Virus record (IMG/VR): IMGVR_UViG_3300037104_000592 | Span: 1 to 64,000 of that record | DNA: 64,000 bases | Strand: one strand, 5' to 3' | Source of the DNA: a virus | In this document: positions 1 to 64,000 of the stretch, one piece after another | How positions within the stretch are numbered: position 1 is the first letter of the stretch | How the letters are laid out: each line of letters opens with the position of its first letter | The notes under the pieces: generated by a model | The model's input: the letters and a program-made list of their open reading frames with translations, nothing else | Database searches by the model: none | What the model was told of the DNA's origin: nothing | Position numbers and translations under genes: made by a program

Positions 1-963
1 GGTGAAATTCCTTTGGAAGCTTATGGTGTTTGTTGTTTAGGATCTTTAGTATTACCTAATTTTGTAACAGGTTCAACAAATACAAATTGGAAAAAATTGG
101 AAGGGGTTATAAAATTAGCTGTTAGATTTTTAGATAATGTTTTAGACGTAAATAAATATTCATTAAAAGAATCTGATATTAAAGCTCATAATTCAAGAAG
201 AATTGGATTAGGGGTAATGGGATTAGCTGAGTATTTATTTGCAAAAGAAGCAAGATATGGATCTGAAAAAGCGCTTTTTGAAATAGAAAGATTAATGAGA
301 TTTATAAGGGATGTAGCATATGAAACAGGAGTTGAGTTAGCAGAAGAAAAAGGAGCATTTCCAAAATTTGATCCTATTCAATATGGTAATGCATCATTTG
401 TTAGAAAACTACCAACCGAATTAAGACTTAAAATAAAAGAAAAAGGTATTAGAAATGTTACATATTTAACATGTCCTCCAAGTGGAACTACAAGTTTATT
501 ACCTGAAGTATCAAGTGGAATTGAACCTTTGATATATCGTGCTTATAAAAGATTGGATAGGGTAAGCGAAAGAATTTATGTTCATCCAAAATATAAACAA
601 TTATTATTATCAGGTGATAAAGTTCCTGATTGGTTTGTTGATATGGGAAATTTAAAAGCTTCAGATCATTTTGAAACTCAAAAAATAATTCAAAAATATA
701 TAGATAATGCTGTTAGTAAGACAATTAACTTACCTTTTGGAACTACATATGAAGAACTTGATAAATTACTTCTTGAATATATTTATGATCTTAAAGGAGT
801 AACTGTATATGTTGAAGGATCTAAAGGAGGTCAGGTTTATACCAGATTATCAGAAGAAGAAACAATGAATTATATTTTAAATTCTGAGTTAGAAATAAAA
901 AGCGATTTAACAGAAGAAGATAAAGATTGTGGTTTGTGTGAAAAAAAGGAGGATAAAAAATGA
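1..963 (+). CDS. nrdJ: Ribonucleotide reductase large subunit, class II-type (3' part)
   Basis: The frame is open from base 1, so the N-terminal part of the protein lies upstream of the window. The visible 320 residues are the C-terminal half of the catalytic alpha chain that reduces ribonucleotides to deoxyribonucleotides. Recognisable blocks are GEIPLEAYGVCCLGS (the NPCGE...CNLG region), TCPPSGTTSLLPE, SSGIEPLIYRAYKR and VYVEGSKGGQVY near the C-terminus. These resemble adenosylcobalamin-dependent (class II, NrdJ) enzymes more than NrdA, because of the GTTSL/SSGIEP spacing and the VYVEGS...GQ end. The C-terminus has a CGLC pair (about residue 312), the likely redox relay. Class I cannot be excluded without the N-terminus. 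The stop overlaps the next start (ATGA). Confidence 0.85.
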   Translation, partial: GEIPLEAYGVCCLGSLVLPNFVTGSTNTNWKKLEGVIKLAVRFLDNVLDVNKYSLKESDIKAHNSRRIGLGVMGLAEYLFAKEARYGSEKALFEIERLMRFIRDVAYETGVELAEEKGAFPKFDPIQYGNASFVRKLPTELRLKIKEKGIRNVTYLTCPPSGTTSLLPEVSSGIEPLIYRAYKRLDRVSERIYVHPKYKQLLLSGDKVPDWFVDMGNLKASDHFETQKIIQKYIDNAVSKTINLPFGTTYEELDKLLLEYIYDLKGVTVYVEGSKGGQVYTRLSEEETMNYILNSELEIKSDLTEEDKDCGLCEKKEDKK

Positions 964-1169
964 AATTATCTGAAAATGAAATTTGTAAATATTCGACTAC
1001 ATGTCCTTATAATAATACTACGTTAAATTTTTGTAAGGGAGCATTATCAACTAGAAATAAAATTTTTATTTGTGATTTAGTTTCTGAAACAGGAGTATTT
1101 AATGAGTCAGGATTTAGAAGTAGTTTAGATGAAACTGGAAAAATGAAAGTTATAATGGAAAAACAATGA
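960..1169 (+). CDS. Small cysteine-containing protein
   Basis: A 69-residue protein translationally coupled to the reductase gene by an ATGA overlap. It contains C9, C15, C25 and C38, which could bind a metal, but the spacing matches no zinc-finger family I recognise. The pattern ICKYSTTC recalls the cysteine cluster of another small protein in this window (31670-31876, VCKYSC). Its position directly after the reductase suggests co-expression with nucleotide metabolism, but no function can be assigned. Confidence 0.6.
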   Translation: MKLSENEICKYSTTCPYNNTTLNFCKGALSTRNKIFICDLVSETGVFNESGFRSSLDETGKMKVIMEKQ

Positions 1170-1342
1170 AATTAGAAGAAAAAATTATAGTAGATACTAT
1201 AGAATTAATGCCTGAGCATTTAAGAAAAAAATTTTTTCGTTTAATATTTACAGATAAAATGAAAAAATTTATAAAAGAAGAAGCAGACAAAATAAGAGAG
1301 GAAAGAAATGACAGAAGAACAAAAAGTAAACAAAAAGATTGA
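1166..1342 (+). CDS. Short charged protein, 58 aa
   Basis: This short frame fills an otherwise empty 138-bp gap. It starts at an ATG overlapping the preceding stop (ATGA at 1166-1169), the coupling pattern used throughout the window, and runs 35 bp into the next gene. The product is lysine- and glutamate-rich and predicted helical, with a hydrophobic patch (FFRLIF) in the middle. I recognise no family. The coupling and gap-filling position are the only support, so it may be a real small phage protein or a chance frame. Confidence 0.45.
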   Translation: MKLEEKIIVDTIELMPEHLRKKFFRLIFTDKMKKFIKEEADKIREERNDRRTKSKQKD

Positions 1343-1727
1343 ATTAATTGAGGAATTTTCTAAACAAAGAGAACAATTAAAGATAATGGTTACTGAATTA
1401 GAAAAATTAAAAGATGGAATTGAGAAAATTTTTCCAGAAAGATTAGATGCGAGATATTCAAGATTTTTTGAAGAAAAAATAAAAACTGTTACAGAATTAT
1501 TTAAAGCAATTTTAGAAATAAAAAAAGAAATATCTAAAACAATTAAAGATGAAATTGATTTAAGAAATAAATATGAATCTGGTGAAACATTAGATGAAGA
1601 TAATTATTTAGGAGAGGCTGATATAAGAACATTAGTTAAAAGAATAGAACAATTAAATGCTTCAGCTAATCAAATGATAATGGGTAGTAAAAAAATTGAA
1701 GAATCGGAGGATGTAGCGAATGGATAA
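1308..1727 (+). CDS. Coiled-coil protein, unknown function
   Basis: The 139-residue product is almost entirely helical and rich in Lys, Glu and Ile. Heptad-like hydrophobic spacing over residues 5-75 and 100-130 suggests a coiled-coil oligomer. The ribosome binding site is GAGAGGAAAG before the ATG. It overlaps the start of the RecA-like gene by 8 bp, so the two are probably translated together. It could be an accessory or loader of the recombinase, but that is inferred from position only. No catalytic motif is visible. Confidence 0.65.
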   Translation: MTEEQKVNKKIELIEEFSKQREQLKIMVTELEKLKDGIEKIFPERLDARYSRFFEEKIKTVTELFKAILEIKKEISKTIKDEIDLRNKYESGETLDEDNYLGEADIRTLVKRIEQLNASANQMIMGSKKIEESEDVANG

Positions 1728-3021
1728 AAATATAAAAGAAGATGAAATTTTAGAACTTGAAAACGAGGAACCAAATCAAGAAATACCTATTGAAGAAATT
1801 CAAGAATCGTTAGACTCTTTAAAAATTGAGATAACAGATGAAGATAAGCAGAAATATAATGCTCCTATCCCATCTGAAAAGAAAAAACCAGGTAGAAAAA
1901 AGAAAGAAATTCCATCAGGGAATGAATTAGAAGAAATGAGTGATACAGATGTTATTGAGTCAATGGATAGTGAGTCTCATGATTTGTATATGGAATTTGC
2001 ATCATTTCTGGAAGATAAAGCAAAGATAAAACAAGATACAGGAATAAAAGATGTAATTCCAACTGGGATTGATGTTTTAGACTCAGTTATGGGGGGTGGG
2101 TTTGCATTAGGAACTATGGGAATGGCTATAGGAACTCCTGGATGTGGAAAAAGTATGCTATGTATTCAAACTATGGCTTCTGCTCAAAAAAAATATAAAG
2201 AAAAAGCAATGGTAGCAATGTTAGATTCAGAAGAAGCAACTACTACAATAAGATTGTCAAATTTGGGTGTTAGGTATCCAAAAATAACACCTTATAATGA
2301 TATAACGGTTGAAAAAGTATTTAAATTTCTTGAAGGATTATGTCTATATAAGGAAATGAAAAATATTATAGATCAACCCTCAGTTGTTCTGTGGGATTCT
2401 ATAGCAAATACTTTAAGTCAAAAAGAAAGAGAAGTTGAAGATGTAAATTCTGTAATTGGATATAAAGCAAGATTATTATCATTATTAATTCCAAAATATG
2501 TTTCAAAATTAGCTGTTTATAATATATGCCTTCTAACTGTAAATCAAATGAGAGATAGTATAAAAATTGGACCGTTTCAGGCTCCAAAAGAAATGAGATT
2601 TATGTCTACTGGAAAATCAATTCCTGGTGGAAACACTATGAAGTTTAATGCTTTTCATTTAATTGAAATGAAAGTTACAGAAGCAGTTGATATAAAGAAG
2701 TATGGATTTGAAGGAATAAAAGTAACTGCATGGTGTGTTAAAAATAAATTATTTTCTCCAAATATTCATGTTAAATTGGTTGGAAATTTTGTGACTGGAT
2801 TTTCTAATTTCTGGACAAATTTTGAGTTTTTAGTTGACCTCAAAAGAATAGATACTGGAGCATGGAATAAAATAGTATCAGATCCAAAACAGAAAAAATT
2901 TAGAACTTCGGATGTATATCAATTATATTCTACAGATCAAGAATTTAGAGAAATTTTTGATAATGAAGTTAAAGATGCAATCAAAATAGAAATCATAGAT
3001 AAACATACTGTTACTGACTAA
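1720..3021 (+). CDS. RecA/UvsX-like recombinase
   Basis: A 433-residue RecA-superfamily ATPase. The N-terminal 100 residues are an acidic, low-complexity extension with a basic AT-hook-like patch (KKKPGRKKKE, about residues 54-63). The core then shows TGIDVLDSVMGGGF (about 115-128), Walker A GTPGCGKS (138-145), a DSEEA segment equivalent to the RecA catalytic glutamate region, and a Walker-B-like VVLWDSIA. The later NQMRD and PGGNTMKF segments resemble the L2/filament region of UvsX and RecA. It would catalyse strand exchange in recombination-dependent replication, consistent with the gp46/gp47-like and UvsW-like genes elsewhere here. RadA/Sms is less likely because no zinc finger or Lon-like domain is present. 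Confidence 0.88.
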   Translation: MDKNIKEDEILELENEEPNQEIPIEEIQESLDSLKIEITDEDKQKYNAPIPSEKKKPGRKKKEIPSGNELEEMSDTDVIESMDSESHDLYMEFASFLEDKAKIKQDTGIKDVIPTGIDVLDSVMGGGFALGTMGMAIGTPGCGKSMLCIQTMASAQKKYKEKAMVAMLDSEEATTTIRLSNLGVRYPKITPYNDITVEKVFKFLEGLCLYKEMKNIIDQPSVVLWDSIANTLSQKEREVEDVNSVIGYKARLLSLLIPKYVSKLAVYNICLLTVNQMRDSIKIGPFQAPKEMRFMSTGKSIPGGNTMKFNAFHLIEMKVTEAVDIKKYGFEGIKVTAWCVKNKLFSPNIHVKLVGNFVTGFSNFWTNFEFLVDLKRIDTGAWNKIVSDPKQKKFRTSDVYQLYSTDQEFREIFDNEVKDAIKIEIIDKHTVTD

Positions 3022-3085
3022 TGCTGTCTAGGAAAGAGAACAAATTATAAATTGAATTATTAATAGTTAAAGGAGAAATTGAGTC

Positions 3086-3382
3086 ATGGGAATGATTGAT
3101 ATTCTAAAGTCTTATCTTGAATCTACTATTAAAATGATAGTTGATAATCCAGAAGAAGTTAAAGTTGAAATTAACACATCTACAAAAACGATTTTGGTTC
3201 AAATTAAAACATCTAAATCTGATTTTGGAAAAGTTATTGGAAGAAAAGGAAAAACAATTGAATCTTTAAAAACTATTTCTTGTGCAATAAAAAATACAAA
3301 GTTTCATGATGATGTCAGAAGTGTAGTTTTAGAGATTTTAGAGGATGAAGTATCAAGTTTTAAAACATTAAAAAAAGAATAA
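3086..3382 (+). CDS. KH-domain RNA-binding protein (KhpA/YlqC-like)
   Basis: A 98-residue protein consisting essentially of one KH domain. Residues 4-60 align by eye with bacterial KhpA: IDILKSYLES..MIVDNPEEVKV, then the GKVIGRKGKTIESLKTI segment containing the GxxG loop (GRKG) that contacts RNA bases. KhpA is normally about 76-80 residues; here there is a C-terminal extension of roughly 20 residues. Cellular KhpA pairs with KhpB/EloR to bind many RNAs. No KhpB homologue is visible in this window. RBS AAAGGAGAAATTG precedes the ATG. A phage copy suggests RNA chaperone or post-transcriptional control activity. Confidence 0.85.
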   Translation: MGMIDILKSYLESTIKMIVDNPEEVKVEINTSTKTILVQIKTSKSDFGKVIGRKGKTIESLKTISCAIKNTKFHDDVRSVVLEILEDEVSSFKTLKKE

Positions 3383-3405
3383 ATTAAATTAGGAGGAATA
3401 TAGTT

Positions 3406-3960
3406 ATGTTAACAAAAGAATCAAAAATTAGAGTTCTTGAGAATTTTCAAGCTATTGATTATGCTCTTTTTGGAAAACCTGTTGGAAAAACAGAAACATG
3501 CTGCCCATTTTTTGTTGAAGAATATATTTCAGCAAAGGGAGCTCTTCTTTCTGTTATGGTCGAAATGTATAAACTAATTGAACATAGACCAAAAGTTTTG
3601 AAAGAAGTTAATCAATCTAAACTTAAAACAATGGCGAAAGTAAGCGCTTCAATTGCTAGAGAAAATTGTAAATTATTAGTATCTTCTGCTGATGGAAGAA
3701 AAGATGTTAAGAAAGCTTTAAGAGAGTCTCTATCAAAAGTTAAAACCAATAAGATTAATATTGATGAAATGGTTCAAACAGAAATCAAGAGAAAAGCATA
3801 TGGTCTAGCTATTGATAATCTTCTTATTGGAAGAGTAGTCAATGAATCCAAAAAATTTAAGAAAATGGATACTTGGAATGGAAGAATTCTTGAAGATGCT
3901 TATAAAGTTTTGAGAGATAATTTAGTTGAAACTGCTTTGACTATTTTAGAAAATGAGTAA
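3406..3960 (+). CDS. Unknown protein, 184 aa
   Basis: A predominantly helical, basic protein with a strong AGGAGG ribosome binding site 9 bp before its ATG. Two adjacent cysteines (TCCPF, near residue 32) are the only notable residues. No transmembrane segment, signal peptide or enzymatic motif is apparent. It lies between a KH protein and a Cas4/RecB-like nuclease, in the recombination and nucleic-acid part of the cluster. Function unknown. Confidence 0.7.
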   Translation: MLTKESKIRVLENFQAIDYALFGKPVGKTETCCPFFVEEYISAKGALLSVMVEMYKLIEHRPKVLKEVNQSKLKTMAKVSASIARENCKLLVSSADGRKDVKKALRESLSKVKTNKINIDEMVQTEIKRKAYGLAIDNLLIGRVVNESKKFKKMDTWNGRILEDAYKVLRDNLVETALTILENE

Positions 3961-3993
3961 ATAATCTTAATGTTTTTATGAAAAGGTGGTCCT

Positions 3994-4929
3994 GTGAATG
4001 ATTATGACAAACTTTTAGAATATTTAGATTCAGTAAATCAAAATAATACTTTAGAGACAGATATTAAAATAAAACAAAAAAAAGAAATTGAAGTTGCAAA
4101 AGCAAAAGAAGAATCTGTTTCTAAGGATATAGACAAACTAATAGAGGCGTCTCAAATAACTGATATATTTGAGACGCCTCAAGTTTTACAATCGGTAAGA
4201 GGTTTTGACATCACACGGTTTGAAAATTTAATGCGGTCAAAACTTATAGAAGAATATAAGAAAATTCAATCATATGAAAGACCTTATATATCTGTAACAG
4301 AATTATTTTCTTGTATGAGAAGTAATTATTATAATAGGGTGAAATATCAAGTTGATGTTAAAGATTTATTTAAATTTGCACCATTAAAATTAATTCAAGA
4401 TGTAGCAAATACAATTCATTCAGTTGTTCAATCTGTTTATGATTTTTCTGAGACAGAGAAAACAATAATTAGTGAAAAATATAAAGTTAAAGGAAGAATG
4501 GATGCAAACAAAGAGAACTTTTTATATGAAATAAAAACATTAGATGAAGCAAAGTTTTCTGGTAAATATAATATTGATCATTATAATCAAGGTAATATTT
4601 ATGCTTATATTCTTAACAAAGAATATAATTATAATATAGATACAGTTGTTTTATTATATTTTTTTAGAGATAATTTAAAAAAAAGACCAAGTGTATTTGA
4701 AATAAAAGTTGATGAAAAACAAGCAGAATTTTATGTTTTAAAAGCAAATATATTGTTATCATATATTCAAAGAAAAGAAGTTCCTGATATTATAGGAGCA
4801 ACTGAGGAGCAATGTAAGTATTGTTTATATAAAAAATTCTGTGAAAAAGATGATTCTAAAACAATTAAACCATATTTGAAAAAATCAGAAGAGAAGTTAG
4901 AAAAACCAAAAACAGTTTTTCTTATTTAA
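3994..4929 (+). CDS. PD-(D/E)XK nuclease, Cas4/RecB-like
   Basis: A 311-residue protein with the layout of Cas4/RecB-family nucleases. It has VTELFSCMRSNYYNR (about residues 102-116, providing the first cysteine), a GRMDA segment with the conserved aspartate, YEIKT with the E-x-K catalytic pair, and HYNQGNIYAYIL matching the QxxxYxxxL motif. It ends with CKYCLYKKFC (about 275-284), giving three more cysteines for a 4Fe-4S cluster. The N-terminal 100 residues are charged and have no match I recognise. Translation starts at GTG after AAAGGTGG; no in-frame ATG fits better. It is probably a 5'-3' DNA exonuclease used in recombination or DNA processing. No cas genes or CRISPR array are nearby. Confidence 0.82.
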   Translation: MNDYDKLLEYLDSVNQNNTLETDIKIKQKKEIEVAKAKEESVSKDIDKLIEASQITDIFETPQVLQSVRGFDITRFENLMRSKLIEEYKKIQSYERPYISVTELFSCMRSNYYNRVKYQVDVKDLFKFAPLKLIQDVANTIHSVVQSVYDFSETEKTIISEKYKVKGRMDANKENFLYEIKTLDEAKFSGKYNIDHYNQGNIYAYILNKEYNYNIDTVVLLYFFRDNLKKRPSVFEIKVDEKQAEFYVLKANILLSYIQRKEVPDIIGATEEQCKYCLYKKFCEKDDSKTIKPYLKKSEEKLEKPKTVFLI

Positions 4930-4949
4930 ATAAATGGAGGAAATTACAA

Positions 4950-6083
4950 ATGATTGCAGTCTATCCAATGTTAACTACATCAGATGTTCAAAGTCATGTT
5001 TTATCTGGAGTTTGTAAAGTTCTAGAAAGATTTGTAATATTGTATGATATGGATTCTTTAGCTGATAAATTTCATTTAGGTAAAAAAGTAACTTTTGGTG
5101 CTGATGTTTTAGGAAAAGCAGCTCAAGTAGCTGGATTAAAAATTCCAAATAGAGATCCGAAGCAAGAAAGTTATTCTTTTTTAGGTGAAGCAGATTCAGA
5201 TCTACCAGATCTTCAAGGTTATCCCGAATTTGGACCCACAGGAAGAGGTAAAGAAAATGCTATAGAACCAAAGTATAAAGAAACTAAAGAAGAAAGAGAA
5301 GCAAGAGAAAAAAGAGATGAAGATAGAGAATCACACAAAAGAGAAATGGGAAAGGGATTAAAAGCTGTAGAAATTGAATTTCCAAAACAAGAATCTTTAA
5401 CTGTAGAACCAACTTGGGTAATTGTTACAACACCACATGGAACTCAAGTTTTAGGAATAAAAGTTATTCCATATCCTATAAAATCTACTGAGCAATTAGG
5501 AAAAATGTTAATGACAGATATGTCACTTAAAAAATTAGATGCTTATATGTATGGAACAGCTAGAAAAATGGTTAAAGTTTTATATTGGGCAGCAAGGGGA
5601 ATGATTCATAAATTACCATTTCATCTTGAAGATTTGATTTCATTAGATCATGTAATATCTGGAGATCCAGAAAAAGATATTATTTTTGGATCTACTAAAT
5701 ATGAAAGTAATGTTTTTTGTTTGCTTAATAGTCAAGATTTAGAACATGATATTCATTTTAAAAATGCTGGAGGAATTTCAAAGTTATTTCAATTAGGGTG
5801 GAATTCAATTATAATCAATGATGATGTAAATAAAAGAACAAGTTTTTGTATGAAACAATTTGGTGGTTTATGTTCTAGTGTTTCTCATCAATTTTTATTT
5901 TCTAGTTTTGGTAAAGAAAATGATAGAGTTTATGAAAAATTAGAAGATATTCAGAAAGTTACAACTCCATTTTTTAGGTCAAAAATTAATCCATCTAAAA
6001 TATTTGGAGAATCATTATCTTCAGAAAAGTTATTAAAATATTCAGATTATTCAGATTGTAATTCTTGCTTTGGGGTTAAATAA
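4950..6083 (+). CDS. Unknown protein, 377 aa, probable structural or assembly role
   Basis: The protein has a globular N-terminal part (1-60), a hydrophilic proline/glycine and charged linker (70-140, with a KEEREAREKRDEDRESHKRE-type helix) and a C-terminal globular domain (150-377). The central VTTPHGTQVLGIKVIPYP and VKVLYWAARGM segments are distinctive, but I do not recognise the family. It opens the run of genes leading to the tail spike at 7986, so a virion or tail-assembly function is the best guess from position. RBS TGGAGGAAAT. Confidence 0.7.
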   Translation: MIAVYPMLTTSDVQSHVLSGVCKVLERFVILYDMDSLADKFHLGKKVTFGADVLGKAAQVAGLKIPNRDPKQESYSFLGEADSDLPDLQGYPEFGPTGRGKENAIEPKYKETKEEREAREKRDEDRESHKREMGKGLKAVEIEFPKQESLTVEPTWVIVTTPHGTQVLGIKVIPYPIKSTEQLGKMLMTDMSLKKLDAYMYGTARKMVKVLYWAARGMIHKLPFHLEDLISLDHVISGDPEKDIIFGSTKYESNVFCLLNSQDLEHDIHFKNAGGISKLFQLGWNSIIINDDVNKRTSFCMKQFGGLCSSVSHQFLFSSFGKENDRVYEKLEDIQKVTTPFFRSKINPSKIFGESLSSEKLLKYSDYSDCNSCFGVK

Positions 6084-6701
6084 ATGGAAATCTCAGCTAA
6101 TGATATTAAAAGCAATATAGAAAAATTAGAATTATATTCTGATTTATATCCTTTTTCACTACCTTTACGAATTTCTACATTTGAAAATGAAACTGAATAT
6201 AATAAATTTGTAAAAAATTGTGAGAAATTGGTTAGAGGTTCTCTTGAATTTAAACATTGGAGAAATTATCTTATTGATGTTCTTGGAATTAATGAGTGTA
6301 TATTAACTAAAGAAGTTTTAGCTGAGTGCTCAGTTGAGATTCACCATCATATTCCAAGTTTATTTATTTTAGTAAAAGCATTATTAAATAAAAAATTAGA
6401 AGCTAATGAAGAATTTTCAACATTTGATATAGCAATAGAAACTATAGAACTTCATTTTAAAAACCAAATTGGATATGCTCCATTGGTTTCTTCAGCTCAT
6501 GAAAAATTTCATAATGGATTTTTGAAAATACCTATTGAATTAATAAGAGGAAATTATATAGAATTTATTAAAGAATATTCTAAATATTTAGATGATGATG
6601 ATTTAGATACTATTAATGAAAGAATGGCTATCTCCATGAAAGATTTTAAATATGAAGGATGGACTAAGGATGAATATCCTGGGATGGTAGCATGCTCTTA
6701 A
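6084..6701 (+). CDS. HNH-like phage protein, 205 aa
   Basis: Begins directly after the preceding stop (TAAATG). Residues about 80-165 contain an HNH-like arrangement: a CSVEIHHHIPSLF segment, then LVSSAHEKFHNGFLKIP. The histidine doublet and the later HEKFHN could form a beta-beta-alpha-metal fold. Such proteins occur within tail/baseplate gene runs of large phages, so it may be a degenerate HNH fold used structurally rather than an active nuclease. Evidence for activity is only the motif. It overlaps the next gene by 10 bp, indicating coupled expression. Confidence 0.6.
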   Translation: MEISANDIKSNIEKLELYSDLYPFSLPLRISTFENETEYNKFVKNCEKLVRGSLEFKHWRNYLIDVLGINECILTKEVLAECSVEIHHHIPSLFILVKALLNKKLEANEEFSTFDIAIETIELHFKNQIGYAPLVSSAHEKFHNGFLKIPIELIRGNYIEFIKEYSKYLDDDDLDTINERMAISMKDFKYEGWTKDEYPGMVACS

Positions 6702-7081
6702 TTAATACTGAGTCTAGACAAAGAATAAGAAGTCCAATTGAGGTTGACAATTTTAGTCCAAGATTTAAAACTAACAATGGACTTTATACATTTACATCAC
6801 CAAGTCTTTGGACAATTGAAAAGAATTTATTTTATTTGTTAAAAAATTCAGATGAAATAAAATTTGATTTAAAATATAAATATAAACCATCATATTTATC
6901 TTATGATCAATATAATACAGTTGTTTTAGAATATCTTTTAATGTATATAAATAATGTTTATTGTGTAGAAGATTTTAATTTAACCACTGTTATTATTCCT
7001 TCACTATCATCTATAATTGATATATGTCAAGATAAATTTTCTAAGCAAAGTGTTACTAATATGGAGTCAGTCGGATGGTAA
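6692..7081 (+). CDS. Possible baseplate wedge protein (T4 gp53-like)
   Basis: A 129-residue protein whose centre (YKYKPSYLSYDQYNT followed by VLEYLLMYINNV) resembles the R/YxPxxLSYxxYGTxxLWYLLL pattern I associate with gp53-like baseplate wedge components of contractile-tail phages. The C-terminal region would be the anchoring part. No lysozyme or peptidase residues are seen. It is embedded between two unknown genes and upstream of the spike protein, which supports a baseplate role. The assignment rests on a short motif and gene order. Confidence 0.45.
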   Translation: MLLINTESRQRIRSPIEVDNFSPRFKTNNGLYTFTSPSLWTIEKNLFYLLKNSDEIKFDLKYKYKPSYLSYDQYNTVVLEYLLMYINNVYCVEDFNLTTVIIPSLSSIIDICQDKFSKQSVTNMESVGW

Positions 7082-7974
7082 TAAAACAAGATTTTGAATT
7101 ACTTAAAGATATTCCTAACTTATTATCATTATCAGCGAGTTCAATAAAAGAGGTTCGTATTGATAATGGACCAAGAAAAGTATTTGTAGTTTTAAAATTA
7201 ATGGAAAATAAAATTAAACATTTTACTAAAGATAAAATAATTGATACTTTAGGTATATTAGAAAAGAGAAAAATGTATGATGTTGTAAACCTTCCAGATT
7301 ATAGTTTACATGTTTCTTATAATAAACCCACCAAACAAATGATAATAAATTTAAGTCCTTTTAACACAGATGATATATACCCAAATAATCCAGATCCAAA
7401 AAATATTTATGCTTTAATGGTTTACGCTATTTGTTTTCATACATTAATAACAGAAAAAGTAGAAATACCAGAAAAACATTTTGCAGTTATATCTAGTTTT
7501 TTAACAAGCATGTTTGTTCAAGTTTTTGGACGAGAGTTTGGATTATTGGGAGCATATTCAAATGAAATTTCTAAGTTAAAATTTCTAATAGCATCATATA
7601 TATTAACTTCATTCTTTGGAGAAGATCAAAATAAATCATTTAGAAAAGCAGCTGTTGTGTCTGGTATTAATTTGAAGAATATACAAGAGGATTTAGAAAA
7701 AGGAAATTATAATTTAAACAATATATTTGATTTTGTAAAGGCATTATCTGATCTTAAAGTTATGCCAGGCATCACTAAATATTCTTTCACTAAAAAATTA
7801 TATAGTTTTATTGGTCCAAGTTTTCTTCCTGGTTTAGAAGATCTTTCAAGATTTATTTCTATCATAACAACATCTAGTATTTCTGGATCAAATGTTGTAA
7901 ATACTATGTTACATAGATATAATAAAGATGATTATATTCAGTTACTTGAAATTTCCAAGATTGTATTTAAATAG
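7075..7974 (+). CDS. Unknown protein, 299 aa, baseplate/tail neighbourhood
   Basis: A mixed alpha/beta protein starting 7 bp inside the preceding gene. Notable segments are NPDPKNIYALMVYAICFHTLIT and FGREFGLLGAYSNEISKLKF, a helical region typical of phage structural or assembly proteins, but I recognise no family. Moderately hydrophobic helices (about 115-180) are too short and mixed to be confident membrane segments. Location immediately before the spike gene suggests a tail or baseplate function. Confidence 0.65.
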   Translation: MVIKQDFELLKDIPNLLSLSASSIKEVRIDNGPRKVFVVLKLMENKIKHFTKDKIIDTLGILEKRKMYDVVNLPDYSLHVSYNKPTKQMIINLSPFNTDDIYPNNPDPKNIYALMVYAICFHTLITEKVEIPEKHFAVISSFLTSMFVQVFGREFGLLGAYSNEISKLKFLIASYILTSFFGEDQNKSFRKAAVVSGINLKNIQEDLEKGNYNLNNIFDFVKALSDLKVMPGITKYSFTKKLYSFIGPSFLPGLEDLSRFISIITTSSISGSNVVNTMLHRYNKDDYIQLLEISKIVFK

Positions 7975-7985
7975 GAGAATAGTGG

Positions 7986-8873
7986 ATGCCAGATGATAAA
8001 AGTAAACCTTTAAATGGTTTCTATAGAGCTAAGGTTGTAAATCCAGACGACCCTACTGACTGTGGAAGAGTTCAGGTGTGGATTCCTGACACAATGCCAA
8101 AAGTGGACGATTCAAAAGGGTTATGGGCATGTCCTTCTAATAACCCTCTTGGTGGTCTTAATGCTGATGGAGATGTAAGTCATCAATATCAAGGAACATC
8201 ATATATTCCAGCAAAGGGATCATGGATTTGGGTATTTTTTGAAAACGGACGTGCTGATAGACCTTATTATTTTGCATCTTTGGATATTGCAAATTCAAAA
8301 GTTCTTCCTGAAAATAGAGTTGGAGGAATTAAATATAAGAAATGGGTTATATTTAAATCTCATGAGGGAAGAACAATTGTCGTAAGTGATGATCCTGATG
8401 ATTGTAGGGTAGAGATCACTGGAAAGAAAAGACAATTATCTGATCCTCCATCTGGAGACACAGCATCTGTTTATACTGTTGACGGAAACCAAACTACAAT
8501 ATTATTAGATGAAAGAGCAGGAAAAGAAAAACTTCTTATTAGAACTCACAAAGGTGATTTTATAAATATAGATATTGAGAATCAAAAGCTACAAATAAAA
8601 TTTAAAAGTGATATTACAATAGAATCAGATGGATCAATTTTTTTCAAAGCAGCAACCGATATAAATATCAAAGCAGGAGCAAATATAAATACAGAATCAG
8701 GATCAATAATTAATAATAAAGCAGGAGGTAATATAAATATAGATTCTGGAGGAACAATTAATAATAAAGCAGGAGGTCCTATAAACTCAGATGGTTCAGT
8801 AATAGAAGATCAATGTGGCGTTGCAGGTCCAGCAACTTCTGCTGGAGAATCCCCACCGATTGGCGATCGCTAA
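7986..8873 (+). CDS. Baseplate hub spike protein, gp5/VgrG OB-fold type
   Basis: Residues about 10-110 form the OB-fold of gp5/gpV/VgrG-type spikes: FYRAKVVNPDDPTDCGRVQVWIPD, then GSWIWVFFENGRADRPYYFAS, the classic phage-type hub OB signature. The C-terminal half (about 180-280) is a repetitive beta-helix with IKAGANIN / NNKAGGNIN / NNKAGGPIN repeats, as expected for the triple-stranded membrane-piercing needle. There is no lysozyme domain between them, unlike T4 gp5, so cell-wall degradation must come from another protein. It would sit at the tip of a contractile tail, so the virion is a myovirus. RBS AGGAGAATAGTGG. Confidence 0.88.
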   Translation: MPDDKSKPLNGFYRAKVVNPDDPTDCGRVQVWIPDTMPKVDDSKGLWACPSNNPLGGLNADGDVSHQYQGTSYIPAKGSWIWVFFENGRADRPYYFASLDIANSKVLPENRVGGIKYKKWVIFKSHEGRTIVVSDDPDDCRVEITGKKRQLSDPPSGDTASVYTVDGNQTTILLDERAGKEKLLIRTHKGDFINIDIENQKLQIKFKSDITIESDGSIFFKAATDINIKAGANINTESGSIINNKAGGNINIDSGGTINNKAGGPINSDGSVIEDQCGVAGPATSAGESPPIGDR

Positions 8874-8897
8874 TCAAAACCTACCTTTTAGTTAATT

Positions 8898-8940
8898 TTC
8901 ATTATACACCAAAACAACTATATATATTAATTTACAATAG
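8898..8940 (+). promoter_or_regulatory. Promoter-like element A
   Basis: In the 111-bp gap after the spike gene, TTCATTATA (8898-8906) is followed 11 bp later by CTATATATATTAATT (8918-8932) and then an AATAGAG stretch. The same two blocks with nearly the same spacing recur at 22575-22608. Two copies in intergenic DNA in the same orientation, each preceding a new transcription unit, suggest a phage promoter class. Which polymerase reads it is unknown. Confidence 0.5.
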
Positions 8941-8984
8941 AGAATGATTTTTAAACTAAAAAATGAAAGTGGAGGTTGTGTAAA

Positions 8985-10430
8985 TTGATAAGATTTCAAC
9001 AATTAGATCAAAGGCGACTTGTTTTTTTATCCGATGATAGGGTTGTATCTATCTTGGAAATGGTAGCTTCAACAGTTACAAATAAATTTTATTTGGTTAC
9101 AGATTTTATAGAAGATATGAGTAAAAACTCAAAAGAATTTACTGAATGGTATACCCAATTTATTGATGATTATATTTCTGTGGTTGATAAATATGAATTA
9201 ATTGAAAAAAATGTTCCATTAATAAAAAAATATTCAGATGAATATATAGACTTCAGAAAAATTGATTTTTCTAAGTTTGTTGATGAAACAAAAGCAAAGA
9301 AAACCACAATACTTTTAAGTGCAGAGGAAATTGAAAAAATTTGTAGATTATCATCATATCTTAAAGTTTATTCTATAATTTCAAATTCTGAAAATTTAAA
9401 ACAAGATAGACGAAGTCATAAAAAGATTTATAATATGTTAGCAAGTGAAGTATTAAATTCAGAAACAATTTTTAAAATATTTAATGTAGTAAAGACAAAA
9501 ACTTTTAGATATAATATGACAGATAAATATATGTGGGATTATATCAAAATGGTTCAATGTAAGAGCATTGATGTTCATGTTATTGAAATATTTAATTTTA
9601 TTATGAATAGTATTTTAATTTTATGTGAACCTGATAGAAACCCAATAACTTATTTTGTTGGTGTAATTGATGAGTCAATAAAATGGTTTTTAGGATCTAT
9701 ATATAAAGGATCAATTATTTATGATGATTCTATTTCAACTGAAGATATTCAGTCTACAAATATTGATAATTTAAAAACATATTCATATAATGATACTTTG
9801 GGTAGATTGAAAGCAATTGCTTATGAAAAAATAAAAGATCACATAATTAAACCATCTATTTTAAAATTTGATGAAAATGAACTAAAGCTTGAAGATGAGT
9901 ATGTAGAGATTCAAAGAAGAGTTGAAAGTGTTAAATTTATTTCACCATTATCTGAATATTTTGTATATCCTCTTTTAGCTAAAATAACTGGTATTCCTTA
10001 TAATCATTTCAAAACTTTATCTCCTGAACATACTATAGTTTTATCAGTATATATTCAAGATATTTTAAGAAAAGTTCTAAAAAGTGATTATAAAAATATA
10101 GTAAGTTTATTGAATTATTATCCCTTAGAACATCCTTCAATTGCAACAACCTATAAGTTAAAAAATATGGAAAGTTTTATAAATACTGCAAATAAATTTA
10201 AAAATTTCTTTGGAATAGATACAAAAATAATCTTAGGAAATATGTTAGGAAATTTTGTTGGAAAAATTTCTAGGATTAAATTTATAAATATATTTGATGG
10301 AAGAGAATTGGTAGGAATTCCATTAAGCAAATTAGAAGCAGAAATGATTGATTTTTACATTTTATTGTTTGCAGATAAGATGAATGACGAGATTGATAAA
10401 ATTAGAAACATTGTTCACTCTGATTTTTAA
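8985..10430 (+). CDS. Unknown protein, 481 aa
   Basis: A largely helical protein, rich in Ile, Lys, Asp and Tyr. I chose the TTG at 8985 because GGAGG at 8971-8975 lies 9 bp upstream; the in-frame TTG at 8976 overlaps that site. No enzymatic motif is visible. Segments such as NPITYFVGVIDESIKWFLGS and HPSIATTYKLKNMESFI are not ones I can place. It follows promoter-like element A, so it may begin a transcription unit extending towards the RNA polymerase genes. Its size and helical content would suit a structural or internal virion protein, but this is only inference. Confidence 0.7.
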   Translation: MIRFQQLDQRRLVFLSDDRVVSILEMVASTVTNKFYLVTDFIEDMSKNSKEFTEWYTQFIDDYISVVDKYELIEKNVPLIKKYSDEYIDFRKIDFSKFVDETKAKKTTILLSAEEIEKICRLSSYLKVYSIISNSENLKQDRRSHKKIYNMLASEVLNSETIFKIFNVVKTKTFRYNMTDKYMWDYIKMVQCKSIDVHVIEIFNFIMNSILILCEPDRNPITYFVGVIDESIKWFLGSIYKGSIIYDDSISTEDIQSTNIDNLKTYSYNDTLGRLKAIAYEKIKDHIIKPSILKFDENELKLEDEYVEIQRRVESVKFISPLSEYFVYPLLAKITGIPYNHFKTLSPEHTIVLSVYIQDILRKVLKSDYKNIVSLLNYYPLEHPSIATTYKLKNMESFINTANKFKNFFGIDTKIILGNMLGNFVGKISRIKFINIFDGRELVGIPLSKLEAEMIDFYILLFADKMNDEIDKIRNIVHSDF

Positions 10431-10464
10431 AGAACAAATTAATAAGAATAGGTAGGAGAATAAA

Positions 10465-10731
10465 ATGAGTGAAAAGTTAGGGGTAATTGCTGTATTTTAT
10501 GATAGAAAAAATTTCAGAGAAGTTAAAAATACAGAACTTTGTTTTACAAATTATGTAGTTGATTTAGCAAGATATGATGATGAAAGCTACAAACCAAATA
10601 AAATTAATGGATTTTATGAGTTGGTCCTTGGAGAATTAGGGTATAAATCAGAAAAATGTAATACTTTTTCAAATTTTGATTTAACCTGTATGTATAGTGA
10701 TTTAGTTTTTTTGAGGTTTGAAAATGAGTGA
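10465..10731 (+). CDS. Unknown small protein, 88 aa
   Basis: A short acidic/aromatic protein preceded by a good site (GTAGGAGAATAAA). Two cysteines (about residues 27 and 67) are not arranged as a metal site. It follows an AAAGAACAAATT element in the short intergenic gap; the same AGAACAAA string precedes several other genes here. No family recognised. Confidence 0.6.
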   Translation: MSEKLGVIAVFYDRKNFREVKNTELCFTNYVVDLARYDDESYKPNKINGFYELVLGELGYKSEKCNTFSNFDLTCMYSDLVFLRFENE

Positions 10732-10753
10732 AAAGGAGTAAATATAAAGATTC

Positions 10754-11569
10754 ATGAAAGTTATCTATTGTGTTATAAATAAACTTACGAACAAAGTTTA
10801 TGTTGGAAAGACAAATAACAACAAAGATAATTACTATGGATCTGGAAAATATATTACAAATTCTCTGAAAAAATATGGGAAAGAAAATTTTTTAAAAATT
10901 ATATTAGATACTTATATAGATGATGAATGGGTTGAAAAAGAAAAAAATTGGATAAATATTTTGGATAGTAAGGTTCCTAATGGATATAATATAGTTGATG
11001 GTGGTATGGGAACCGAAGGTCTTGTTCATACAGAAGTAGCAAAGAAAAAAATAGCAGAAGCTAGTAAGAAAAGAGTTGGTCGTATATTTACTAAAGAACA
11101 TAAAGAAAACATAGGAAAATTTAGAAAAGGTAGATCATATGTAGAAATATTTGGTAAAGAAAAAGCTGAAAAACTTATAGAAAATAAAAAAAGACCTATG
11201 GAAGAAAAATGGACAGAAGATAAGATAAAAAAATATAGAATCAAAACTTGCTTAAACTATGAAGAAAAATATGGAACCGATAAATCAAAAGAAATAAAAC
11301 AAAAGAAGTCTAAATCTATGATTGGAAAAGAACAATCAGAAACCAAAAAAATAAAATGTAGTAAACAAAAAATTGGAAAATTAAACCCACAATACAAAGA
11401 AATTCATGATGATATTAAAAATAAAATAGTATCTTTATTTCATAGTGGAAGCAGCATAAGGGAAATTTCAAAAATAAGTGGAATTAGTGGATATAAAATA
11501 ACTCGTTTTTTAGTTGAAAATAATATAATGAAAGATGGTAAAGTAACATGGGTAACATCAAAATGGTAA
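10754..11569 (+). CDS. GIY-YIG homing endonuclease (Seg-like)
   Basis: A 271-residue free-standing homing endonuclease. The N-terminal GIY-YIG domain shows VIYCVINKLTNKVYVGKT (the GIY/YIG strands, here IYC and VYVGK), then the helix with YYGSGKYITNSLKKYGKENF, and E..W(I)..L..KVPNGYNI. Downstream are NUMOD3-type DNA-binding repeats (SKKRVGR.FTKEHKENIGKFRKGR) and a C-terminal helix-turn-helix (GSSIREISKISGISGYKITRF, about 235-255). It would cut an intron-less or endonuclease-less allele so that its gene spreads. It sits immediately upstream of, and 22 bp into, a conserved peptidyl-tRNA hydrolase gene, a typical insertion site beside an essential-looking gene. Confidence 0.9.
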   Translation: MKVIYCVINKLTNKVYVGKTNNNKDNYYGSGKYITNSLKKYGKENFLKIILDTYIDDEWVEKEKNWINILDSKVPNGYNIVDGGMGTEGLVHTEVAKKKIAEASKKRVGRIFTKEHKENIGKFRKGRSYVEIFGKEKAEKLIENKKRPMEEKWTEDKIKKYRIKTCLNYEEKYGTDKSKEIKQKKSKSMIGKEQSETKKIKCSKQKIGKLNPQYKEIHDDIKNKIVSLFHSGSSIREISKISGISGYKITRFLVENNIMKDGKVTWVTSKW

Positions 11570-11952
11570 TATGTATGAGAAAAGATCTCAATATGAGAAA
11601 AGGGAAAATGATTGCGCAAGGTTGCCACGCAAGTATGAAAGTAATTTTAGATTTGATGACACCAATTGATTGTGGTCCAAATCATAACTCAAAAATTTTA
11701 CATATGATTAAAAATTCTCCATTAGATCAATGGATAAATGGATTATTTACTAAGATTGTTGTTTCGGTAAATAGTAATTTAGAACTTATAAAAGTTTATA
11801 CTATAGGAGTTGCTTCAGGTATTCCGTGTGCTTTAATTGAAGATTCTGGAAAAACTGAATTTCATGGACATCCTACATATACTTGTTGTGCAATAGGTCC
11901 TGATGAAGAGGAAAAGATTGATAAAATAACAGGTGAATTACCATTATTATGA
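11548..11952 (+). CDS. pth2: Peptidyl-tRNA hydrolase, type 2 (Pth2)
   Basis: The 134-residue protein covers the whole Pth2 fold. The N-terminal MVICMRKDLNMRKGKMIAQG carries the conserved lysine-rich strand/helix, followed by H (CHAS), and the C-terminal IPCALIEDSGKTEF and HPTYTCCAIGP segments are nearly diagnostic. Pth2 cleaves peptidyl-tRNA to recycle tRNA; it is the archaeal/eukaryotic type and uncommon in bacteria. In a phage it may sustain translation late in infection. The start at 11548 overlaps the homing endonuclease gene; an internal ATG at 11563 is an alternative giving a nearly identical protein. Confidence 0.93.
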   Translation: MGNIKMVICMRKDLNMRKGKMIAQGCHASMKVILDLMTPIDCGPNHNSKILHMIKNSPLDQWINGLFTKIVVSVNSNLELIKVYTIGVASGIPCALIEDSGKTEFHGHPTYTCCAIGPDEEEKIDKITGELPLL

Positions 11953-11962
11953 AAGGATAAAA

Positions 11963-12130
11963 ATGAAATTTATTGAGAAAATAAAATCAATTTATAGAAA
12001 CATAGATCCTTTATATATAAAAATTTTCTTAATGATAACACTTCCAATTTGGTTTCTCCCATTTGCTTTATTTTTATTAGTTCATGGGTTTTGGGAAATA
12101 GTTTCAGATTATGTAGATGGAATACATTAA
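11963..12130 (+). CDS. Small membrane protein, 55 aa
   Basis: The ATG at 11963 is preceded by GAAAGGATAAA and is favoured over an upstream in-frame ATG inside the previous gene. Residues about 19-42 (IFLMITLPIWFLPFALFLLV) form one clear transmembrane helix, preceded by a basic N-terminus (Kx5, R), so the N-terminus is probably cytoplasmic. Small single-span phage proteins can be holins, antiholins, superinfection-exclusion factors or membrane anchors; nothing here decides between them. Confidence 0.65.
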   Translation: MKFIEKIKSIYRNIDPLYIKIFLMITLPIWFLPFALFLLVHGFWEIVSDYVDGIH

Positions 12131-12164
12131 AATATAAATACTTATAAGTTGGAGGAATAAATAA

Positions 12165-12611
12165 ATGAAAAAAATAAATGAAGATTTTCAACACATAGAG
12201 GAATTAATCAGAAAAGTTCAATCATTAATTTCTCCTATTTCGGTTCATGATGATTATAAATCAATAAGAAGTAAAGAAAATATTGGTAAATTTAAAGAAC
12301 AATTTCCAAAATGCGTTATTCCTGTTAATGTAGGAAGAACAATTATATACGCCCCTATCTGCAATAGACTTGGAGCTGAAGATCCAGATATGATAAGACT
12401 ATCTCATAGGTTAATGTGTAAGTTGTCTGGGCATGAAAAGATGCACGAATATAGAGGTGAGATAGAAATAGCAAAAGTAAAGCTTGAGAGATTATTAAGT
12501 AAATTTTCAAAAGATATTCCAAAACCAGCTGATATGGCTGCTAAAAAAGCAGGAAGTACAATCGCATTAAATAAAATAAAAACATATAATAATGCGTTGA
12601 GGAATAATTAA
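12165..12611 (+). CDS. Unknown protein, 148 aa
   Basis: A basic, mostly helical protein with a strong site (GTTGGAGGAATAAATAA). There is a central histidine-rich segment (LSHRLMCKLSGHEKMHEYRGEIE, about 80-102) with possible metal ligands, but the pattern does not match a protease or nuclease family I know. It sits between a membrane protein and a homing endonuclease upstream of RNA polymerase beta'. Function unknown. Confidence 0.65.
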   Translation: MKKINEDFQHIEELIRKVQSLISPISVHDDYKSIRSKENIGKFKEQFPKCVIPVNVGRTIIYAPICNRLGAEDPDMIRLSHRLMCKLSGHEKMHEYRGEIEIAKVKLERLLSKFSKDIPKPADMAAKKAGSTIALNKIKTYNNALRNN

Positions 12612-12613
12612 TA

Positions 12614-13375
12614 ATGTTGTGTCATTATGGGTGTGGGAATGAAGCATCTTATAAGTTTAAAAATGGTATAATGTGTTGTTGTAAAAGTCAGAACTCATGC
12701 CCAGAAATGAGAAAGAAAAATATAGGATGCTTAGGTAGAAAATTTACATGGTCTAGAGAACATATAGAAAAAATAAGAATAAAAAATAAAGGAAAGATTA
12801 GAACACCCGAACAAATAAGAGTAAACTCAGAATCACATATTGGAAAACACCATGATGAAAAAACCAAAAAAAAGATAAGCGAAAAACTAAAAGGTAAAAA
12901 CAATGGAATGTTTGGAAAAAAACATACAGAAGAATGGTTAGAAAATCATAAAAAAAGAATGATAAATGGTCAAGCAATTCACATGAATAAATGTAAACCA
13001 ATAGAAGAAAGAGAAAGATCAAGACAACGAATGTTAAATGGAGAAGCAGCGAGAATTCAAAAATTTATAAAAAACCCATCTAATGAAGAAGTTTTATTAA
13101 GAAATATAGTTAAAAAATTATATCCAGATTGTGAATTTCAACATCAAGTTTTTAATTATTCTTTAGATGTTGCTCTATTAGAATTTAAAATTGCTATTGA
13201 ATATGATGGTCATTATCATTTTCATACAGAAGAAGCAAGAAAATACTTTAAAAATAGACAAACTAGAATTGAAAATGAAGGATGGAAATTTATTAGATAT
13301 ACAATATTTGATAAATTTCCATCCAAAGAACAAGTTGAATATGATATTAAAAAAATAATTGAAGGTATAAACTAA
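12614..13375 (+). CDS. Homing endonuclease, Vsr-like/EDxHD-type with N-terminal zinc finger
   Basis: The N-terminus is a cysteine module (CHYGCGNEASYKF, then CCCKSQNSC, residues 3-30) shared with three other endonucleases in this window. The middle contains NUMOD3-like basic repeats (GKHHDEKTKKKISEKLKGKNNGMFGKKHTEEW). The C-terminal catalytic domain has NPSNEEVLLRNIVKKLYP, LDVALLEFKIAIEYDGHYHF and NEGWKFIRYT, the pattern of very-short-patch-repair/DUF559-like PD-(D/E)XK nucleases and of I-Bth0305I-type phage homing enzymes. It would mobilise itself by cutting a nearby site. Its stop overlaps the start of RNA polymerase beta' (TAATG), so it is wedged precisely in front of that gene. Confidence 0.85.
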   Translation: MLCHYGCGNEASYKFKNGIMCCCKSQNSCPEMRKKNIGCLGRKFTWSREHIEKIRIKNKGKIRTPEQIRVNSESHIGKHHDEKTKKKISEKLKGKNNGMFGKKHTEEWLENHKKRMINGQAIHMNKCKPIEERERSRQRMLNGEAARIQKFIKNPSNEEVLLRNIVKKLYPDCEFQHQVFNYSLDVALLEFKIAIEYDGHYHFHTEEARKYFKNRQTRIENEGWKFIRYTIFDKFPSKEQVEYDIKKIIEGIN

Positions 13376-16300
13376 TGATTAGGTTTTTAGATTTGGATGA
13401 TTTTACAAAAGGACTAAAACCAGTATCTAGCACCAATTATACAACAAAAACTGGGGAATTTGATACTCAAGGATTATTTTCAGAACTTATTTTTGGAACA
13501 GTTGGGTCATTAGATAGAAAAACTAAATTCTCATATATAAATTTAAATGCACTTGTGGTTCACCCAACTGCTTTAAAATTATTAATTCAGTTAAATAGAA
13601 AAGTTGAAAAATTTATATCCACCGAAGATTCTTTTATTCTTGATAAAGATGGTTCATTATTAGAAGATAATAAAGGGGCTACAGGAATAACAGCATTTAT
13701 AAAACTATTTCCAAAAATAAAGTGGAGAGGTGAGTCAGGAGAAAGAGATAAGATAGTTCAACTTTTAGAACATGCTTATAAAAATAATAGATTATTTGTA
13801 AATAAACTTCCAGTAATTCCAGTAGATGATAGACCTATATTTCAAAATGAAGTAACCAAAGAATGGACTGTTGATAATCTAAATGAATATTATGTAAAGA
13901 TCATACGTCAATCTTTATCTATGAGAAGTTCGGGTGGAAAAGGTCCATTATATGACTTATTAAATTATGGGTTACAAAAATCTGTTATAAATCATGATGA
14001 ATATATAAGAGCAAAGGTTGGAAAGAAAAGTGGTATTATTCGAAGTCAATTAATGGGCAAAAGAATAGAGTTTTCAGGAAGGGCCGTTATAACTGGAGGA
14101 CCTGAATTAAAAGTTAATGAAATTGGTATTCCATTCAAATTAGCTGTATCTTTATTTTATCCATTTATAATGCATGAACTTTTATATACAAATAAATTCG
14201 ATAAAAAACAATTGGGTGAAGAAATTAAAAGTTATATAGGAACAGATTTATCTGTATCTTCAATTCAAAAAGTTTTAAAAAATATAACAAAAGGAGATGA
14301 AATTCCTGAAGGTCTTTATAAAATAATATATCAAGCAACAGATAACTCAATGGTTAATAGAGTTGTTTTAGCTAAAAGAGATCCTGTTTTACATCCTGAA
14401 TCTGTAAGAGGGTTTAGACCAGTTTTGATTGAAGGAAATACAATTAAATTATCAACTCTTATGGTCGGTGGATTCAATGCAGATTTTGATGGAGATCAGA
14501 TGGCTATATTTCATCCTTTATCAAAAGAAGCACAAGAAGAAGTAAGAACTAAAATGATAAGAGGAGTAGGAGGAACCAATTCTAGTTCTCTTACATTTGA
14601 ATTATCAAAAGAAATGTGTGTGGGATTATATATTTTATCAAAGAATATTGAATCTAAAAAACCACCTATTAAACCAACACCAGAAGATTTAATAAAAGCA
14701 ACGGATCCATATGTTCCAGCTATGTTTAAAAATAGACATACTACAATGGGAAAAGCAATTATAAATAGTTGTTTTCCAGATGATTTTAGGTTTGTTGATT
14801 CTTTAATTACTAAAAAAGTTGCAAATGGATTATTATTAGAAATAATTAATAAATATGGTCAAGAAATAGCATACAAATCTGCAACAAAATTAAAAGATTA
14901 TGGATTTAAATTTGCTACTATCATGGCACCAAATATGTCAATAGATGATATTCAAATGCCTCCAAAAATGTATGTATTAAAAGCTAAATTAGAAAAATCA
15001 TCTACAGAAGAAGCTATTCCTATTTTAGAAGAAATGAAAAAATTAATGATAGAAACTTTGGAGGGATCTGGATTATCTGATTTAACTGAATCAGGAGCAA
15101 CAAAAGGATGGGATCAACCATTTCAGATGTTGTGCGCAAAAGGAATAATTGCAGATCCTGAAGGTAATATATTACCTATAATAAAAGGATCATTTGGTGA
15201 TGGGTTAACAGTTGAAGAATATTTCAATGCAACAGCTGGTGCTAGAAAAGGCATAATTGATAGAGTTTTAAATACATCAGATACAGGATATACTTCCAGA
15301 CAATTGATTTATCTTTTAAATTCTGTTGAATTGGATTGGCATTTAAAAGATTGTAAAACTACAAATTATTTAGAGTTAAAATTAACAGATGATTTGATTA
15401 GAAGGTTAACTGGAAGATATGTAATTATAAGAAATAATTTAGAATTATTTGATAAATCTAAATTTAAATCAGGAGATATAATAAAATTAAGATCTCCTAT
15501 TTTTTGTAAAAGTTTAAAACTATGTCATACCTGTTATGGAAAATTATTAGAAAGACTTAAAAGTCCATATGTAGGTGTAATCGCAGCTCAAGTGGTCGGG
15601 GAAAGAGGAACCCAATTAACAATGAGATCAATTCATGTTGGTGGAGTTGTTAAAGTTGGAGTTAAAAAAATATTAAGTGATATATTAGAAAATGATCCTT
15701 ATATTAAAAAAGAAGAGTTAGAAAAAAATATAGATCAAGTTGATTCTAATTTGGTATCTTTAAAAAAATGTAAAATGATTTTATCACTAGAAGATTATGA
15801 TATAGGTGATAATTTATCTATAAATGAAGAAGATGGTTTTATTTGGGTTAAAAGTTTAATATCTATAATGGAATTTGAGAATGGAGAAAAATTTAATATA
15901 ATATTAGATTATAATGTTGAAATTTCAATGGTATCTGAAGTTATAAATGATAAAAAAACAATAACTATTTTTTTCGGTGAAAATGATAAAATCTTAGAAG
16001 TTCCATTAACTCAAGAGGATATAAAAGCTCAAGTTTTATATTTAGGTAGATTATTGGGTGGAAGAGAATTATTTAAAGATGTAAATCATTTGTTTATGAA
16101 ATTATATAAAATATATGGCGCTCTTCCTGGTGATATGGATCTAGTTCATTTAGAAGTTTTATTATCACAATGTTTAAGAGATAAAACCAATCCAATGTAT
16201 CCAGCTAGAGTTGGAAAAGATCCCTATAATCCAGTTTTAGTAAATATAAAAACAAATGTATTTAGCACGTCCTTCGTGCAGGGACTTTGTTTTGAGAATG

Positions 16301-16407
16301 TCGGAAAAGCAATAAAAACTGGATTATTAGAAGATAAAAGTATGCCTCCGTCTATATTGGAAAAAGTTCTGACTGGCACACTAGTAGAAAAGGAAAAGAA
16401 AGATTAA
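13375..16407 (+). CDS. RNA polymerase beta' subunit, first set
   Basis: A 1010-residue single-chain beta' homologue. The catalytic loop NADFDGDQM is intact at residues 368-376 (three Mg-binding aspartates), preceded by FSGRAVITGGPEL and VLAKRDPVLHPESVRGFRP, as in RpoC. The C-terminal half has CKSLKLCHTCYGKLLE (zinc site) and GVIAAQVVGERGTQLTMRSIHVGG. The N-terminal zinc-binding loop of bacterial RpoC is missing: no cysteines occur in the first 70 residues. It is about 70% of the length of bacterial beta', so lineage insertions are absent, but it is not split into two genes as in phiKZ- and AR9-like phages. It pairs with beta at 17439 to form one polymerase. Confidence 0.95.
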   Translation: MIRFLDLDDFTKGLKPVSSTNYTTKTGEFDTQGLFSELIFGTVGSLDRKTKFSYINLNALVVHPTALKLLIQLNRKVEKFISTEDSFILDKDGSLLEDNKGATGITAFIKLFPKIKWRGESGERDKIVQLLEHAYKNNRLFVNKLPVIPVDDRPIFQNEVTKEWTVDNLNEYYVKIIRQSLSMRSSGGKGPLYDLLNYGLQKSVINHDEYIRAKVGKKSGIIRSQLMGKRIEFSGRAVITGGPELKVNEIGIPFKLAVSLFYPFIMHELLYTNKFDKKQLGEEIKSYIGTDLSVSSIQKVLKNITKGDEIPEGLYKIIYQATDNSMVNRVVLAKRDPVLHPESVRGFRPVLIEGNTIKLSTLMVGGFNADFDGDQMAIFHPLSKEAQEEVRTKMIRGVGGTNSSSLTFELSKEMCVGLYILSKNIESKKPPIKPTPEDLIKATDPYVPAMFKNRHTTMGKAIINSCFPDDFRFVDSLITKKVANGLLLEIINKYGQEIAYKSATKLKDYGFKFATIMAPNMSIDDIQMPPKMYVLKAKLEKSSTEEAIPILEEMKKLMIETLEGSGLSDLTESGATKGWDQPFQMLCAKGIIADPEGNILPIIKGSFGDGLTVEEYFNATAGARKGIIDRVLNTSDTGYTSRQLIYLLNSVELDWHLKDCKTTNYLELKLTDDLIRRLTGRYVIIRNNLELFDKSKFKSGDIIKLRSPIFCKSLKLCHTCYGKLLERLKSPYVGVIAAQVVGERGTQLTMRSIHVGGVVKVGVKKILSDILENDPYIKKEELEKNIDQVDSNLVSLKKCKMILSLEDYDIGDNLSINEEDGFIWVKSLISIMEFENGEKFNIILDYNVEISMVSEVINDKKTITIFFGENDKILEVPLTQEDIKAQVLYLGRLLGGRELFKDVNHLFMKLYKIYGALPGDMDLVHLEVLLSQCLRDKTNPMYPARVGKDPYNPVLVNIKTNVFSTSFVQGLCFENVGKAIKTGLLEDKSMPPSILEKVLTGTLVEKEKKD

Positions 16408-17442
16408 ATGAAAACTTCAAAAAGAGAATATATTAAGAGCTGGTTTTTAAAAAAATATGAAAATAATAAATTAAAACCAAATACTTTTAGAATAATAAAA
16501 GAAAGCTTTCGAAATATATATGATGATATTATATCAGAAACTACATATCTAAATAAAAATTCAAGAATTTCAGAAAGATTGTTTCATATTTTTAATAATA
16601 TTTTTGAAGTTAAAAGATGTTTTTGTGAAAAAAATTTGGGTTATTTAGATATAAACAGAGGGTATGAAAGATGTTGTAAAAAGTGCAGACGTAAGGGGAA
16701 AATCAAACCAAAACTGTTGATTAATAAAAATAATATTTTATGTGATTATGGGTGTGGAAAATTAGCTAATTATATTTTATCAAACAATAAGAATTGTTGT
16801 AAACCAACTTTTGGAAAATGTGAAGCTATAGAACGAAAAATTCCAAGATCTAAAGTCAAGCATAAATATACATATAGTAAATGGATAAATAAATATCCAA
16901 TTTTGAAAGAAAATGAAGAACTTAGAAGTATAAATGAAATGTTAGAAGTTCAATGTAGAGAATGTAAGAACTGGTTTAGTCCAACTGCGGATCAATTATA
17001 TTTTAGAATTAAAGCGCTAGAAGATAAGAAAACTATCTATAAAAATAGAAATGTAAATTCTTATTTATTTTGTTCAAATGAATGCAAAGAAAAATCTTTA
17101 GAATATAGAAGAAGCAATACTATAGAAACTTCTAAAAAATATGAAAGTTATAGAAATATTGTTAATATAAAAACTATAAAAACTATAAGAAAACATAGAG
17201 ATAAAATTCTTAATATTGAGAATTGGAAAAAAGGAAATGCGATAGATCATAAATTTTCAGTTAGAGCTGGATTTGATAATAATATATCTACTGATATTAT
17301 TTCTCACTGGAAAAACCTTGAAGTTATGACATTTTCTATAAATGCAAAAAAACATAAAAAATGCTCAATAACTATTGATAAGTTGATTGAAGAGATTAAA
17401 AAAGATGATAAAAATTTTATATTTGAAGGAAAAACTAAATGA
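16408..17442 (+). CDS. HNH-type homing endonuclease with zinc fingers
   Basis: Inserted exactly between beta' (ends 16407) and beta (overlap of 4 bp). The 344-residue protein has several cysteine clusters: CFCEKN, CCKKCRRKG, the CDYGCGKLANYIL...CC module (about 111-131) also found in other endonucleases here, CRECKNWFSP and CSNEC. The C-terminus carries AIDHKFSVRAGFDNN, NLEVMTF, then NAKKHKKCSIT, an HNH-like DH...N...N..K arrangement. It is clearly paralogous to the protein at 24732 (ALDHKFSVIDGFKNN). Likely a free-standing homing enzyme exploiting the conserved polymerase genes; it is not needed for polymerase function. RBS is weak because it starts directly after the preceding stop. Confidence 0.78.
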   Translation: MKTSKREYIKSWFLKKYENNKLKPNTFRIIKESFRNIYDDIISETTYLNKNSRISERLFHIFNNIFEVKRCFCEKNLGYLDINRGYERCCKKCRRKGKIKPKLLINKNNILCDYGCGKLANYILSNNKNCCKPTFGKCEAIERKIPRSKVKHKYTYSKWINKYPILKENEELRSINEMLEVQCRECKNWFSPTADQLYFRIKALEDKKTIYKNRNVNSYLFCSNECKEKSLEYRRSNTIETSKKYESYRNIVNIKTIKTIRKHRDKILNIENWKKGNAIDHKFSVRAGFDNNISTDIISHWKNLEVMTFSINAKKHKKCSITIDKLIEEIKKDDKNFIFEGKTK

Positions 17443-20400
17443 TTAGATTTGAAGTTTTCAAGCAATATTCACAAGTTACAGATGGATTGCGATATACTAT
17501 AAAAGAGCAACCATATATGCTGCTGTATCTCTCTGAAAACTCTACATTAATAGATGACTTTCACAAATTAAATATAAGATTAATAGATATTAGAATGGCA
17601 GTTATTCCTAGAACTACAATTCCGAGAACATTCTTAACTCCAGAACTTAGAAAAATATATAATAAAATACTGGGGTTATATTCATATCCAGCAAATATGA
17701 AAATTCCAAAAAATAAAAATTTTATATTTGATCCTACTAATTTTATAAAGGAGGTTGATGAAACCTATCATCCTGATAACTATAGACAAAAAGCAGGATT
17801 TTTAATTAAAAATCAATTAGAAAGCGCCCTTTTAAATTATCCAGGATATAAAAAAGTTTTGATATATTCAATAGATGTTACTAAAACTTTTAATAATTTT
17901 GTTGATAGAAAAATATTTCCTATAATTCAAGACTTAAAAAATAATGATATTAACTTTGATGATTTATTACTTGTAACTTTAAATGAATCTTCAGTTCGAT
18001 ATAGATTATTAGTTAAGGATAGAAAATTTGATTTTCAAAAAATTATGGTATATATAAAAACAATTAAACATATTGATCTTGAAGAAGAAGTTGAAGATGA
18101 AACAAAAGAAGCATCTGAAAAAGTAGCAGCGATTCTTCCAGCTCATATAAAAAATAAAGAAAAAATAAAAGATGCAGTTAAACATTATCTAAAAAAAGAT
18201 TCTAACACATTAGATAAGGTTAATAATAATGAATTTAAACCAGAAGAGTTAAAAACAATTGCTATAAAATCAGTTTTCTTTAGATCAACTAATAATATGG
18301 TAAGAGCAAATAATATAGTTGACAAAGTTAAACCTGAAAAAATTGATACATTATTAAAAGTTGTTGATAAACATTATGCAGATGAATTAATTCCAAAAAA
18401 AGATGTTGTAGACACAACTGATGATTTAGTTGTAAAGTCATATAATGTTAAATCTGCTGTAGGTAATAAAGCTCCAGATCATTTATTTATAAAAAGACAA
18501 ATGGATTTTAAAACAAATCTAAAGCATGATATGACTAATTCATTTAAGACATTAGAAACTAAAGAGATTCCATTAAAAATTGAAAAAATGGAAATTACAG
18601 ATAAACCACTTAAAAAGAATGAAATAATGAAATCAGATTTAAGTTTAGTTAAGGTTTCATTAAAAGATGAATTTGGAAAAAAACATAATGTAACAATTGA
18701 AATTCCAAAAATTGATCCTAATTCAGGAACGTTTAGAGTAAATGGGAGGACCAAGTGCTTAGTTAATCAAATAGTATTATGTCCAATAACATTTTTAAAA
18801 CCATATGACTCAAAATTTGAAAGTTCATATTCTACGTTTCATATTAGAAGTAAACGAACAAAGAGAATGAATTATTTAGAAATTTATATGGGTTCTTTCA
18901 AAAATTTACCTTTATTAATATTGTTAACATATAGTTTTGGATTTGATGAAACAATGAAACAATATGATATAAAGTATGAAATAAAAACAGAAAAACCAAA
19001 AAAGACTGAAAAGTTTGCATGTAAAATAAATGCAACCGAATATATTTACTTTGAAAATATTAATACAGAACTAAAACAAGAATTGATTACATCATTTATA
19101 AATGAAGGTATAGATAAATATGATATAAAACATAAATTTGGAACTAAAGAATATTTAAATGATTTGATTATAAAAATCACTGGAAGAGTTAATTCTACAT
19201 TTCTTTTAAATGCAAACCTTGAAAATATTATTGACCCAGTTGCAAAACAAGTTTTAATAAATAAAGGACTTCCTCATGAGTTGAAATATATAATGCAATA
19301 TATGGCTACCAAAGTTGTATCAGGTTTTTCTGAAAGTAGAAATGATTTAACAAATCAAAGAATTAGAGGATCAGAAGTAATAGTTAATTTAGCTCAAAAA
19401 CAAATTTTATCTGCATATACTGTATATAAAGAACAGGTTTTAGCAGGTAATAAAAATGCAGAATTTTTAGTTAATCCAACAAAAGTTTTGAGTGCATTTT
19501 TAAATTCAGAAATTGTTGTTGATATGGAATATGCAAACCCAATTGAAGAAATGGCGGTTATGACTAGAATATCTCCAGTTGGAAAATCTATTGGTGGTAT
19601 TGCAAATGCAAATGCAATTCAATCAAGCGCTAGAAATGTAAGTCCATCTTATTTTGGGAATATTGATCCTCTTGATACACCAGAAGGACCAAATGTTGGA
19701 ATAACTCAACAATTAGCTTTAGGAGCAATGGTATCATCTTCAAGAGGATTATTTACTACTAAAAAAATATCAAATGAAGAAGGATCTGGAATTTTATCTA
19801 CTTCTACTTGTATGATTCCATTTATTGAAAATAATGATGGAAATAGAATTCAATTTGCAGCTAATCAATCGAGACAAATGTTACCATTAAAAAACCCTCA
19901 ACCTCCAGTTATAAGATCTGGGTATGAATCTGTTTTAACGAATGTCTTATCTGATAATTTTATTAAAAAAGTTCCTGAGAGATCTAAAGTTTTATCAGTA
20001 ACAAGTGACCATATAATATTAGTTGGAAAATCAGGAAAAAAATATGATATTAATTTAACTCCTATTCATTTAAGATCTGGAACTGGTCGAGATACTTTAA
20101 GTATTTTTAAAACTAAAGTTGTTAAAGGTCAAATTGTAAATGAAGGACAAATTTTAGCAGAAGGAAGTTGTATAAAAGATGGAGCAATTTCTTTAGGTAG
20201 AACTTTATGTGTTGGGTATATGCCCTATAAAGGATATAATTTTGAAGATGGAATTATTATAAATGAAAAATTAGCAACAAATGATATGTTAACATCTTTG
20301 CATGGGTTAGAAGAAGAAGTTTTAATTTCTGAAAAAGATAGAGTTTTATTTATAGCAAATATTGGAGATAGACTTAAAAAAGGAGAACCATTACTAAGAA

Positions 20401-21533
20401 AAACTATTGGAGAAATTGAGCAATTAATTGGATTTGAAGATATTGAAGATGATACAACATCAGTATATGGTCAGGATTTAATTAAGACGAGTCCAGGTGG
20501 TCTTATTGTTGATCTTGAAGTTTTTTGTAATGTTAGTGATGAAAAATTTCCAAAATTAAAATTTTATATTGATAGAACAAGAAAAAGATATGGTGTTTCT
20601 GCAGATCAAAAATTTGTAGTAAAGGGAGTATCTATAAAAGGAGCTCTTGTAAGATTTAAAATAGAACAAGAATTAAAAATTGAAACTGGAGATAAATTAA
20701 CTAATAGATTTGGAGCTAAAGGAATCATTACATTAATAGAAAAAGATGATTTAATGCCAAGAACTCCGTGGGGAGATAGATTAGATGTTATATTAAATCC
20801 TTTGGGAATTATTGGTAGAATGAATCTTGGACAATTATATGAGTTATATTGTGGATTAATTTCTAGAGCTTTAGTTATTAAATTACTTTCTTCTAAAAAT
20901 AAAAAGCAAGCGCTAGATGTAATGACAAATGTTTTATCAAAATTAGATACATCTAAAAATAAAGAATATACAAATAAAATGGTTGGATCTATTGCAAAAT
21001 TAAGCGATAGACAATTTTCATTATTAATTACTCAGATAAAAGATAGTGGTTTTATTCCTATTATAATTCCACCATTTAAAGCTCCCAAACCTAATCAAAT
21101 AATGGAAGCTTTAAAAATGTTAGATTTGAAACCAGGATACCATTTGTATCTTCCTGAGTTTGGAATTAAAACACACGATGCAGTTCCTGTTGGATATATG
21201 TATGTTTCAAAACTAGAACATATTGGAGAGATGAAAATACATGGTAGATCAACTGGACCTGTTGTTGGAAAAACATCACAACCAACACAAGGAAAAAGTA
21301 GAGAAGGTGGTCAGAGATTAGGAGAGTCAGATGTTCATGTTTTAATTGGATATAATTGCCCAAAACTATTATCAGAATTAATGGGACCATTGTCTGACGA
21401 TACTATTAGTAAAAATGAAATGATTTCTGATATAATTCAAACAGGAGAAACAACCTTCAGAGTTCCTAAAATTTCTCCTGCTAAAGATTTATTAAACGCA
21501 TATTTTATTTCGTTAATGTTGGAGAATAAATAG
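17439..21533 (+). CDS. RNA polymerase beta subunit, first set
   Basis: A full-length 1364-residue beta homologue. The C-terminal two thirds carry the RpoB blocks in order: NIDPLDTPEGPNVGITQQL (fork loop region), GYMPYKGYNFEDGIIINE, GDKLTNRFGAKGII, LNPLGIIGRMNLGQLYE and GRSTGPVVGKTSQPTQGKSR...GGQRLGESD. The lysines and arginines of the catalytic centre are present. The N-terminal 400 residues are divergent, with a charged linker around residues 205-330. It starts inside the homing endonuclease gene, which suggests the original beta' and beta genes were adjacent. Unsplit beta is unusual among jumbo-phage polymerases. Confidence 0.95.
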   Translation: MIRFEVFKQYSQVTDGLRYTIKEQPYMLLYLSENSTLIDDFHKLNIRLIDIRMAVIPRTTIPRTFLTPELRKIYNKILGLYSYPANMKIPKNKNFIFDPTNFIKEVDETYHPDNYRQKAGFLIKNQLESALLNYPGYKKVLIYSIDVTKTFNNFVDRKIFPIIQDLKNNDINFDDLLLVTLNESSVRYRLLVKDRKFDFQKIMVYIKTIKHIDLEEEVEDETKEASEKVAAILPAHIKNKEKIKDAVKHYLKKDSNTLDKVNNNEFKPEELKTIAIKSVFFRSTNNMVRANNIVDKVKPEKIDTLLKVVDKHYADELIPKKDVVDTTDDLVVKSYNVKSAVGNKAPDHLFIKRQMDFKTNLKHDMTNSFKTLETKEIPLKIEKMEITDKPLKKNEIMKSDLSLVKVSLKDEFGKKHNVTIEIPKIDPNSGTFRVNGRTKCLVNQIVLCPITFLKPYDSKFESSYSTFHIRSKRTKRMNYLEIYMGSFKNLPLLILLTYSFGFDETMKQYDIKYEIKTEKPKKTEKFACKINATEYIYFENINTELKQELITSFINEGIDKYDIKHKFGTKEYLNDLIIKITGRVNSTFLLNANLENIIDPVAKQVLINKGLPHELKYIMQYMATKVVSGFSESRNDLTNQRIRGSEVIVNLAQKQILSAYTVYKEQVLAGNKNAEFLVNPTKVLSAFLNSEIVVDMEYANPIEEMAVMTRISPVGKSIGGIANANAIQSSARNVSPSYFGNIDPLDTPEGPNVGITQQLALGAMVSSSRGLFTTKKISNEEGSGILSTSTCMIPFIENNDGNRIQFAANQSRQMLPLKNPQPPVIRSGYESVLTNVLSDNFIKKVPERSKVLSVTSDHIILVGKSGKKYDINLTPIHLRSGTGRDTLSIFKTKVVKGQIVNEGQILAEGSCIKDGAISLGRTLCVGYMPYKGYNFEDGIIINEKLATNDMLTSLHGLEEEVLISEKDRVLFIANIGDRLKKGEPLLRKTIGEIEQLIGFEDIEDDTTSVYGQDLIKTSPGGLIVDLEVFCNVSDEKFPKLKFYIDRTRKRYGVSADQKFVVKGVSIKGALVRFKIEQELKIETGDKLTNRFGAKGIITLIEKDDLMPRTPWGDRLDVILNPLGIIGRMNLGQLYELYCGLISRALVIKLLSSKNKKQALDVMTNVLSKLDTSKNKEYTNKMVGSIAKLSDRQFSLLITQIKDSGFIPIIIPPFKAPKPNQIMEALKMLDLKPGYHLYLPEFGIKTHDAVPVGYMYVSKLEHIGEMKIHGRSTGPVVGKTSQPTQGKSREGGQRLGESDVHVLIGYNCPKLLSELMGPLSDDTISKNEMISDIIQTGETTFRVPKISPAKDLLNAYFISLMLENK

Positions 21534-21566
21534 CGTGTAAAAACTGTTTTATATAGGAGATTAAAG

Positions 21567-21740
21567 ATGAAAACAATTCTCGATGAAATGAAAAATAATG
21601 CTTTAATTTCTGCATATGAAATGGTTGTAGGAAAAGATACACAAAATGATGTAAAGAAAAAAGAAGATGTTTTTAAATTTTTAACAATATTATATCCAAA
21701 AGAAATGACTAAAATAATAAAGGAAGAAGATGGAAAATAA
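21567..21740 (+). CDS. Short unknown protein, 57 aa
   Basis: Preceded by ATAGGAGATTAAAG with ideal spacing to its ATG and overlapping the next gene by 11 bp, so it is well supported despite its length. The product is charged and helical (LDEMKNNALISAYEMVVGKD, then a C-terminal KEMTKIIKEED). It follows the beta subunit directly and could be a polymerase-associated factor such as an omega-like subunit, but there is no sequence evidence for that. Confidence 0.6.
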   Translation: MKTILDEMKNNALISAYEMVVGKDTQNDVKKKEDVFKFLTILYPKEMTKIIKEEDGK

Positions 21741-22338
21741 ATCACTTAAAGTATTATTTGCTTATTCAGAACCATTACCAGAAATGGAAGATGAGTATGA
21801 TGGAGTTGATGAATTAATAGATGATGCTGAAATGAGATCTACTCTTATAGATTTAATTACATCAATTGGATCTGAAGAATTTGAACATATATATAATCTT
21901 TTTATAAATGAGATAAGAAATTTTGATATCTCATATCAAATAGCATTATGTAATGAAATTATGAAAAAAATAGAGGAAATATATAACTTTGAATTTTTAG
22001 GAAAAATTACATTACATACTCAATCTGACTGTGAAGATATTTATAAATTTTTAAACTTTTTAGAGTTTGATAATATTGATTTTTTTGTAGACTTATTATA
22101 TGGGATAGTTGAAGACTTAAGAAATGAGCCAATTAGAATAATTATAGAAAACAATTGGTTAATGATTGAAAGTAGAATCTTAAAAGAGAACTTATCACAG
22201 TTGGTTATGTTATTTTTGAGAACAAATAATAAAGATGAGTTGATAGACTTCTTTGTATCAAAAATAACTAAAAATAAAGCAATAATCACTATGAAATTAT
22301 TTGAAAGGAGAATAGAAAATGGCGAGAGTAACAATTAG
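21730..22338 (+). CDS. Unknown acidic helical protein, 202 aa
   Basis: Strongly acidic and rich in Ile, Leu, Phe and Asn, with predicted long amphipathic helices throughout and no metal or nucleotide motif. It is translated from AAGGAAGAAG within the preceding short gene and overlaps the following gene by 20 bp. The four-gene string from beta to 22573 looks like one operon. Function unknown. Confidence 0.68.
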   Translation: MENKSLKVLFAYSEPLPEMEDEYDGVDELIDDAEMRSTLIDLITSIGSEEFEHIYNLFINEIRNFDISYQIALCNEIMKKIEEIYNFEFLGKITLHTQSDCEDIYKFLNFLEFDNIDFFVDLLYGIVEDLRNEPIRIIIENNWLMIESRILKENLSQLVMLFLRTNNKDELIDFFVSKITKNKAIITMKLFERRIENGESNN

Positions 22339-22573
22339 AAAAGGAAACATGGCTTTAGTGGATATGGATAGGTCAGATCTTATTGATGTGAATCCATCAC
22401 ATGATGGTGTTGTTTTTACGTTTAAAAATAATGCTTATCTTTATTTTACAGATCAGAATCTTCCAACGGCAGTAAAGGAAGTTATGAAGAATACTGCTAA
22501 CAATTTTCCACTCGCGACTTTAGATTTTGATGTTGGAAATTATAAGAAACCAGTTACAGCAGAGATTAAATAA
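22319..22573 (+). CDS. Conserved-looking small protein, 84 aa
   Basis: A compact beta-rich protein (VTIRKGNMALVDMD, VVFTFKNNAYLYFTDQNLP) preceded by GAAAGGAGAATAGAAA. The alternating hydrophobic pattern suggests a small beta-barrel or sandwich. It is the last gene before a regulatory gap containing promoter-like element B and a hairpin. No family recognised. Confidence 0.65.
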   Translation: MARVTIRKGNMALVDMDRSDLIDVNPSHDGVVFTFKNNAYLYFTDQNLPTAVKEVMKNTANNFPLATLDFDVGNYKKPVTAEIK

Positions 22574-22574
22574 A

Positions 22575-22620
22575 TTCATTATAAAAACTTGATCTATATA
22601 TATTAATTAGTATAAGAGTA
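22575..22620 (+). promoter_or_regulatory. Promoter-like element B
   Basis: TTCATTATA (22575-22583) and CTATATATATTAATT (22594-22608) repeat, at almost the same spacing, the blocks at 8898-8932, and are again followed by a TAAGAG stretch. Outside these blocks the two gaps are not obviously alike. A hairpin with a T-rich tail lies only about 40 bp downstream, so a transcript started here would meet it immediately. This could be a promoter with an attenuator, or the start of a short RNA. Confidence 0.5.
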
Positions 22621-22649
22621 AGATTTATATTATAATTTCGCTTTACTGT

Positions 22650-22701
22650 TGAGCATCTATGAATCTTTAAAGTGGCTTCATAGATGCTCACTTATTTTTA
22701 A
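22650..22701 (+). terminator. Hairpin terminator or attenuator
   Basis: A perfect 14-bp inverted repeat (TGAGCATCTATGAA at 22650-22663 with its complement at 22677-22690) encloses a 13-nt loop and is followed by CTTATTTTTAA. This looks like an intrinsic terminator for the 17.4-22.6 kb transcript, although element B lies between that operon and the hairpin. The remaining 22702-22816 is AT-rich with a perfect AAAGGAGGT at 22763-22770, but no convincing gene uses it. Confidence 0.75.
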
Positions 22702-22816
22702 CTAAAATTTAACTACTTTTTAAAGGATTTTTATGTTTTTTAATTTAACTAATTTTTTAAAAAAGGAGGTATGAATATTTTACGTCAAATTGATAAAGAG
22801 AGGGGGGTGTAAAAGG

Positions 22817-22966
22817 TTGTTTGAAGTAGAAGTAAAAAAAGAAGATCCAGAACACACAAAAAAAGTAAGAAGAAGAATTGAAGAAAAAATAAGACATTTT
22901 AATGGGGAAAAAATTGAAGCATTAGCTGTAGTTCTCGATGTTGATACCAACACGGAGAAGAAGTAA
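22817..22966 (+). CDS. Short charged protein, 49 aa
   Basis: A TTG start lies 7 bp after a GGGGGGTG ribosome binding site. The product is a short basic/acidic helix followed by a hydrophobic strand (KIEALAVVLDVDTN). It is isolated between two hairpins (22650-22690 and 22999-23070), so it would be a monocistronic message. Small size and a non-ATG start make this tentative. Confidence 0.45.
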   Translation: MFEVEVKKEDPEHTKKVRRRIEEKIRHFNGEKIEALAVVLDVDTNTEKK

Positions 22967-22998
22967 ATTATTTATTTTGCAATAATATTATCTATCGC

Positions 22999-23092
22999 AG
23001 CAACCTGTTTACTATTAGGTGCATTGATCGGATATATTCGATTAATTCGCTTAATAGTAAACAGGTTGCTGATTAATTATTTTTTGGTTTTT
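22999..23092 (+). terminator. Long two-part hairpin terminator
   Basis: A perfect 19-bp stem (AGCAACCTGTTTACTATTA at 22999-23017 with its complement at 23052-23070) encloses a 34-nt loop. The loop itself can form a second hairpin (TTGATCG with CGATTAA). T-rich DNA (TTATTTTTTGGTTTTTT) follows. It would terminate the short message upstream or form a stable RNA end. Confidence 0.8.
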
Positions 23093-23123
23093 TGTCATTA
23101 AAATATTTAATTAAGGAGGAAGA

Positions 23124-23711
23124 ATGAGAGTTATATCTGTTGAAAAAATTATTGAGAACTTAAATGTACATGTTTATCCTATTACTATTGTTAAATTTCT
23201 TTTAAATAAAAGAAGAATTTTATCTTATTTCGAAAAAGCTGCTTCTAATGATTTTGAAATAAGAGGAGTAAAGTATAAACTTGATAATTCTGATTGTGTA
23301 ATTTGTAATGAGAAAAAGAATGAAGAAGTTTCATGCAGACAGCATACTTCAATAAATAGAGTATTAGAGTCAGACAATGTAATGTTTGATTTGGATACAA
23401 ATACCTATTTTTATAAAAATGAAATTTTTAGAATTGTTGGAGATAAAGTAGTTATTGTATATTGTCCACATCCAAAATTAATTACTTCTCCAATAACAGA
23501 TATTAAAGTTCGAAAGATAAACCCAATAACAGTTGAAGATCCAGAGCTTTTAAAGAAAATGTCTGAATCTAAATTAAATAAAGTTAGTGATTTTATTTCA
23601 AGTAAATTTTTAGATCAATATATGAAATGTTGGTTTAATGATGAATTCTCAATCGTTACAATTCCTGAAGATAGGAACTTTTCAAATTTTTGCTTAGTAC
23701 CAAATAGATAA
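23124..23711 (+). CDS. Unknown protein with a possible zinc site, 195 aa
   Basis: Starts after TTAAGGAGGAAG, one of the best ribosome binding sites in the window. A CVICNEKKNEEVSCRQH segment (about residues 58-74) could bind zinc with C, C, C and H ligands. The rest is mixed alpha/beta without known motifs. It lies next to the SSB-like gene and may share a transcript with it, suggesting a replication or transcription role. Not recognised. Confidence 0.68.
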   Translation: MRVISVEKIIENLNVHVYPITIVKFLLNKRRILSYFEKAASNDFEIRGVKYKLDNSDCVICNEKKNEEVSCRQHTSINRVLESDNVMFDLDTNTYFYKNEIFRIVGDKVVIVYCPHPKLITSPITDIKVRKINPITVEDPELLKKMSESKLNKVSDFISSKFLDQYMKCWFNDEFSIVTIPEDRNFSNFCLVPNR

Positions 23712-23752
23712 AAATTTTAAAAATTTTAAATAAACAAAGGAGAATTAAACAA

Positions 23753-24649
23753 ATGGAAATTAGTGATTATTCAGAATTATCAGGGATGGCTTTTGAAGCC
23801 AAAGAACAAATAGCACCAGAAGATGAGTTTTTTCACTCAGTTTATATTTCTGGACAAACAAGAAAGAACCATATTGGAATTACAGAACAGGTTGGTAAAC
23901 TTCAAATTAGAGGGGTAGATTATAACCTTGATGAAGTTTTTGGAATTATTACTCATATTAAATCAGTTTTGGTCAAATCTGTTCAAAAACAAAACAGAGA
24001 AAGTACTGAATGTTTTTCTTGGTGTCAAGGAGCAGCACCATGGAAAAGTAGTACGGGAAGAATGTGTGGAAAAAATGCTGCAGAAAGAGCATCTGTAGAC
24101 TATTGTAGTGGTTGCAGATCTCAAATTATTGTAGCAATGATTAGATGTAATCCAGATGGATCTTTATTTTTGAGTGAAAATAAAAAACCTATTTTTATTT
24201 TCATTAGAGGAAAAGGAACTAAATATTCAAATGTATCTGAATATTTAAATAATCTTTCAAAATTAGATTTAGATCCTATTTTTACACCAGCAACTCCTGA
24301 ATCTCTAAAATTTGAAAAGTCTACTGTTAATCATAAGAGATTTATAACAAAAATTAAAGTTGGATTTACTCCGACTAAATTTGGAAATAAATCTGTGTAT
24401 GAACTTGAAAAACTTTCTGAACTTCAAAAGCAACAAGTTCCTTCATTGCTAAAAGCAGCTAAAAATACAGTAACTAAATTTAATGAAAAGTTTGATTGGT
24501 CTCTTAAAGCTGGTGCAAAAACTACTGGATATTCAAATGTACCTGAAGCAGAATCTTTTGGAGAAATTGGAAACGACTCTGTTAAAACGGAATCTAAAAA
24601 AGAAGATCCAAAACCACAAAGCTTTAATTTTGATGATGTTGATTTTTAA
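23753..24649 (+). CDS. Probable single-stranded DNA-binding protein
   Basis: The 298-residue protein ends in an acidic serine/lysine linker and the tip QSFNFDDVDF, very like the acidic C-terminal peptide by which SSB and gp32 proteins contact partners. The centre has a cysteine cluster (CFSWCQGAAPW, then MCGK and CSGCRSQ at about residues 84-123), compatible with a zinc site as in T4 gp32. Beta-rich segments before and after would form the OB fold. Abundant-protein features are present, including a strong RBS (AAAGGAGAATTAAACAA) and its own terminator downstream. The assignment rests on tail and zinc site, not on a recognised OB signature. Confidence 0.6.
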   Translation: MEISDYSELSGMAFEAKEQIAPEDEFFHSVYISGQTRKNHIGITEQVGKLQIRGVDYNLDEVFGIITHIKSVLVKSVQKQNRESTECFSWCQGAAPWKSSTGRMCGKNAAERASVDYCSGCRSQIIVAMIRCNPDGSLFLSENKKPIFIFIRGKGTKYSNVSEYLNNLSKLDLDPIFTPATPESLKFEKSTVNHKRFITKIKVGFTPTKFGNKSVYELEKLSELQKQQVPSLLKAAKNTVTKFNEKFDWSLKAGAKTTGYSNVPEAESFGEIGNDSVKTESKKEDPKPQSFNFDDVDF

Positions 24650-24661
24650 TTAAAAGTAATA

Positions 24662-24711
24662 TTGACCAAGAATTTGGTATTTATAGAAAGTTCAATTCTT
24701 TCCTTGGTCAA
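24662..24711 (+). terminator. Hairpin terminator after SSB-like gene
   Basis: TTGACCAAG (24662-24670) pairs with CTTGGTCAA (24703-24711), with further partial pairing of AATTTG and CAATTC inside. Only a weak T run follows. It would end the 23.1-24.6 kb message before the homing endonuclease gene. Confidence 0.6.
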
Positions 24712-24731
24712 CATATTTGGAGAATACAAAA

Positions 24732-25631
24732 ATGTCTAAATATAATTTATGTGATTATGGGTGTGGTAAACCAGCAAAGCATAGATTTAAGAATGGTAAA
24801 TGGTGCTGTGAGGATTTTTTTACAAAATGTTCGAATTTTAAACCTAAAATTAAACGTTCTGGAAAAGATCATGGAATGTTTAATAAACATCATACTCAAG
24901 AAGTTAAAGATAGAAATAGAGAAATTACAAATAATTTTACCTTATTTGAAAATCTTGAAAATATATTATGCGATTATGGTTGTGGGAAAGAAGCAAAATA
25001 TATTTTGAATAATGGAAAATATTGTTGTAATGGATATACAGTCCAATGTACAAATATTATAAAACGAACAATAGTTGGAGGATTTAAAAACAAACTTACT
25101 TTTGATAAATACAAATTGAAGCACCCAAAACTTTTTGAGGTTGAAGAGATAAGAGAAAATAATGGAATTATTGAAGTTAAATGTAAATTTTGTAGAAAAT
25201 GGTTTAATCCAAAATATGAACAATTGAGAGCAAGAATTGGTTGTATAGAAAATAAAATTAGAAAAGAGAATTGCTATTTCTTTTGTTCTGAAAACTGTAA
25301 AATAAAATCCCCTGATTATTTAAGTGGATTAAGAAAAGATCCTGTTGAAGTAAAAAATTTGAATAGTTATAGAGAAGAAGTTATTAGATTAACAGGAATT
25401 ACTACAAGAAAGAATAAAAATAAAATAAAATTTATAGAGTTAAGAGGTAAAAAATTTAAAAAAGCTCTTGATCATAAATTTTCAGTAATTGATGGTTTTA
25501 AAAATAATGTTGATCCAAAAATAATGGCTAATATAAATAATTTAGAAATAATAGATGAATCTTTAAATAATTATAAAAGAGGAAAATCTTCAATAACATT
25601 AGAAGAATTATTAAAAACTTATGAAGAATAG
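24732..25631 (+). CDS. HNH-type homing endonuclease with two zinc-finger modules
   Basis: The ATG at 24732 gives an N-terminus (MSKYNLCDYGCGKPAKHRF) matching that of the protein at 40291; in-frame TTG codons upstream are less likely. The CDYGCGK...CC module occurs twice (about residues 6-30 and 81-105), followed by CKFCRKWFNP and CSENC and a C-terminal ALDHKFSVIDGFKNN...NNLEIIDESLNNYKRGKSSI HNH-like domain. The protein at 16408 is a paralogue over the last 200 residues. It sits immediately before the MoxR-like gene. It is likely a selfish free-standing element. Confidence 0.78.
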   Translation: MSKYNLCDYGCGKPAKHRFKNGKWCCEDFFTKCSNFKPKIKRSGKDHGMFNKHHTQEVKDRNREITNNFTLFENLENILCDYGCGKEAKYILNNGKYCCNGYTVQCTNIIKRTIVGGFKNKLTFDKYKLKHPKLFEVEEIRENNGIIEVKCKFCRKWFNPKYEQLRARIGCIENKIRKENCYFFCSENCKIKSPDYLSGLRKDPVEVKNLNSYREEVIRLTGITTRKNKNKIKFIELRGKKFKKALDHKFSVIDGFKNNVDPKIMANINNLEIIDESLNNYKRGKSSITLEELLKTYEE

Positions 25632-25646
25632 CGAGAAATTAATCAT

Positions 25647-26873
25647 ATGTCAAAAACAACTGAAGAAGCGAAGCATTTTGAAAGATTAGATATATCAATT
25701 CTTAGTATTGGTAAAATTAAAAATCTTATAAAACAAAATATTAAAAATAATTTAAGGTGCTTAGATAATGGAGTGGATTTAGAACGAATAACTATCCACA
25801 TAATTGGTCCTGCTGGTGTTGGAAAAACTTTTTGCATGAAACAAATTGCTGATGAATTATCTAAAGAATTAGGAGTAAATTTTCAATGTACTATAATTAA
25901 AGCGCCAGTAATAAGTAGAGATGATTTACTTTGCCCATTTCCTGAAATAAATAATGGGTCAACTAAATTTAAAATGTTATATTCAGATTTTATTCCCACA
26001 GATAAAGATAGTTATGGATTATTTGTAATTGATGAATTTGAAAGAGGAGACACACAACTGAAACAACTTTGCTGGCAAATTCAAAATGAACAGAAAATTC
26101 ATGTATATGATTTTCCTCGTAGATGGTTTGTGTTATCACTTGATAATCCAGATGATTCAGAATATTCTATGGACTATCTAAGTGATGCAGCTGGATTAAG
26201 AAGAATGTTACATATTTATACAGATGTCTCAGTTCCCGATTTTCTATCATATGCTGTTTCTAATAATTTTCATCCATATGTAATAGAATTTATTCAGGTT
26301 CATCCAGAATATCTATATGATTTTACCAGTCAGAAACTTGGTAGAATTTTTTCAAATCCAGCATCTTGGCATAAGGTAAGCAATATTTTATGGGGTTATG
26401 GAACTGAAAATGAAATATTTAAAAATTTTAATGATATTGATGCACAATGTTCTGGACTTTTGAATAATTCAATGACTAGATTATTTACTGATTTTATGAA
26501 AAATAAAGACAATGATATTAGACCAAAAGATATTGTTAATAATTATAAAGATGAACGAAAGAAAATTAAGACACTGATTGAAGAATCAAATAATACAAAA
26601 ATTGGACAAATAATGCAATCATTTTTGACATATCTTTCTACTTCAAAACCTGATATAAATTCAAAAGAATTACAAAATATTTCCAGATTTCTCCTTGATG
26701 TTCCAGCAGATATTGGGGCAACTTATTTTACAATGGTAAAAGAAATAAAAGAGAGAGATGAATCAGCATTTAAATATTTAACTAAAATTCAAATGGATTT
26801 AATGAAAGATGATGAATATAGAACTAAGTTTTATGAAGCAATGGTTGATATGTCTAAAAGGTCAAGGAGCTAA
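25647..26873 (+). CDS. MoxR-family AAA+ ATPase
   Basis: A 408-residue ATPase with Walker A GPAGVGKT (about residues 54-61), Walker B LFVIDEFERG, a sensor-1-like VLSLDNP and a DAAGLRRMLHIY segment with the arginine finger. The order and spacing fit MoxR/RavA-type AAA+ proteins, which act as chaperones that remodel or activate a partner carrying a von Willebrand A domain. That partner is encoded 2 bp downstream. The C-terminal 150 residues are helical and without known motifs. The homing endonuclease upstream ends 15 bp before this gene. Confidence 0.85.
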   Translation: MSKTTEEAKHFERLDISILSIGKIKNLIKQNIKNNLRCLDNGVDLERITIHIIGPAGVGKTFCMKQIADELSKELGVNFQCTIIKAPVISRDDLLCPFPEINNGSTKFKMLYSDFIPTDKDSYGLFVIDEFERGDTQLKQLCWQIQNEQKIHVYDFPRRWFVLSLDNPDDSEYSMDYLSDAAGLRRMLHIYTDVSVPDFLSYAVSNNFHPYVIEFIQVHPEYLYDFTSQKLGRIFSNPASWHKVSNILWGYGTENEIFKNFNDIDAQCSGLLNNSMTRLFTDFMKNKDNDIRPKDIVNNYKDERKKIKTLIEESNNTKIGQIMQSFLTYLSTSKPDINSKELQNISRFLLDVPADIGATYFTMVKEIKERDESAFKYLTKIQMDLMKDDEYRTKFYEAMVDMSKRSRS

Positions 26874-26875
26874 GA

Positions 26876-28225
26876 ATGACTCCATTAGAGACAGGACAAG
26901 TAACTGTAAGTCCAGCAGAAAAAATTAAAGATATTATAGGACAATTAGTTCTAAGAGATTCCTTTTGGGGATATCTATTTTCAAGAGTTGGAAAAATAGA
27001 AGATGAAAGTTTTCCTTCTGTTGCAGGAATTGGCGCCTTAAAAGATGGAATGCTTTATCTGTTTTATAATCCAATTATGGTTTCAAAAATGAATGATAAA
27101 GATATTGAAGTTGTTTTATCTCATGAAGGAATCCATATCTTAAATAAACATATAAGTAGATTAATAAAAATATGGGCAGATGAAACTATAGAATCTGAAA
27201 AACAAAAGAAAATGTTAGTTTGGAATTTTGCAACTGATTTTAATGCAAATGCTATGATTAATGCACCTGATAAACTAATGGTTGGTGATAAAGAAATAAA
27301 ATTATTAAAAGCTAAAGATTATAAATTAAAAGATGGTGAAACATCTGAATTCTATTATTATAAACTATTAGAAGAATATGAGAAGCAAAAGAAAAATTTT
27401 GATAAAAGTGGATCTGGATCTTCTCATGAAAAATGGTTAATAGAAAAAGAAGGTCAGGGATCAGGAAGTGAAACAGGAGTAGGTCATGGAAAATGGACTA
27501 GTGATATAAAAGAAGTTTCAGATTTATATTCATTTGCAAGAAGAGTTGAGCAATCAACAAAAGAGATGGTTTTTAAATCATCTAAAGCTGTTAGAAACAG
27601 AGGGACTCTACCTGGTAATTTACAAGAATTAATTAATCAATGTTTGAAGCCACCAGAAGTTCCTTATTATCAAATAATTAAAAAATTGGTTAGAGGGTCA
27701 AGACTTGCTAAATATAAAATGGCATATACAAAAATAAATAGAAAAAGAACCTATTTATTTTTAACAGGAGAAAAGAAAGGATTACCTCAAATTTCTCCTT
27801 TCCCAGGTAAGACTAAAGATACGACTTTTAATATTTCATTAATATCTGATACATCTGGAAGTATGTCACAAGAGGATATTTTAGAGTCTTTAAAAGGATT
27901 GAAAAGTATTATTGAAAGTGATAGATATTGTGTTACAACTGTAATTCAATGTGATACTGATGTTCGTAAAGAATATACAGTTAAAAGAGTAAAAGATATT
28001 GATTTTGAAATAAAAGGAAGAGGCGGAACAACTCTAGCACCTGGTTTATTTAGAGCTAAAGAATTAGATACAGATGTTAGTCTTGTTTTTACAGATGGAT
28101 ATTGTGATAATATAAATCAAATTGAAAGGAAGTTATTACCTAAAAAAATAATTTGGGTTCTAACTCCAGATGGTAATAAAAATACTATTGATAAAACGGG
28201 ATATATAGTAAGGATACCTAAATGA
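26876..28225 (+). CDS. VWA-domain protein with N-terminal metallopeptidase-like domain (DUF2201-type)
   Basis: The N-terminal region contains SHEGIHILNKH; HEGIH at residues 83-87 matches the HExxH zinc-peptidase motif, followed by NFATDFNANAMIN. This is the layout of predicted metallopeptidase/VWA proteins. The C-terminal domain carries a MIDAS motif (DTSGSMS) with a later T (GRGGTTLAP) and D (VFTDGY), all metal-ligand positions of an intact VWA fold. A Gly/Ser-rich linker (about 180-205) joins them. With the MoxR ATPase it forms a two-gene module known in bacteria, with chaperone-like or conflict-related roles. Its job in a phage is unknown. ATGA overlap with the next gene. Confidence 0.83.
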   Translation: MTPLETGQVTVSPAEKIKDIIGQLVLRDSFWGYLFSRVGKIEDESFPSVAGIGALKDGMLYLFYNPIMVSKMNDKDIEVVLSHEGIHILNKHISRLIKIWADETIESEKQKKMLVWNFATDFNANAMINAPDKLMVGDKEIKLLKAKDYKLKDGETSEFYYYKLLEEYEKQKKNFDKSGSGSSHEKWLIEKEGQGSGSETGVGHGKWTSDIKEVSDLYSFARRVEQSTKEMVFKSSKAVRNRGTLPGNLQELINQCLKPPEVPYYQIIKKLVRGSRLAKYKMAYTKINRKRTYLFLTGEKKGLPQISPFPGKTKDTTFNISLISDTSGSMSQEDILESLKGLKSIIESDRYCVTTVIQCDTDVRKEYTVKRVKDIDFEIKGRGGTTLAPGLFRAKELDTDVSLVFTDGYCDNINQIERKLLPKKIIWVLTPDGNKNTIDKTGYIVRIPK

Positions 28226-29478
28226 AAAATATATTATTTATTGAATTTTATTATATATTACCCAATAATAGTATAATGGTATTAAATAATGGTTTTTCTC
28301 CTTGTTATAATTTATGTAATAATATAATTTCTATAGAAATAAGATTAGATGATCTTGATTACACATTAAACTTATTACGAAAAGCTCTCACTTTAGAAAA
28401 GTTTGATATGGTATATGTATCATCTTTTTATTTATGGCATACTATTTTTGTCTATAAAATAGCATCAGAATTTCCAAATATAAATTTTATAGTGGGTGGA
28501 CCAGATGCAAGTTCTTCTAAAGTAAATACAAAATTATTATTTGAACAAGATAATTTTAAATTAACATCTGAACCATTAAGATCTATATTTCCTGAGATAT
28601 ATCATGAAAGAAAATGGGGCCTTAATTTTCCAAAATTAGAAAGTAATATTAAAAATATTGAATTTTCAATGTGTAATTCTAGAAGAACCTGTAGTTGGGG
28701 GAAGTGTAAATTTTGTACATCAAATAGTAAATTTCCAAGAATAAATTCTGGAGATGACCCCATAATAAATTTTATTGAAAATATTCCTACAGAACTAAGA
28801 GAAACTAAACAATTGCTTATTCATACTCAATTTCCTGATATTACTTTTAAGGAACTAAGAGAATTAACACCCATTTTTAATTATGATATAAGAATTAATT
28901 ATTGTTCAGCACTTAGAGCAGTAAAAATTGATAGACTAAAAAAATTTAAGGATGTTTTAGTTGAAATATTAAATCCTAATAGAATTTCATTTCAAATAGG
29001 GATAGAATTTTTATCAAATAGAATGTTAGAGTATATGAATAAAGGATTAACTGTTGATGATTATGTAGGAACTATTACTTTATTACAAGAATTAAATTTT
29101 TCTATAAATTTAAATATTATTCTTGGATGGAATAATTTAACTTTTAATGATGTTAAAGAATTTAATAATGCATTGGAAAAATTTGATAGTTCTAAAGTTC
29201 GTATAGTTTTAGGTAGATTTTATGCTACTAATGAAACTAAACCTTATTTTGAAAAAGATATAATTGAGTGTGAAGAAGAAGATAGAGGAAAACTTATTTT
29301 TAATCGGTATTATTTTAAATTGTCAGATAAAAAACAAATAAGTTTTAATAATTTAATTGAAAAAATATGTAAAAATAAGTTTGAAGTATTAAATTATAAT
29401 AATAATATATTATTGTCAAAAGCTGTTTTATGTATTGATAAACTATATAAAGATGCTAATTTAACTTTTAAAACTTAA
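28222..29478 (+). CDS. Radical SAM protein, B12-binding-type layout
   Basis: The 418-residue protein has an N-terminal Rossmann-like region (about 50-100: FDMVYVSSFYLWH, NINFIVGGPDAS) resembling the cobalamin-binding-type domain of many radical SAM enzymes. An unusual cluster, CNSRRTCSWGKCKFC (about 154-168), follows and supplies the 4Fe-4S ligands. Later segments (GIEFLSNRMLEYMNKGLT, NIILGWNN) match the radical SAM barrel. The WGKCKFC form recalls enzymes that modify ribosomal peptides, but no precursor peptide is recognisable nearby. It overlaps the VWA gene by 4 bp and may belong to that operon. Confidence 0.8.
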   Translation: MKNILFIEFYYILPNNSIMVLNNGFSPCYNLCNNIISIEIRLDDLDYTLNLLRKALTLEKFDMVYVSSFYLWHTIFVYKIASEFPNINFIVGGPDASSSKVNTKLLFEQDNFKLTSEPLRSIFPEIYHERKWGLNFPKLESNIKNIEFSMCNSRRTCSWGKCKFCTSNSKFPRINSGDDPIINFIENIPTELRETKQLLIHTQFPDITFKELRELTPIFNYDIRINYCSALRAVKIDRLKKFKDVLVEILNPNRISFQIGIEFLSNRMLEYMNKGLTVDDYVGTITLLQELNFSINLNIILGWNNLTFNDVKEFNNALEKFDSSKVRIVLGRFYATNETKPYFEKDIIECEEEDRGKLIFNRYYFKLSDKKQISFNNLIEKICKNKFEVLNYNNNILLSKAVLCIDKLYKDANLTFKT

Positions 29479-29489
29479 AGGATACCAAA

Positions 29490-29978
29490 ATGAAAAAAAG
29501 TGAAAATAGAAAAATTTTTGAAAACTTTAAAAAAGAACTTGATAAAATAGAAGAAAGATTTAGCGAGTTATCAGCATCTAGAATGAACTTAGAAGACGCA
29601 ATTAAAAATTTTGCATTAAAAATACTTAAGGAAGAAAAAGTTTTAACTAATTATCATTATGGAATAAATTTTAGAAATAAAAAATATTCATTATTTGTTG
29701 ATGAAGATATACGACCAGATTTCAAAAAATTAAAAGAATTATCACTATCAAGTTGGCCGAGTTTTTATATACCCGAAGATATAACAGTAAGTCTCGATGT
29801 AGATGATAATGAGTTATACATTTATGGATTTAAATCATTTCAAAGTTTAATAGATTTTGTAAATGAATATGAGTTAAAGGTTGATTTTTCAAAAATGTAT
29901 GATGAGTCAAAAAATTTAAAAAATGAATTAAGAAGTATAACCAGATTGATTAAAAAATTAAGTCGGGGTAAAAATTAA
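29490..29978 (+). CDS. Unknown coiled-coil protein, 162 aa
   Basis: Charged helices at both ends (residues 5-50 and 130-160) flank a beta-rich middle (YSLFVDEDIRPDF, ITVSLDVDDNELYIYGF). RBS AAAGGATACCAAA. No family recognised. It is the first of a string of small genes (29490-31876) between the radical SAM gene and topoisomerase subunit B. Confidence 0.62.
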   Translation: MKKSENRKIFENFKKELDKIEERFSELSASRMNLEDAIKNFALKILKEEKVLTNYHYGINFRNKKYSLFVDEDIRPDFKKLKELSLSSWPSFYIPEDITVSLDVDDNELYIYGFKSFQSLIDFVNEYELKVDFSKMYDESKNLKNELRSITRLIKKLSRGKN

Positions 29979-29980
29979 AT

Positions 29981-30238
29981 ATGAAAATTACATCAAAATT
30001 TCATTGCTCAACTTGTAAAACTGAAGTTGAGCTTAAAAGAGAATGTAAAATAGGACCAATGTTATTTGAGAGGCATACAAACCGTTGTAGTTGCTCATAT
30101 TGTATGGGTCTAAAAAAGAAAATTGGATTATGGTTACCAGAAGATAAATCTTGGAATAGTTGGAGAGTTATATATTTTAAATTATTTGGATATAATTTTT
30201 ATTTAAGATGGACCCTACCAAAACCTAAAGGATTGTAA
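29981..30238 (+). CDS. Small zinc-ribbon-like protein, 85 aa
   Basis: Two cysteine pairs (CSTCKTE at about residues 9-12, and CSCSYC at about 36-41) fit a small zinc ribbon, with a Trp-rich C-terminal half (SWNSWRVIYFKLFGYNFYLRW). It starts 2 bp after the previous stop. It might bind nucleic acid or protein; no specific family is recognised. Confidence 0.6.
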   Translation: MKITSKFHCSTCKTEVELKRECKIGPMLFERHTNRCSCSYCMGLKKKIGLWLPEDKSWNSWRVIYFKLFGYNFYLRWTLPKPKGL

Positions 30239-30239
30239 T

Positions 30240-30437
30240 ATGGGATATAATGGTGAAGATAAATGGGAAATGTATGGAAAAGAATTTAGCACTTCAGTTA
30301 GAACATTATCTGAATTAAAAAGTTTACTTATTAAACACCTTGAAAGTTTTGATGTAAATAAAGCAACTTCTAGTATTAAATCCGAAGATTATAAAATAAC
30401 TAATATTAGATTTTCTATAAAAAGGATATCAAAATGA
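30240..30437 (+). CDS. Unknown small protein, 65 aa
   Basis: Begins right after the preceding gene (TAATATGGG) and overlaps the next by 4 bp. It is a short basic protein with a Tyr/Trp-containing N-terminus and a central helix (VRTLSELKSLLIKHLESF). Unrecognised. Confidence 0.55.
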   Translation: MGYNGEDKWEMYGKEFSTSVRTLSELKSLLIKHLESFDVNKATSSIKSEDYKITNIRFSIKRISK

Positions 30438-30919
30438 AAAGATGGGGAGTTGGGGTAAACAATTATTATTTTACAGGTTCAATAATTTTAGAAGAAGCAC
30501 CTTGGTATATTTTTCTAATTGAATATTCTATTCATTTTATTTGTCATTGGATTCCGAGAATTCCTCTTTCTAAACATATTAAAATTATACGAGAAGGGGA
30601 AGAATATACTTTAAGAGATTATTATGGAACAACTGGAGATCTTTTTCATATTTATATTTGTAGTCCAATTTTTGAATGGTGTTGGAATAGAATTAAATGG
30701 CAGACTATTTCGTTTCCGTATACTATGTTAAAAGAACAATTTCCTGATAGATTTGAAGATGAAAATGAATATTTAGATAAAGATAGTGATGAAGAAGAAA
30801 AAAAGAATGTAAAAGATAATCTTGAATATTCAACAAAAATAGGTGATGAATTTAAAATTGTATATGATAAACTAAGTAATATATCAACTGTAAGAATGAA
30901 AAAGTTACATTATATATAA
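30434..30919 (+). CDS. Unknown protein, 161 aa, aromatic N-terminal half
   Basis: The first 100 residues are rich in Trp, Tyr, Phe and His (APWYIFLIEYSIHFICHWIPRIPLS, then YICSPIFEWCWNRIKW) and the last 60 are acidic. The hydrophobic segment at about 21-42 could associate with membrane but contains charged residues. Starts within the previous gene after AAAAGGATATCAAA. Unrecognised. Confidence 0.58.
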   Translation: MKRWGVGVNNYYFTGSIILEEAPWYIFLIEYSIHFICHWIPRIPLSKHIKIIREGEEYTLRDYYGTTGDLFHIYICSPIFEWCWNRIKWQTISFPYTMLKEQFPDRFEDENEYLDKDSDEEEKKNVKDNLEYSTKIGDEFKIVYDKLSNISTVRMKKLHYI

Positions 30920-30931
30920 GGAGATAAATAA

Positions 30932-31657
30932 ATGCACTTCACAGTTTTAGTTATTGGGGATGATTTTGAATCTCAGCTAGAACCTTTTTGGGAATTGGAT
31001 CTACCAAAAGAAACAATAAAAGATGATTATAGAGCTGAATTTCATTCTGATGTAGTAAAAGAAATATTAGAAGAAGATTTTATAAAATATAAGCAAGAAC
31101 TAAAAAGAGATTGGGTTGATAAAGTAGTTCCTTTAGAAGATGATTATAATACTTTAGATGAATATGCATTAATTCAACATGGATATTATTTTGATGAAAA
31201 AACAAATTCTTATGGGTATTATTTAAATCCTAATTCTAGATGGGATTGGTTTACTGTTGGTGGAAGATGGACTGGTTATTTCAAACTAAAGGAAGGACGA
31301 ACTGGAGATATAGGACAACCAGGAACTGGAAACAATAAACCAATAGAAGGATATGTTGATATAGTTAGAAAAGGCGATATAGATTTTGAAGGAATGACTA
31401 AAGATAGTATAGAAACTGCTAAAAGAAGTTGGGAAGAAGCTAAATCTGAAAAAGATAAAGCAATGAAGAACTTTAGTTATGGTATTGAAGAAAATGACAC
31501 AGAAGAAACATATATAAAAAGAATGTCTAATTTTAAACCCAATTCTATTTTGTATAACGGAGAGTGGATTGAAGATATGCTAGATAGAGAATTTAAAGAA
31601 TTAATAGAAAGAATTCCTAATAATACAATATTGACTATTGTAGATTGTCATATATGA
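30932..31657 (+). CDS. Conserved phage protein with NPNSRWDWFTVGGRW motif, 241 aa
   Basis: The N-terminus (MHFTVLVIGDDFESQLEPF) and the central NPNSRWDWFTVGGRWTGYF are features I recognise from a hypothetical protein family recurring in many large phages; its function is unknown to me. The C-terminus returns to a short beta strand (TILTIVDCHI). RBS AAGGAGATAAATAA. Confidence 0.68.
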   Translation: MHFTVLVIGDDFESQLEPFWELDLPKETIKDDYRAEFHSDVVKEILEEDFIKYKQELKRDWVDKVVPLEDDYNTLDEYALIQHGYYFDEKTNSYGYYLNPNSRWDWFTVGGRWTGYFKLKEGRTGDIGQPGTGNNKPIEGYVDIVRKGDIDFEGMTKDSIETAKRSWEEAKSEKDKAMKNFSYGIEENDTEETYIKRMSNFKPNSILYNGEWIEDMLDREFKELIERIPNNTILTIVDCHI

Positions 31658-31669
31658 AAAGGTGCTTAA

Positions 31670-31876
31670 ATGGATAAAGAAAAAGAGTTTCATAGTCAAC
31701 CAATTTATAAATGTATTTTACCAAATGAAGTTTGTAAATATTCATGTAGTCTTACAAGAATTGTAGTTTGTTCAAAGAAAGAATCTCCATGTTGGATTGG
31801 GACAAAAGAACATAAAGAATGGGAAAAATTTGTTTTAGGTCCAGATTCACCTGCTAGAGGATATGAATTTTATTAA
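31670..31876 (+). CDS. Small cysteine-rich protein, 68 aa
   Basis: Five cysteines (C15, C22, C26, C34 and C41) in the first 45 residues could form a metal site. The VCKYSC block recalls the 69-residue protein at 960-1169. It sits directly in front of the topoisomerase B gene. No known family. Confidence 0.55.
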   Translation: MDKEKEFHSQPIYKCILPNEVCKYSCSLTRIVVCSKKESPCWIGTKEHKEWEKFVLGPDSPARGYEFY

Positions 31877-31884
31877 GGAGGACA

Positions 31885-33681
31885 ATGTCTAAAACTTATA
31901 CATCTAAAGATATAAAAGTAATGGATGAAATTGAGCATATAAGACTTAACAGTGGTATGTATATTGGAGAAACCACTAATCCAGTTCATTTGATAGAAGA
32001 ATGTTTGGATAATGCTTTGGATGAAGCAATTGCTGAATATGCTAAAATAATTGCAATTAATATAAACACCAAAAATAATACTTTTTGTGTGATTGATGAT
32101 GGGAGAGGAATGCCCTTTGATAATGATATAGCAATAACTATTGCAACCAAAATGTTTTCTGGTGGAAAATTCAAAGGATCTAAAACTGCATATGAAGTAT
32201 CAGCAGGAAAGCATGGAATTGGATTAGTTGCTGTAAATGCATTAAGTGAAAATTTCACAATTGAAATATATAGAGATAATAAACATGCTAAATATATATT
32301 TCAAAATGCTATCTTAAAAGAAAAAATAATAGAAAACTTTAAAGATAAAAAACCATTTAGCACTAAAATTCAATTTAATCCATCTAAAAAATATTTTGAA
32401 AGTTTAATTCCTAATATTGATAAGTTAAGAAAAAGATTATTAATATCTTCAGCTGAAATTCCAAATTGCACTTTTATTTTGAATATGGATAAGAAAAGAG
32501 AAATTATTAAACTATCAAAAGGTGAGTTTTTTAAATCTTATTGTATGACAGATGTGGATAAAGAAACATCTCCTGTTATAAATATAGTTTCAACTGACGA
32601 TAAAGAAAAATTTGATATTACATTTGGTTATTCGTTTGATGGTCCAATAACTCCAAAAGTAATATCATCTGTTAATTTACTTCCTGTTGAATCTGGTGGA
32701 ACTCATATAAATTTATTCTTTGATATGGTTAAAGATATATTTACAACTAAAGGGAAAAAATTAAATTTGAAATTTACACCTCAAGATTGCTTATGTGGTT
32801 TAAGGGTTTATTTTTCACTTTATTTGAAAGAACCGGAGTTATCAGGTCAAGTAAAGGATAAGCTAATAAATAGAAAAGAATATTTTGATAAATTAGTTGT
32901 AAAATTAAGAAATCAATTAGATTCATATTTTAATAATAATTCCGAAGTTTTAGAGTCAATGTTAAATTTCTTTGTTGAGATTAGAAGGAAAGTTGACTCT
33001 AAAAAAGTAAAGAGTGAAACTCATGGAAGAAGATCTTCAACTAAATTTACAAAACTAAGAGATTGTTCAGGAATTCATGGAGAGTTGTATGTGGTTGAAG
33101 GAGATTCAGCTGGTGGTGGGTTTATAGATTGTAGAGATGCTAAAAGACATGCTATAATGCCATTAAAGGGAAAAATTCCATCTATTGCGAATAAAGAAGA
33201 TATTTTGAAAAATAATGAAATAAAAGAATTTATTCAAGCGTTGGGTTGTGGTGTCGGTCCAGCTTTTGATATTTCAAAATTAAGATATAATAAAGTAATA
33301 TGTGGAGTAGATCCTGATGCAGATGGGGGTCACATATTTTGTTTATTAACAATTGCTTTAGCAGCTCTAGCACCTGATGTTATAAAAAAAGGCCATTATT
33401 ATTTAGTTCAAGTTCCTCATTATGCATTAATTCATGGAAAAGAATTTACTCCATTATGGACAGCAGAAGAGGTAACTAAATCTAAAAGTCATAAAGGACA
33501 AGTAATACTTGTGAAAGGCTTAGGGCAGCTCAACCCAGATCAATTAAAAGTATGTTGTCTTGATGAAAAAACAAGAAGATTAATTAAAGTTGTATATACA
33601 TCAGATTTAAAGGAAATAATGGAACTTTTTACGAATGTAAATAAAAAAAGAGAACTTTTGAATGGAGAATTAAATGGATAA
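31885..33681 (+). CDS. Type II DNA topoisomerase, subunit B (GyrB/ParE/T4 gp39-like)
   Basis: The 598-residue ATPase subunit shows GHKL motifs in order: LIEECLDNALDEAIA, CVIDDGRGMPF and AGKHGIGLVAVNALS. A transducer domain follows, then the TOPRIM region: ELYVVEGDSAGGGF with the catalytic glutamate, and VDPDADGGHI with the DxD pair. PLKGKIPSIANK matches the GyrB PLRGKxLNVE block. It lacks the large insert of Gram-negative GyrB and is close in size to T4 gp39 plus TOPRIM. Translated from AAGGAGGACA and overlapping subunit A by 8 bp. Together the two subunits would relieve supercoils during phage replication. Confidence 0.93.
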   Translation: MSKTYTSKDIKVMDEIEHIRLNSGMYIGETTNPVHLIEECLDNALDEAIAEYAKIIAININTKNNTFCVIDDGRGMPFDNDIAITIATKMFSGGKFKGSKTAYEVSAGKHGIGLVAVNALSENFTIEIYRDNKHAKYIFQNAILKEKIIENFKDKKPFSTKIQFNPSKKYFESLIPNIDKLRKRLLISSAEIPNCTFILNMDKKREIIKLSKGEFFKSYCMTDVDKETSPVINIVSTDDKEKFDITFGYSFDGPITPKVISSVNLLPVESGGTHINLFFDMVKDIFTTKGKKLNLKFTPQDCLCGLRVYFSLYLKEPELSGQVKDKLINRKEYFDKLVVKLRNQLDSYFNNNSEVLESMLNFFVEIRRKVDSKKVKSETHGRRSSTKFTKLRDCSGIHGELYVVEGDSAGGGFIDCRDAKRHAIMPLKGKIPSIANKEDILKNNEIKEFIQALGCGVGPAFDISKLRYNKVICGVDPDADGGHIFCLLTIALAALAPDVIKKGHYYLVQVPHYALIHGKEFTPLWTAEEVTKSKSHKGQVILVKGLGQLNPDQLKVCCLDEKTRRLIKVVYTSDLKEIMELFTNVNKKRELLNGELNG

Positions 33682-36196
33682 TTTAATCCCAAAACTTTAT
33701 AGGGAATATGGATTATATGTAAATGAGTCTAGAGCATTTCCATTATCACAAGATGGATTAAAACCTGTTGAAAGAAGAATATTATTATCAGCATATCAAG
33801 TTGCAAAAGATAAATTTGTAAAATCTGTAAGAGTTGATGCACATTGTTTGGTTGGAAAAACAAAAATTAAAATAACAAATGGAATAAAAACAATTGAAGA
33901 ATTATATAAAGAAAATTATAGAAATTTCTATATTTTTGGATATGATTTAAAATTAAATAAACCCATTATTACCAAAGCAGATTGTGTTAGTCTGACAAAA
34001 TTTGTTAATAAAATAATAAGAATTACAACGGAGAGTGGTATAATTGAGTGCACAGAAGATCATTTATGGTTAACAAAAGAAGGAGAATATAAAGAAACTA
34101 AAGAATTGATAATAGATGATTCTTTGGAAGTTATGGAATTTGGAATTCCAGATAAAAACAATATATTTAAAAATAATTGGGTTGGCTGTTATCCATATGA
34201 AGTTGTTGAAAACAATGGAAATTTTTATAAAAGTCATTTTTTAGCAGATGAATATAATTGTAAAAATAATTTAGAAATATTATTTGAATTAATTGATGGT
34301 TTTGATAGACATCATAAAGATAAAAATATATTAAATAATGACCCAGATAATATAACAAGAATGATTGTAGGAGATCATTTAAAATTACATTATAATTTTT
34401 GGTTTAATTATAAAAATGGAAAAATATTTTTATCTGAAAACGGAAAAAGAATTCAAAGAGAACATCCAGAAATAGCTAAAGCTCTTGTAGAATTTACTAA
34501 ACAAAAAAGTATAGATGATCCCACATGGCTGAGCAATAATGGAAAAAAATGTTGGAATAATCTTAACGAAGAAGATCGTAAAAAACTTTCAAGAAAAATA
34601 GGAGATGGAATAAGAAAGTTTTATAGAGAAAATGGATCAGAAGAAAAAAGTAAAAAAACAATTGAGTACTGGAAACAAGATTCAGAGTTAGTTAAAATTC
34701 ATAGAGAAAAAAACAGATCAGCTGGGGTAATAACATCAAAAAAGAATTTTGAAAATAACCATAAAATTAAAATATTAAAAACTCTAAAAAAAATTATTGA
34801 TAAAAATTTAGATCTGAATGAAGAAACATATAACTCTAATAGAGAAAAACTTTATCCACTGTATAATAAAATTTTGAAATATTTTAATTCATATGAAGAA
34901 GCAAATGAAGAAGCAAAAAAATATACAAATCATACTATACTAAATATAGAAGAAATTAATTTAGAAACTCCAATTCCAGTGTATGACATAATAAACTCAG
35001 AAAATTACCACAATTTTGTTGTTATGTTTGATGATAATACTGGAGTAATTTCCCATAATTGCTTGGGGCATTTTCATCCTCATTCTACCGTATATCAATC
35101 AATTGTTCAATTAGTTCATCAAGGATTTTTAGATGGTCAAGGAAATTTTGGAAACAATATTGGACTAGAACCGAGTCCAGCGGCTGCTATGCGGTATACT
35201 GAATGTAAACTTTCTAAATTTATTAATAATATAGCTTTTAGATTAATTGATTATGTTCCTTGGGGTGAGTCAGAGTTAGATGATGAACCAGAATATATTC
35301 CATCAATGTTTCCTTTGTGTCTTTTAGGAAAAGAATATACGGTTGGAATTGGATTTGGATATAAAACTTTAATTCCTTGTTATACTCCTGAAGATCTTAA
35401 AAGTAGATTGTTTTATTTATTAGGAAAAACAAAAGAAAAACCTATAATTAAACCAATCACAGATTGTAAGATTTTATCAACTGATAAGGATTTTGAAGAA
35501 TTATTAACAACTGGAAAAGCTGTTATTTCATTTCAAGGAATTCATAAAATTGATAATGTTAAAAGTAAAGCTGTAATAAAAAATTGGCCACCTGGAAAAC
35601 GATTTGAATCTATTTTATCAAAGTTTGATAAAGAATTAACAAATCAAGATATTGGATTTATTGATGAATCATCAAAAGACAATGGTGGAACTCATATAGT
35701 TTTTGAAGTTTTAAAATCTAGAAATAAGAATGATATTTTTAGAACATTTTCTAAAAAGTTAGGGGATGTTTTAAAAGGTTCTATTTCTTTTGAAATGATT
35801 GTAGTTGATTCTGAATCAAGAACTCCAAAATTGATGTCCGTTGATGAGATGTTGCTTAAAACTTATAATATGTATAAAGCAACAAATGAGATAATGTTAA
35901 AGTCTGAAGAAAAAAGATTTAAAGATTTAATAAATGAAAATAAATTGATTCAAAAGATAAAACCATCTTTGTCTAAACAATTACAATCAAAAGAAACTGA
36001 TGTTGATAAAATAATTGATGCAATAAGTGCAGATACATTTATTGATAGAAATGTGGTTAAAGATATTATTCAAAAACATAGAATTTCTAAGTTGTTATCT
36101 GTTAAAAATGATTTGAAAGAACTAGAAATAAGAATAGTAGATATAGTTGATTGTATAAAGAATATAGATAAGTTTGTTTTGAAACAATATACTTAA
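33674..36196 (+). CDS. Type II DNA topoisomerase, subunit A, intein-containing precursor
   Basis: The 840-residue precursor consists of a GyrA/ParC-like protein interrupted by an intein at residues 58-462. The exteins read LIPKLYREYGLYVNESRAFP, DGLKPVERRILLSAYQ, RVDAH before the intein and CLGHFHPHSTVYQSIV after it, where bacteria have IGKYHPHGDxAVYD. The active-site tyrosine is in AAMRYTE (Tyr 508 in the precursor, 103 after splicing). The spliced protein would be about 435 residues, like T4 gp52, and lacks the beta-propeller C-terminal domain of gyrase A, so it should relax or decatenate rather than supercoil DNA. The coiled-coil end (670-840) is intact. Confidence 0.93.
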   Translation: MDNLIPKLYREYGLYVNESRAFPLSQDGLKPVERRILLSAYQVAKDKFVKSVRVDAHCLVGKTKIKITNGIKTIEELYKENYRNFYIFGYDLKLNKPIITKADCVSLTKFVNKIIRITTESGIIECTEDHLWLTKEGEYKETKELIIDDSLEVMEFGIPDKNNIFKNNWVGCYPYEVVENNGNFYKSHFLADEYNCKNNLEILFELIDGFDRHHKDKNILNNDPDNITRMIVGDHLKLHYNFWFNYKNGKIFLSENGKRIQREHPEIAKALVEFTKQKSIDDPTWLSNNGKKCWNNLNEEDRKKLSRKIGDGIRKFYRENGSEEKSKKTIEYWKQDSELVKIHREKNRSAGVITSKKNFENNHKIKILKTLKKIIDKNLDLNEETYNSNREKLYPLYNKILKYFNSYEEANEEAKKYTNHTILNIEEINLETPIPVYDIINSENYHNFVVMFDDNTGVISHNCLGHFHPHSTVYQSIVQLVHQGFLDGQGNFGNNIGLEPSPAAAMRYTECKLSKFINNIAFRLIDYVPWGESELDDEPEYIPSMFPLCLLGKEYTVGIGFGYKTLIPCYTPEDLKSRLFYLLGKTKEKPIIKPITDCKILSTDKDFEELLTTGKAVISFQGIHKIDNVKSKAVIKNWPPGKRFESILSKFDKELTNQDIGFIDESSKDNGGTHIVFEVLKSRNKNDIFRTFSKKLGDVLKGSISFEMIVVDSESRTPKLMSVDEMLLKTYNMYKATNEIMLKSEEKRFKDLINENKLIQKIKPSLSKQLQSKETDVDKIIDAISADTFIDRNVVKDIIQKHRISKLLSVKNDLKELEIRIVDIVDCIKNIDKFVLKQYT
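33845..35059 (+). mobile_element. Intein with HNH homing endonuclease in topoisomerase A
   Basis: The inserted 405 residues begin with Cys (CLVGKTKI, block A) and end VISHN followed by Cys +1, the standard class 1 splice junctions. Block B is ESGIIECTEDHLWLT with the TxxH pattern, and block F is VYDIINSENYHNFVV. The middle contains DRHHKDKNILNNDPDNI...GDHLKLH, an HNH endonuclease core, so it is probably a mobile full-length intein. The insertion interrupts the highly conserved HPHS/HPHG segment beside the DNA gate, a typical intein site. Confidence 0.93.
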
Positions 36197-36208
36197 AAGG
36201 ATTATGTT

Positions 36209-36535
36209 ATGGAAAAGATGAAATTTTACGAATATGAGTGCAAGGATTGTAAAAATGGAAGTTTATTTGTAAACATTCTTTTAAACTATCCTTGTCCTAA
36301 TTGTTTTGATGGAAAAAGAACATGGTTAGATGATATAATTCCTCCATCAAAAAAGAAATATGAGTCATTAAAAAAACATTCTATAAATAAAAACATACAG
36401 GAGTTAGAGTCACGATTAAAACTAGAATGTTCAAAAATTGGAATAGAAACTACATTTGAAGCAATATTTACAAAAGATAATCATAAAACTGTATGTATAA
36501 AAGAAATTTACCCAGATATTGAGGACTTGGATTAA
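36209..36535 (+). CDS. Zinc-ribbon protein with C-CKNG...C-NCFDGK core, 108 aa
   Basis: The N-terminal CKDCKNGSLF and CPNCFDGKRTWLDDII form a four-cysteine ribbon followed by the xWLDxII helix start that recurs in other small proteins here (36539, 61764, 61950, 62170, 62358). The rest is helical and basic/acidic mixed. Tandem with a paralogue downstream. Such short DnaJ-zinc-finger-like modules may bind nucleic acid or partner proteins; function unknown. Confidence 0.65.
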   Translation: MEKMKFYEYECKDCKNGSLFVNILLNYPCPNCFDGKRTWLDDIIPPSKKKYESLKKHSINKNIQELESRLKLECSKIGIETTFEAIFTKDNHKTVCIKEIYPDIEDLD

Positions 36536-36538
36536 ATT

Positions 36539-36889
36539 ATGAATGAAGAATTTGATGAATGTAATCAATGTAAAAATGGAGTTATATATAATAATATAAA
36601 ATTGTCATATCCTTGTCATAATTGTTTTGATGGAAAAAAATCTTGGTTGGATAGTATAATTAAACCACCAAGAGAAAAATATCACCGGTTATATCTTAAA
36701 TATTTCTGGGATAATTTTTATATTTTAAGAAGTGCTATATATAGTGAATGTTCTAAAGTTGGATGTTTTGCAAAAGTTGAAATTGAACCTAGCAGATATG
36801 ATAGAGATTTGAAATTTGTAGTTGATAAATCTGTTGCTATAGAATCTGCTACAAATTATATACTAAATAAGGATAAGGTGAGATTTTGA
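36539..36889 (+). CDS. Zinc-ribbon protein, paralogue of the preceding gene, 116 aa
   Basis: Shares CNQCKNGVIYN, then CHNCFDGKKSWLDSIIKPP, with the gene just upstream, indicating tandem duplication. The C-terminal parts are only weakly alike, so the copies have diverged. Cysteine spacing is intact, so the zinc site should form. Starts 3 bp after the preceding stop. Confidence 0.65.
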   Translation: MNEEFDECNQCKNGVIYNNIKLSYPCHNCFDGKKSWLDSIIKPPREKYHRLYLKYFWDNFYILRSAIYSECSKVGCFAKVEIEPSRYDRDLKFVVDKSVAIESATNYILNKDKVRF

Positions 36890-36890
36890 A

Positions 36891-37148
36891 ATGCCATATA
36901 TAAAACCAGAACTAAGAAGAAAGTTTGATACATGTTTAACTGAACTTCAATCTAAGATTCTTGAAAAAGGTGAATTAACATATTGTTTATATAAATTATG
37001 TTCATTAGTTTTAAAAACTAAACAATATAATTATGAAAGTTTATCGTCTATTATGTCTTGTTTAGAGGACTCAAAATTAGAGTGGTATAGGAAAAAAATG
37101 GCACCATATGAAAATATGAAGATTGATGAAAATGGAGATATATATTAA
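36891..37148 (+). CDS. DUF6899-like conserved protein, 85 aa
   Basis: The pattern MPYIKPELRRKFDTCL, GELTYCLYKLC, then LEWYRKKMAPYENMKIDENGDIY is a small conserved family common in phages and some bacteria (ending in YRR..xPYExxKxxxNGDVY), which I believe is DUF6899. No biochemical role is known to me. Stop and next start overlap by 1 bp (TAATG). Confidence 0.65.
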   Translation: MPYIKPELRRKFDTCLTELQSKILEKGELTYCLYKLCSLVLKTKQYNYESLSSIMSCLEDSKLEWYRKKMAPYENMKIDENGDIY

Positions 37149-37543
37149 TGAATAAAAAATTTACTGGAATTGGAGTAGATGCTGGAATGATTATGATTTG
37201 TGATGAATCATATTATGAGCAATATAATTATACAAAAGATCCTTTATTAAGTCAAAAGTTTAAACTTAAAAATGGTAATTATAATTGTGATTGGAAGATA
37301 CCAAAGTCTTGGAATGGAAAAGTTGAAGGAAGAGGAATTTTAACTGTAAATTCAGAAAAAGTAATTATTTCTGACCCATGTTATTGTATTGGTGGAAAAA
37401 GTGATGGGTTTCAAACTGATGGTTGGGATAGATGGTTATCTGATACAGATTACGGAAATAATATTCCAATGGGTTGTTTAATTCTTGATAAGATGGGTGG
37501 AGATGGTTGTTATACTGTTCATTTAAAGTTAAAGGAGATATAA
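37148..37543 (+). CDS. Unknown protein with DPCY motif, 131 aa
   Basis: Beta-rich and Gly/Asp/Tyr-rich, with GIGVDAGMIMICDESY near the N-terminus and VIISDPCYCIGG in the middle; such V-D-A/S-G and DPCY segments occur in small phage proteins of unknown function. It overlaps the next gene by 1 bp (TAATG). It is well supported as a gene by coupling on both sides. Confidence 0.6.
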   Translation: MNKKFTGIGVDAGMIMICDESYYEQYNYTKDPLLSQKFKLKNGNYNCDWKIPKSWNGKVEGRGILTVNSEKVIISDPCYCIGGKSDGFQTDGWDRWLSDTDYGNNIPMGCLILDKMGGDGCYTVHLKLKEI

Positions 37544-38232
37544 TGTCTTTAAAAATATCAAAAGGAAATATGTATCCTTGGGTTACACACATGCATGCTC
37601 ATCTGGGTGGAGAATGTAGTCATAAATGTTCTTATTGTTATGTTGATAATCCGATTGGTGGAAGATTGGGTAAATTTCAAGGACCAATAAGATTATTAAA
37701 ACCAGAATTTGATGTAAAATATGGGTCAGAAAAAGCAATTTTTATTGAGCATTGTAATGATCTTTTTGCATCAGATATTCCTGATAATTTCATTGATAAA
37801 ATAATAAAACATACAACACATTATCCAAAAAACTTTTATGTTTTTCAAACAAAAAACCCTATAAGATACAAAGATTTTTTGGATAAATTTCCGCCGAAGT
37901 GTATAGTTGGCTGCACAATTGAAACAAATAGAGATATGAATAAAATATCTAAAGCTCCGAATCCATTTAATAGATATTTGGAAATGAAAGAATTAAGTGG
38001 AAAAATTCAAACATTTATAACTTGTGAACCAATTTTAGATTTTGATATAGAAGTTTTAGCAAACTGGATTGTAAATATTAAACCAGTTTTTGTAAATATT
38101 GGCGCCGATTCAAAAAATCATAATCTTGAAGAACCATCAATTGAAAAGGTTATGGAATTAGGAAAAATGATTTCAGATGCTGGAATTGAAGTAAAGGAAA
38201 AAAGAAATCTCGATAGATTGAGAGGTAAATAA
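37543..38232 (+). CDS. Radical SAM-like DUF5131 protein
   Basis: The ATG at 37543 follows AAAGGAGATATA. The first 45 residues, YPWVTHMHAHLGGECSHKCSYCYVD, are the hallmark of DUF5131/phage Gp37-Gp68-type proteins, with the CxxxCxYC radical SAM cluster (CSHKCSYCY). Later segments AIFIEHCNDLFA, NFYVFQTKNP and FITCEPILDFD fit the same family. These are predicted SAM-radical enzymes of unknown substrate, widespread in phages. It is directly coupled to queD, so a role in a modified-nucleotide pathway is possible but unproven. Confidence 0.82.
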   Translation: MSLKISKGNMYPWVTHMHAHLGGECSHKCSYCYVDNPIGGRLGKFQGPIRLLKPEFDVKYGSEKAIFIEHCNDLFASDIPDNFIDKIIKHTTHYPKNFYVFQTKNPIRYKDFLDKFPPKCIVGCTIETNRDMNKISKAPNPFNRYLEMKELSGKIQTFITCEPILDFDIEVLANWIVNIKPVFVNIGADSKNHNLEEPSIEKVMELGKMISDAGIEVKEKRNLDRLRGK

Positions 38233-38660
38233 TGTTTACGGTAACTAAAAGCTTTAAAATTCCTATTGGACATCGTCTTAGTTTGCATAAAGGACTTTGC
38301 AATTCAATTCATGGGCATAATTTAAAAATTGATATTGAAATTGTAAGACAAGAATTAAATGAAAATTTTATGGTTATAGATTTTTATGATCTTAAGAAAA
38401 TATCTAATGAAATTATAGATAAATGGGATCATGCTTTATTATTAAATGATACAGATAGGCGTTTTATTGATAATTCAAAGAAGTTAATTAATCCTGAAAA
38501 AGTTTTCTGTCTTTATTTGGGAGATCCAACTTCTGAGAATATGTGTTTTGTATTATATAATTTATTATTTCAAAAATTTAAAGAATTTGATCCTTGGTTG
38601 AGATTAAAATCAGTAACTATATGGGAATCAGATGAATCAAAAGCAAAGTATGAAGGATAA
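38232..38660 (+). CDS. queD: 6-carboxytetrahydropterin synthase (QueD)
   Basis: A 142-residue QueD/PTPS homologue. Zinc ligands come from GHRLS and the SIHGHN segment. The catalytic cysteine is in GLCNSIHGH, with VIDFYDLKK, WDHALLLN, DPTSENM and TIWESDESKAKY completing the family pattern. It converts dihydroneopterin triphosphate to 6-carboxytetrahydropterin in preQ0/queuosine biosynthesis. The start of folE2, the first step of that pathway, lies at the end of the window. QueE and QueC are not identified here. The product may feed host tRNA modification or 7-deazaguanine in phage DNA. Confidence 0.9.
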   Translation: MFTVTKSFKIPIGHRLSLHKGLCNSIHGHNLKIDIEIVRQELNENFMVIDFYDLKKISNEIIDKWDHALLLNDTDRRFIDNSKKLINPEKVFCLYLGDPTSENMCFVLYNLLFQKFKEFDPWLRLKSVTIWESDESKAKYEG

Positions 38661-38674
38661 AAAAAGGATAAATA

Positions 38675-40102
38675 ATGTCTCAAGATAAAATAATAAGAAA
38701 CTCAGGAATTGTTATACCAAAATCAGTTGTTGGTGCAGATCAGATAACTTACATAAAAGATTTTCTGACTAGAATAGTTCCTTCATATCAAAACTCTCCA
38801 CCAGTAAGATTGAAATTTTATTTGGAAAACGATGAAGCTATTAAAGTTCCTAGATATTTTCCAATACAACATTTTACAGATTCAGAAGTTATTGATATTA
38901 GAAAAGAAGGACAGGATATAGATATAAAACATAATATTGTATTAAGAGATGATTTACAGAAAAATGTTGTAAACTATATGTTAAATAATACTAATGGAAT
39001 TGTTCGTGCTGCACCGGGTTCTGGGAAGACGATTATTGGGGTTTTTGTTGTTTCTGAGTTACGAAAAAAAACAATAATATTAACTCACCGTGATAATTTA
39101 GTGAATCAATGGATTGGACCAGGAACTAAAGAAAAAACTCAAGGATTTCTTGGATTTACAAATATTTCTTCTGATGAAATAGTTAGATTAACTTCATCTA
39201 ACTTTAATGAATGTTTGAAAAAATCAATTATAGTATCTACAACACAAACTATTTTATCTTTACTAAAGAGAAATAGAGATGAATTTCTTTACGAATTAGC
39301 AAATAGTGGTATTGGAATATTAATTTCGGATGAAGCGCATGTTGTAACAGGAGCTCCAACATTTTCTGAATGTTCGTTACATATCCCTGCATATAGAACT
39401 TATGGACTCAGTGCAACGCCATCACGACATGATGGAACGGAAGATGTAATGGAATATCATCTTGGTCCAATTTATTCACCAGAGGGTGCTGCATCGGTTA
39501 TGAATGGTCGTGTTGTAGTTGTTCTATTTGATTCTGGTCTTCTTCCAAAAAGCACAGCGTATATTTATTGGGGTGGAATGTTTCAGAGATCAAGGTATTT
39601 ATCTATTCTTAAAAAATCAAAAATATTTATGAACATTTGTGAAACACTACTAAATAAATTTTATAAAGAAGGTCGAGATATTTTATTTGTTGGGGAAAGA
39701 ATAAAATTATTAGAAGAACTTTTTAAAAGAATTAAATCTAATGATAAAGGATTATTTATTGGAAGTGCTAAATTAGATATGATTGAAAATAAAGTTACTT
39801 TTTCAACTCCTAATAAATGTCGAGATGGTATCGACCTCGTGAGTAAGAATTTAGTTATAATGTCAAGTCCTATAGGTAATGTTGAACAAATGACAGGTAG
39901 AGTTTTAAGAATACAAGAAGGAAAACTTGAACCTATAATAATTGATATGGTTGATATAAATATTCATGAAATCAGTGGAACTTTAAATAAAAGATTGGAT
40001 TTTTATAAAACAAAAAACTGGGATATTAAATATATCTTAGTATCAAGTGATGGAAACAAGAGAGAAATATCTAGTGACGAACTAGAAACAATTTTAAAAT
40101 AA
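38675..40102 (+). CDS. SF2 DEAH-box helicase (UvsW-like)
   Basis: A 475-residue superfamily 2 helicase. Motif I is APGSGKT (about residues 112-118), motif Ia TIILTHRDNLVNQW, motif II SDEAH, motif III GLSATPSR and motif VI QMTGRVLRIQ. The N-terminal 80 residues are a separate domain, as in T4 UvsW. UvsW-type enzymes unwind branched DNA and R-loops and help switch from origin- to recombination-dependent replication, which fits the RecA-like and gp46/47-like genes here. ComF/RadD-like alternatives share the same motifs. Confidence 0.9.
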   Translation: MSQDKIIRNSGIVIPKSVVGADQITYIKDFLTRIVPSYQNSPPVRLKFYLENDEAIKVPRYFPIQHFTDSEVIDIRKEGQDIDIKHNIVLRDDLQKNVVNYMLNNTNGIVRAAPGSGKTIIGVFVVSELRKKTIILTHRDNLVNQWIGPGTKEKTQGFLGFTNISSDEIVRLTSSNFNECLKKSIIVSTTQTILSLLKRNRDEFLYELANSGIGILISDEAHVVTGAPTFSECSLHIPAYRTYGLSATPSRHDGTEDVMEYHLGPIYSPEGAASVMNGRVVVVLFDSGLLPKSTAYIYWGGMFQRSRYLSILKKSKIFMNICETLLNKFYKEGRDILFVGERIKLLEELFKRIKSNDKGLFIGSAKLDMIENKVTFSTPNKCRDGIDLVSKNLVIMSSPIGNVEQMTGRVLRIQEGKLEPIIIDMVDINIHEISGTLNKRLDFYKTKNWDIKYILVSSDGNKREISSDELETILK

Positions 40103-40160
40103 TCTAGAACAAACAAATATATACATATATTTAAATAAATATATTTAGGAGGACTAGATT

Positions 40161-40298
40161 ATGCAGATTTTTACGAATAATATTGATGCGGATGTTTATG
40201 ACCAGATTAAAATTTTAGCAATCAAAAGAAAGAAGAAAATATCTGAAATTATATCAGAAGCGCTTGTTGATATTTTGAGGAAATACGAAAATGAGTGA
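40161..40298 (+). CDS. Ribbon-helix-helix DNA-binding protein, 45 aa
   Basis: Preceded by TTTAGGAGGACTAGATT, a near-perfect ribosome binding site. The product has the Arc/CopG layout: a short N-terminal strand (QIFTNNID), helix A (DVYDQIKILAIKRK) and helix B (SEIISEALVDILRKY), with KKKIS at the turn. It would dimerise and bind an operator, perhaps controlling its own or neighbouring genes. The upstream 58-bp gap holds an AGAACAAAC string and an AT-rich palindromic stretch (ATATATACATATATTTAAATAAATATAT) that could be its operator. It overlaps the next start by 8 bp. Confidence 0.75.
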   Translation: MQIFTNNIDADVYDQIKILAIKRKKKISEIISEALVDILRKYENE

Positions 40299-41109
40299 AT
40301 ATAATCTTTGTAGTTATGGTTGTGGAAACATAGCAACATTTCAATTTAAAAATGGTAAATGGTGCTGTTGTAAAAATTTTAATTCTTGTCCTAATCAAAT
40401 TATAAAAACTAAAGAAAAAACATACGAGAAAATATATGGTATTGAAAAAGCTGCTGAATTAATAAACTTAAGACGAAAAGCATTTGAAGGGGATAAAAAT
40501 CCATCTAAAAAACTAGAAGCAAGAATAAAAATGTCAAAAAAATTAAAAGGAAAAAAATGTTGGTGTAAGGGACTAACAAAAGAAACTAATTTATCTTTAA
40601 AAGCATCTAGCGAAAAAATGAAAAAAACTCCAAAAACAAAAGAACATAATCAAAAAAATTCAATTTCTCATAAAGGAAAAACTCCTTGGAATAAAGGGTT
40701 AACAAAAGAAACAAATTTATCTTTAAAATTAATGAGTGAAAAATTGAAAGGAAGGAAAAGACCAGATGCATCATTGTATATGATAAATGGCGGATCTTGT
40801 CATGCATCATCTTTTATTAAAAACCCATCCAAACCTCAAGTTTCTTTATATAATTTAACTAAAGAGATTTTTCCTGAAGCTATTTTGAATTATCCTGTTG
40901 AAGAAGTAAATAAAAATTTAGATATAGCAATTCCTTCTTTAATGATTGCAATTGAATATGATGGGTCATATTGGCACAAAAATAAAGAGGATGATGATAA
41001 AAGACAAAAACTTCTAGAAAGTTTTGGTTGGAAATTTATAAGATATAGAGATCGTATCCCATCGTCAGATGGTTTATTAAAGGATATTCAAATAATAAGA
41101 GGTGAATAA
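40291..41109 (+). CDS. Homing endonuclease, Vsr-like/EDxHD-type with N-terminal zinc finger
   Basis: The N-terminal YNLCSYGCGNIATFQF...CCCKNFNSC module matches those at 12614 and 24732. The centre has two near-identical basic repeats (WCKGLTKETNLSLKASSEKMK and WNKGLTKETNLSLKLMSEKLK), probably DNA-binding. The C-terminus (NPSKPQVSLYNLTKEIFP, LDIAIPSLMIAIEYDGSYWH and SFGWKFIRYRD) is the Vsr/DUF559-like nuclease with the same IEYDG active-site block as the protein at 12614. It is a paralogue of that element. It separates the RHH gene from the DFITNSSSTSF gene. Confidence 0.85.
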   Translation: MSEYNLCSYGCGNIATFQFKNGKWCCCKNFNSCPNQIIKTKEKTYEKIYGIEKAAELINLRRKAFEGDKNPSKKLEARIKMSKKLKGKKCWCKGLTKETNLSLKASSEKMKKTPKTKEHNQKNSISHKGKTPWNKGLTKETNLSLKLMSEKLKGRKRPDASLYMINGGSCHASSFIKNPSKPQVSLYNLTKEIFPEAILNYPVEEVNKNLDIAIPSLMIAIEYDGSYWHKNKEDDDKRQKLLESFGWKFIRYRDRIPSSDGLLKDIQIIRGE

Positions 41110-41453
41110 TGAAATTTAAGAGAGATTTTATAACAAATAGTTCATCAACTTCTTTTGTATTAGCAGGATTTAATATTTCAGAAGAAGGTCATAGTTATGA
41201 AGAAGTAGAACGAAAAATACATGAGTTTGAAAAACATAGAGAAAAATCATATTATTATGGATTTGGACTTGAAGGTGGTGCTGATACCAATGATAATCTA
41301 ATTATAGGTAGAATTCTTATTGATATTGATACTTATCAAGAATATGAAGAAATAGATTTTAATACTGATATTAGTGATGTTATTGAACTTGCGAAAGAGT
41401 TTGGAGTCAATAAAAAAGATATTAAGTTTATTGTTTCTACTAGACAATCGTAA
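41109..41453 (+). CDS. DFITNSSSTSF-motif protein, copy 1
   Basis: A 114-residue protein beginning MKFKRDFITNSSSTSFVL. The same N-terminal block occurs at 44954 and 45304, followed each time by unrelated sequence. The rest is acidic and alpha/beta. I have seen KxR/K-x-F(I/V)(S/T)NSSS(S/T)SF at the N-terminus of many hypothetical phage and bacterial proteins, always at the very start, which suggests a recognition, processing or localisation signal. Function unknown. TAATG overlap with the preceding gene. Confidence 0.7.
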   Translation: MKFKRDFITNSSSTSFVLAGFNISEEGHSYEEVERKIHEFEKHREKSYYYGFGLEGGADTNDNLIIGRILIDIDTYQEYEEIDFNTDISDVIELAKEFGVNKKDIKFIVSTRQS

Positions 41454-41468
41454 TTAAAGGAATGAAAA

Positions 41469-42494
41469 ATGAAATTTTTATTTTCAGCTGACTTACATTT
41501 ATCAGGTTATCTTCAAGATAAAGTCGTCAAAGAGTCTAATCTTCCTGAGAGATTAGACTCAATTAAAAATATAATGTATCAGATGTCCGACTATTGTAGG
41601 ACTAATGATATAGATAAAATAATTTTAGGTGGAGATTTATTACATAACAAGTCAGTAATTTATACTGATGCTCAAAGTGTATTACTTAATTATTTTCGTA
41701 ATAATAAAGATTTATATTTTTATGTAATAGATGGTAATCATGATTTGGGAAGTCGTGGTGAAAATCCAAATTCTGCTCTTGAATCTTTAGATTCTGAATC
41801 AAATGTTTATAGATTTAAACAATCTGGGTATCTTGAGAATAATAAAGAAATCTTTATTGTTCCTTATAGCACTAAAATGACTACAGAAATTAAAGAGAAT
41901 AGTTGTAAATATTTAATATCTCATTTCGGATTAAATGAAGCGTTTCTAAATTCTGGAATAAGTCTTGTGTCTGATTTAGGAATAAAAGATTTAAAAAATA
42001 AATATAAATTTGTGTTACTTGGACACTATCATTCTCCGCAAGAAGTTCCATCAGAAGAAATTGATATTTATTATGTGGGTTCTCCGATCCAGCGAGATTG
42101 GGGAGAAAAGAATGAAATCAAGAGGTTCCTGGTAGTTAATACAGAAAAAGATCAAATCGTAAGTATTCCTACAACTGGATATAAGAAGTATATAGAATTA
42201 CAATTAACTAAGGAAAATAAAGATGAAATTGTAAATCAAGCAAATGAATATAAAGCAAATGGGCATGATGTTAAACTTATCAAAAAAGAAATATTTGATA
42301 CAGATGATATTTCACAAGATTTAAGGATTGTTGAAAAAATTGAAAAAGATATTACAAATCGTGGAATTGATTCATCTATGTCTATGGAAGAAAAGATCTT
42401 AAAATATCTTGAGATTAAAAATATTCCTAAAGATAAAATTGATAGATATAAAAAAATTGGAATTGAAATAGTATCATCTATTTCAGGAGGATAA
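41469..42494 (+). CDS. SbcD/Mre11-like nuclease subunit (T4 gp47-like)
   Basis: The 341-residue calcineurin-type phosphoesterase shows SADLHL (motif I), ILGGDLLHNK (motif II), DGNHD (motif III) and LLGHYHSPQ (motif V), the manganese ligands of Mre11/SbcD/gp47. With the ATPase at 42756 it would form the complex that resects DNA ends for recombination-dependent replication. One small gene lies between the two subunits. RBS AAAGGAATGAAAA. Confidence 0.92.
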   Translation: MKFLFSADLHLSGYLQDKVVKESNLPERLDSIKNIMYQMSDYCRTNDIDKIILGGDLLHNKSVIYTDAQSVLLNYFRNNKDLYFYVIDGNHDLGSRGENPNSALESLDSESNVYRFKQSGYLENNKEIFIVPYSTKMTTEIKENSCKYLISHFGLNEAFLNSGISLVSDLGIKDLKNKYKFVLLGHYHSPQEVPSEEIDIYYVGSPIQRDWGEKNEIKRFLVVNTEKDQIVSIPTTGYKKYIELQLTKENKDEIVNQANEYKANGHDVKLIKKEIFDTDDISQDLRIVEKIEKDITNRGIDSSMSMEEKILKYLEIKNIPKDKIDRYKKIGIEIVSSISGG

Positions 42495-42495
42495 A

Positions 42496-42759
42496 ATGGA
42501 CGAGAATGAAAGAAATCCTATTAATGTAAATGTTCTTTTTACTGATATACTTACTCTCTTATTAAATTTAGATAATGGTGTAAATTTATCAATTTGTAAA
42601 AATATAGTTTCATGTGTTATGCATAATTTAACACCAGAAGATTTCAGTGAAGAAGTAAAATTACATTTTTATGGAACTGCATATGGGGGTGATCTTAAAG
42701 TAGATTATCCAAAAGAATATGATAAATTATGTAAATTATTTGGGTGTCTTGCACTATGA
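42496..42759 (+). CDS. Unknown small protein between gp47- and gp46-like genes, 87 aa
   Basis: Starts 1 bp after the nuclease gene following a CAGGAGGAT site and overlaps the ATPase gene by ATGA. Acidic, helical N-terminus, with two cysteines (NICKNIVSC). Its placement inside the gp47-gp46 operon suggests an accessory to the complex, but no motif supports a specific role. Confidence 0.62.
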   Translation: MDENERNPINVNVLFTDILTLLLNLDNGVNLSICKNIVSCVMHNLTPEDFSEEVKLHFYGTAYGGDLKVDYPKEYDKLCKLFGCLAL

Positions 42760-44945
42760 GAACTGTAAACTTCAGAAAAGTAGTGATGGAAAATTTCTGT
42801 TGCTATAAGAATAGATTAGAATATGAGTTTAAGAATGATACAATAGTTTTAGTAACAGGTCCTAATGGTGTTGGAAAATCTACAATCTTTTCTGCTGTTC
42901 CTTATACTTTATATGGCGTTAGTCCTACAGGACTCAAGGGTGAAGATGTCGTAAATAATGAAGTAGGAAAAAATTGTTATACAGCATTAGAGTTTGATAT
43001 TGATGAAGATAAATATCTTTGCGAAAGATATGTTAAAAACTCTAAATTAGGAAATACAGCAACTTTAAAAAAGAATACTGTTTTAATTAAAAAAGGTCAT
43101 ACAGAAGTTATTGCAGAAATTGAAAGAATTTTAATCCCCCAGAAACTATTCTTAAATACTCTTCTATTTGGTCAGAAAGTTAAAACATTCTTTACAGATC
43201 TTAATGACACAGATCAAAAAGATATTTTTAGAAAAGTTCTCCAACTTGATGATTATATTCTTTATTATGATGAATCTTCTGATAAATTGAAATCATTCAA
43301 AAAAGAATTAGATAAAACTAAAGCTGAGATTAATTTAACAGTTGGTTTAATTGAAGGAGTCAAAAATCAAATATCTCAACTAAAAGAATCTCAAACTAGA
43401 TTTAAAGTATCTAAAAATACTGAAATAAAAAAATTAAAAGATGAAAAATTAGAAATAGAATCTCAAATAGATGAAAACAATAAAATTCTGCTAGAGTTTG
43501 GAGATGAAGATTTAAACTCTAAATCTAAAGAGTTAAATGAAAACTATTTTCTATTAAAAAATTCAATTGATATTATAAATAATGATCTTAAAAATTCTTT
43601 AAGTCAAGCATTATCTAAAAAAAATGAAAAAGAAAATGAAATCAAAAATGAATATTCTTTAAGAAATTCTGAATTAACTTCAATAAAAGATTCTAATATT
43701 CACAAAGAATTTTCTGATTGTCAAGAAAAATTAAAAGATATAAAAATAGAGTTATCAAAAATAGAAACTAGTCTTGATAATGTAAGAGAAGATCATAGAT
43801 TAAAAACAATAGATTATGGGATGACTCTTGAAAAAATAAAAAAACTTCAAGATAATTTAAATTCTGACTTAGTAATATGTCCATTATGTAAACAAGAAAT
43901 AGGAAAAGAAAATATTTCTCATTTACAAAAAGAATTAGAAGCAACCGAGCAATCTGCAACTTTTGTAAAAAATGCAATTGATAAATTGAAAGAAAAAGGT
44001 ATTGAGTTAAGAGATAAAATAACTATAATGAAGGAAGAAGTAAACGAGATTTCAAATACAAGTTCTTCAAAAACTAAAGAAATAGAAAAAGAATTCACAA
44101 TCAATAGTAAAGAGAATAAAGATAAATATCTAGCAGTATTATCTAAAATAGATACAATATATAAAAATATGGTTTCTTCTATTGATGAAGAAGCAAAAAA
44201 TAAATCAAAAGAAGTTAAAGATAAAATATCTAAAGTCGAATCTGAAAGAGATAATATTTTAAAAAAGATAACCGAAAAACAATTTTTTATAGAAGTTATC
44301 ATATCCTTAAAGAACCAAGTTATTTATACAGAAAATTTGATAAAAAGTAAATCATCTGAAAAATTTGATGATTCTGTTTTGAAGAAATCAGAAGAAAAGT
44401 ATATTGAGTTACAAGATAATTTATTTGATTTAGAAGGAGATGAAAGTGATCAAGAAGATCTAATTGAAATATATGATTTTTGGAAAACTGGATATTCAAT
44501 GTCTGGTATTCCTTCAATGCTTATAGATGAAGCAATTCCATTTATGAACGAAAAAATTGGATTTTATTTAGATCAAATTGGTGGAAGATATATTGTCTCA
44601 TTTGATACTCTAAATCAAAATAAAAGTGGAGATTTTAAAGATAAAATTTCTGTAAATGTTTATGATACAGTTACAAAAGCAAATACAAGAAAACAGTTCT
44701 CGGGTGGTCAAACCAGAATTGTTGATATCGCAACCATTTTAACTTTAAGAGATTTACAAAGTAATATTCAAGATATGAGAACTAATATTATTATTCTTGA
44801 TGAAATATTTGACTCTTTAGATTCAAAAAATATTGAATATGTATCAACTGTTTTAAGAAAAATGACGAAAGGAAATTCAATAAATATCATTAGTCATACT
44901 CAAATTGATCAATTAGATGTTGATGATACATTGAGATTTCTATAG
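42756..44945 (+). CDS. SbcC/Rad50-like ATPase (T4 gp46-like)
   Basis: The ATG at 42756, overlapping the preceding stop, gives MRTVNFRKVVMENFCCYKN, like gp46. Walker A is GPNGVGKS (about residues 36-43). Long coiled-coil arms flank a zinc-hook CPLCKQEI (near residue 375), and the C-terminus has a signature FSGGQTRIVDIA, Walker B IIILDEIFDSLD and a His loop (SHT). At 729 residues it is longer than T4 gp46 (about 560), mainly in the arms. It partners the SbcD-like nuclease at 41469. Confidence 0.93.
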   Translation: MRTVNFRKVVMENFCCYKNRLEYEFKNDTIVLVTGPNGVGKSTIFSAVPYTLYGVSPTGLKGEDVVNNEVGKNCYTALEFDIDEDKYLCERYVKNSKLGNTATLKKNTVLIKKGHTEVIAEIERILIPQKLFLNTLLFGQKVKTFFTDLNDTDQKDIFRKVLQLDDYILYYDESSDKLKSFKKELDKTKAEINLTVGLIEGVKNQISQLKESQTRFKVSKNTEIKKLKDEKLEIESQIDENNKILLEFGDEDLNSKSKELNENYFLLKNSIDIINNDLKNSLSQALSKKNEKENEIKNEYSLRNSELTSIKDSNIHKEFSDCQEKLKDIKIELSKIETSLDNVREDHRLKTIDYGMTLEKIKKLQDNLNSDLVICPLCKQEIGKENISHLQKELEATEQSATFVKNAIDKLKEKGIELRDKITIMKEEVNEISNTSSSKTKEIEKEFTINSKENKDKYLAVLSKIDTIYKNMVSSIDEEAKNKSKEVKDKISKVESERDNILKKITEKQFFIEVIISLKNQVIYTENLIKSKSSEKFDDSVLKKSEEKYIELQDNLFDLEGDESDQEDLIEIYDFWKTGYSMSGIPSMLIDEAIPFMNEKIGFYLDQIGGRYIVSFDTLNQNKSGDFKDKISVNVYDTVTKANTRKQFSGGQTRIVDIATILTLRDLQSNIQDMRTNIIILDEIFDSLDSKNIEYVSTVLRKMTKGNSINIISHTQIDQLDVDDTLRFL

Positions 44946-44953
44946 GTGACATA

Positions 44954-45304
44954 ATAAAAACTAAAAGCGATTTTATAACCAATAGTAGTTCTACAAGTTT
45001 TATCCTTTCAAAAAGCAAAGATAAAGAAGTTGGAACTATTAAAATTAATTTTGAGGTAGATTTTAGAGACTTTAGATCTAAAATTTTTAAAACTGAAGAA
45101 GAAATAATAGAATATTTTGGGAATGATCATCCTGAAATAAATGAAATGTTAGAAGAAATTAAATATGGAAGAGAAATTGTAGTAATGAATTGTTATTCAG
45201 ATAGTGATAATCCAATAGAGGTTGCTCTTTGTTTTGATGGAATAGATAATTTTAATTTTGAAGGTGATGATATAAAAGTAATTTGTGGCGAAGGTGGATA
45301 TTAA
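44954..45304 (+). CDS. DFITNSSSTSF-motif protein, copy 2, apparent AUA start
   Basis: An open frame of 116 codons fills the gap between two genes and encodes KTKSDFITNSSSTSFIL at its N-terminus, the same block as copies 1 and 3. There is no ATG, GTG or TTG in frame between an upstream stop (44924) and the motif. ATA at 44954 lies about 6 bp after AGGTG and would make the N-terminus align exactly with MKFKRDF and MKIKQDF, so an AUA start is the simplest reading; ATA at 44951 or an ATT at 44930 are alternatives. Rest of protein acidic (about 40-116), unrecognised. Overlaps the next ATG by 1 bp (TAATG). Confidence 0.6.
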   Translation: MKTKSDFITNSSSTSFILSKSKDKEVGTIKINFEVDFRDFRSKIFKTEEEIIEYFGNDHPEINEMLEEIKYGREIVVMNCYSDSDNPIEVALCFDGIDNFNFEGDDIKVICGEGGY

Positions 45305-45900
45305 TGAAAATTAAACAAGATTTTATAACTAATAGCAGTTCAACAAGCTTTACTTTAAGAGTATCTATAACATCTGAAATAGAATTATTAGATAAATTTG
45401 AAAAATTTGATGTGAAAAAATTAAAATTAAAAAACTTTAAATTTGAAAATTTAAAAGAATATAGTAATTCTGTATTTTTTGATCTAGCACTTAAAGAAAA
45501 AGAATATGATGATGAAGATGAAGTAGGAATGTTAAAATATATATCAGGTTGTCTTGAAGTAGGTAATACCTGTCACCCAGATACTGATGAATTAATTGAA
45601 TTAATATATGTAAATATACTTTTAAGATATTTTTGCTGTTGTTATAGTCCAAATACAGAAGAGGATTTAATTACCATTTTTAAAAAAATAATCAAATCAA
45701 TTGGTGGGAAAGTTAGATATCCATTTGGAATATTATTTACTCAAACACCAGATGCTGAGGGTGATGGGTATGGTGGAGATCCTCAAGGGTTATATACTAG
45801 TTATAAAGAACTATTTTTAGGAGAAGCTAAAGTAGGAAGAATTATTTTTATAAACGAAAGAGAAAGTCCAATAATAGAAACATCTAAAATAGGTGGGTAA
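45304..45900 (+). CDS. DFITNSSSTSF-motif protein, copy 3
   Basis: The ATG at 45304 (TAATG overlap with copy 2) gives MKIKQDFITNSSSTSFTL, favoured over an upstream TTG that would add seven residues before the motif. The remaining 180 residues differ from the other copies: an acidic helical part, a CCCYSPNTEEDL segment and a Gly/Tyr-rich PDAEGDGYGGDPQGLY loop. The tandem position of copies 2 and 3 implies they arose or were recruited together. Function unknown. Confidence 0.7.
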   Translation: MKIKQDFITNSSSTSFTLRVSITSEIELLDKFEKFDVKKLKLKNFKFENLKEYSNSVFFDLALKEKEYDDEDEVGMLKYISGCLEVGNTCHPDTDELIELIYVNILLRYFCCCYSPNTEEDLITIFKKIIKSIGGKVRYPFGILFTQTPDAEGDGYGGDPQGLYTSYKELFLGEAKVGRIIFINERESPIIETSKIGG

Positions 45901-45904
45901 ATAA

Positions 45905-46243
45905 ATGGGATATGTAAGAAGATCAGAAAGAATTAAACATTTGAAACAGTATAAAGATATTAGATTAATTTTTAAGAATTTATTTGATACTCCAAATTTT
46001 ACAGATAATATTGTATATGGCGCAAGCTTTAAATGGTATTTTAATTCATTTTTAAGAAACAAATGGGGAAATGAAAAAAAAATAAAAGATAATGTTAAAA
46101 ATTTTCTAGAAAATAATTTGCGAGGTATAGGGTTTATTTTTGAAGTTAAATTATTACCTCATCCTTGGGCATCAAGATCAGGAATGTCTCCTAGTTTTAG
46201 AATTTTGACGAGGTTATATAATGGACCAAATTCAAATAGTTAG
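45905..46243 (+). CDS. Unknown basic protein, 112 aa
   Basis: Starts 4 bp after the preceding stop. It is rich in Lys, Arg, Phe and Asn, with a helical N-terminus (GYVRRSERIKHLKQYKDIRL) and a Phe/Trp-containing core; it may bind nucleic acid, but no motif is recognised. Overlaps the radical SAM gene by 23 bp. Confidence 0.55.
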   Translation: MGYVRRSERIKHLKQYKDIRLIFKNLFDTPNFTDNIVYGASFKWYFNSFLRNKWGNEKKIKDNVKNFLENNLRGIGFIFEVKLLPHPWASRSGMSPSFRILTRLYNGPNSNS

Positions 46244-47246
46244 TTGGCTTCTTACACGAAGATGTAATCTTAGATGTTCATATTGTAGAATATCTAGAGA
46301 TTATAAAGCACCTCCAGAATATAATTCAATGAAATATTTTCATCAATTAGAAATGAAAACGGAAGATATTTTAGAAACATTAAGAAGATTAAAGCTTCAT
46401 AATCCTAATGTTTTCCATATCTTTTACGGAGGAGAACCAACCCTTAGAACAGACTTATCAGAAATAATAGGATATTGTCATAAGGAATATATTAATTATA
46501 CCATCATTTCAAATATGACTGATAGACCCAAAGAAGTAATTGATAACTTAATTAAAGAACACGGATTCCTTCAAGGATTAACAGCGAGTATAGACCCTAT
46601 TATCATGGAAGAATATTCAAATGAGGATAGATGGAGAAAAACTTGGGGAGGATATAGCTTAAGAAAATATAGAGGAAAAGTAAAGGATTTAGTTGCTGAG
46701 ATAACTGTAAGTAATGATAATCTAAAGAATTTATATTCATTAGTTAGAAAATTAACAGATGATGGAATAAATTCTGATATTACTTTTGTTGATATAGCTA
46801 AATCTCCATATTATGATTTCTCTAATGTTACAGATGATGATTTATTAGTTTATAAATCAGCCGAATTAAGAGATATTATAAATAGAATAATTGGTGAAAA
46901 ATTAGATGTTCATATGAGAGATATTCTTTTACCTGCTATTTATGATATTCTTCCTTCTGAATTAGATTGTAAGATTGAAGATGATGTTCATAATATAACA
47001 ATTGATGCAGATGGAAGTATTCGATTATGTTTAAGAATTTGCGGAATTATAACTCCTGGATCTTTTAGGACTTCAAACTTTTTAGATGAAAATGGAAAAA
47101 TTCATGAAAGTTTAAAAGATGTATTAGGTCAAGATAAAAAAAGACTATGTCAAAAATGTAATTGGACCTGCCAGATTATGAGTTCTTTATTATCAAAAAA
47201 TGATGGAAATATTGAAAGTCTTCTTCATTCTGAAAGGAGATTATAA
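46221..47246 (+). CDS. Radical SAM protein
   Basis: A 341-residue protein with a canonical cluster CNLRCSYC at about residues 15-22 (WLLTRRCNLRCSYCRIS), a GGEPTLR glycine-rich motif and TIISNMT, then a C-terminal CKIEDDVHNITIDADGSIRLCLRICG, followed by LCQKCNWTC, which could hold an additional SPASM-like iron-sulfur cluster. This is the architecture of peptide/protein-modifying enzymes such as anSMEs or PqqE-like proteins. QueE is unlikely because QueE has a longer cluster loop. Substrate unknown; no precursor peptide recognised. Confidence 0.83.
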   Translation: MDQIQIVSWLLTRRCNLRCSYCRISRDYKAPPEYNSMKYFHQLEMKTEDILETLRRLKLHNPNVFHIFYGGEPTLRTDLSEIIGYCHKEYINYTIISNMTDRPKEVIDNLIKEHGFLQGLTASIDPIIMEEYSNEDRWRKTWGGYSLRKYRGKVKDLVAEITVSNDNLKNLYSLVRKLTDDGINSDITFVDIAKSPYYDFSNVTDDDLLVYKSAELRDIINRIIGEKLDVHMRDILLPAIYDILPSELDCKIEDDVHNITIDADGSIRLCLRICGIITPGSFRTSNFLDENGKIHESLKDVLGQDKKRLCQKCNWTCQIMSSLLSKNDGNIESLLHSERRL

Positions 47247-47468
47247 ATGAGTAATCCTGCTACAAGTTCAACATTATTAGAGAAGTTACTTGGAATAGAC
47301 AAAGATAGAAAAAATAAATATCTTTTAAAAGAAATTAATAAACTATTAAATGAAAATAAAAATATGAAAATAGCAATAACTATGTTATTGAATGATCTTC
47401 CATCAAATAAAGATTGGTTAGATCCTGTTTTAGAAAAGCAACTAAAAGAATATAGACTGGGGAAATAA
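47247..47468 (+). CDS. Unknown small helical protein, 73 aa
   Basis: Begins at the ATG directly after the previous stop, with GAAAGGAGATTATAA as ribosome binding site. Lys/Leu/Asn-rich with a predicted helix over residues 8-45. No motif. One of four small genes leading into the ubiquitin-like cassette. Confidence 0.55.
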   Translation: MSNPATSSTLLEKLLGIDKDRKNKYLLKEINKLLNENKNMKIAITMLLNDLPSNKDWLDPVLEKQLKEYRLGK

Positions 47469-47471
47469 TAA

Positions 47472-47810
47472 ATGGAAGAAAAGAAAAATCTAGATGAAAT
47501 ATCTTCTGCTATAGACTTTTTACAAAAAATAATTTTGGAGGATGTCATTTTTATAAAATTTAAGAAAAAAGATGGAAATGATAGAATTATGAAATGCACC
47601 TTAAATTTTTCTAGAATTCCAGAAGAATTGAGACCAAAAGGTGTTAATTTAAAAAATATTTTAAAGCAAATAAAGGAACATAAAATTCTTAAAGTTTTTG
47701 ATCTTGAAAGTATGGGGTGGAGAAGCGCTCCATTTGATAGAACAGAATGGCTACAAACAATTGATAAAATCTATTCTATAAAGAAAGTTGAGGAGCTCTT
47801 TGAAAAGTGA
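47472..47810 (+). CDS. DUF2693-like SH3-barrel protein, 112 aa
   Basis: The pattern VIFIKFKKKDGNDRIMKC (strand with K-D-G-x-x-R-x-M-x-C), IPEELRPKG, then KVFDLESMGWRSAPFDR matches a small SH3-barrel phage family I know as DUF2693 (the T4-type protein with ...RVMxCT...VxDxExxxWRS...). Its role is unknown; such proteins bind neither DNA nor protein in any way I can confirm. Overlaps the next gene by GTGA. Confidence 0.6.
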   Translation: MEEKKNLDEISSAIDFLQKIILEDVIFIKFKKKDGNDRIMKCTLNFSRIPEELRPKGVNLKNILKQIKEHKILKVFDLESMGWRSAPFDRTEWLQTIDKIYSIKKVEELFEK

Positions 47811-47992
47811 CAATTATAAAATATTTTACTTCAGCAGAATTAATAGTAGATCCAGCACAAGGAAAAATCTGGGTAAATGCACCTAATTGTATTTTAAGAA
47901 TTCAAGGACTAAAATTTAATAATGAAATAGAAAAGTTTTCAATGATTGACATAAATGGAAGTGATTCTTTTATGATGGAAGGAGAGATATAA
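47807..47992 (+). CDS. Unknown small protein, 61 aa
   Basis: GTG start overlapping the previous stop by 4 bp. Short beta-rich sequence (LIVDPAQGKIWVNAPNCILRIQGL) that could be half of a small barrel. Unrecognised. Confidence 0.52.
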   Translation: MTIIKYFTSAELIVDPAQGKIWVNAPNCILRIQGLKFNNEIEKFSMIDINGSDSFMMEGEI

Positions 47993-47993
47993 A

Positions 47994-48368
47994 ATGACAA
48001 TGTTAGAAGAAATTCTAGAAAAAACAAAAACTTTACCCACTGATGATCAATTAAAACAAATTTGTGATCAAATACAAAAAGAAGAAGAAGAAAAATTTAG
48101 AGATTATTTAGGAGAGATGCCAAAAGGACCCAATATGTTTCTAGCAATTTGGGTTCCTGGAATTACAGGAAAAGAATTATGTTATGTATGTTTAGAAAGA
48201 GAATTTCCTGGTAAATATTTAGTAACTCTTTGGTCTAAATTATCCGAAAAAAGTATAATAAAAAAGAAATCATTAATAAGAACAAAAGTTTGGGAAGTTA
48301 AAGAAAGCGCTCCAAAAAAGATTTTAGAAGAATATGCTAAAATACTTAAGTTCATGAGAGGAAAATAA
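47994..48368 (+). CDS. Unknown protein, 124 aa, coupled to E2-like gene
   Basis: Ends exactly at the first base of the E2-like gene (TAATG), so translation is probably coupled. Charged helix at the N-terminus (residues 1-40) followed by MFLAIWVPGITGKELCYVCLE and a basic strand-rich end. Two cysteines (CYVC). It may be a cofactor or substrate of the downstream conjugation genes; nothing in the sequence proves this. Confidence 0.58.
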   Translation: MTMLEEILEKTKTLPTDDQLKQICDQIQKEEEEKFRDYLGEMPKGPNMFLAIWVPGITGKELCYVCLEREFPGKYLVTLWSKLSEKSIIKKKSLIRTKVWEVKESAPKKILEEYAKILKFMRGK

Positions 48369-50992
48369 TGGCCGAGCAAATATCACCTATATTTATTGAT
48401 GAAAATACAATTAAAGAAATATTTATAAATAGAGATTATACAAGACTCATAAGATCTTCTTATGATTCTAAAGCTAGAGATGTAAAATTGGATGAAACTA
48501 AACCAAAACTTGTAACATCTAAGATGAGAACAATAGATTTTTTTAATAAATTAAATAGTACAGATAGTAAACTAACAATTCTTCCTAGAAATTGTAGATT
48601 TACTAATAAAATAACTGATAGAACAATATACGTAATTGAAGATCCTCCTATGTTAAGAACAGTTAAATTTAATATAGGATTAGAATCTGAAATTGAAAAT
48701 TTAAGGAATAATGGTTTACTTACAAAGTTTGGATATGAAAATTTTCTAAATGATAATCCAAGTCCACCTTATAAAATACAACTTTCATTCCCGTATGTTA
48801 TTTATATTATAACTTTTGGGCAACATAATGAATTTTCAAATATGAAGTTATTTTATAGATTGCATCCTTTAACTGGAATAAAAGATTATTTACTCACAAG
48901 TAATTTATTGAATGTAGATTCTAACGGTTCTGTATGTTTAGGTCCACAAAATTCAAAAGATGTTACAGAAGTAAGTGATAAAGTAGATAATATTATAAAT
49001 TCTTTTTGGGGAAATGAGTTTAATAATGATATTACACATTCATATTTATCATATTCTAATCAAAGAGAAATTTCTACAATTCTAGCGTGGAAATATTATT
49101 CGAAAGTTGATCCAATGTTTATATTTGATGTGGAGTGGATAAAAAATACATATAATTTAGACTCATTTTTAAATTTTAAAAATTCTGGTGATGATATAAG
49201 AAGTTGTGAAAATATAATGTATAAACTTGAAGAGTATATTTTATATGATAAAGAAGATGAAGGACAAAAAGTTGTTGATAGAAGATATACTTATACCAGT
49301 CTTCCATTATTTGAAGATGAACAAAAGGGTTCTGACTATCTTGTAATTGGAGATGAAATTATATTTGAAGGGAAAAAATATTTTATATATGAAATAGTTC
49401 ATGAATCAGATGGAAAAATTATTGTTTCATTGGAAGACGAGAATGGAAAGTTAATTTATAAAAAATATAATACAGATTTTAGAGACAAAATAAGAAAAGA
49501 AACTTTGAAAAATAAAGAGCTTACAGAAATTAAAATTGATGGTCTTACTGTAAAAAAAGGAACCGTTTTAGAAGCATTTGATGGTTATAAAAAGAGATTA
49601 AAACATGTACAAAAAATAAGAAAGACCAGAGATGGAAAAATAGAAATACAATGTGAAAAAAGTTTCTACATGATTGAAGATGGGAGTTTAGCTGGAGTAA
49701 AAGTTTTTGATATTAATAATTTAACTATTTCTAATGGTTTAAAAATTGTTAATGGAAATAAGTACATGATTTTTAATAATATAACTAATCCTATATTTGA
49801 TATTCAAACTGGAATTTTTACAGATTTAAAAGTAACTAACGACACTGTCTACTATAATTTTAAATATGTCAGACCTGCTGATAAAAAAGAATCTACAATT
49901 AATTATAGTGGAGATACTCAAACAACTGAAGTTTTTGATTATGATGAAAAACTTTTAAATAATTCCATGTTTCCTTTCTTTAGACTTGGAAAAATGATCA
50001 TATCAAATATTGATAAAGATTATAAATTTCATATAATTAAAGGAAAAGGTATTGGGGTTACATCTTCTTCGGGTAATGTAATTGATAGATATGATTTTGG
50101 GAGATATTTAAATTCTGATAAAGATATAAAGGAGAAAATTTTAAAAGATAATAAATTAAGAATTCCATCATTTGATTTGGATATAGAATTTGATATTGGT
50201 GATAGAGTAGTTATAGCTGATTATTCTAAATCTTTAAAATATATTACTACAATAAGAACTATAACTGGATTTAAAATTGCAGGGGATAATCTTTTTGTAG
50301 ATACTGTAGATGAAAATAATATACCAGAAAGTACTCCTTATATAAATTTTAAAATTTATGATAAAAGTTATATTTATTCAAAATCTCCTAAAGTTAATAT
50401 TGGGTTAATTAGAAAAATAATAGATAATGATTTATTCAAAAGAGGAACTAAAGTAAGACCTAAGGTAAAAGGAATTTCATCATTTAAGAAAAAAGATGTT
50501 CATGAAATAGTTGGACTAATTACAGATACTGGGTCTAAACCTATTATTCTATGTTCAAATGGTCATACAATTTGGTGTGATGAAAAATCACTTGAAAATT
50601 TTGAACTTATAGATAAGAAATCTAAATTATATAATAAATCAAAATTAACAGAAATATTAGAAAATGAAAAAATATATTGTAAATTTCAATCTGGAGATTT
50701 AGCTGATATTAAAGATGTATATGATAGAACTTCATATGAAGATTCAATTCATCTTTGCGGTATAGGAGCAAATAATAGAATAATATTTAAAATTTTAAAT
50801 TCTTTAAATGTATATGGTTCATATAATAGATCTGGAAGAAGAATTATAAGTCAACAATATCAAACTATTCCTATGCCAAGATATTTACCAACAACTGAAT
50901 TAATAAGAGGGATTGGAGTTATTCCTAATTATCATGGTTGGTTTACTATTTCAAATAATTCGCTGTTTAAAATACAATTGGAGAAAATATAA
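48368..50992 (+). CDS. E2-like (PRTRC protein B-like) ubiquitin-conjugating fold with long barrel-rich extension
   Basis: An 874-residue protein. Residues about 85-230 resemble the E2-like PRTRC-B family: IYVIEDPPMLRTVKF, strands YVIYIITFGQ and KLFYRLHP (His166-Pro167), NLLNVDSNGSVCLGP with the candidate catalytic Cys190, and SFWGNEFNNDITHSYLSY, corresponding to the FF.S.FTH segment. Canonical E2s also have an HPN...G.xCL block. Beyond residue 300 are at least three SH3/Tudor-like stretches (DYLVIGDEIIFEGKKYFIYE, FDIGDRVVIADYS and FKRGTKVRPKVKG), not part of known PRTRC-B proteins, which probably bind the target or nucleic acid. First gene of a four-gene Ub-like cassette; TAATG coupling to the JAMM gene. 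Confidence 0.7.
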   Translation: MAEQISPIFIDENTIKEIFINRDYTRLIRSSYDSKARDVKLDETKPKLVTSKMRTIDFFNKLNSTDSKLTILPRNCRFTNKITDRTIYVIEDPPMLRTVKFNIGLESEIENLRNNGLLTKFGYENFLNDNPSPPYKIQLSFPYVIYIITFGQHNEFSNMKLFYRLHPLTGIKDYLLTSNLLNVDSNGSVCLGPQNSKDVTEVSDKVDNIINSFWGNEFNNDITHSYLSYSNQREISTILAWKYYSKVDPMFIFDVEWIKNTYNLDSFLNFKNSGDDIRSCENIMYKLEEYILYDKEDEGQKVVDRRYTYTSLPLFEDEQKGSDYLVIGDEIIFEGKKYFIYEIVHESDGKIIVSLEDENGKLIYKKYNTDFRDKIRKETLKNKELTEIKIDGLTVKKGTVLEAFDGYKKRLKHVQKIRKTRDGKIEIQCEKSFYMIEDGSLAGVKVFDINNLTISNGLKIVNGNKYMIFNNITNPIFDIQTGIFTDLKVTNDTVYYNFKYVRPADKKESTINYSGDTQTTEVFDYDEKLLNNSMFPFFRLGKMIISNIDKDYKFHIIKGKGIGVTSSSGNVIDRYDFGRYLNSDKDIKEKILKDNKLRIPSFDLDIEFDIGDRVVIADYSKSLKYITTIRTITGFKIAGDNLFVDTVDENNIPESTPYINFKIYDKSYIYSKSPKVNIGLIRKIIDNDLFKRGTKVRPKVKGISSFKKKDVHEIVGLITDTGSKPIILCSNGHTIWCDEKSLENFELIDKKSKLYNKSKLTEILENEKIYCKFQSGDLADIKDVYDRTSYEDSIHLCGIGANNRIIFKILNSLNVYGSYNRSGRRIISQQYQTIPMPRYLPTTELIRGIGVIPNYHGWFTISNNSLFKIQLEKI

Positions 50993-52020
50993 TGTTTAAA
51001 ATAGTTTGTTTAGATGGAACACAAAAAATACCAGAAGATGATATTTGTTATATTATAGCTAAGGGTGGGGTATATCTTAAGAAAAAAGTTGGAATGATTG
51101 AATCTTTAGCTCCAGTAAAGAATATTTCAATTTTAGAAGATGTTCAACCATATGCTAAAATGAATATTCCAAAAATCTCTGGTGAAGATTTTGGAAAAGT
51201 TATGAGTTTTTTCAAAAAAGTTTATGAAGAACATAAATCTGAAGCAATAGTTCTTTTATATTATAATCCAAAAAAAGCAACTTATAAATTTTATGTTCCA
51301 CATCAAAAAGTAAGTGGTGCTGGAGTTGATTATGTAAAAGGAGTTTCTATAGCAAATCATATTCAAGTAGGAACTATTCATAGTCATGCTAATTTTTCAG
51401 CATTTCATTCTGGAACAGATGATAGTGATGAAGAACATTTTGATGGAATTCATATAACAATTGGTGATAACACCGATGCTTTTCCATCTATCACTGCATC
51501 AATTGTTATAAATGGAACCAGATTTACAATAAATCCTATTGATTATGTAACAAAAATGGAAATTGTAGAATATACTAATTATTTTCCTCATATGTTCAGA
51601 CCATCTTTCACAGAAATAAATGGAGTCAGAGAATATAAATCTAATGTAAAAACTCAACTTGGATATCAGCTAATGATTTCAGACCAAGATAAAAAATTTA
51701 ATGAAGCATGGTTAAAAATGATTGAGAATGTTAGACCTACTATAACTAATATCCCATTTTATACACAAGAACACTATTTGGATTTATTTGATCCTAATAG
51801 AAAAGATAAGCAAGACAGATCTTATAGATACACATGGACTCCAGGTTCTACTAAAAAGAATAATCGTCCTGCTTATAATCCTTGTGAAAGTTGTGTTTTT
51901 AAAAAATATAAATCAGACGATGAAAGAAAATCAATAACACAAGAGGACATACAACAAAGTTTCTCTGATATTTGGGATGATTATAATGTGTATGATGATC
52001 CTTGGGGAAATTTAATATGA
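50992..52020 (+). CDS. JAMM/JAB metallopeptidase (deubiquitinase-like, PRTRC protein A-like)
   Basis: The JAMM motif is complete: Glu84 (SEAIVLLYY), then H130-x-H132-x7-S140-x2-D143 in GTIHSHANFSAFHSGTDDSD. The strand KFYVPHQKVSGAGVDYV before it resembles PRTRC-A/JAB proteins. This zinc peptidase family cleaves isopeptide or C-terminal extensions of ubiquitin-like proteins. A C-terminal region of about 140 residues contains CESCVFKKYK (about 300), a possible extra metal site. It lies between the E2-like and E1-like genes with 1-bp and 4-bp overlaps. Likely substrate: the beta-grasp protein at 52731, whose tail continues three residues beyond a GG. Confidence 0.88.
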   Translation: MFKIVCLDGTQKIPEDDICYIIAKGGVYLKKKVGMIESLAPVKNISILEDVQPYAKMNIPKISGEDFGKVMSFFKKVYEEHKSEAIVLLYYNPKKATYKFYVPHQKVSGAGVDYVKGVSIANHIQVGTIHSHANFSAFHSGTDDSDEEHFDGIHITIGDNTDAFPSITASIVINGTRFTINPIDYVTKMEIVEYTNYFPHMFRPSFTEINGVREYKSNVKTQLGYQLMISDQDKKFNEAWLKMIENVRPTITNIPFYTQEHYLDLFDPNRKDKQDRSYRYTWTPGSTKKNNRPAYNPCESCVFKKYKSDDERKSITQEDIQQSFSDIWDDYNVYDDPWGNLI

Positions 52021-52721
52021 GATTTAATGATATTTCTATAGTGGGTTTGGGTGGAATAGGCTCAATTTTAAGTAATACTATTTCAAGATTTATAAGTAAC
52101 GATGCTAGAGAAAATGATCCAAGACAAATTATAAATTTAATTGATGGAGATTATTATGAAGAAAAAAACTTAGTTAGACAAGAATTTTTAAGATTTGGAA
52201 ATAAAGCAGAATCTAAATTAAATGAATTAAGACCAAAATTTAATAATATTGAATTTAAAGATTATCCATATTTTATAGATGATATAACTATTTCTAGAAT
52301 AATTAAAGATAAAGATTTAGTATTTTTAGCAGTTGATAATCATAAAACAAGAAAATTAGTAAGTGATTATGCAAAAAAACTAAATGATATAATTATAATT
52401 TCAGGAGGAAATGAGCTAGAAGATGGTAATGTTCAATTGTATATTAGAAAAGATGGAGAAGATGTTACTCCATCTTTAACTGATTATCATCCAGAAATCA
52501 GAAACCCAATTGATAAATTACCAAATGAAATGAGCTGCGAAGAGTTACAAAACTCTGAACCACAACTATATTTTACAAATTTAGGAGTGGCAACTTTTAT
52601 GGCTTTTGCATTTTACAATGTCCTAAAAGGCTCAAATAATTTTTCAGAAGTATATTTTGATATGAACACAATGAAAGCTGATTCAAAAACAAGAAACTTA
52701 AAAAAAGAAAAAGGAGAGTAA
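52017..52721 (+). CDS. ThiF/E1-like adenylyltransferase, first module
   Basis: I chose ATG 52017, which overlaps the JAMM stop (ATGA). The 234-residue protein has the E1 Rossmann loop GLGGIG (residues 10-15), IDGDYYEEKNLVRQ (the D...E..NL.RQ block with the arginine and glutamine that contact ATP) and LAVDNHKTR (103-112). Cys174 in NEMSCEELQ is at the position of the ThiF/MoeB catalytic cysteine region. No rhodanese domain and no CxxC zinc pairs are present. It should adenylate the C-terminal glycine of the Ubl encoded next and may pass it to the E2-like protein. It resembles the ThiF of PRTRC cassettes. Confidence 0.88.
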   Translation: MRFNDISIVGLGGIGSILSNTISRFISNDARENDPRQIINLIDGDYYEEKNLVRQEFLRFGNKAESKLNELRPKFNNIEFKDYPYFIDDITISRIIKDKDLVFLAVDNHKTRKLVSDYAKKLNDIIIISGGNELEDGNVQLYIRKDGEDVTPSLTDYHPEIRNPIDKLPNEMSCEELQNSEPQLYFTNLGVATFMAFAFYNVLKGSNNFSEVYFDMNTMKADSKTRNLKKEKGE

Positions 52722-52730
52722 GGATTTATT

Positions 52731-53204
52731 ATGGCTAAAAAAGTATATTCGGCAGAGGAACTTTATAACAAAACAGTATCAGAACTTCGTGAAATGTGTG
52801 TTAAGTTTGGGATTACGGGTATGAGTAAAAGGAGAAAAGATGAGATTGTAGATGCTCTTTGTGATTATTATGAAGATACAGCACCTGAACCCCAAGTTAA
52901 AACACCAGTTTCTTCTTCATCTATCGTTTCTATGAATGCTCAACTTTCGAGTTATAGAAACCCCGATTCAAAAAATGATGACGATAAATACATCACCAAT
53001 ATTTTTGTGTCTTGCGGCGCAGCTTCTGGAAACTTCCCAGTTGTTGGAAAGAAAGTTGGAGCAGTTGCTGAATTCCTAAGAGAAGTTCTTAATATCGACC
53101 GTTTAAGTGTTGGAGTTGTGAATGGTGAAGAAGTTGAAGATAGTTATCTTCTTGCATCTGGAGATTCTCTTGAATTTCTAAAAGCAGGTGGTCGTAAAGG
53201 TTAA
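52731..53204 (+). CDS. SAP domain fused to ubiquitin-like/ThiS beta-grasp domain
   Basis: Residues about 11-47 (LYNKTVSELREMCVKFGITG, then KRRKDEIVDALCDYY) form a SAP-type nucleic-acid-binding helix pair. A Ser/Pro/Asp-rich linker (50-85) leads to a ThiS/MoaD-like beta-grasp domain (about 88-157): NIFVSCGAASG, a helix AVAEFLREVLN, and VNGEEVEDSYLLASGDSLEFLKAGG, the classic ending of sulfur-carrier/Ubl proteins, followed by RKG. If the JAMM peptidase removes RKG, a GG terminus would be exposed; alternatively the final Gly is itself activated, since PRTRC-C proteins also end in G-x-K-G. Codon use here is less AT-biased than that of neighbours, suggesting high expression. Confidence 0.8.
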   Translation: MAKKVYSAEELYNKTVSELREMCVKFGITGMSKRRKDEIVDALCDYYEDTAPEPQVKTPVSSSSIVSMNAQLSSYRNPDSKNDDDKYITNIFVSCGAASGNFPVVGKKVGAVAEFLREVLNIDRLSVGVVNGEEVEDSYLLASGDSLEFLKAGGRKG

Positions 53205-53249
53205 TTTGTATTATTAAAAATATTATATTATAAAGAATCGGAGTTACTT

Positions 53250-53768
53250 ATGAAAGAAACACTAGATAAGCTTACAGATGAAGGTGTAAAGCAACTAAAA
53301 TATTATTATAAGAAAACAAGGCTCTTTGGAAATATTTGCACTGTTTGTTTACTTATTGGAGAAAATAATGAACTTATTTCAAGAGGAGTTTCTATTTGTT
53401 CATTATTAGATTCTCATAAAAAATCAACAGGAAAAAATATTGCTTTAGGAAGAGCAATAAAAGCTCTAAAAAATAAGAAAACAACAGATGAAATAAATCC
53501 AAATAGAGATTCTTTAACACATTGGATGTATACTAAAAATATAAATAAAAAAGATCCTTATTTTAGCGATATGTTTGAAGAAATTAAATATAATTGCTTT
53601 TCTACAAAACCTTTAAAAATTAATAAAGAAGAAGTTTTAAAAGTTGAAATACCAATGGATTTTCCATTGTATGCAACTGTATCATTATTTACACATAAAT
53701 CTTCATTTAAACCAACTCCTACGGATGAAGAAGTTAAAATAATTGAAAAAAGAAAAAAGTTAGATTAA
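53250..53768 (+). CDS. Unknown protein with RGVSICS...ALGRAIKAL motif, 172 aa
   Basis: Preceded by AATCGGAGTTACTT. The segment ICTVCLLIGENNELISRGVS, then a lysine-rich G..IALGRAIKALKN, is a pattern I associate with hypothetical proteins of large phages, in which an RGxSxCSxxD...K..G...A..RA..AL block recurs. No catalytic role is known to me. Located between the Ubl gene and the structured RNA. Confidence 0.62.
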   Translation: MKETLDKLTDEGVKQLKYYYKKTRLFGNICTVCLLIGENNELISRGVSICSLLDSHKKSTGKNIALGRAIKALKNKKTTDEINPNRDSLTHWMYTKNINKKDPYFSDMFEEIKYNCFSTKPLKINKEEVLKVEIPMDFPLYATVSLFTHKSSFKPTPTDEEVKIIEKRKKLD

Positions 53769-53783
53769 ATTTTTAGAAAAATT

Positions 53784-53940
53784 GGGGTGGATAATCATAC
53801 TGAATAAGTGGTTTTGAAACCTGGTACTAAGAAAGAGTGCGAACTCTGGGGCAGGAACCCAGATAGAAGCTTTAGATGGCTCGATAGCTGACTGATAGAT
53901 ATTGCACCCAAAGTGCCTTATCCAGTATTATTCCACCCCA
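53784..53940 (+). ncRNA. Predicted structured RNA, about 157 nt
   Basis: The ends of this gene-free interval pair to close a long stem: GGGGTGGA (53784-53791) with TCCACCCC (53932-53939), TAAT with ATTA, and ACTG with CAGT, with bulged CAT and T. Inside are clear hairpins: GGTT-TTGA-AACC (53810-53822), AGAGT-GCGA-ACTCT with a GNRA loop (53834-53847), CTGGG...CCCAG (53846-53862, sharing one base with the previous stem), AGC...GCT around 53868-53889 and GCAC-CCAAA-GTGC (53904-53916). No T-loop GTTCRANNC, so it is not a tRNA. The closed multi-branch form recalls Y-RNA-like or packaging RNAs, but I cannot assign a family. The strand is inferred from neighbouring genes. Confidence 0.7.
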
Positions 53941-53957
53941 ATTTTAGGAGATTAAAA

Positions 53958-54200
53958 ATGGGTAGTTATAATCAAGATAAAGATGTTTTAATAAAAATGT
54001 TTGAAATGATTACAGATGAAAAGGGTTCTTCTCTAATGTTGTCTATTTTTTCATACGACAATGGACCGAAAAAATTAGCAATGACAAGATCATATAATAA
54101 AAAAGATGGATCTGTTGGATATTCTTCAGCAGGTAGATTAAGTCTTATGGAAGTTAATTTTCTAAAAGATAAATTAGATGAAATAATTAAAGAGATGTAA
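53958..54200 (+). CDS. Unknown small protein, 80 aa
   Basis: The ATG at 53958 follows TTTAGGAGATTAAAA; an in-frame GTG at 53913 lies inside the structured RNA and is less likely. Beta-rich, with the segment GPKKLAMTRSYNKKDGSVGYSSAGRLSLMEVNFLKDKLDEI typical of small conserved phage proteins that end in a helix after GRLS; the function is unknown. It lies between the RNA and the second E1-like gene. Confidence 0.62.
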   Translation: MGSYNQDKDVLIKMFEMITDEKGSSLMLSIFSYDNGPKKLAMTRSYNKKDGSVGYSSAGRLSLMEVNFLKDKLDEIIKEM

Positions 54201-54256
54201 CCCTCCCGATAACTATTTTTGATTTAAAGAACAAATAAAAGTCGTGGAGGAATAGA

Positions 54257-55132
54257 GTGTATAAAGATATAGCGATTATAGGTTTAGGAAGTATAGGAGG
54301 TTTTTTATCGAGCAATATCATAAACATAGACACAATAAAATCTTTGGTTTTAGTTGATTATGATAGAGTAGAACTGGAAAATTTGAAAAATTCAATTTAT
54401 AAAAAATCAGATGTTGGGAAATTTAAAGTTGAATGTGTATCTTCCGTTATAAAATTGTTCAATAGTGAAATAAATATTACAGCAATAAAAGATAGATATA
54501 TAGAGGGAAAAACAAAAATTCCAAAATGCGATTTAGTTATTGATTGTAGAGATTTTGTTTATGATAGAGGTTCAGAAATAAATATGAGATTATATATCTC
54601 TTCTAGACATTTAATAATTGATTGTAGAAAAGATATAAAATATCAATTACACTATGAAGGAAAATATATAGATACATTAACAAAATCTGATATTTATTCT
54701 GCTACAGCTAATTTGTCAAGATTGATATTTAATGAAGAATTAAATGATATAATTAAAAACAATTTAGTTCATACAATAGATATGGATGAATGCTTAAAAT
54801 CAAGTGAAGAAACTTTAAATAACTATAATAATAAAATGGAAGTTGTTATGGATTATCATAAAAAGAATGATTGTTTCATAAATTTTCTTGAAAATGCAGA
54901 AAATATAATAAATTTCAATAAAAAAAGTGAAGTGAAAATTTGTCTAAACGATAAAAGATTTCCATTATCTACTAAAATAATACCAAAAAATTATATTCAA
55001 AATGTAAATGACTTAAGTAAAAATTTTTTATCAATAATACCAGCTAAAAATCATAGTAGTTATATAGTTAAATCAATTATAGAAAAAAATATTTGTTATG
55101 TAATTTTAATACCAGAAACAGGGGCTGCTTAA
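54257..55132 (+). CDS. ThiF/E1-like protein, second module, divergent
   Basis: GTG start after GTGGAGGAATA. The 291-residue protein begins IAIIGLGSIGGFLSSN (Rossmann glycine loop), then VLVDYDRVELENLKNSIY, the E1-family D...D.xE..NL block but with N-S where ThiF and E1 enzymes have R-Q, so nucleotide contacts may differ. VIDCRDFVYDR replaces the aVDn...R motif. The C-terminal 130 residues differ from ThiF and end in a short beta-rich region. It is followed immediately by a minimal E2-like gene. It is either a divergent activating enzyme for an unidentified Ubl or a scaffold that has lost adenylation. Confidence 0.75.
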   Translation: MYKDIAIIGLGSIGGFLSSNIINIDTIKSLVLVDYDRVELENLKNSIYKKSDVGKFKVECVSSVIKLFNSEINITAIKDRYIEGKTKIPKCDLVIDCRDFVYDRGSEINMRLYISSRHLIIDCRKDIKYQLHYEGKYIDTLTKSDIYSATANLSRLIFNEELNDIIKNNLVHTIDMDECLKSSEETLNNYNNKMEVVMDYHKKNDCFINFLENAENIINFNKKSEVKICLNDKRFPLSTKIIPKNYIQNVNDLSKNFLSIIPAKNHSSYIVKSIIEKNICYVILIPETGAA

Positions 55133-55134
55133 AA

Positions 55135-55476
55135 ATGAGCATAAAAACTATTACTATTGAGAAAAAAATAACACCAAGAATTGCTATTTATAAACGAGAT
55201 GCCTTTGATATTTTAGAGGTTGATCCAGAATTCATGATAAATAAATATGAGATAACTTTAAAAGAATCAAAAGTAGTTTCTTTAAAATTATTTGCTTTAC
55301 ATCCAAATTGTAATCCAGATACTGGAGAATTTTGTTTAGGTCCTGACATAATTGAAAATCAAGCAAATGAATATCTTTTAGAAAAAGTTATTCCTTATAC
55401 ACTATCAGTATATAATTTAGATAGTTGTTATTTCAGGCCAAAAAATGGAAAAGTAAAATATGGAATAATGAAATGA
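55135..55476 (+). CDS. Minimal E2-like protein, 113 aa
   Basis: The ATG at 55135 is 2 bp after the E1-like stop. Residues about 40-75 read ITLKESKVVSLKLFALHPNC, then NPDTGEFCLGPDI. This HPN...G.xCLG block is the hallmark of the E2/UBC active site, with a cysteine 11 residues after the histidine (10 in typical eukaryotic E2s). Flanking strands and a C-terminal helix (IIENQANEYLLEKVIPYTLSVY) fit a trimmed UBC fold. At 113 residues it is shorter than canonical E2s (about 150). It resembles the N-terminal block of the protein at 48368, so it is probably a second conjugating or adaptor subunit paired with 54257. Confidence 0.68.
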   Translation: MSIKTITIEKKITPRIAIYKRDAFDILEVDPEFMINKYEITLKESKVVSLKLFALHPNCNPDTGEFCLGPDIIENQANEYLLEKVIPYTLSVYNLDSCYFRPKNGKVKYGIMK

Positions 55477-55495
55477 TTAGAGAGGTGGTGATTAT

Positions 55496-55711
55496 TTGAA
55501 AAATGCAACCAGATATAAAGAGAAAGTTATTAATGTTGTATCTGATATTATTGATGAATTAGAACCAATTATAAAAAAAGCAGGGAATAGTTTTATACAC
55601 TTTGCTAAAGAGTTATCAGAGGAAAAATTAGAAGAATTATTGAATAAAGGAAAAAATAAAGTAAAAAGCAAATTAAAAAAAGGAGAAAACAATGCCTCCA
55701 AAAAAGAATAA
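55496..55711 (+). CDS. Unknown lysine-rich helical protein, 71 aa
   Basis: TTG start after AGAGGTGGTGATTA. Strongly basic C-terminus (NKGKNKVKSKLKKGENN) and an amphipathic central helix (VINVVSDIIDELEPIIKKAG). It overlaps the next gene by 20 bp. It could bind DNA or RNA electrostatically. Unrecognised. Confidence 0.55.
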   Translation: MKNATRYKEKVINVVSDIIDELEPIIKKAGNSFIHFAKELSEEKLEELLNKGKNKVKSKLKKGENNASKKE

Positions 55712-55919
55712 GGATAAAGAGCAAAATTTCTTCAATGAATATTTTGAAAAAGAGATGACTAAGTTTGTAGACTCAAGAATAAAAGAAAACATTGAGAAAG
55801 ATTCAAGTGAGATAGTTAGTACTTTATTTCCTTATATAGATAAAGTTATAAGTGATAAAATTAAAGAGCATATACAATTTTTAGGAGAGACTTTAATAAA
55901 AACATTCAAACAGGAGTAA
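55692..55919 (+). CDS. Unknown helical protein, 75 aa
   Basis: Starts at an ATG preceded by AAAAAGGAGAAAACA and ends 7 bp before RNA polymerase beta' of the second set. Charged, helical throughout (EYFEKEMTKFVDSRIKENIEKD). Position suggests a polymerase-linked factor, but the sequence shows nothing diagnostic. Confidence 0.55.
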   Translation: MPPKKNKDKEQNFFNEYFEKEMTKFVDSRIKENIEKDSSEIVSTLFPYIDKVISDKIKEHIQFLGETLIKTFKQE

Positions 55920-55926
55920 AAACTAA

Positions 55927-58623
55927 ATGCCAAATATATTAAACATAGATAAGTTTTGTGAAAACTTAAAAGGAATTTCTTCTTTAAAAGCTATTGATAA
56001 AAGAAAATTCCATCCAAATGGATTATTCTCAGAGCAGATATTTGGTCCTTTAAAAAATTATACATGTCAATGTGGAATATATCATGGAGTATCCAATGCA
56101 GGTGGAACTTGCGAAATATGTGGAGTTGATATTGTTCATAGTATTGAGAGAAGAAGAAGATTTGGAAAAATTGTTCTACCTTTGAAAGTTGTTAATCCAA
56201 TTTTTTATGATTTGGTTATAAAATTGGGTGGAAATATATTAAAAAAGAATATAGATGAGTTAATGAAAAATGAAAAAAGTTATTTATATAAAGATGAAAA
56301 TGATTATATTGTAGAAACTAAGTTACCCCATCCTACTAATACTCAAATATGGGATAGATCTGAAGCAATTTTTGAATTAGTAAATGGACTTGCTACAGAG
56401 TTGGGAAATAATGAAAGTGGAATGGGAATTAAAGAATGGGAATTAATAAAAAATAATATTGATTGTTTATTTATTAAAAATGTTATAGTGTTACCACCTG
56501 ATTTAAGACCTGCTGCAAAAGGAATGGATAAGAACGATCAACGAATGGATAAGATAAATAGATTTTATGTTCAAATTCTTACAAAAAAAGAAAGTATGAG
56601 AAATACTCCTATAAATATAGAAACTGATAAAAGCGTATATTACAATTTTTTCAAGCAATTACAGAGAGATGTTAATGAATTATATGAACATATTATTTCA
56701 AAAATATCCAAGAAAGAAGGTTTAATAAGAGGAAATATTTTAGGGAAGAGAATAGATTTCTCAGGTAGAGCTGTTATTGTTCCAGAACCTTCTTTGAAAT
56801 TAGATGAATGTAGTCTTCCATATTTAATGGTTTTAGAATTATTTAAAATTCAATTATCTAAAAAACTTATAGATTTAAAACAGTTTAAATTATTAAATGA
56901 AGCAATTGATTTTGTTGATAGGTGTATAGAATTATCAGATCCTATTTTATTTAATATTTGTCAAGACATAGTTAAAAATGAAGTTTGTTTACTTAATAGA
57001 CAACCAACTTTACATAGATTAGGAATGATTGGATTTAAGATAAAAACTTCTTTAGATAAAGTTATAAAGATACACCCCCTAGTTTGTCCAGGATTTAATT
57101 CGGATTTTGATGGAGATCAAATGGCAGTATATATTCCGATTTCTGATAGGACAAAAGCAGAAGTTAGAGAAAAATTTATGTCAACTAAAAATTTATCTAA
57201 TCCTTCAAATGGAAGTTTAATTACTATTCCAAGTCAGGATATGGTTTTAGGAATTTATATGTTGACTACATCATCATTTGGAGAAGTTGAATATAAAGGT
57301 GAAAAAATAACAATTGGATCCAAAATATTCAATGAATGTTTACCAAGTGATTATCCATTAATAAATGGTTCAATAAATAATAAGATCTTAAAAGAAACAT
57401 TAAATGATATTAAAAATAAATATCCAGATGAAATAGTAACTGAAGTATTAGATAAAATAAAAGAAGTTGGTTTTAGATTTTCAACAATATATGGAACCTC
57501 AATGTCTTTGAAGCATATTTCAATTGATGGAATTGATAAAATTAAAAATGATATTTATTCATTGGATAATATTCAAGATCAATTATCTGCAATCTCTAGT
57601 AAAAAAACTGAAGATATAATGAGGAAAAACTTTAAATATTCTTATCTTATAGATTCAGGTGCAAGAGGAAAATGGGATCAGGTAAGACAAATAATTTTAA
57701 CAAGAGGATATATTTCTAATTTTCAAGGAGATATTCTCCCAACCCCAATAAAGCATAATTTAATAGAAGGTTTAGATCAACAAGAGTTTTTTAATTCAAC
57801 ATACGGTTGTAGAAAAGGATTATTAGATGTTGCATTAAATACAGGTGATTCTGGATATTTATCTAGAAAATTAATTTTCACTTGTGTTAACTTAATAATT
57901 GGGGAAGAAGATGATTGTGGAACAACAGATTATCTTGATATATTAGTTACTAGTGAAAAGAAAGCAAAAATGTTAATTGGAAGATATTATTTAAATGATG
58001 GAAATTTATCTGAAATAACAGTTGAAAATCATAAAGGATTTGTTGGAAAATTAATTCAACTTAGAAGTCCTATTTTCTGTAAAAATGAAGAACTATGTCA
58101 TAAATGTTATGGAAACTTATATAAAAATTTACATAGTAAGTTTGTAGGAATTATAGCTGCTCAAGCATGTGGAGAAGCTGGAGTTCAGCTAATTTTGAGA
58201 ACATTCCATACAAGTGGTGTAGCAAAGATTTCGGAAGATCAAACAGATATGAGACAGTCAGATATCGTAAGTGATTTATCTTCTGTATCAAAAGTTCTTC
58301 ATAATAAAGATAAAAAGGAATATAAAGAATTAGTTTCTAATTTATTTGACTTATATATTATAAATAGAGATATTCACCATATTCATTTTGAATGTATAAT
58401 TTCTCAAATGATGTGGAAAGGTTTTAGAAAATGGAGACTTCTACCAAATAGAGATAAAATTTCTTCAGACTATTATTCAATTCAAACAGTTCCTGAAAAA
58501 GAAAGTTGGATTGTAGGATTAGCTTTCTCAAATCCAAAAAACCATATTTTAAAAGGAATTGTTCAAGATGGAAATTATAAAGGAATTTTTGATAAAATAA
58601 TGCTAGGAGAAATACCTAGATAA
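55927..58623 (+). CDS. RNA polymerase beta' subunit, second set
   Basis: An 898-residue single-chain beta'. Unlike the first beta' it keeps an N-terminal zinc site, CQCG (47-50) and CEICG (62-66). The catalytic loop is NSDFDGDQM at 391-399: all three aspartates are present, but Ala of NADFDGDQM is Ser. ILGKRIDFSGRAVIVPEP and LNRQPTLHRLGM precede it, as in RpoC. The C-terminus has CKNEELCHKCYGNLY and GIIAAQACGEAGVQLILRTFHTSG, corresponding to the trigger-loop side. About 65% of bacterial beta' length. It differs enough from the first set that they are ancient paralogues or separate acquisitions. Confidence 0.95.
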   Translation: MPNILNIDKFCENLKGISSLKAIDKRKFHPNGLFSEQIFGPLKNYTCQCGIYHGVSNAGGTCEICGVDIVHSIERRRRFGKIVLPLKVVNPIFYDLVIKLGGNILKKNIDELMKNEKSYLYKDENDYIVETKLPHPTNTQIWDRSEAIFELVNGLATELGNNESGMGIKEWELIKNNIDCLFIKNVIVLPPDLRPAAKGMDKNDQRMDKINRFYVQILTKKESMRNTPINIETDKSVYYNFFKQLQRDVNELYEHIISKISKKEGLIRGNILGKRIDFSGRAVIVPEPSLKLDECSLPYLMVLELFKIQLSKKLIDLKQFKLLNEAIDFVDRCIELSDPILFNICQDIVKNEVCLLNRQPTLHRLGMIGFKIKTSLDKVIKIHPLVCPGFNSDFDGDQMAVYIPISDRTKAEVREKFMSTKNLSNPSNGSLITIPSQDMVLGIYMLTTSSFGEVEYKGEKITIGSKIFNECLPSDYPLINGSINNKILKETLNDIKNKYPDEIVTEVLDKIKEVGFRFSTIYGTSMSLKHISIDGIDKIKNDIYSLDNIQDQLSAISSKKTEDIMRKNFKYSYLIDSGARGKWDQVRQIILTRGYISNFQGDILPTPIKHNLIEGLDQQEFFNSTYGCRKGLLDVALNTGDSGYLSRKLIFTCVNLIIGEEDDCGTTDYLDILVTSEKKAKMLIGRYYLNDGNLSEITVENHKGFVGKLIQLRSPIFCKNEELCHKCYGNLYKNLHSKFVGIIAAQACGEAGVQLILRTFHTSGVAKISEDQTDMRQSDIVSDLSSVSKVLHNKDKKEYKELVSNLFDLYIINRDIHHIHFECIISQMMWKGFRKWRLLPNRDKISSDYYSIQTVPEKESWIVGLAFSNPKNHILKGIVQDGNYKGIFDKIMLGEIPR

Positions 58624-58653
58624 AAAATTTTAACACCTCAGGAGGTGAAATTA

Positions 58654-61600
58654 GTGGATATAATAAATCCAAACTATAAAATAAATGAAGAAAACAATAT
58701 ATTTTCAATAAGAGAAAAAGAATATAACTTAATAAAAGATAATGTAAGAGAAATTTTAAAAGCAGCAGAAGAAGTTGGTTTTTTAGTTAATGAACTTGGA
58801 ATAACGGAATCTAAATTCTCATCTGGAGAATTACAGAAAACATTAAAGAAAAATTTAGTTATAAAATTAAGACGAGGATCTTCTGACATAGACTTATCTA
58901 TGGCTATTCCAAAATTAATTGATAAAAATTATGTTATAATTGGAGGAAGGAAAAAAGTTCCTTTATTTCAATTATTTGATATTCCTGTAGTTACAAGAGG
59001 AAAAACTATAAAAATCAGAACCAATGTAGCAAGTATGATGATAGTAGATGAAAAAGAATTTCCATTTATTCATCTATCAATTTTTAATAAAAAAGTTCCA
59101 TTGTCCTTAGTCATATTTGCTTACTATGGTTTAGAAGAAACAAAAAATAAATTTAGTTTAGATAAAATAGAAATTCCTGAAATAAAAACTTTACATGATA
59201 AATTAATGACAGATTTAAAAGATTTTTATGAAGGATCAGAAGGGTTTACAAAAGAAGAATTTATCAAAGAAGTTGGTAAATTCTTCTCAACAAATGATGC
59301 AAAAAATAAAGGTGAAGATTTAATTTATGCTCTAGATCTTATTTTAAAGACCGATATAATGTCAGCTAAATTTTTCAAAACTGGAAACATTTTAGATGAA
59401 ATTGTTGAGGTTATTAAATTAGGTGGTTATGATGATACTGATTTAAGAAATAAAAGAGTAAGGTGTTTTGAATATGTAATTTTAGCTAAAGTATCTAAAG
59501 CAATATTTGATCTATGTATGTCAAATAGATCAACCACAAGACAAGCTAAATTTAATGTAAATTCCAGTCAAATTTTATCAGATTGTAATGTTTCAGATAT
59601 TGTTCAATTTGATTTTTCAATAAATCCAATTGAACAATTAACAAAATTAACAAGAACAAGTTTGGTTGGTCCTGGTGGGTTTGACAGAGAAAATGTTCCA
59701 GAATATCTAAGAGATATTAATCCATCAATGTTTGGAAGAATTTGTCCTGTTGATACTCCTGATAGAGATAACTGTGGAATATTACAAAGTTTATTACCAA
59801 ATACACCATTAGATGAAAATTTAAAATTTACAGATGAATCATTAGAAAAATCACCTATTTCTATTCCAGTTTCTTTAGTTCCATTTTTAGAACATGATGA
59901 TCAAACTAGATTACAAATGGCATCATCACAAATGAGACAGTCTATTATGTTATCAGAGTTTGAAGTTCCTATGGTTCAATCGGGATGTGAAGGGTTATAT
60001 ACAGATCATAGTAGCTTTATAAAAAAGGCTAGAAAAAATGGAAAAGTATCTTATGTAGATCAGTTTAATATAATTATTGTTTATGATGATAATGATTATG
60101 ATATTTTTGATGTATCAAATAGAAGAATATATGTTGAAAATATGGATGTTATGAACATATATGTTTCTAAAGGAGATAAAGTTAAAAAAGGAACGATTAT
60201 TGCTGAAAGTAATTATTGTAAAGATGGAAAAATAAATTTTGGAAGAAATTTATTAACAGCTGTTATGCCATATTATGGATATAATTATGAGGATGCAATT
60301 GTTATTTCTGATAGATTAGTAAAAGAAAATATTTTTACATCTATTCATTATATTGATTTATCATTTGTATTACCAGCAGATAAAATTTTACTTAGTTTAG
60401 AAAAAGATAAATATAAACCCCTTCCAACTCCAAAACCATATATAGATTTGGAAGAAGGAATTACAGAAGAAGAAAAAAGAAAAAGAAAAAGAGAATTAGT
60501 TTTAAAGGGTCAACATTATGCTATAATTAAACAAATTCCATCTACTACTTTGGATTACAATTCTATTTTCGAGGAAGAGATACCTTTAACTGCTAAAAGA
60601 GATATTTTAGTAACTGAAGTAAATATTTATCCTAATAAATGGAATGACTCAATTCCAAAATTTAATGAATGGATAGATAAAAAATCTAAAGAACAAATAG
60701 ATCAAGAGAATAAATTTAAGAGAATTATTTATGAAAATCTACCAAAAAGAAATGCTGATCAATATATAAGAGATCATAATCTAGATAGATTTTCTCATAT
60801 TGGAAAGTTTAAAATTAAAGGTGAAGAAATAAAAGGAACTTTAATTGAGATGTTTGGTTTTTATGTTAGACCAATTACTATTGGAGATAAGATTGGAAAC
60901 AGACATGGAAATAAAGGTGTAATTTCAAAAATAGTTCCACATAATCTTATGCCTAAATTAGAAGATGGAAGAAATGTTGATATATGTATAAATCCTTTAG
61001 GTGTTCCTTCGAGAATGAATGTTGGTCAAATATTTGAGTTACATTCTGCAATGTCTTTATATGATTTAAAAAAGACTATGTTAAAAATGATAAAAGAAGG
61101 AAAATCCAAAGACGAATTGAAAACATATATTTTAAATTATATTAAAATCATTGATAATACAGAAAATAATTGGTATTATAAACAGTTTGAAAAAAATATA
61201 AAAACTATAAATAAAAAGTTTATAGAAGATCTTACTATTCTTGCTCCACCATTTGAATCATCAACTAGAAAAATGATATTAGATGCTTGTGAATATACAA
61301 ATACCAAAACTGAATTTAAAGTATACGAACCATATGAAAAAATTGATATTCATGATATAGCTTGTGGGTTTATATATTTCTTTAGAATGGTTCACATAGC
61401 TGAAAATAGATTAGCAGCTAGAGGGATTGGTTCATATGGAAGAAGAACAATGCAACCAGGTGGTGGTCGTAAACACAAAGGAGGACAACGTTGTGGAGAG
61501 ATGGAAATCGCAGCAATCATTGCTCATGGTGGACTTGAAAATCTATATGAAACTTTAACAACCAAGTCAGATTGTATAGATCTTAAAAATAAACATATTA

Positions 61601-61710
61601 AGCAAGAAATAGGATCAGATTTCTTTAGAGAAAAAGAAGGAGATATTATAAAACCTGAAGCAGTTCAGCTTTTAGAGAATTATCTAACTGTTTTGGGTAT
61701 AGAAAAATAA
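58654..61710 (+). CDS. RNA polymerase beta subunit, second set
   Basis: I use GTG 58654, 7 bp after GGAGGT; the in-frame GTG at 58645 overlaps that site. The 1018-residue beta chain shows CPVDTPDRDNCGILQSL (fork region, with the usual TPEGPN replaced by TPDRDN), AVMPYYGYNYEDAIVISDR, GDKIGNRHGNKGVIS, INPLGVPSRMNVGQIFELH and RRTMQPGGGRKHKGGQRCGEME. All catalytic basic residues appear present. It is 25% shorter than the first beta, mainly at the N-terminus. Together with 55927 it forms the second polymerase; one of the two may be packaged in the virion, as in phiKZ-like phages, but which one cannot be told from sequence. Confidence 0.95.
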   Translation: MDIINPNYKINEENNIFSIREKEYNLIKDNVREILKAAEEVGFLVNELGITESKFSSGELQKTLKKNLVIKLRRGSSDIDLSMAIPKLIDKNYVIIGGRKKVPLFQLFDIPVVTRGKTIKIRTNVASMMIVDEKEFPFIHLSIFNKKVPLSLVIFAYYGLEETKNKFSLDKIEIPEIKTLHDKLMTDLKDFYEGSEGFTKEEFIKEVGKFFSTNDAKNKGEDLIYALDLILKTDIMSAKFFKTGNILDEIVEVIKLGGYDDTDLRNKRVRCFEYVILAKVSKAIFDLCMSNRSTTRQAKFNVNSSQILSDCNVSDIVQFDFSINPIEQLTKLTRTSLVGPGGFDRENVPEYLRDINPSMFGRICPVDTPDRDNCGILQSLLPNTPLDENLKFTDESLEKSPISIPVSLVPFLEHDDQTRLQMASSQMRQSIMLSEFEVPMVQSGCEGLYTDHSSFIKKARKNGKVSYVDQFNIIIVYDDNDYDIFDVSNRRIYVENMDVMNIYVSKGDKVKKGTIIAESNYCKDGKINFGRNLLTAVMPYYGYNYEDAIVISDRLVKENIFTSIHYIDLSFVLPADKILLSLEKDKYKPLPTPKPYIDLEEGITEEEKRKRKRELVLKGQHYAIIKQIPSTTLDYNSIFEEEIPLTAKRDILVTEVNIYPNKWNDSIPKFNEWIDKKSKEQIDQENKFKRIIYENLPKRNADQYIRDHNLDRFSHIGKFKIKGEEIKGTLIEMFGFYVRPITIGDKIGNRHGNKGVISKIVPHNLMPKLEDGRNVDICINPLGVPSRMNVGQIFELHSAMSLYDLKKTMLKMIKEGKSKDELKTYILNYIKIIDNTENNWYYKQFEKNIKTINKKFIEDLTILAPPFESSTRKMILDACEYTNTKTEFKVYEPYEKIDIHDIACGFIYFFRMVHIAENRLAARGIGSYGRRTMQPGGGRKHKGGQRCGEMEIAAIIAHGGLENLYETLTTKSDCIDLKNKHIKQEIGSDFFREKEGDIIKPEAVQLLENYLTVLGIEK

Positions 61711-61715
61711 TTAAT

Positions 61716-61745
61716 TGGGAGATTAATTGTGAAATTAATCTCCCA
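61716..61745 (+). terminator. Hairpin after second polymerase operon
   Basis: TGGGAGATTAATT (61716-61728) and its perfect complement (61733-61745) form a 13-bp stem with a GTGA tetraloop. It is followed by CATTTTATGG, so the T tract is weak. It may terminate the beta transcript or, being close to the next start, limit its translation. Confidence 0.7.
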
Positions 61746-61763
61746 CATTTTATGGTGAAAAAT

Positions 61764-61937
61764 ATGCCTTGCAATTTATGTAAAGGGTTTGGATATGAAA
61801 AATGGTTTATATATAATCCTGGTTCTAGTCAAGCAATTATTGAACCACGTGATTGTCCAGAATGTAAAGGAACTGGATTAGATTGGACTGATATAATCTT
61901 AGAAAAACCAGAACTATATAATAGTAAAATATATTAG
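61764..61937 (+). CDS. Zinc-ribbon protein with CxxCxGxGxDWxDII, 57 aa
   Basis: Two DnaJ-like knuckles, CNLCKGFGYEKW (residues 3-14) and CPECKGTGLDWTDII (about 33-47), fit a small zinc ribbon. The ATG at 61764 sits 6 bp after GGTGA; an in-frame ATG at 61752 just after the hairpin is the alternative. It belongs to a run of four similar small proteins (to 62642) and is related to those at 36209 and 36539. Confidence 0.65.
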   Translation: MPCNLCKGFGYEKWFIYNPGSSQAIIEPRDCPECKGTGLDWTDIILEKPELYNSKIY

Positions 61938-61949
61938 ATGGTGTAATAG

Positions 61950-62189
61950 ATGGTTTTAATATGTAAAAAATGTAACGGAGCAGGAAAAAAATTAAAAACT
62001 GAACTAATTCATAAACATTCATTTCCAGTATATCCAAGAGATTATAGATCATATTCTGCTGGTCCTTGTAAACTATGTAATGGAAATTCTTGGTATTATG
62101 TTAATTGGGTAGATTTAGTTTTAGAATATCCAGATTTATATAATAAAAAAATATATAGGTTAGAAGAAGATGAAATGTCCGTTTTGTAA
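61950..62189 (+). CDS. Zinc-ribbon family protein, 79 aa
   Basis: Carries CKKCNGAGKKLK near the N-terminus and CKLCNGNSWYYVNWVDLVLEYPDLYNKKIY later, the same C..C.G.....W.D..L..PDLYN.KIY ending as the preceding protein (PELYNSKIY). So this and 61764 are recent duplicates with an enlarged loop between the knuckles. It overlaps the next gene by 20 bp. Confidence 0.62.
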   Translation: MVLICKKCNGAGKKLKTELIHKHSFPVYPRDYRSYSAGPCKLCNGNSWYYVNWVDLVLEYPDLYNKKIYRLEEDEMSVL

Positions 62190-62355
62190 TAAAGGGTTTT
62201 ATGAATATATAGCAGGAAGTGAAAAAACTGATTTTAATATTAATGATATAAATCCTGATAATATAATATATAAAAAAGCAAAGTGTATAGTATGTAAAGG
62301 CTCTGGAATTTTGGATTGGGTTGATTCAATTATATATGGTTATATGGGAGAATAA
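62170..62355 (+). CDS. Zinc-ribbon family protein, 61 aa
   Basis: CPFCNKGFYEY and CIVCKGSGILDWVDSI give the same two-knuckle ribbon with a shorter loop. The ATG is inside the previous gene after TTAGAAGAAG; coupling rather than a strong ribosome binding site probably drives translation. Function unknown. Confidence 0.58.
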   Translation: MKCPFCNKGFYEYIAGSEKTDFNINDINPDNIIYKKAKCIVCKGSGILDWVDSIIYGYMGE

Positions 62356-62357
62356 AT

Positions 62358-62642
62358 ATGCTATGTCCAAGATGCAATGGAGTTAAAGAAATAATTGTTG
62401 CAAATTTTAATTCTTATTCAGTATTTGAAAGATGTAAAATGTGTAAAGGAACAGGGGAAGCAGATTGGTTAGATATAGTAGTATGTGAAAAAAATTCATC
62501 ATTTTTGTTTGATGAAGAAGAATTTTCATATTTTATTAAAGAAAATGAACCGAACGTTGATATTTTTGCTGTAAAAGCTCAGATGGAAGAACTATTATCA
62601 AGTTCAAAATATAGATATAAAATTCATCATTTAAAAGATTGA
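62358..62642 (+). CDS. Zinc-ribbon family protein, 94 aa
   Basis: CPRCNGVKEI and CKMCKGTGEADWLDIVV form the shared ribbon. A C-terminal acidic helical tail of about 50 residues is unique to this member. RBS GGGAGAATAAAT. Fourth member of the local array. Confidence 0.62.
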   Translation: MLCPRCNGVKEIIVANFNSYSVFERCKMCKGTGEADWLDIVVCEKNSSFLFDEEEFSYFIKENEPNVDIFAVKAQMEELLSSSKYRYKIHHLKD

Positions 62643-62657
62643 GGTGCAAATTGAAAT

Positions 62658-62915
62658 ATGTTAGGTAAACAATATTGTCCTGAATGTGGAGCAGAAATAG
62701 GATTTGATATTAAAATCCCAGAAAAGTCTTATTTAATTGATTATGATAAAGGATTTTCTAGAAATGATAATAATGATGCTTGGAGTCCAAATGGAGATGG
62801 TTTATATTTTGAGTTTTATTGCACGGAAGATATGATGCATGAATTAAATGATAGTATATCAGAAGAGTGGAAAGACGAAGTTATTAAAAATTTTAAAGAT
62901 TGGATAAAAAAATAA
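62658..62915 (+). CDS. Small zinc-binding protein, 85 aa
   Basis: Begins CPECGAEIGFDI, a single zinc knuckle, then an acidic aromatic region (DGLYFEFYCTEDMMHELNDS). It lacks the DWxDII signature of its neighbours, so it is probably a different family. RBS TTGAGGTGCAAATTG. Overlaps the next ATG by 1 bp (TAATG). Confidence 0.58.
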   Translation: MLGKQYCPECGAEIGFDIKIPEKSYLIDYDKGFSRNDNNDAWSPNGDGLYFEFYCTEDMMHELNDSISEEWKDEVIKNFKDWIKK

Positions 62916-63313
62916 TGCATATAGATGAACTTATTTTTGATGATTTATGTAAAGAACGTGGATTTAAACAATTTAGAAATGGACATCCTGATAGATATGT
63001 TGCATTAATAAAAAATAAATTTATTTATATAGCTAGAGTCGAAATTAAAAGTAAAAATGGAACTTTATCAAAATCTCAAAAAAGAATGGAAAAATTCTCT
63101 ATTTTTGATTTCATACCATTCTTTAAGGTTAATAGCAATCAATTTAATAAATTTTTAAACCCAATAATTTTTAAAAAAGAAGCTTTTAAAACAAAATGGA
63201 AAAAGAGTATGGAATTTTTTCCATTTGATGAACCCACTATATATGATAGATTGTCTGTTATTTCAAAACAATTAAAAAAATTATCCAAAGTTATAGAAAA
63301 GAGTATAAAATGA
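62915..63313 (+). CDS. PD-(D/E)XK nuclease-like small protein, 132 aa
   Basis: I use the ATG at 62915 overlapping the preceding stop. GHPDRYVALIK, then YIARVEIKSKNGTLSKSQKRM, gives a PD...E-x-K arrangement with an S-K-S-Q step, as in VRR-NUC/Holliday-resolvase-like folds. The second half is Lys/Phe-rich and unrecognised. It could be a small endonuclease or resolvase, but the motif is short and may be coincidental. Confidence 0.5.
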   Translation: MHIDELIFDDLCKERGFKQFRNGHPDRYVALIKNKFIYIARVEIKSKNGTLSKSQKRMEKFSIFDFIPFFKVNSNQFNKFLNPIIFKKEAFKTKWKKSMEFFPFDEPTIYDRLSVISKQLKKLSKVIEKSIK

Positions 63314-63684
63314 ATAAAGAAAATACACAAAGATTAACAGAAAATTTTCCTAAACTATATGGAGAAAACTTTCGATTTTCATGTATGGATGGGTGGTTTA
63401 ATCTTATATATGATTTGTCAGAAGAAATAACTAAATTGGATCCTGAATGTCAAGCAGCTCAAGTTAAAGAAAAATTTGGCGGATTAAGATTTTACATAGG
63501 TGCAAGACCAAAAGAAATATGGAACTTAATTGCTAAATATGAAAATGAATCTTGGAAAATTTGTGAGAGTTGTGGATCATCTGAAAATGTAAAAAGAACC
63601 AGTGGTGGGTGGGTTCATAGTTTTTGTAATAATTGTACAGAAGAGTATTATAAAGAAAGGAAAAAAGATATAAATGACAAGTGA
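63310..63684 (+). CDS. Conserved phage protein with QVKEKFGGLRFY motif, 124 aa
   Basis: CMDGWFNLIYDLSEEIT, then AQVKEKFGGLRFYIG and a zinc-like CESCGSS...CNNC at the C-terminus match a small hypothetical family common in phages and prophages (GWxxLIxxL...xQVKEKFGxLRFY...CExCG). Its function is not known to me. It overlaps the neighbouring genes on both sides. Confidence 0.7.
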   Translation: MNKENTQRLTENFPKLYGENFRFSCMDGWFNLIYDLSEEITKLDPECQAAQVKEKFGGLRFYIGARPKEIWNLIAKYENESWKICESCGSSENVKRTSGGWVHSFCNNCTEEYYKERKKDINDK

Positions 63685-64000
63685 ACTTCCAGATATACAG
63701 CACTCTGAAATTCCGAAATATAAAATATATATAAATCAAGTTGGTGTTGATCATGTTAAAGTTCCATTTTTATTAGATAGTTTGTATGGGGGAACTCATA
63801 GTCTTATAGCTGATGTTGAAATGTCTGCTGATTTAAGAGAAGATATTAAAGGAATATCTATGTCTAAACTTTTAAGAACTTTAATTAAATATTTAGATAA
63901 ACCTTTAAAACATGAAATAATTCAACAAATTTTAGAAGAGTTTAAAACAGCTGTTGAAACTGATTCAGAACATAGTGTTATTAAATTTGAGTTTGAATTA
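63674..64000 (+). CDS. folE2: GTP cyclohydrolase I type 2 (FolE2), N-terminal part
   Basis: Starts inside the previous gene and runs off the window (109 residues visible). LPDIQHSEIPKYKIYINQVGV, then HVKVPFLLDS, SLIADVEMSADL and KGISMSKLLRTL match FolE2 (bacterial equivalents: QNVGV..V..P, V.L....RG.HMSRF). FolE2 converts GTP to dihydroneopterin triphosphate, the substrate of QueD (38232). It indicates a phage-encoded 7-deazaguanine or folate-linked pathway. The catalytic residues further downstream are not visible. Confidence 0.85.
   Translation, partial: MTSELPDIQHSEIPKYKIYINQVGVDHVKVPFLLDSLYGGTHSLIADVEMSADLREDIKGISMSKLLRTLIKYLDKPLKHEIIQQILEEFKTAVETDSEHSVIKFEFEL

Follow-up and report, generated by a model that had tools for sequence, protein, structure and literature searches.

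Does a phage carry its own machinery for ubiquitin-like protein conjugation, and if so, on what might that machinery act? The question is raised by a block of four genes (48368-53204) in IMG/VR virus record IMGVR_UViG_3300037104_000592, of which positions 1 to 64,000 were analysed here as one 64,000-nucleotide stretch (the window). The full record comprises 82,376 bp and is incomplete. To our knowledge, ubiquitin-like conjugation in bacteria belongs mainly to anti-phage defence (CBASS, Bil), along with uncharacterised plasmid cassettes (PRTRC). A sequence-only reading of the window had proposed a PRTRC-like conjugation/deconjugation cassette. We find that the block probably encodes such a cascade, judging from its protein families (E2_D, JAMM, ThiF and ThiS/TGS), its conserved catalytic residues, its recurrent gene order and its relatives with tandem tags.

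Gene content and active sites

The four open reading frames are tightly packed in one direction, at the positions where the sequence-only reading had placed them, and they adjoin a second multisubunit RNA polymerase, as it had also noted (Table 1). A first RNA polymerase gene set lies at 13375-21533 of the same record (PHROG families).

Table 1. Features of the conjugation-like block and its neighbours in the window
Feature	Coordinates	Strand	Domains and matches
Radical SAM protein, upstream neighbour	46221..47246	+	Radical_SAM 4.4e-15
E2a	48368..50992	+	E2/UBC family D-like domain, residues ~66-270, Cys190; C-terminal beta-rich extension, ~600 residues
JAMM/JAB metalloprotease, PRTRC A-like	50992..52020	+	PRTRC_A 2.3e-8, Prok-JAB 4e-4
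E1a, ThiF/E1-like Ubl-activating enzyme	52017..52721	+	ThiF 5.9e-18; candidate catalytic Cys174
Ubl, N-terminal Rho_N/SAP-like module and beta-grasp domain ending ..KAGGRKG	52731..53204	+	Rho_N 6.7e-7
Small conserved protein between both modules	53250..53768	+	Weak Rv2632c-like match only (Pfam 0.13)
E1b, second E1-like protein	54257..55132	+	ThiF 3.3e-17; C-terminal beta-beta-alpha-beta-beta module, end ..ETGAA
E2b, small E2-like protein	55135..55476	+	HPN..C active-site motif
RNA polymerase beta', second multisubunit RNAP	55927..58623	+	PHROG RNA polymerase families
RNA polymerase beta, second RNAP	58645..61710	+	PHROG RNA polymerase families

E2a shows both hallmarks of the E2 superfamily, a match to the Prok-E2_D profile and a catalytic cysteine with an upstream Asn. 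The Pfam profile matches the window's protein at 0.014, across Cys190, and 35 of 46 relatives, at best with 1.2e-6. Cys190, Asn182 and Trp214 are invariant in the alignment of relatives (46/46), even though homologues are mostly only 17-44% identical to E2a. The proposed E2-like protein with Cys190 thus stands; the His-Pro motif ascribed to it does not, since H166 is kept in just 9/46 relatives, and the conserved active-site feature is Asn182-x7-Cys190. Type-6d E2s have a conserved downstream His (PMC1779556), which E2a lacks, Asn219 apparently taking its place in an alignment made by eye. The AlphaFold model (pLDDT 83.8 overall, mostly >90 across the E2 region) has a strand and helix order that fits the UBC fold. 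Foldseek with the whole chain is dominated by the extension and gave no UBC match, returning global IFT-A matches that we judged meaningless and low-score Tudor/KOW-type matches; the beta-rich arm is perhaps Tudor/KOW-like. An E2a sequence profile found no E2 in the PDB, and the full-length protein had no match in phage GenBank. The extension of about 600 residues is confirmed, and is absent from homologues in NC10.

The peptidase carries the complete HxHx7SxxD motif, as HSH-x7-S-x2-D with an upstream Glu84; Glu84, H130-S-H132, S140 and D143 are invariant in six relatives, and H-x-H-x7-S-x2-D occurs in 91 of 93 homologues. Its best curated family is PRTRC_A, and it is the putative enzyme of both Ubl maturation and deconjugation. 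E1a, for which ATG 52017 is the better start codon, bears out its assignment as a ThiF/E1-like enzyme by its family match and by Cys174, invariant in six relatives and present in nearly all of 91 homologues.

The fourth gene had been read as a SAP-Ubl fusion. The fusion is borne out, with an N-terminal module that fits Rho_N better than SAP (0.038). The C-terminal half is a beta-grasp domain of the ThiS/TGS type (TGS matched in 34 and ThiS in 29 of 56 homologues) with an exposed C-terminal Gly; Lys156-Gly157 is found in all 56. The terminus is KG, not GG. Across Ubl open reading frames, KG is followed by 0-12 residues in 86/88; these additional residues, present in a minority of homologues, are variable (C, F, R, YK, IDVGL and others), and 17 of the 89 open reading frames listed end in KG-Cys. 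An invariant KG with variable residues beyond it is the pattern to be expected of an end matured by a protease.

Relationship to PRTRC and other systems

The order B-like, A-like, ThiF was said to resemble PRTRC, and plasmid PRTRC cassettes (TIGR03734-03742) do run B-A-ThiF. They also share with the phage block an E2_D-like protein B, the JAMM protein A, ThiF and the Ubl protein C, as well as a Ubl end of the form AGxKG with a variable tail (AAGAKG plus tail in protein C of a Cupriavidus metallidurans plasmid). Unlike them, the phage block has its Ubl downstream and fused to Rho_N/SAP, carries the long E2 extension, and is followed by a second E1/E2-like pair and RNA polymerase genes. The ParB-like, E and F components are lacking, as had been stated: their profiles (TIGR03734, TIGR03741 and TIGR03742) have no match in the 82,376-bp record, itself incomplete, and PRTRC C (TIGR03738) has none in it either. 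Scores against the remaining profiles fall below the family cut-offs. The JAMM protein, a homologue of PRTRC A (TIGR03735), reaches 33.9 bits against a cut-off of 101.8, E1a reaches 39 bits against 144.75 for PRTRC ThiF (TIGR03736, 5.6e-10), and PRTRC B (TIGR03737) gives 10.9 bits against 131.45, its match covering the Cys region at 48890-49021. In the E1 tree, PRTRC E1s are monophyletic and the window's E1a falls outside them (support 100/99), in a separate clade that includes compact bacterial cassettes; its closest non-viral relatives, at 47-48% identity, are from NC10 (Methylomirabilota). The description as PRTRC-like therefore holds by families, active sites and synteny, whereas membership of PRTRC proper does not. 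By sequence, the cassette is of Iyer operon type 6d, which Iyer et al. (2006, PMC1779556) define by a neighbourhood that encodes Ubl, JAB, E1-like and E2-like proteins in separate genes, although the extra alpha-helical protein of that type was not identified here.

Compact E2-JAMM-E1-Ubl cassettes occur in metagenome-assembled genomes of NC10, Patescibacteria, KSB1 and Planctomycetota, with the same components in most loci and a Ubl ending in KG (AGEKG or SGTKG). Their E2s are shorter (~225-290 aa) and lack the extension, their Ubls lack SAP, and no RNA polymerase neighbour was seen. Bacillus phage vB_BauM_KLEB27-3 (OM634661.1 gp194-gp199, with gp195 as the JAMM) shares the E2_D-like, JAMM, ThiF and Ubl genes, as do plasmids pAD3 and pN497-ZHONG, but with a tandem poly-Ubl precursor without SAP, a short E2 and an E1 that groups with PRTRC; no E1b/E2b was seen in the stretch read. 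Type II CBASS Cap2/Cap3, Bil and Bub follow the same logic of prokaryotic E1, E2 and JAMM, differing in E1/E2 arrangement and in their role in bacterial defence, and their E1-domain matches are weak to moderate. The tail assembly genes TAPI/TAPK of lambda and T1 also pair a phage Ubl with a JAB peptidase, but have no E1 or E2 (PMC1779556). Searches of open-access literature found nothing direct on phage Ubl conjugation or on PRTRC in phages.

A second E1/E2-like pair

Downstream lie E1b and E2b (54257-55476), a pair that the sequence-only reading overlooked. Its notion of a self-sufficient system leaves this pair out of account. E1b also matches MoeB (1.5e-14), and its AlphaFold model (pLDDT 93.6) matches ThiF, UBA5 and Cap2 in Foldseek, confirming the fold. 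The ATP-binding residues GxGxxG, D34, K57 and D96 are kept, and the Arg finger of NxxRQ is mostly N. In E2b, H56 and C67 are present in all 57 relatives, P57 and N58 in 55/57 each. UQ_con is matched in just 2/57 of these, at best 0.0063, and a profile search of the PDB gave three matches, all UBC enzymes and all weak (0.087-1.3). Aligning E2a with E2b in hhalign superposes the active sites with a probability of 2%, and we claim no recent common origin for the two.

The C-terminal module of E1b has no match among Pfam, PDB or Ubl profiles, offering just its strand and helix order and its tail; its identification as a Ubl by sequence thus found no support. Eukaryotic E1s carry a C-terminal ubiquitin-fold domain, and the module, predicted at high confidence yet matching no Ubl family by sequence, may be a comparable domain that recruits E2b rather than a fused tag, the pair then activating the SAP-Ubl or another tag. 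We consider this a serious possibility, though one somewhat short of probable. Against it, the ..TG(A/G)A end is among the most conserved parts of E1b (G289 52/58, A291 56/58), which suits a reactive tail and not a docking domain, and in one contig E1b/E2b stand without the first block: its 92 kb yielded no separate E1a, and the part that was read has no SAP-Ubl.

Distribution and synteny

Roughly 100 viral contigs carry diverged versions of the block. The order E2-JAMM-E1-Ubl was found in 74 of 101 distinct contigs, many of them incomplete, and such recurrence excludes chance. A radical SAM gene lies upstream in 64/101. The small protein between the two modules is restricted to a subset of relatives, and also occurs in locus L197.

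Linkage to RNA polymerase distinguishes one lineage among these relatives, marked by the Rho_N/SAP fusion (76/76 RNAP-linked Ubls vs 1/24 others) and by the long E2 extension (median E2a length 858 aa vs 379 aa). E1b is present in all 75 relatives whose RNA polymerase genes are in view, with rpoC following it, and the E1b/E2b pair is tied more tightly to the polymerase operon than is the four-gene cassette. The core cassette also occurs in relatives without RNA polymerase genes within the flanks examined, and the polymerase need not, therefore, be a universal target. The sliding clamp (dnaN) was considered as a target and rejected; it lies near four plasmid or gut-phage homologues, and near none of the window-type loci.

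Proposed mechanism and alternatives

We propose that the JAMM protease trims residues past the Ubl Lys-Gly where these are present. E1a would then adenylate the terminal Gly and hold Ubl as a thioester on Cys174, from which E2a would receive it on Cys190 and attach it to target proteins through an amino group; the same JAMM could later remove it. E1b and E2b may work as another E1-E2 relay, one linked to the polymerase operon. In the RNAP-linked lineage, a tag with a nucleic-acid-binding Rho_N/SAP module and an E2 with a long arm make a nucleic-acid-associated phage or host protein the most likely target. Transcription and the virion had been suggested as candidates, and synteny with RNA polymerase genes strengthens the case for transcription only; the leading candidate, if a tentative one, is the second RNA polymerase or the transcription complex that it forms. 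A more elaborate scheme, which we regard as unlikely, has two separable relays, one pairing a Tudor/KOW-armed E2 with the Rho_N/SAP-Ubl and the other an E1 bearing its own ..TGAA tag with its E2, both covalently modifying transcription complexes of the phage's multisubunit RNA polymerase. If true, viral genes would control transcription in prokaryotes through ubiquitin-like tagging.

The block might instead serve sulfur transfer, with E1a making a Ubl thiocarboxylate for sulfur insertion, perhaps with the radical SAM protein, and JAMM trimming the tail or releasing the product. QbsD/QbsE and Mec+/CysO are sulfur-carrier systems with JAMM trimming, which the KG-Cys ends recall, and both the ThiF/ThiS relatedness of E1a and Ubl and the conserved upstream radical SAM gene fit such a role. 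We nonetheless consider it rather improbable. Two linked E2-like proteins have an invariant Cys, the poly-Ubl precursors of relatives better suit a tag, inspection by eye of the open reading frames read revealed no rhodanese, ThiG or cysteine-synthase-like gene, and PRTRC plasmid homologues have no radical SAM gene in their annotated stretches.

A decoy role in counter-defence, in which, for example, E1b/E2b sequester components of host type II CBASS Cap2/Cap3 or Bil, or JAMM undoes host conjugates, with no cascade of the phage's own, is very unlikely: E1b does match E1 domains of PADLOC 'E1-E2' models (3.8e-11, E1 domain only) and Cap2 by fold, and JAMM marginally matches BilC (0.94), but the block is inherited as a unit that includes a Ubl of its own and keeps its active sites, E1a fits defence models only weakly (3.1e-4), E2a, JAMM, Ubl and E2b match no PADLOC model, and the position is constant beside RNA polymerase rather than among variable genes.

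Returning to conjugation, complete sets fixed in a large phage group, strictly linked to viral RNA polymerase and accompanied by another E1/E2-like pair, would imply that phages exploit the chemistry known from bacterial defence for purposes of their own. The gene content suggests that little-known large phages chemically tag proteins during infection. A polyubiquitin-like gene in a cultured Bacillus phage makes the idea testable, including the targets of PRTRC-type systems: the Ubl of KLEB27-3 (gp199, L149) consists of four tandem copies, each with a KAGVKG end, and matches four Pfam Prok_Ub domains (5e-27). Related plasmid loci likewise encode tandem precursors with KAGTKG ends, L151 with four copies and L154 with two.

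Two conjugation-like modules beside a viral RNA polymerase

The first block (E2a, JAMM, E1a and Ubl) and a second E1/E2-like pair (E1b and E2b), overlooked by the sequence-only reading, are real, widespread and in an unexpected genetic place; the kind of system is already known, and the variant is new. The source record is an incomplete IMG/VR virus of 82,376 bp, of which the window covers bases 1-64000. There, the four genes of the first block lie where they had been reported, share a strand and follow one another without appreciable gaps, and family matches bear out the identity claimed for each.

Features of the window and of related loci
Feature	Locus	Position	Strand	Match or property
Topoisomerase/gyrase A-like gene	window	33674-36196		
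MKIKxDFITNSSSTSF.. protein	window	45283-45900		
E2a	window	48368-50992	+	Prok-E2_D across Cys190, 0.014
JAMM	window	50992-52020	+	PRTRC_A, 2.3e-8
E1a	window	52017-52721	+	ThiF, 5.9e-18; PRTRC_ThiF, 5.6e-10
Ubl	window	52731-53204	+	N-terminal Rho_N, 6.7e-7
Intergenic fold, 161 nt	window	53783-53943		MFE -53.2 kcal/mol, z -4.2
E1b	window	54257-55132	+	ThiF, 3.3e-17; MoeB, 1.5e-14
E2b	window	55135-55476	+	
rpoC (beta')	window	55927-58623		
rpoB (beta)	window	58645-61710		
gp199, KLEB27-3	L149	9739-10446		Prok_Ub, four domains, 5e-27
Four-copy Ubl, pAD3	L151	1033-1770		ends KAGTKG
Two-copy Ubl, pN497-ZHONG	L154	1616-1957		ends KAGTKG
dnaN	L150	1679-2761		
dnaN	L152	752-1912		
dnaN	L153	6711-7835		
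dnaN	L156	9521-10630		

Prok-E2_D is matched by 35 of 46 E2a homologues (best 1.2e-6), and Ubl homologues match the beta-grasp families ThiS (29/56) and TGS (34/56). Residue conservation in E2a, Ubl, E1b and E2b was read from alignments of 46-58 diverse homologues. Classical E2s carry HPN-x7-C; Asn182 and Cys190 of E2a, invariant in 46 homologues, show a similar offset of eight residues (LLNVDSNGSVCLG). The His-Pro originally proposed is not conserved (H166 in 9/46). Lys-Gly is kept at the C-terminal end of all 56 Ubl homologues, JAMM retains H-x-H-x7-S-x2-D in 91 of 93 homologues and Glu84 in all six aligned sequences, and the Cys174 motif of E1a is kept in almost all of its homologues.

The AlphaFold model of E1b (pLDDT 93.6) has ThiF, UBA5, MccB, MoeB and Cap2 as top Foldseek matches. 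Across 58 sequences its nucleotide-binding residues G9, G11, G14, D34 and K57 are invariant and D96 is kept in 56; the Arg of NxxRQ is not kept. Its final 66 residues form a beta-beta-alpha-beta-beta module with a conserved tail (Gly289 52/58, Ala291 56/58, consensus ETGAA), which resembles a Ubl or E1 ubiquitin-fold domain and was recognised as such by no sequence method tried. The small E2b keeps His56 and Cys67 in 57/57 homologues and Pro57 and Asn58 in 55/57. UQ_con matches two of the 57 (0.0063), and the E2b profile drew only three PDB matches, weak and all ubiquitin-conjugating enzymes, with both displayed alignments falling at HPN..C.

Distribution and lineage-specific additions

Among 101 distinct viral contigs of up to 340 kb (a hand count from viral-contig searches), 94 hold the order JAMM-E1a-Ubl, 74 hold E2a-JAMM-E1a-Ubl and 66 continue through E1b-E2b-rpoC-rpoB; many of the others are cut by contig ends. 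E1b is present in all 75 contigs with rpoC in view. The modules are separable, because the 92-kb contig L197 reads radical SAM-p112-small protein-E1b-E2b-rpoC-rpoB with the first block absent, the single E1a profile match there being E1b itself; conversely, seven first-block records of 120-340 kb gave no E1b match, although an empty search is weak evidence. Contig L157, assigned by binning to a Thermoplasmatales archaeon, holds the whole viral block including the polymerase, and is most likely viral and misbinned.

A Rho_N/SAP-like N-terminal module occurs in 76 of 76 Ubl ORFs beside the polymerase (two, L026 and L050, matching in this module only) against 1 of 24 elsewhere. The exception, L030, is close to where its contig stops and could be a member of the polymerase group. 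Median E2a length is 858 aa beside the polymerase and 379 elsewhere; low-scoring Foldseek matches of the E2a model to Tudor, KOW and similar barrels offer only a hint. Nucleic-acid-binding tag, armed E2, second pair and polymerase linkage thus go together in one lineage, our main argument that the target may be nucleic-acid- or transcription-associated. MAGs of NC10, Patescibacteria, KSB1 and Planctomycetota have compact cassettes that lack these additions. Some core-only or divergent loci (L062, L065, L081, L145; also L046, L133) carry two or three tandem E2a-like ORFs, as though each E2 had a target of its own.

Proposed mechanism

From these parts, their conservation and their linkage, we infer catalysis and targets. 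Most likely, JAMM would mature the tag, E1a would activate Gly157 of Ubl, Cys174 of E1a and then Cys190 of E2a would carry the tag to a target, and JAMM would reverse the tagging. E1b and E2b may run a second relay, in which the tag is E1b's own C terminus or the module docks E2b. A sulfur carrier rather than a protein tag, or a counter-defence decoy, is less likely, since there are two E2-like proteins, a dedicated Ubl and a fixed position.

Relatives and probable tag maturation

In its predicted working the first block resembles a PRTRC/type-6d system, type 6d being an operon class defined in PMC1779556. We do not file it as PRTRC, because its scores fall under the curated cut-offs, PRTRC_B matches weakly and at the Cys region only, PRTRC_C, ParB, E and F models are unmatched in the incomplete record (the last three as previously claimed), and the E1 tree separates the window's viral-plus-bacterial group from one that unites PRTRC with the Bacillus phage and plasmid sequences (100/99). 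Next to ThiF or near it, four PRTRC or PRTRC-like loci carry the sliding-clamp gene dnaN, which suggests the clamp or replication as target there; dnaN was not seen in window-type loci.

The cultured Bacillus phage vB_BauM_KLEB27-3 (OM634661.1) encodes ThiF (gp194), JAMM (gp195, noted as PRTRC_A domain-containing) and gp196, annotated hypothetical and E2_D-like by eye. Its 'hypothetical' gp199 reads as a polyubiquitin-like protein of four near-identical Ubl copies, each with a KAGVKG end. On plasmids pAD3 and pN497-ZHONG, E2_D, JAMM and ThiF adjoin the multi-copy Ubl. The last copies in phage and plasmids bear short tails (MPRIVVK, YKTIKLTKAA, F), resembling the residues that follow KG in a minority of relatives of the window, and PRTRC protein C of a C. 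metallidurans plasmid ends AAGAKG-AYAQI. These multi-copy Ubls, tails and end fit proteolytic maturation after KG.

Other features

The intergenic stretch between the two modules has an unusually stable fold, without Rfam match or clear conservation among relatives. The topoisomerase/gyrase A-like gene appears, by eye, to be interrupted by a large insertion that looks like an intein/homing endonuclease. Short proteins starting MKIKxDFITNSSSTSF.., possibly peptide-modification substrates, adjoin the conserved radical SAM gene in the window and lie 5' of it in related loci L003, L005 and L007, often several per genome.

Follow-up and report, generated by a model that had tools for sequence, protein, structure and literature searches.

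The row 6d operons of Iyer et al. (2006) bring together a ubiquitin-like (Ub-like) protein, a JAB peptidase, an E1-like enzyme and an E2-like protein (PMC1779556). In type II CBASS, which relies on Cap2 and Cap3, a bacterial E1/E2 conjugation is reversed by a JAB peptidase, and a C-terminus with a single Gly or Ala suffices (PMC10097602). The eukaryotic protein SDE2 carries an N-terminal ubiquitin-like domain (Ubl) that is cleaved at a diglycine, with a DNA-binding SAP domain in the remainder (PMC5131917).

Here, we analyse a 64,000-nucleotide stretch (the window) of an 82 kb virus contig, IMG/VR record IMGVR_UViG_3300037104_000592. We propose, with a probability of roughly 75%, that it encodes a phage ubiquitin-like conjugation system in which the modifier, named RhoN-Ubl, would be activated at Gly157 and conjugated together with its own Rho_N domain. 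Neither a RhoN-Ubl fusion nor an RNA polymerase-linked phage Ubl system was described in the open-access papers searched, which is not proof of absence.

The two-domain putative modifier and its operon

The modifier gene sits in a tightly packed operon (Table 1). Its open reading frame (ORF) starts with ATG, is preceded by a purine-rich ribosome-binding region, and closes with TAA after ...EFLKAGGRKG. The E2D, JAMM and E1a genes overlap stop-to-start, and the RhoN-Ubl ORF begins 9 bases after E1a. An earlier sequence-only reading of this DNA had placed a JAMM peptidase next to the modifier; it is indeed there, and a ThiF-type E1 adjoins as well. In the protein, a linker joins a helical N-terminal domain to a C-terminal domain of predicted beta-grasp type, an architecture common to 64 distinct proteins, the window's included, and thus far beyond chance.

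Table 1. Features of the RhoN-Ubl cassette, in window coordinates
Feature	Positions	Strand	Basis
RhoN-Ubl, two-domain ubiquitin-like modifier, 157 aa	52731..53204	+	domains, homologues, model
Rho_N domain, residues 6-53	52746..52889	+	Pfam PF07498, homologues, model match to Rho
Putative ubiquitin-like beta-grasp domain, residues 89-157	52995..53201	+	weak ThiS/TGS matches; PRTRC_C-type profile match
Conserved C-terminus G-R-K-G, residues 154-157; Gly157 the putative activated residue	53190..53201	+	homologues, tandems
E1a, ThiF-type activating enzyme, 234 aa, putative catalytic Cys174	52017..52721	+	Pfam ThiF, PRTRC_ThiF
JAMM peptidase, 342 aa, E84, H130xH132, S140, D143	50992..52020	+	Prok-JAB, PRTRC_A, motif residues
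E2D, large E2-like protein, 874 aa, putative catalytic Cys190	48368..50992	+	profile match to PRTRC_B-type E2
E1b, second ThiF-type protein, C-terminal extension ending TGAA	54257..55132	+	
E2s, small protein, invariant HPN...C	55135..55476	+	E2-like by motif only
172-aa putative protein, in part of loci	53250..53768	+	locus comparison
Second RNA polymerase beta' subunit	55927..58623	+	
Second RNA polymerase beta subunit	58645..61710	+	
Radical SAM protein, upstream edge of conserved cassette	46221..47246	+	

The N-terminal domain is a Rho_N domain, by Pfam and by structure. Rho_N (PF07498) matches residues 10–43 with an E of 6.7e-7 and 29.6 bits, above its cut-off of 24.9, and is found in 20 of 26 homologues; SAP (PF02037) reaches an E of 0.038 and 14.1 bits, below its cut-off of 23.9, and is found in five. 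An AlphaFold model built from the 26 family sequences (pLDDT 80) has three helices in this domain, and its residues 6–53 align with residues 1–48 of E. coli Rho (2a8v_A; VIA-align Z 8.9, rmsd 1.5, 48 aligned residues), the best match among solved structures. All VIA-align rows at Z >= 8, save one, are Rho. The PHROGs matches of the modifier are likewise of Rho_N type only, such as the endonuclease VII C-terminus. In two loci (L014 and L145) two Rho_N domains precede a single Ubl. The net charge over residues 1–50 is −1, near neutral, and so gives no clear sign of nucleic-acid binding.

The SAP identity that the sequence-only reading had given to about residues 11–47 was rejected on these Pfam scores and on the structural match to Rho. 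Its broader idea, a modifier fused to a helical domain of nucleic-acid-binding type, is supported by the Rho_N assignment: Rho_N and SAP share the same broad type of fold, which made the idea sound although the name was wrong.

For the C-terminal half, weak ThiS matches occur in 12 of the 26 homologues and weak TGS matches in 18, and both families are of beta-grasp type. The profile built on 17 Ubl domains matches the PRTRC_C-type Ubls of plasmids and phages (probability 92%, E 5.8e-7), with the alignment ending at the same KG; the NCBIfam model for PRTRC protein C (TIGR03738) gave no match for P0001 or P0002, the two families being related by profile comparison only. Structure prediction, which bore out the three Rho-like helices at the N-terminus, was less decisive here. 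This half of the model is of moderate confidence, below the N-terminal half, and its top solved matches lie outside the ubiquitin family, so that support for the beta-grasp fold comes mainly from family context. Foldseek found no match below E 0.001 for the whole RhoN-Ubl model, and searching PDB sequences with the Ubl profile gave no significant match.

Other features of the contig are recorded in their own right. Two complete and different multisubunit RNA polymerase beta'/beta pairs are present, at 13375–21533 and 55927–61710. The intergenic stretch 53778–53948 is predicted to fold strongly as RNA into a closed structure of hairpin type (MFE −57.8, z −4.8); it matches no Rfam family, none of its 19-mers recurs exactly in other viral contigs, and the relatives checked have no room for a corresponding stretch. 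A Topoisomerase subunit A ORF at 33674–36196 contains an in-frame interruption resembling an intein (start ...DAHCLVGKTKI, end ...VISHNCLGHFHPH).

Relatives and the putative conjugation enzymes

Scanning with the E1 pair recovered 31 virus contigs, in all but one of which an intact RhoN-Ubl stands right after the E1; together with the window's protein, they give 26 distinct RhoN-Ubls. In the exception (L029), the Rho_N frame continues into E1b and the Ubl is truncated, either an assembly error or a fusion. Wider scans with 18 E1s reached MAG contigs and more virus contigs and brought the distinct RhoN-Ubls to 64. As bait, the E1 alignment proved the productive choice; when viral contigs were scanned with the alignments of the Ubl or JAMM pair, nothing beyond the contig already known came up. 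Among 50,697 named phage records, tblastn found no match to the modifier and, for the E1 only, distant matches; libraries of anti-phage defence systems gave generic E1 matches only. The MAG contigs L045–L122 carry core sets of E2D, JAMM, E1 and a plain Ubl, and come from MAGs of Methylomirabilota, Chloroflexota, Lentisphaerota and candidate phyla.

A recurring gene order emerges: radical SAM, two small genes, E2D, JAMM, E1a, RhoN-Ubl, E1b, E2s, RpoC and RpoB. This order is kept in all 31 loci of the first scan and recurs in virus contigs with small losses and cuts at contig ends. RNA polymerase genes adjoin the RhoN set in every one of the 31 first-scan loci and in 41 of the 42 found later, that is, in 72 of 73 contigs, some of which are near-duplicates; plain-Ubl loci with RNA polymerase number 0 of 61. 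The RhoN loci form one group in the E1a tree (67 rows, SH-aLRT 93), so the Rho_N fusion and the polymerase linkage mark one lineage, and one evolutionary event rather than many. The linkage itself may stem from common descent within one virus lineage and not from function.

E1a matches Pfam ThiF at 7.6e-18, with PRTRC_ThiF (7.7e-10) among its best specific matches. On the PRTRC ThiF model (TIGR03736) it scores 38.5 bits against a cut-off of 144.75, homologous and below the cut-off. Among solved structures it is most like ThiF/MoeB. Cys174 is kept in 42 of 42 RhoN loci and 89 of 90 other loci, and the ATP-site residues in every one of the 42 RhoN loci counted and in almost all of the rest. The JAMM peptidase matches Prok-JAB (Pfam, E 4e-4) and PRTRC_A (2.3e-8, range 2e-8 to 2e-9); its 33.9 bits on PRTRC protein A (TIGR03735), with a cut-off of 101.8, again mark a homologue below the cut-off. 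Its glutamate, both histidines, serine and aspartate are kept in 41–42 of 42 RhoN loci. A PDB sequence search with the JAMM pair found no match. Behind the JAMM domain, a CxxC at residues 298–301 of the protein occurs in about 34 of 42 RhoN loci and not in plain-Ubl relatives.

For E2D, a direct Pfam scan places Prok-E2_D at residues 175–232 below the cut-off (E 0.014), and among seven E2D proteins so scanned, two gave below-cut-off matches and five none. The E2D family profile matches PRTRC_B-type E2 proteins at a probability of 97% (E 3e-10) over a span that includes the cysteine, and Cys190 is kept in 39 of 40 RhoN loci and 65 of 66 other loci. On the strength of this profile comparison, E2D is probably E2-like. 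The locus accordingly holds a dedicated E1, a JAMM peptidase and a putative E2 (assigned by profile only) with intact catalytic residues. Conserved cysteines on both the E1 and the E2-like protein point to thioester transfer, not adenylation alone, and with the JAMM peptidase they form the make-up expected of conjugation over sulfur transfer.

Downstream, the C-terminal 75 residues of E1b are predicted to form a strand-strand-helix-strand-strand arrangement and end in TG(A/G/S)A in most homologues; E2s, small and with an invariant HPN and Cys, follows. The two may represent a second E1 with a built-in Ubl and its own E2. Comparisons of E2s with the E2D and PRTRC_B-type profiles, and of the E1b C-terminus with the Ubl profile, were not significant, so the second E1/E2 pair and the possible built-in Ubl remain leads only.

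The GxKG C-terminus and tandem precursors

All 64 RhoN-Ubls share the chain end [A/S/G/T]-[G/S]-x-K-G, with K-G invariant, and thus a C-terminal glycine that stands either at the chain end or before a putatively removable tail. The chain stops at the KG glycine in 41; the other 23 have a tail, which is one extra Cys in 15 and different in 8. The same GxKG motif is present in 58 of 60 plain Ubls of related systems, 20 without and 38 with a tail.

In tandem proteins, the joints fall at the same place. In locus L155 (7710–8669), a single ORF of 319 aa encodes two diverged RhoN-Ubl units head-to-tail, with the joint GRKG|ADET and a final GRKG; because this tandem repeats both domains, the RhoN-Ubl pair is the unit. 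The cultured Bacillus phage vB_BauM_KLEB27-3 (OM634661) encodes a 235-aa protein of four Ubl repeats, above the PRTRC_C cut-off, with joints AGVKG|M, and a Cytobacillus plasmid encodes two Ubl units joined at AGTKG|L. The KLEB27-3 gene (L003, 1739–2446) is annotated as hypothetical and has PRTRC_A, PRTRC_ThiF and PRTRC_B-like proteins as neighbours. Read from sequence, such joints are independent statements by evolution of where a Ubl unit ends. Conserved end and joints together indicate that Gly157 is probably the functional end of the window's modifier, already exposed and needing no trimming, and the residue at which activation would occur.

The weak likeness of the beta-grasp half to ThiS, the resemblance of E1a to ThiF/MoeB and the radical SAM gene of the cassette, a possible partner, would also suit a sulfur or cofactor-type carrier (ThiS/MoaD/Urm1-like) that E1a adenylates and thiocarboxylates and that tags no protein. 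We consider this unlikely: the modifier is accompanied throughout by a JAMM peptidase and by an E2-like protein whose Cys is conserved, the tandem precursors and Cys tails require a processing peptidase, the chain ends in KG and not in the diglycine of ThiS/MoaD carriers, and neither Pfam nor PHROGs recognised a rhodanese or sulfurtransferase in the operon.

Lipid-conjugated proteins of the Atg8 type also end in a single glycine, and a Rho_N domain could hold the modifier on RNA or DNA. That RhoN-Ubl is attached to a non-lysine partner such as a lipid or nucleic acid, or serves uncleaved as a non-covalent adaptor bound to nucleic acid, nevertheless seems quite improbable to us, since no specific feature speaks for attachment to a lipid or a nucleic acid and a non-covalent adaptor has no need of a full E1/E2/JAMM set with conserved catalytic residues. 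The sequence-only reading was right about the terminal letters and the adjacent JAMM gene, but the proubiquitin-like precursor that it drew from them, with a mature GG end and an RKG tail removed by JAMM, can be set aside as extremely improbable: GG occurs in 3 of the 64 and is absent in 61, so that no conserved diglycine precedes a tail, RKG lies within the C-terminus conserved as xKG in all 64, in this phage no residue follows it that could be cleaved, and the tandem joints fall at GRKG and AGVKG.

Proposed pathway and comparison with known systems

In the conjugation pathway that we favour, the phage operon would both produce RhoN-Ubl and put it to use. E1a would adenylate the C-terminal Gly157 and take the modifier as a thioester on Cys174; the modifier would pass to Cys190 of E2D and then be attached, through an amino group, to target proteins, from which the JAMM peptidase would remove it. 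In relatives, the JAMM peptidase would first trim the short tail, often a single Cys, or split tandems after GxKG; the window's enzyme would act on conjugates, and those of relatives presumably on precursors too. The Rho_N domain would stay on the modifier, so that a target would gain a domain of nucleic-acid-binding type. Activation, conjugation, nucleic-acid binding and targets are all predictions; the domains, the conserved catalytic residues, the operon, the conserved C-terminus, the tandem precursor and the polymerase linkage are what the sequences themselves show.

The set is strictly linked to a phage RNA polymerase, which suggests that it acts in transcription. The pathway might tag phage or host transcription machinery with Rho_N, reversibly recruiting a polymerase or factor to nascent RNA or DNA during infection; we regard this as a tentative and rather doubtful proposal, a guess at the target drawn from that linkage.

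If the conjugation pathway is true, a complete set of E1, E2-like protein, JAMM and modifier outside anti-phage defence would stand as a clear example of virus-run ubiquitin-type modification; if the transcription proposal is true as well, viral transcription would be under ubiquitin-type control. A concrete, testable guess at purpose comes from the fusion to Rho_N and from the near-perfect association with a viral RNA polymerase. The GxKG rule, common to PRTRC-type plasmid and MAG systems, singles out the residue to examine in a family first described from sequence, and the fourfold Ubl of KLEB27-3 is a tractable model for GxKG processing.

RhoN-Ubl shares with the transcription terminator Rho a Rho_N domain that matches it structurally over 48 residues; unlike Rho, it has no OB-fold RNA-binding domain and no ATPase, Rho_N being a module only. 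SDE2 resembles it in domain layout, with a Ubl and a SAP domain (a fold like Rho_N) on one polypeptide. The domain order of SDE2 is reversed, and its Ubl is cleaved off the DNA-binding part instead of carrying SAP onto targets (PMC5131917); the earlier statement that no Ubl with an N-terminal SAP domain had been described thus needs SDE2 as a caveat. A phage Ubl of tail-morphogenesis loci likewise has a C-terminal glycine and an adjoining JAB peptidase, but no E1, E2 or Rho_N. In CBASS, the cGAS-like enzyme itself is the tag, E1 and E2 are fused, and the system serves anti-phage defence, whereas the RhoN system is the phage's own and has a separate E1 and E2 and a true Ubl as putative tag; among the genes scanned, no CBASS nucleotidyltransferase was recognised, nor the combination of a CD-NTase and a fused E1-E2 (Cap2) that defines type II CBASS.

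KLEB27-3 has a phage-encoded set of Ubl, E1, JAMM and E2-like protein with units ending in GxKG; it differs in having four tandem Ubl units without Rho_N, no neighbouring RNA polymerase and an E1 on a distant branch. The PRTRC plasmid system (A, B, C and ThiF), of the Iyer 6d type, encodes together, as the phage does, a Ubl ending in GxKG, a JAMM peptidase, a ThiF-type E1 and a family-D E2-like protein, with E1a and JAMM matching PRTRC models and E2D and the Ubl matching by profile comparison. Unlike PRTRC, the phage fuses its Ubl to Rho_N, and has an E2 protein of 874 aa against about 250; its set is adjoined by a second E1 and by a phage RNA polymerase, and PRTRC proteins D, E and F were not seen among the neighbouring genes scanned. 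Because the PRTRC cut-offs are missed, we file the set not as PRTRC but as a variant of the PRTRC/Iyer 6d type.

Follow-up and report, generated by a model that had tools for sequence, protein, structure and literature searches.

A phage copy with an enlarged loop of an intercistronic hairpin that related phages have at the same site of a ubiquitin-like gene cluster

Between two ubiquitin-like gene modules of a phage there is a gene-free interval that can be folded into a closed, branched RNA, and the question raised by this locus is what kind of RNA it is and how much of it is shared with related phages. The interval belongs to a window of 64,000 nucleotides (the whole stretch of DNA analysed, part of an 82-kb record) and measures 189 bp, as stated in the original prediction; it extends from the stop of a gene encoding a 172-aa protein (53768) to the ATG of a gene encoding an 80-aa protein (53958). 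That prediction, made from the letters of the window, placed a structured RNA at 53784-53940 and considered Y-RNA-like or packaging-RNA-like roles for it.

The gene content supports the location of the structured RNA between two ubiquitin-like modules. The upstream gene set encodes an 874-aa protein with an E2-like motif, a JAB-like protease, a ThiF/E1 protein, a ubiquitin-like protein (UBL) and the 172-aa protein; the downstream set encodes the 80-aa protein, a second ThiF/E1, an E2-like protein, two short ORFs and the RNA polymerase (RNAP) subunits beta' and beta. All the genes located here are on the plus strand. The gene for the JAB-like protease of the first module (50992-52020) matches Prok-JAB at 4e-4, below the curated cut-off, and is followed by the first E1-like gene (52002-52721; ThiF, 5.9e-18) and the UBL gene (52731-53204), whose product shows a Rho_N-type domain (Pfam Rho_N, 6.7e-7) and, from a model and an alignment, a beta-grasp domain ending in GRKG. 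The beta-grasp assignment is weak, with a medium-confidence model and weak matches to TGS and ubiquitin-type domains; the protein would be a modifier joined to a possible nucleic-acid-binding part, the Rho_N-type domain. The gene for the 172-aa protein, p53250 (53250-53768), lies directly upstream of the interval and no family was found for it, and p53958 (53958-54200), encoding the 80-aa protein directly downstream, is an ORF with its ATG inside a listed GTG frame. The second E1-like gene (54257-55132; ThiF, 3.3e-17) precedes an E2-like gene (55093-55476), which has the motif HPNxNPxTGxFCLGP and no Pfam match; both E2 assignments, made from motifs only, are putative. One related locus, L249, contains two UBL copies fused in one frame (2426-3439) with an internal GRKG/ADETATS junction, which suggests, by analogy with polyubiquitin, a poly-UBL precursor that could be cleaved by the neighbouring JAB-like protease. 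In addition to the beta'/beta pair at 55927-61710, the window shows a second RNA polymerase beta-like ORF at 17439-21533 (1364 aa, read by eye), so that one phage possibly has two multisubunit polymerases.

The element is longer than first proposed and extends from 53778 to 53945 on the plus strand. Its predicted RNA is closed and multi-branched, as had been claimed, with -58.1 kcal/mol and a z-score of -4.83 against dinucleotide shuffles; the minus strand folds at least as well (z -6.19), as an inverted repeat would give. The terminal stem, predicted as a bulged 16-bp helix, exists with a different make-up: 14 perfect pairs are formed between a G-rich 5' arm, AAAATTGGGGTGGA (53778-53791, plus strand), and a 3' arm, TCCACCCCAATTTT (53932-53945, plus strand), with a mean pair probability of 0.965 (inverted repeat I1), and a second, imperfect pair of 16-nt arms (53793-53808 and 53917-53932, plus strand; inverted repeat I3), 88% complementary, continues inward. 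Fold stability resides chiefly in these outer and inner arms. A closing inverted repeat as long and as G+C-rich was obtained in one of 100 Markov simulations of 64 kb, and a chance origin is not expected. The Shine-Dalgarno sequence AGGAG of the next gene (53946-53950, plus strand) abuts the stem directly, at 0 nt. A similarity between 53777-53797 and the start of p53958 was set aside, 71% over 21 nt being too weak to be meaningful.

Inside the outer stem, an insert of 140 nt (53792-53931, plus strand) replaces the short loop of the related phages; it contains no ORF, and its G+C content of 41.4%, versus 26.4% in the window, places it among the top 0.6% of 140-nt stretches and agrees with the G+C enrichment reported before. 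Its core (53809-53916, plus strand) is predicted to form small hairpins with the stems GGUU/AACC (probability 0.91), CUGGG/CCCAG (0.98) and GCAC/GUGC (0.93). The proposed hairpin with a GNRA tetraloop, AGAGU-GCGA-ACUCU, is not formed (pairing probability 0.012) because it competes with CUGGG/CCCAG. Compared with shuffled sequences, the core shows z-scores of -0.35 on the plus strand and -1.78 on the minus strand. No tRNA was found with ARAGORN, in line with the original prediction, and the search of Rfam that it called for gave no match at gathering score to any of 4227 covariance models, among them Y RNA/YrlA, packaging RNA, GOLLD, ROOL and OLE.

To place the element among its relatives, the RNAP beta' protein was used to retrieve 80 viral loci, and in most of them the genes from JAB to polymerase follow one another in the same order. 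The loci having both the UBL and the second E1 genes number 64, window included, and all 64 show a closing stem in the interval between these two genes (61 simple hairpins, one medium and two long, the latter in the window and in L157), a count in which the best hairpin of the scan may sometimes not be strictly orthologous, the interval containing extra genes, and in which some loci are near-duplicates of one another. The hairpin scan of this interval is passed by 60 of the 64 loci; those below it are the window, L157, L156, with a 15-bp perfect hairpin of fewer G+C pairs, and L160, with an 11-bp stem around 35 nt. Strong hairpins occur at 2.40 per kb in the UBL-E1 interval versus 0.089 per kb elsewhere in the same loci (27-fold). 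At a control junction, after the stop of the RNAP beta gene, a hairpin was found in 8 of 81 cases, and the hairpin seen there in the window, L120 and L121 was rejected as a general feature. In L120 and L121, the closest relatives, a gap of some 55 nt at this place is occupied by a perfect hairpin whose 15-16 pairs differ in sequence from the window stem. The hairpin is often just upstream of the next ribosome-binding site. A distant relative, L196, shows a long-loop inverted repeat at 22425-22538 (15-bp arms, 84-nt loop), apparently outside genes; long inverted repeats of L169 were discarded as comparable elements, since they are apparently in coding sequence (read by eye). A search of genome contigs with a UBL profile found one further locus, L264 (DAOVGR010000079.1, 4440-4700), which is related to the UBL locus and has a comparable hairpin behind its UBL gene; the contig, filed as a Thermoplasmatales archaeon MAG, represents either phage DNA that was misbinned or a virus of archaea.

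In L121, L156 and L139 the hairpin immediately precedes the start of p53958 and can be aligned with the outer stem of the window in every column. The alignment of these four phages contains 12 pairs, all of them standard and five with changes on both sides; when L157 is added, 59 of 60 cells are paired (98.3%) and eight of the 12 pairs show double changes. The covariation score is 0.725 versus 0.205 in shuffles, with none of 500 shuffles reaching it, and slid controls give 0.175 or less; kinship inflates the shuffle tests and is retained in the slid controls. The 12 columns were registered by hand, with the arms aligned as fixed blocks, MAFFT having put the 3' arm one column off. The stem is conserved as structure, not as sequence, and by this alignment the window outer stem is homologous to the hairpin stem of the relatives, compensatory mutation being shown only where stems are alignable. 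The covariation expected by the original prediction is thus present for the closing stem only, the inner part having given no homologue in the loci, records and collections searched. A self-standing multi-hairpin RNA of the Y-RNA or packaging-RNA type is not supported, with no Rfam match, no homologue of the inner part and a core that folds like shuffled sequence. What is conserved is a plain hairpin between cistrons, and the window copy is an enlarged example of it: a real, conserved operon hairpin with an unusually large loop and a well-supported stem. What was a curiosity of a single genome becomes a comparative feature, as every locus examined has the hairpin at one and the same junction of its ubiquitin-like conjugation operon.

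The distinct simple hairpins share a strand polarity. The 5' arm is G-rich in 42 of 43 (218 G versus 36 C; binomial p 1e-11) and a U-tract follows in five, in a set that includes the window's own chance hairpin inside p53250 and an L127 row that is probably not orthologous, so that the counts are off by one or two cases. Because of these two results, the hairpin is probably an RNA-level operon-boundary hairpin and not an intrinsic terminator. The fixed polarity, G-rich 5' and C-rich 3', argues for a function in the transcript, although a strand-specific role in DNA would also be compatible with it, the genes of the cluster being co-directional. The neighbouring genes are closely packed on the plus strand, with the stem between p53250 and p53958, and presumably share a transcript. 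Intercistronic hairpins without U-tracts are known to protect upstream cistrons or to end stabilised upstream segments, as in malE-malF and puf (Dar and Sorek, 2018; PMC5927463). By analogy with these, protection of the upstream UBL message is the most likely role of the hairpin, and we give about even credence to the whole proposal, namely that an mRNA hairpin between cistrons marks, within one phage operon, where the UBL module ends and the E1/E2 module begins, and protects the UBL message. The polycistronic message would be cleaved in its downstream part and the stem would then stop 3'-to-5' exonucleases, so that the UBL message would outlast the distal part and supply a product presumed to be needed in excess over the E1/E2 enzymes; this larger need for UBL is an assumption of the protection reading. 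In the window phage, where the loop is swapped for the G+C-rich insert, the boundary function should be intact because the stem still closes. If the amount of UBL modifier relative to the E1/E2 enzymes is set by the hairpin, the dosing of such phage conjugation systems could be approached through it.

The same border could instead hold a partial transcription terminator, at which the host or phage RNA polymerase would sometimes stop and leave less message for the second module. A stable G-rich hairpin at a module border is compatible with this, T-runs follow the stem in a few relatives (L136 and L159, and a T-rich tail also in L135), and RNAP subunits, possibly with terminator requirements of their own, are encoded by the phage. 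Termination is nevertheless unlikely, as 38 of the 43 hairpins have no U-tract, a scan of 53200-54300 finds no terminator-like site, and the same genome has T-tailed hairpins at 22650-22690 and 22998-23071 and so seems to use the ordinary type elsewhere. These two hairpins lie in one sparsely coding region; that at 22998-23071 is long and near-perfect (fold z -10.9) and is followed by a T-rich stretch, and that at 22650-22690 has 14 bp and a T-tract. Their appearance is that of strong terminators or of an origin-type palindrome.

The adjacency of the Shine-Dalgarno site counts against the protection reading, as it is also compatible with translational control of the downstream gene, in which the stem would set the access of ribosomes or uncouple the gene from upstream translation, and the 80-aa product would possibly bind its own leader. 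The stem is also close upstream of the site in the other phages encoding p53958. The model of the p53958 protein shows a bbbba fold (pLDDT 89), and its best structural match is human PURA (Z 5.3, rmsd 2.2 over 66 residues); this weak resemblance, at the fold level only, to the single-stranded-nucleic-acid-binding PUR repeats suggests a possible small nucleic-acid-binding protein. A PC4-like identity was not clearly confirmed, with PUR repeats ranking first and YdbC-type proteins lower in Foldseek, none of them significant. Translational control is unlikely: loci that lack p53958, with E1 coming next, have the hairpin too, which is thus not specific to p53958, and the Shine-Dalgarno site and start codon are outside the stem.

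The enlarged loop raises a separate possibility, that the insert is a functional non-coding RNA of about 110-170 nt, which an RNase III-like cut of the outer stem would release and which would act alone. Inserts longer than 100 nt are found only in the window and in L157, where 126 nt occupy the same loop on a 13-bp stem; that two of 64 phages have inserts above 120 nt in exactly this loop, that both inserts are G+C-rich for their own genomes, and that both fall within the 12 loci carrying p53958, a weak association (Fisher p 0.033), are in favour of it. The two inserts, however, show no likeness by sequence or model search, a direct alignment not being meaningful, so their kinship is not demonstrable, and neither core folds significantly better than shuffles, whereas each whole element does. 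Homologues of the window insert were absent from the 80 related loci, 20 whole phage records and the phage and plasmid collections searched, which may omit near relatives. With blastn, the region gave only matches of 31-60 bp to phages (E 6e-4 to 0.3). In the 80 loci, a single-sequence covariance model of the element (R1) recovered the element on both strands and, besides it, only two weak matches (E 1.9 and 3.5); in the 20 whole records it recovered nothing. A model of the L157 insert (R2) recovered that insert on both strands, and its remaining matches were weak and lay outside the window. The 14-mer arm word has very many matches in viral contigs, as chance predicts at such a length. A released, functional RNA is therefore quite unlikely, and it is quite doubtful that the stem would be a docking frame in which different phages hold unrelated structured RNAs of 120-140 nt, processed out as small RNAs and perhaps acting with the PUR-like protein. 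The insert is best read as tolerated cargo or an expansion because its core folds like shuffled sequence and it has no relatives; the loops of the two phages indicate that the operon hairpin can host 120-140 nt of extra RNA with the stem kept.

A small MITE-like mobile element with terminal inverted repeats is very unlikely. In its favour, a short non-coding stretch lies between inverted arms of about 31 bp, which find each other in the genome; but neither the 82-kb record (possibly a fragment) nor any of the collections searched yielded a second copy, the outer arms belong by homology to the resident hairpin and not to the insert, and no target duplication is recognisable.

The operon-boundary hairpin shares with the protective stem-loops of E. 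coli malE-malF and Rhodobacter puf (Dar and Sorek, 2018; PMC5927463) a stable intercistronic structure without U-tract, conserved as structure, after a gene whose product is presumably needed in excess. Unlike them, it occurs in phages, at a ubiquitin-like gene cluster, and is not a repeated REP sequence, its effect on decay is only predicted, and its loop is replaced by an insert of 126-140 nt in two phages. Intrinsic (Rho-independent) terminators are likewise G+C-rich hairpins at an operon sub-border, but here, as in 38 of the 43 relatives, there is no U-tract and a Shine-Dalgarno site follows directly. The large structured RNAs of bacteria and phages, GOLLD, ROOL and OLE (PMC12286853), are also non-coding and structured; the element is much shorter than these, with no Rfam match and no conserved core. 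With Y RNAs and phi29-type packaging RNA the element has in common a long closing stem around a branched interior, but it matches no Rfam family on either strand.
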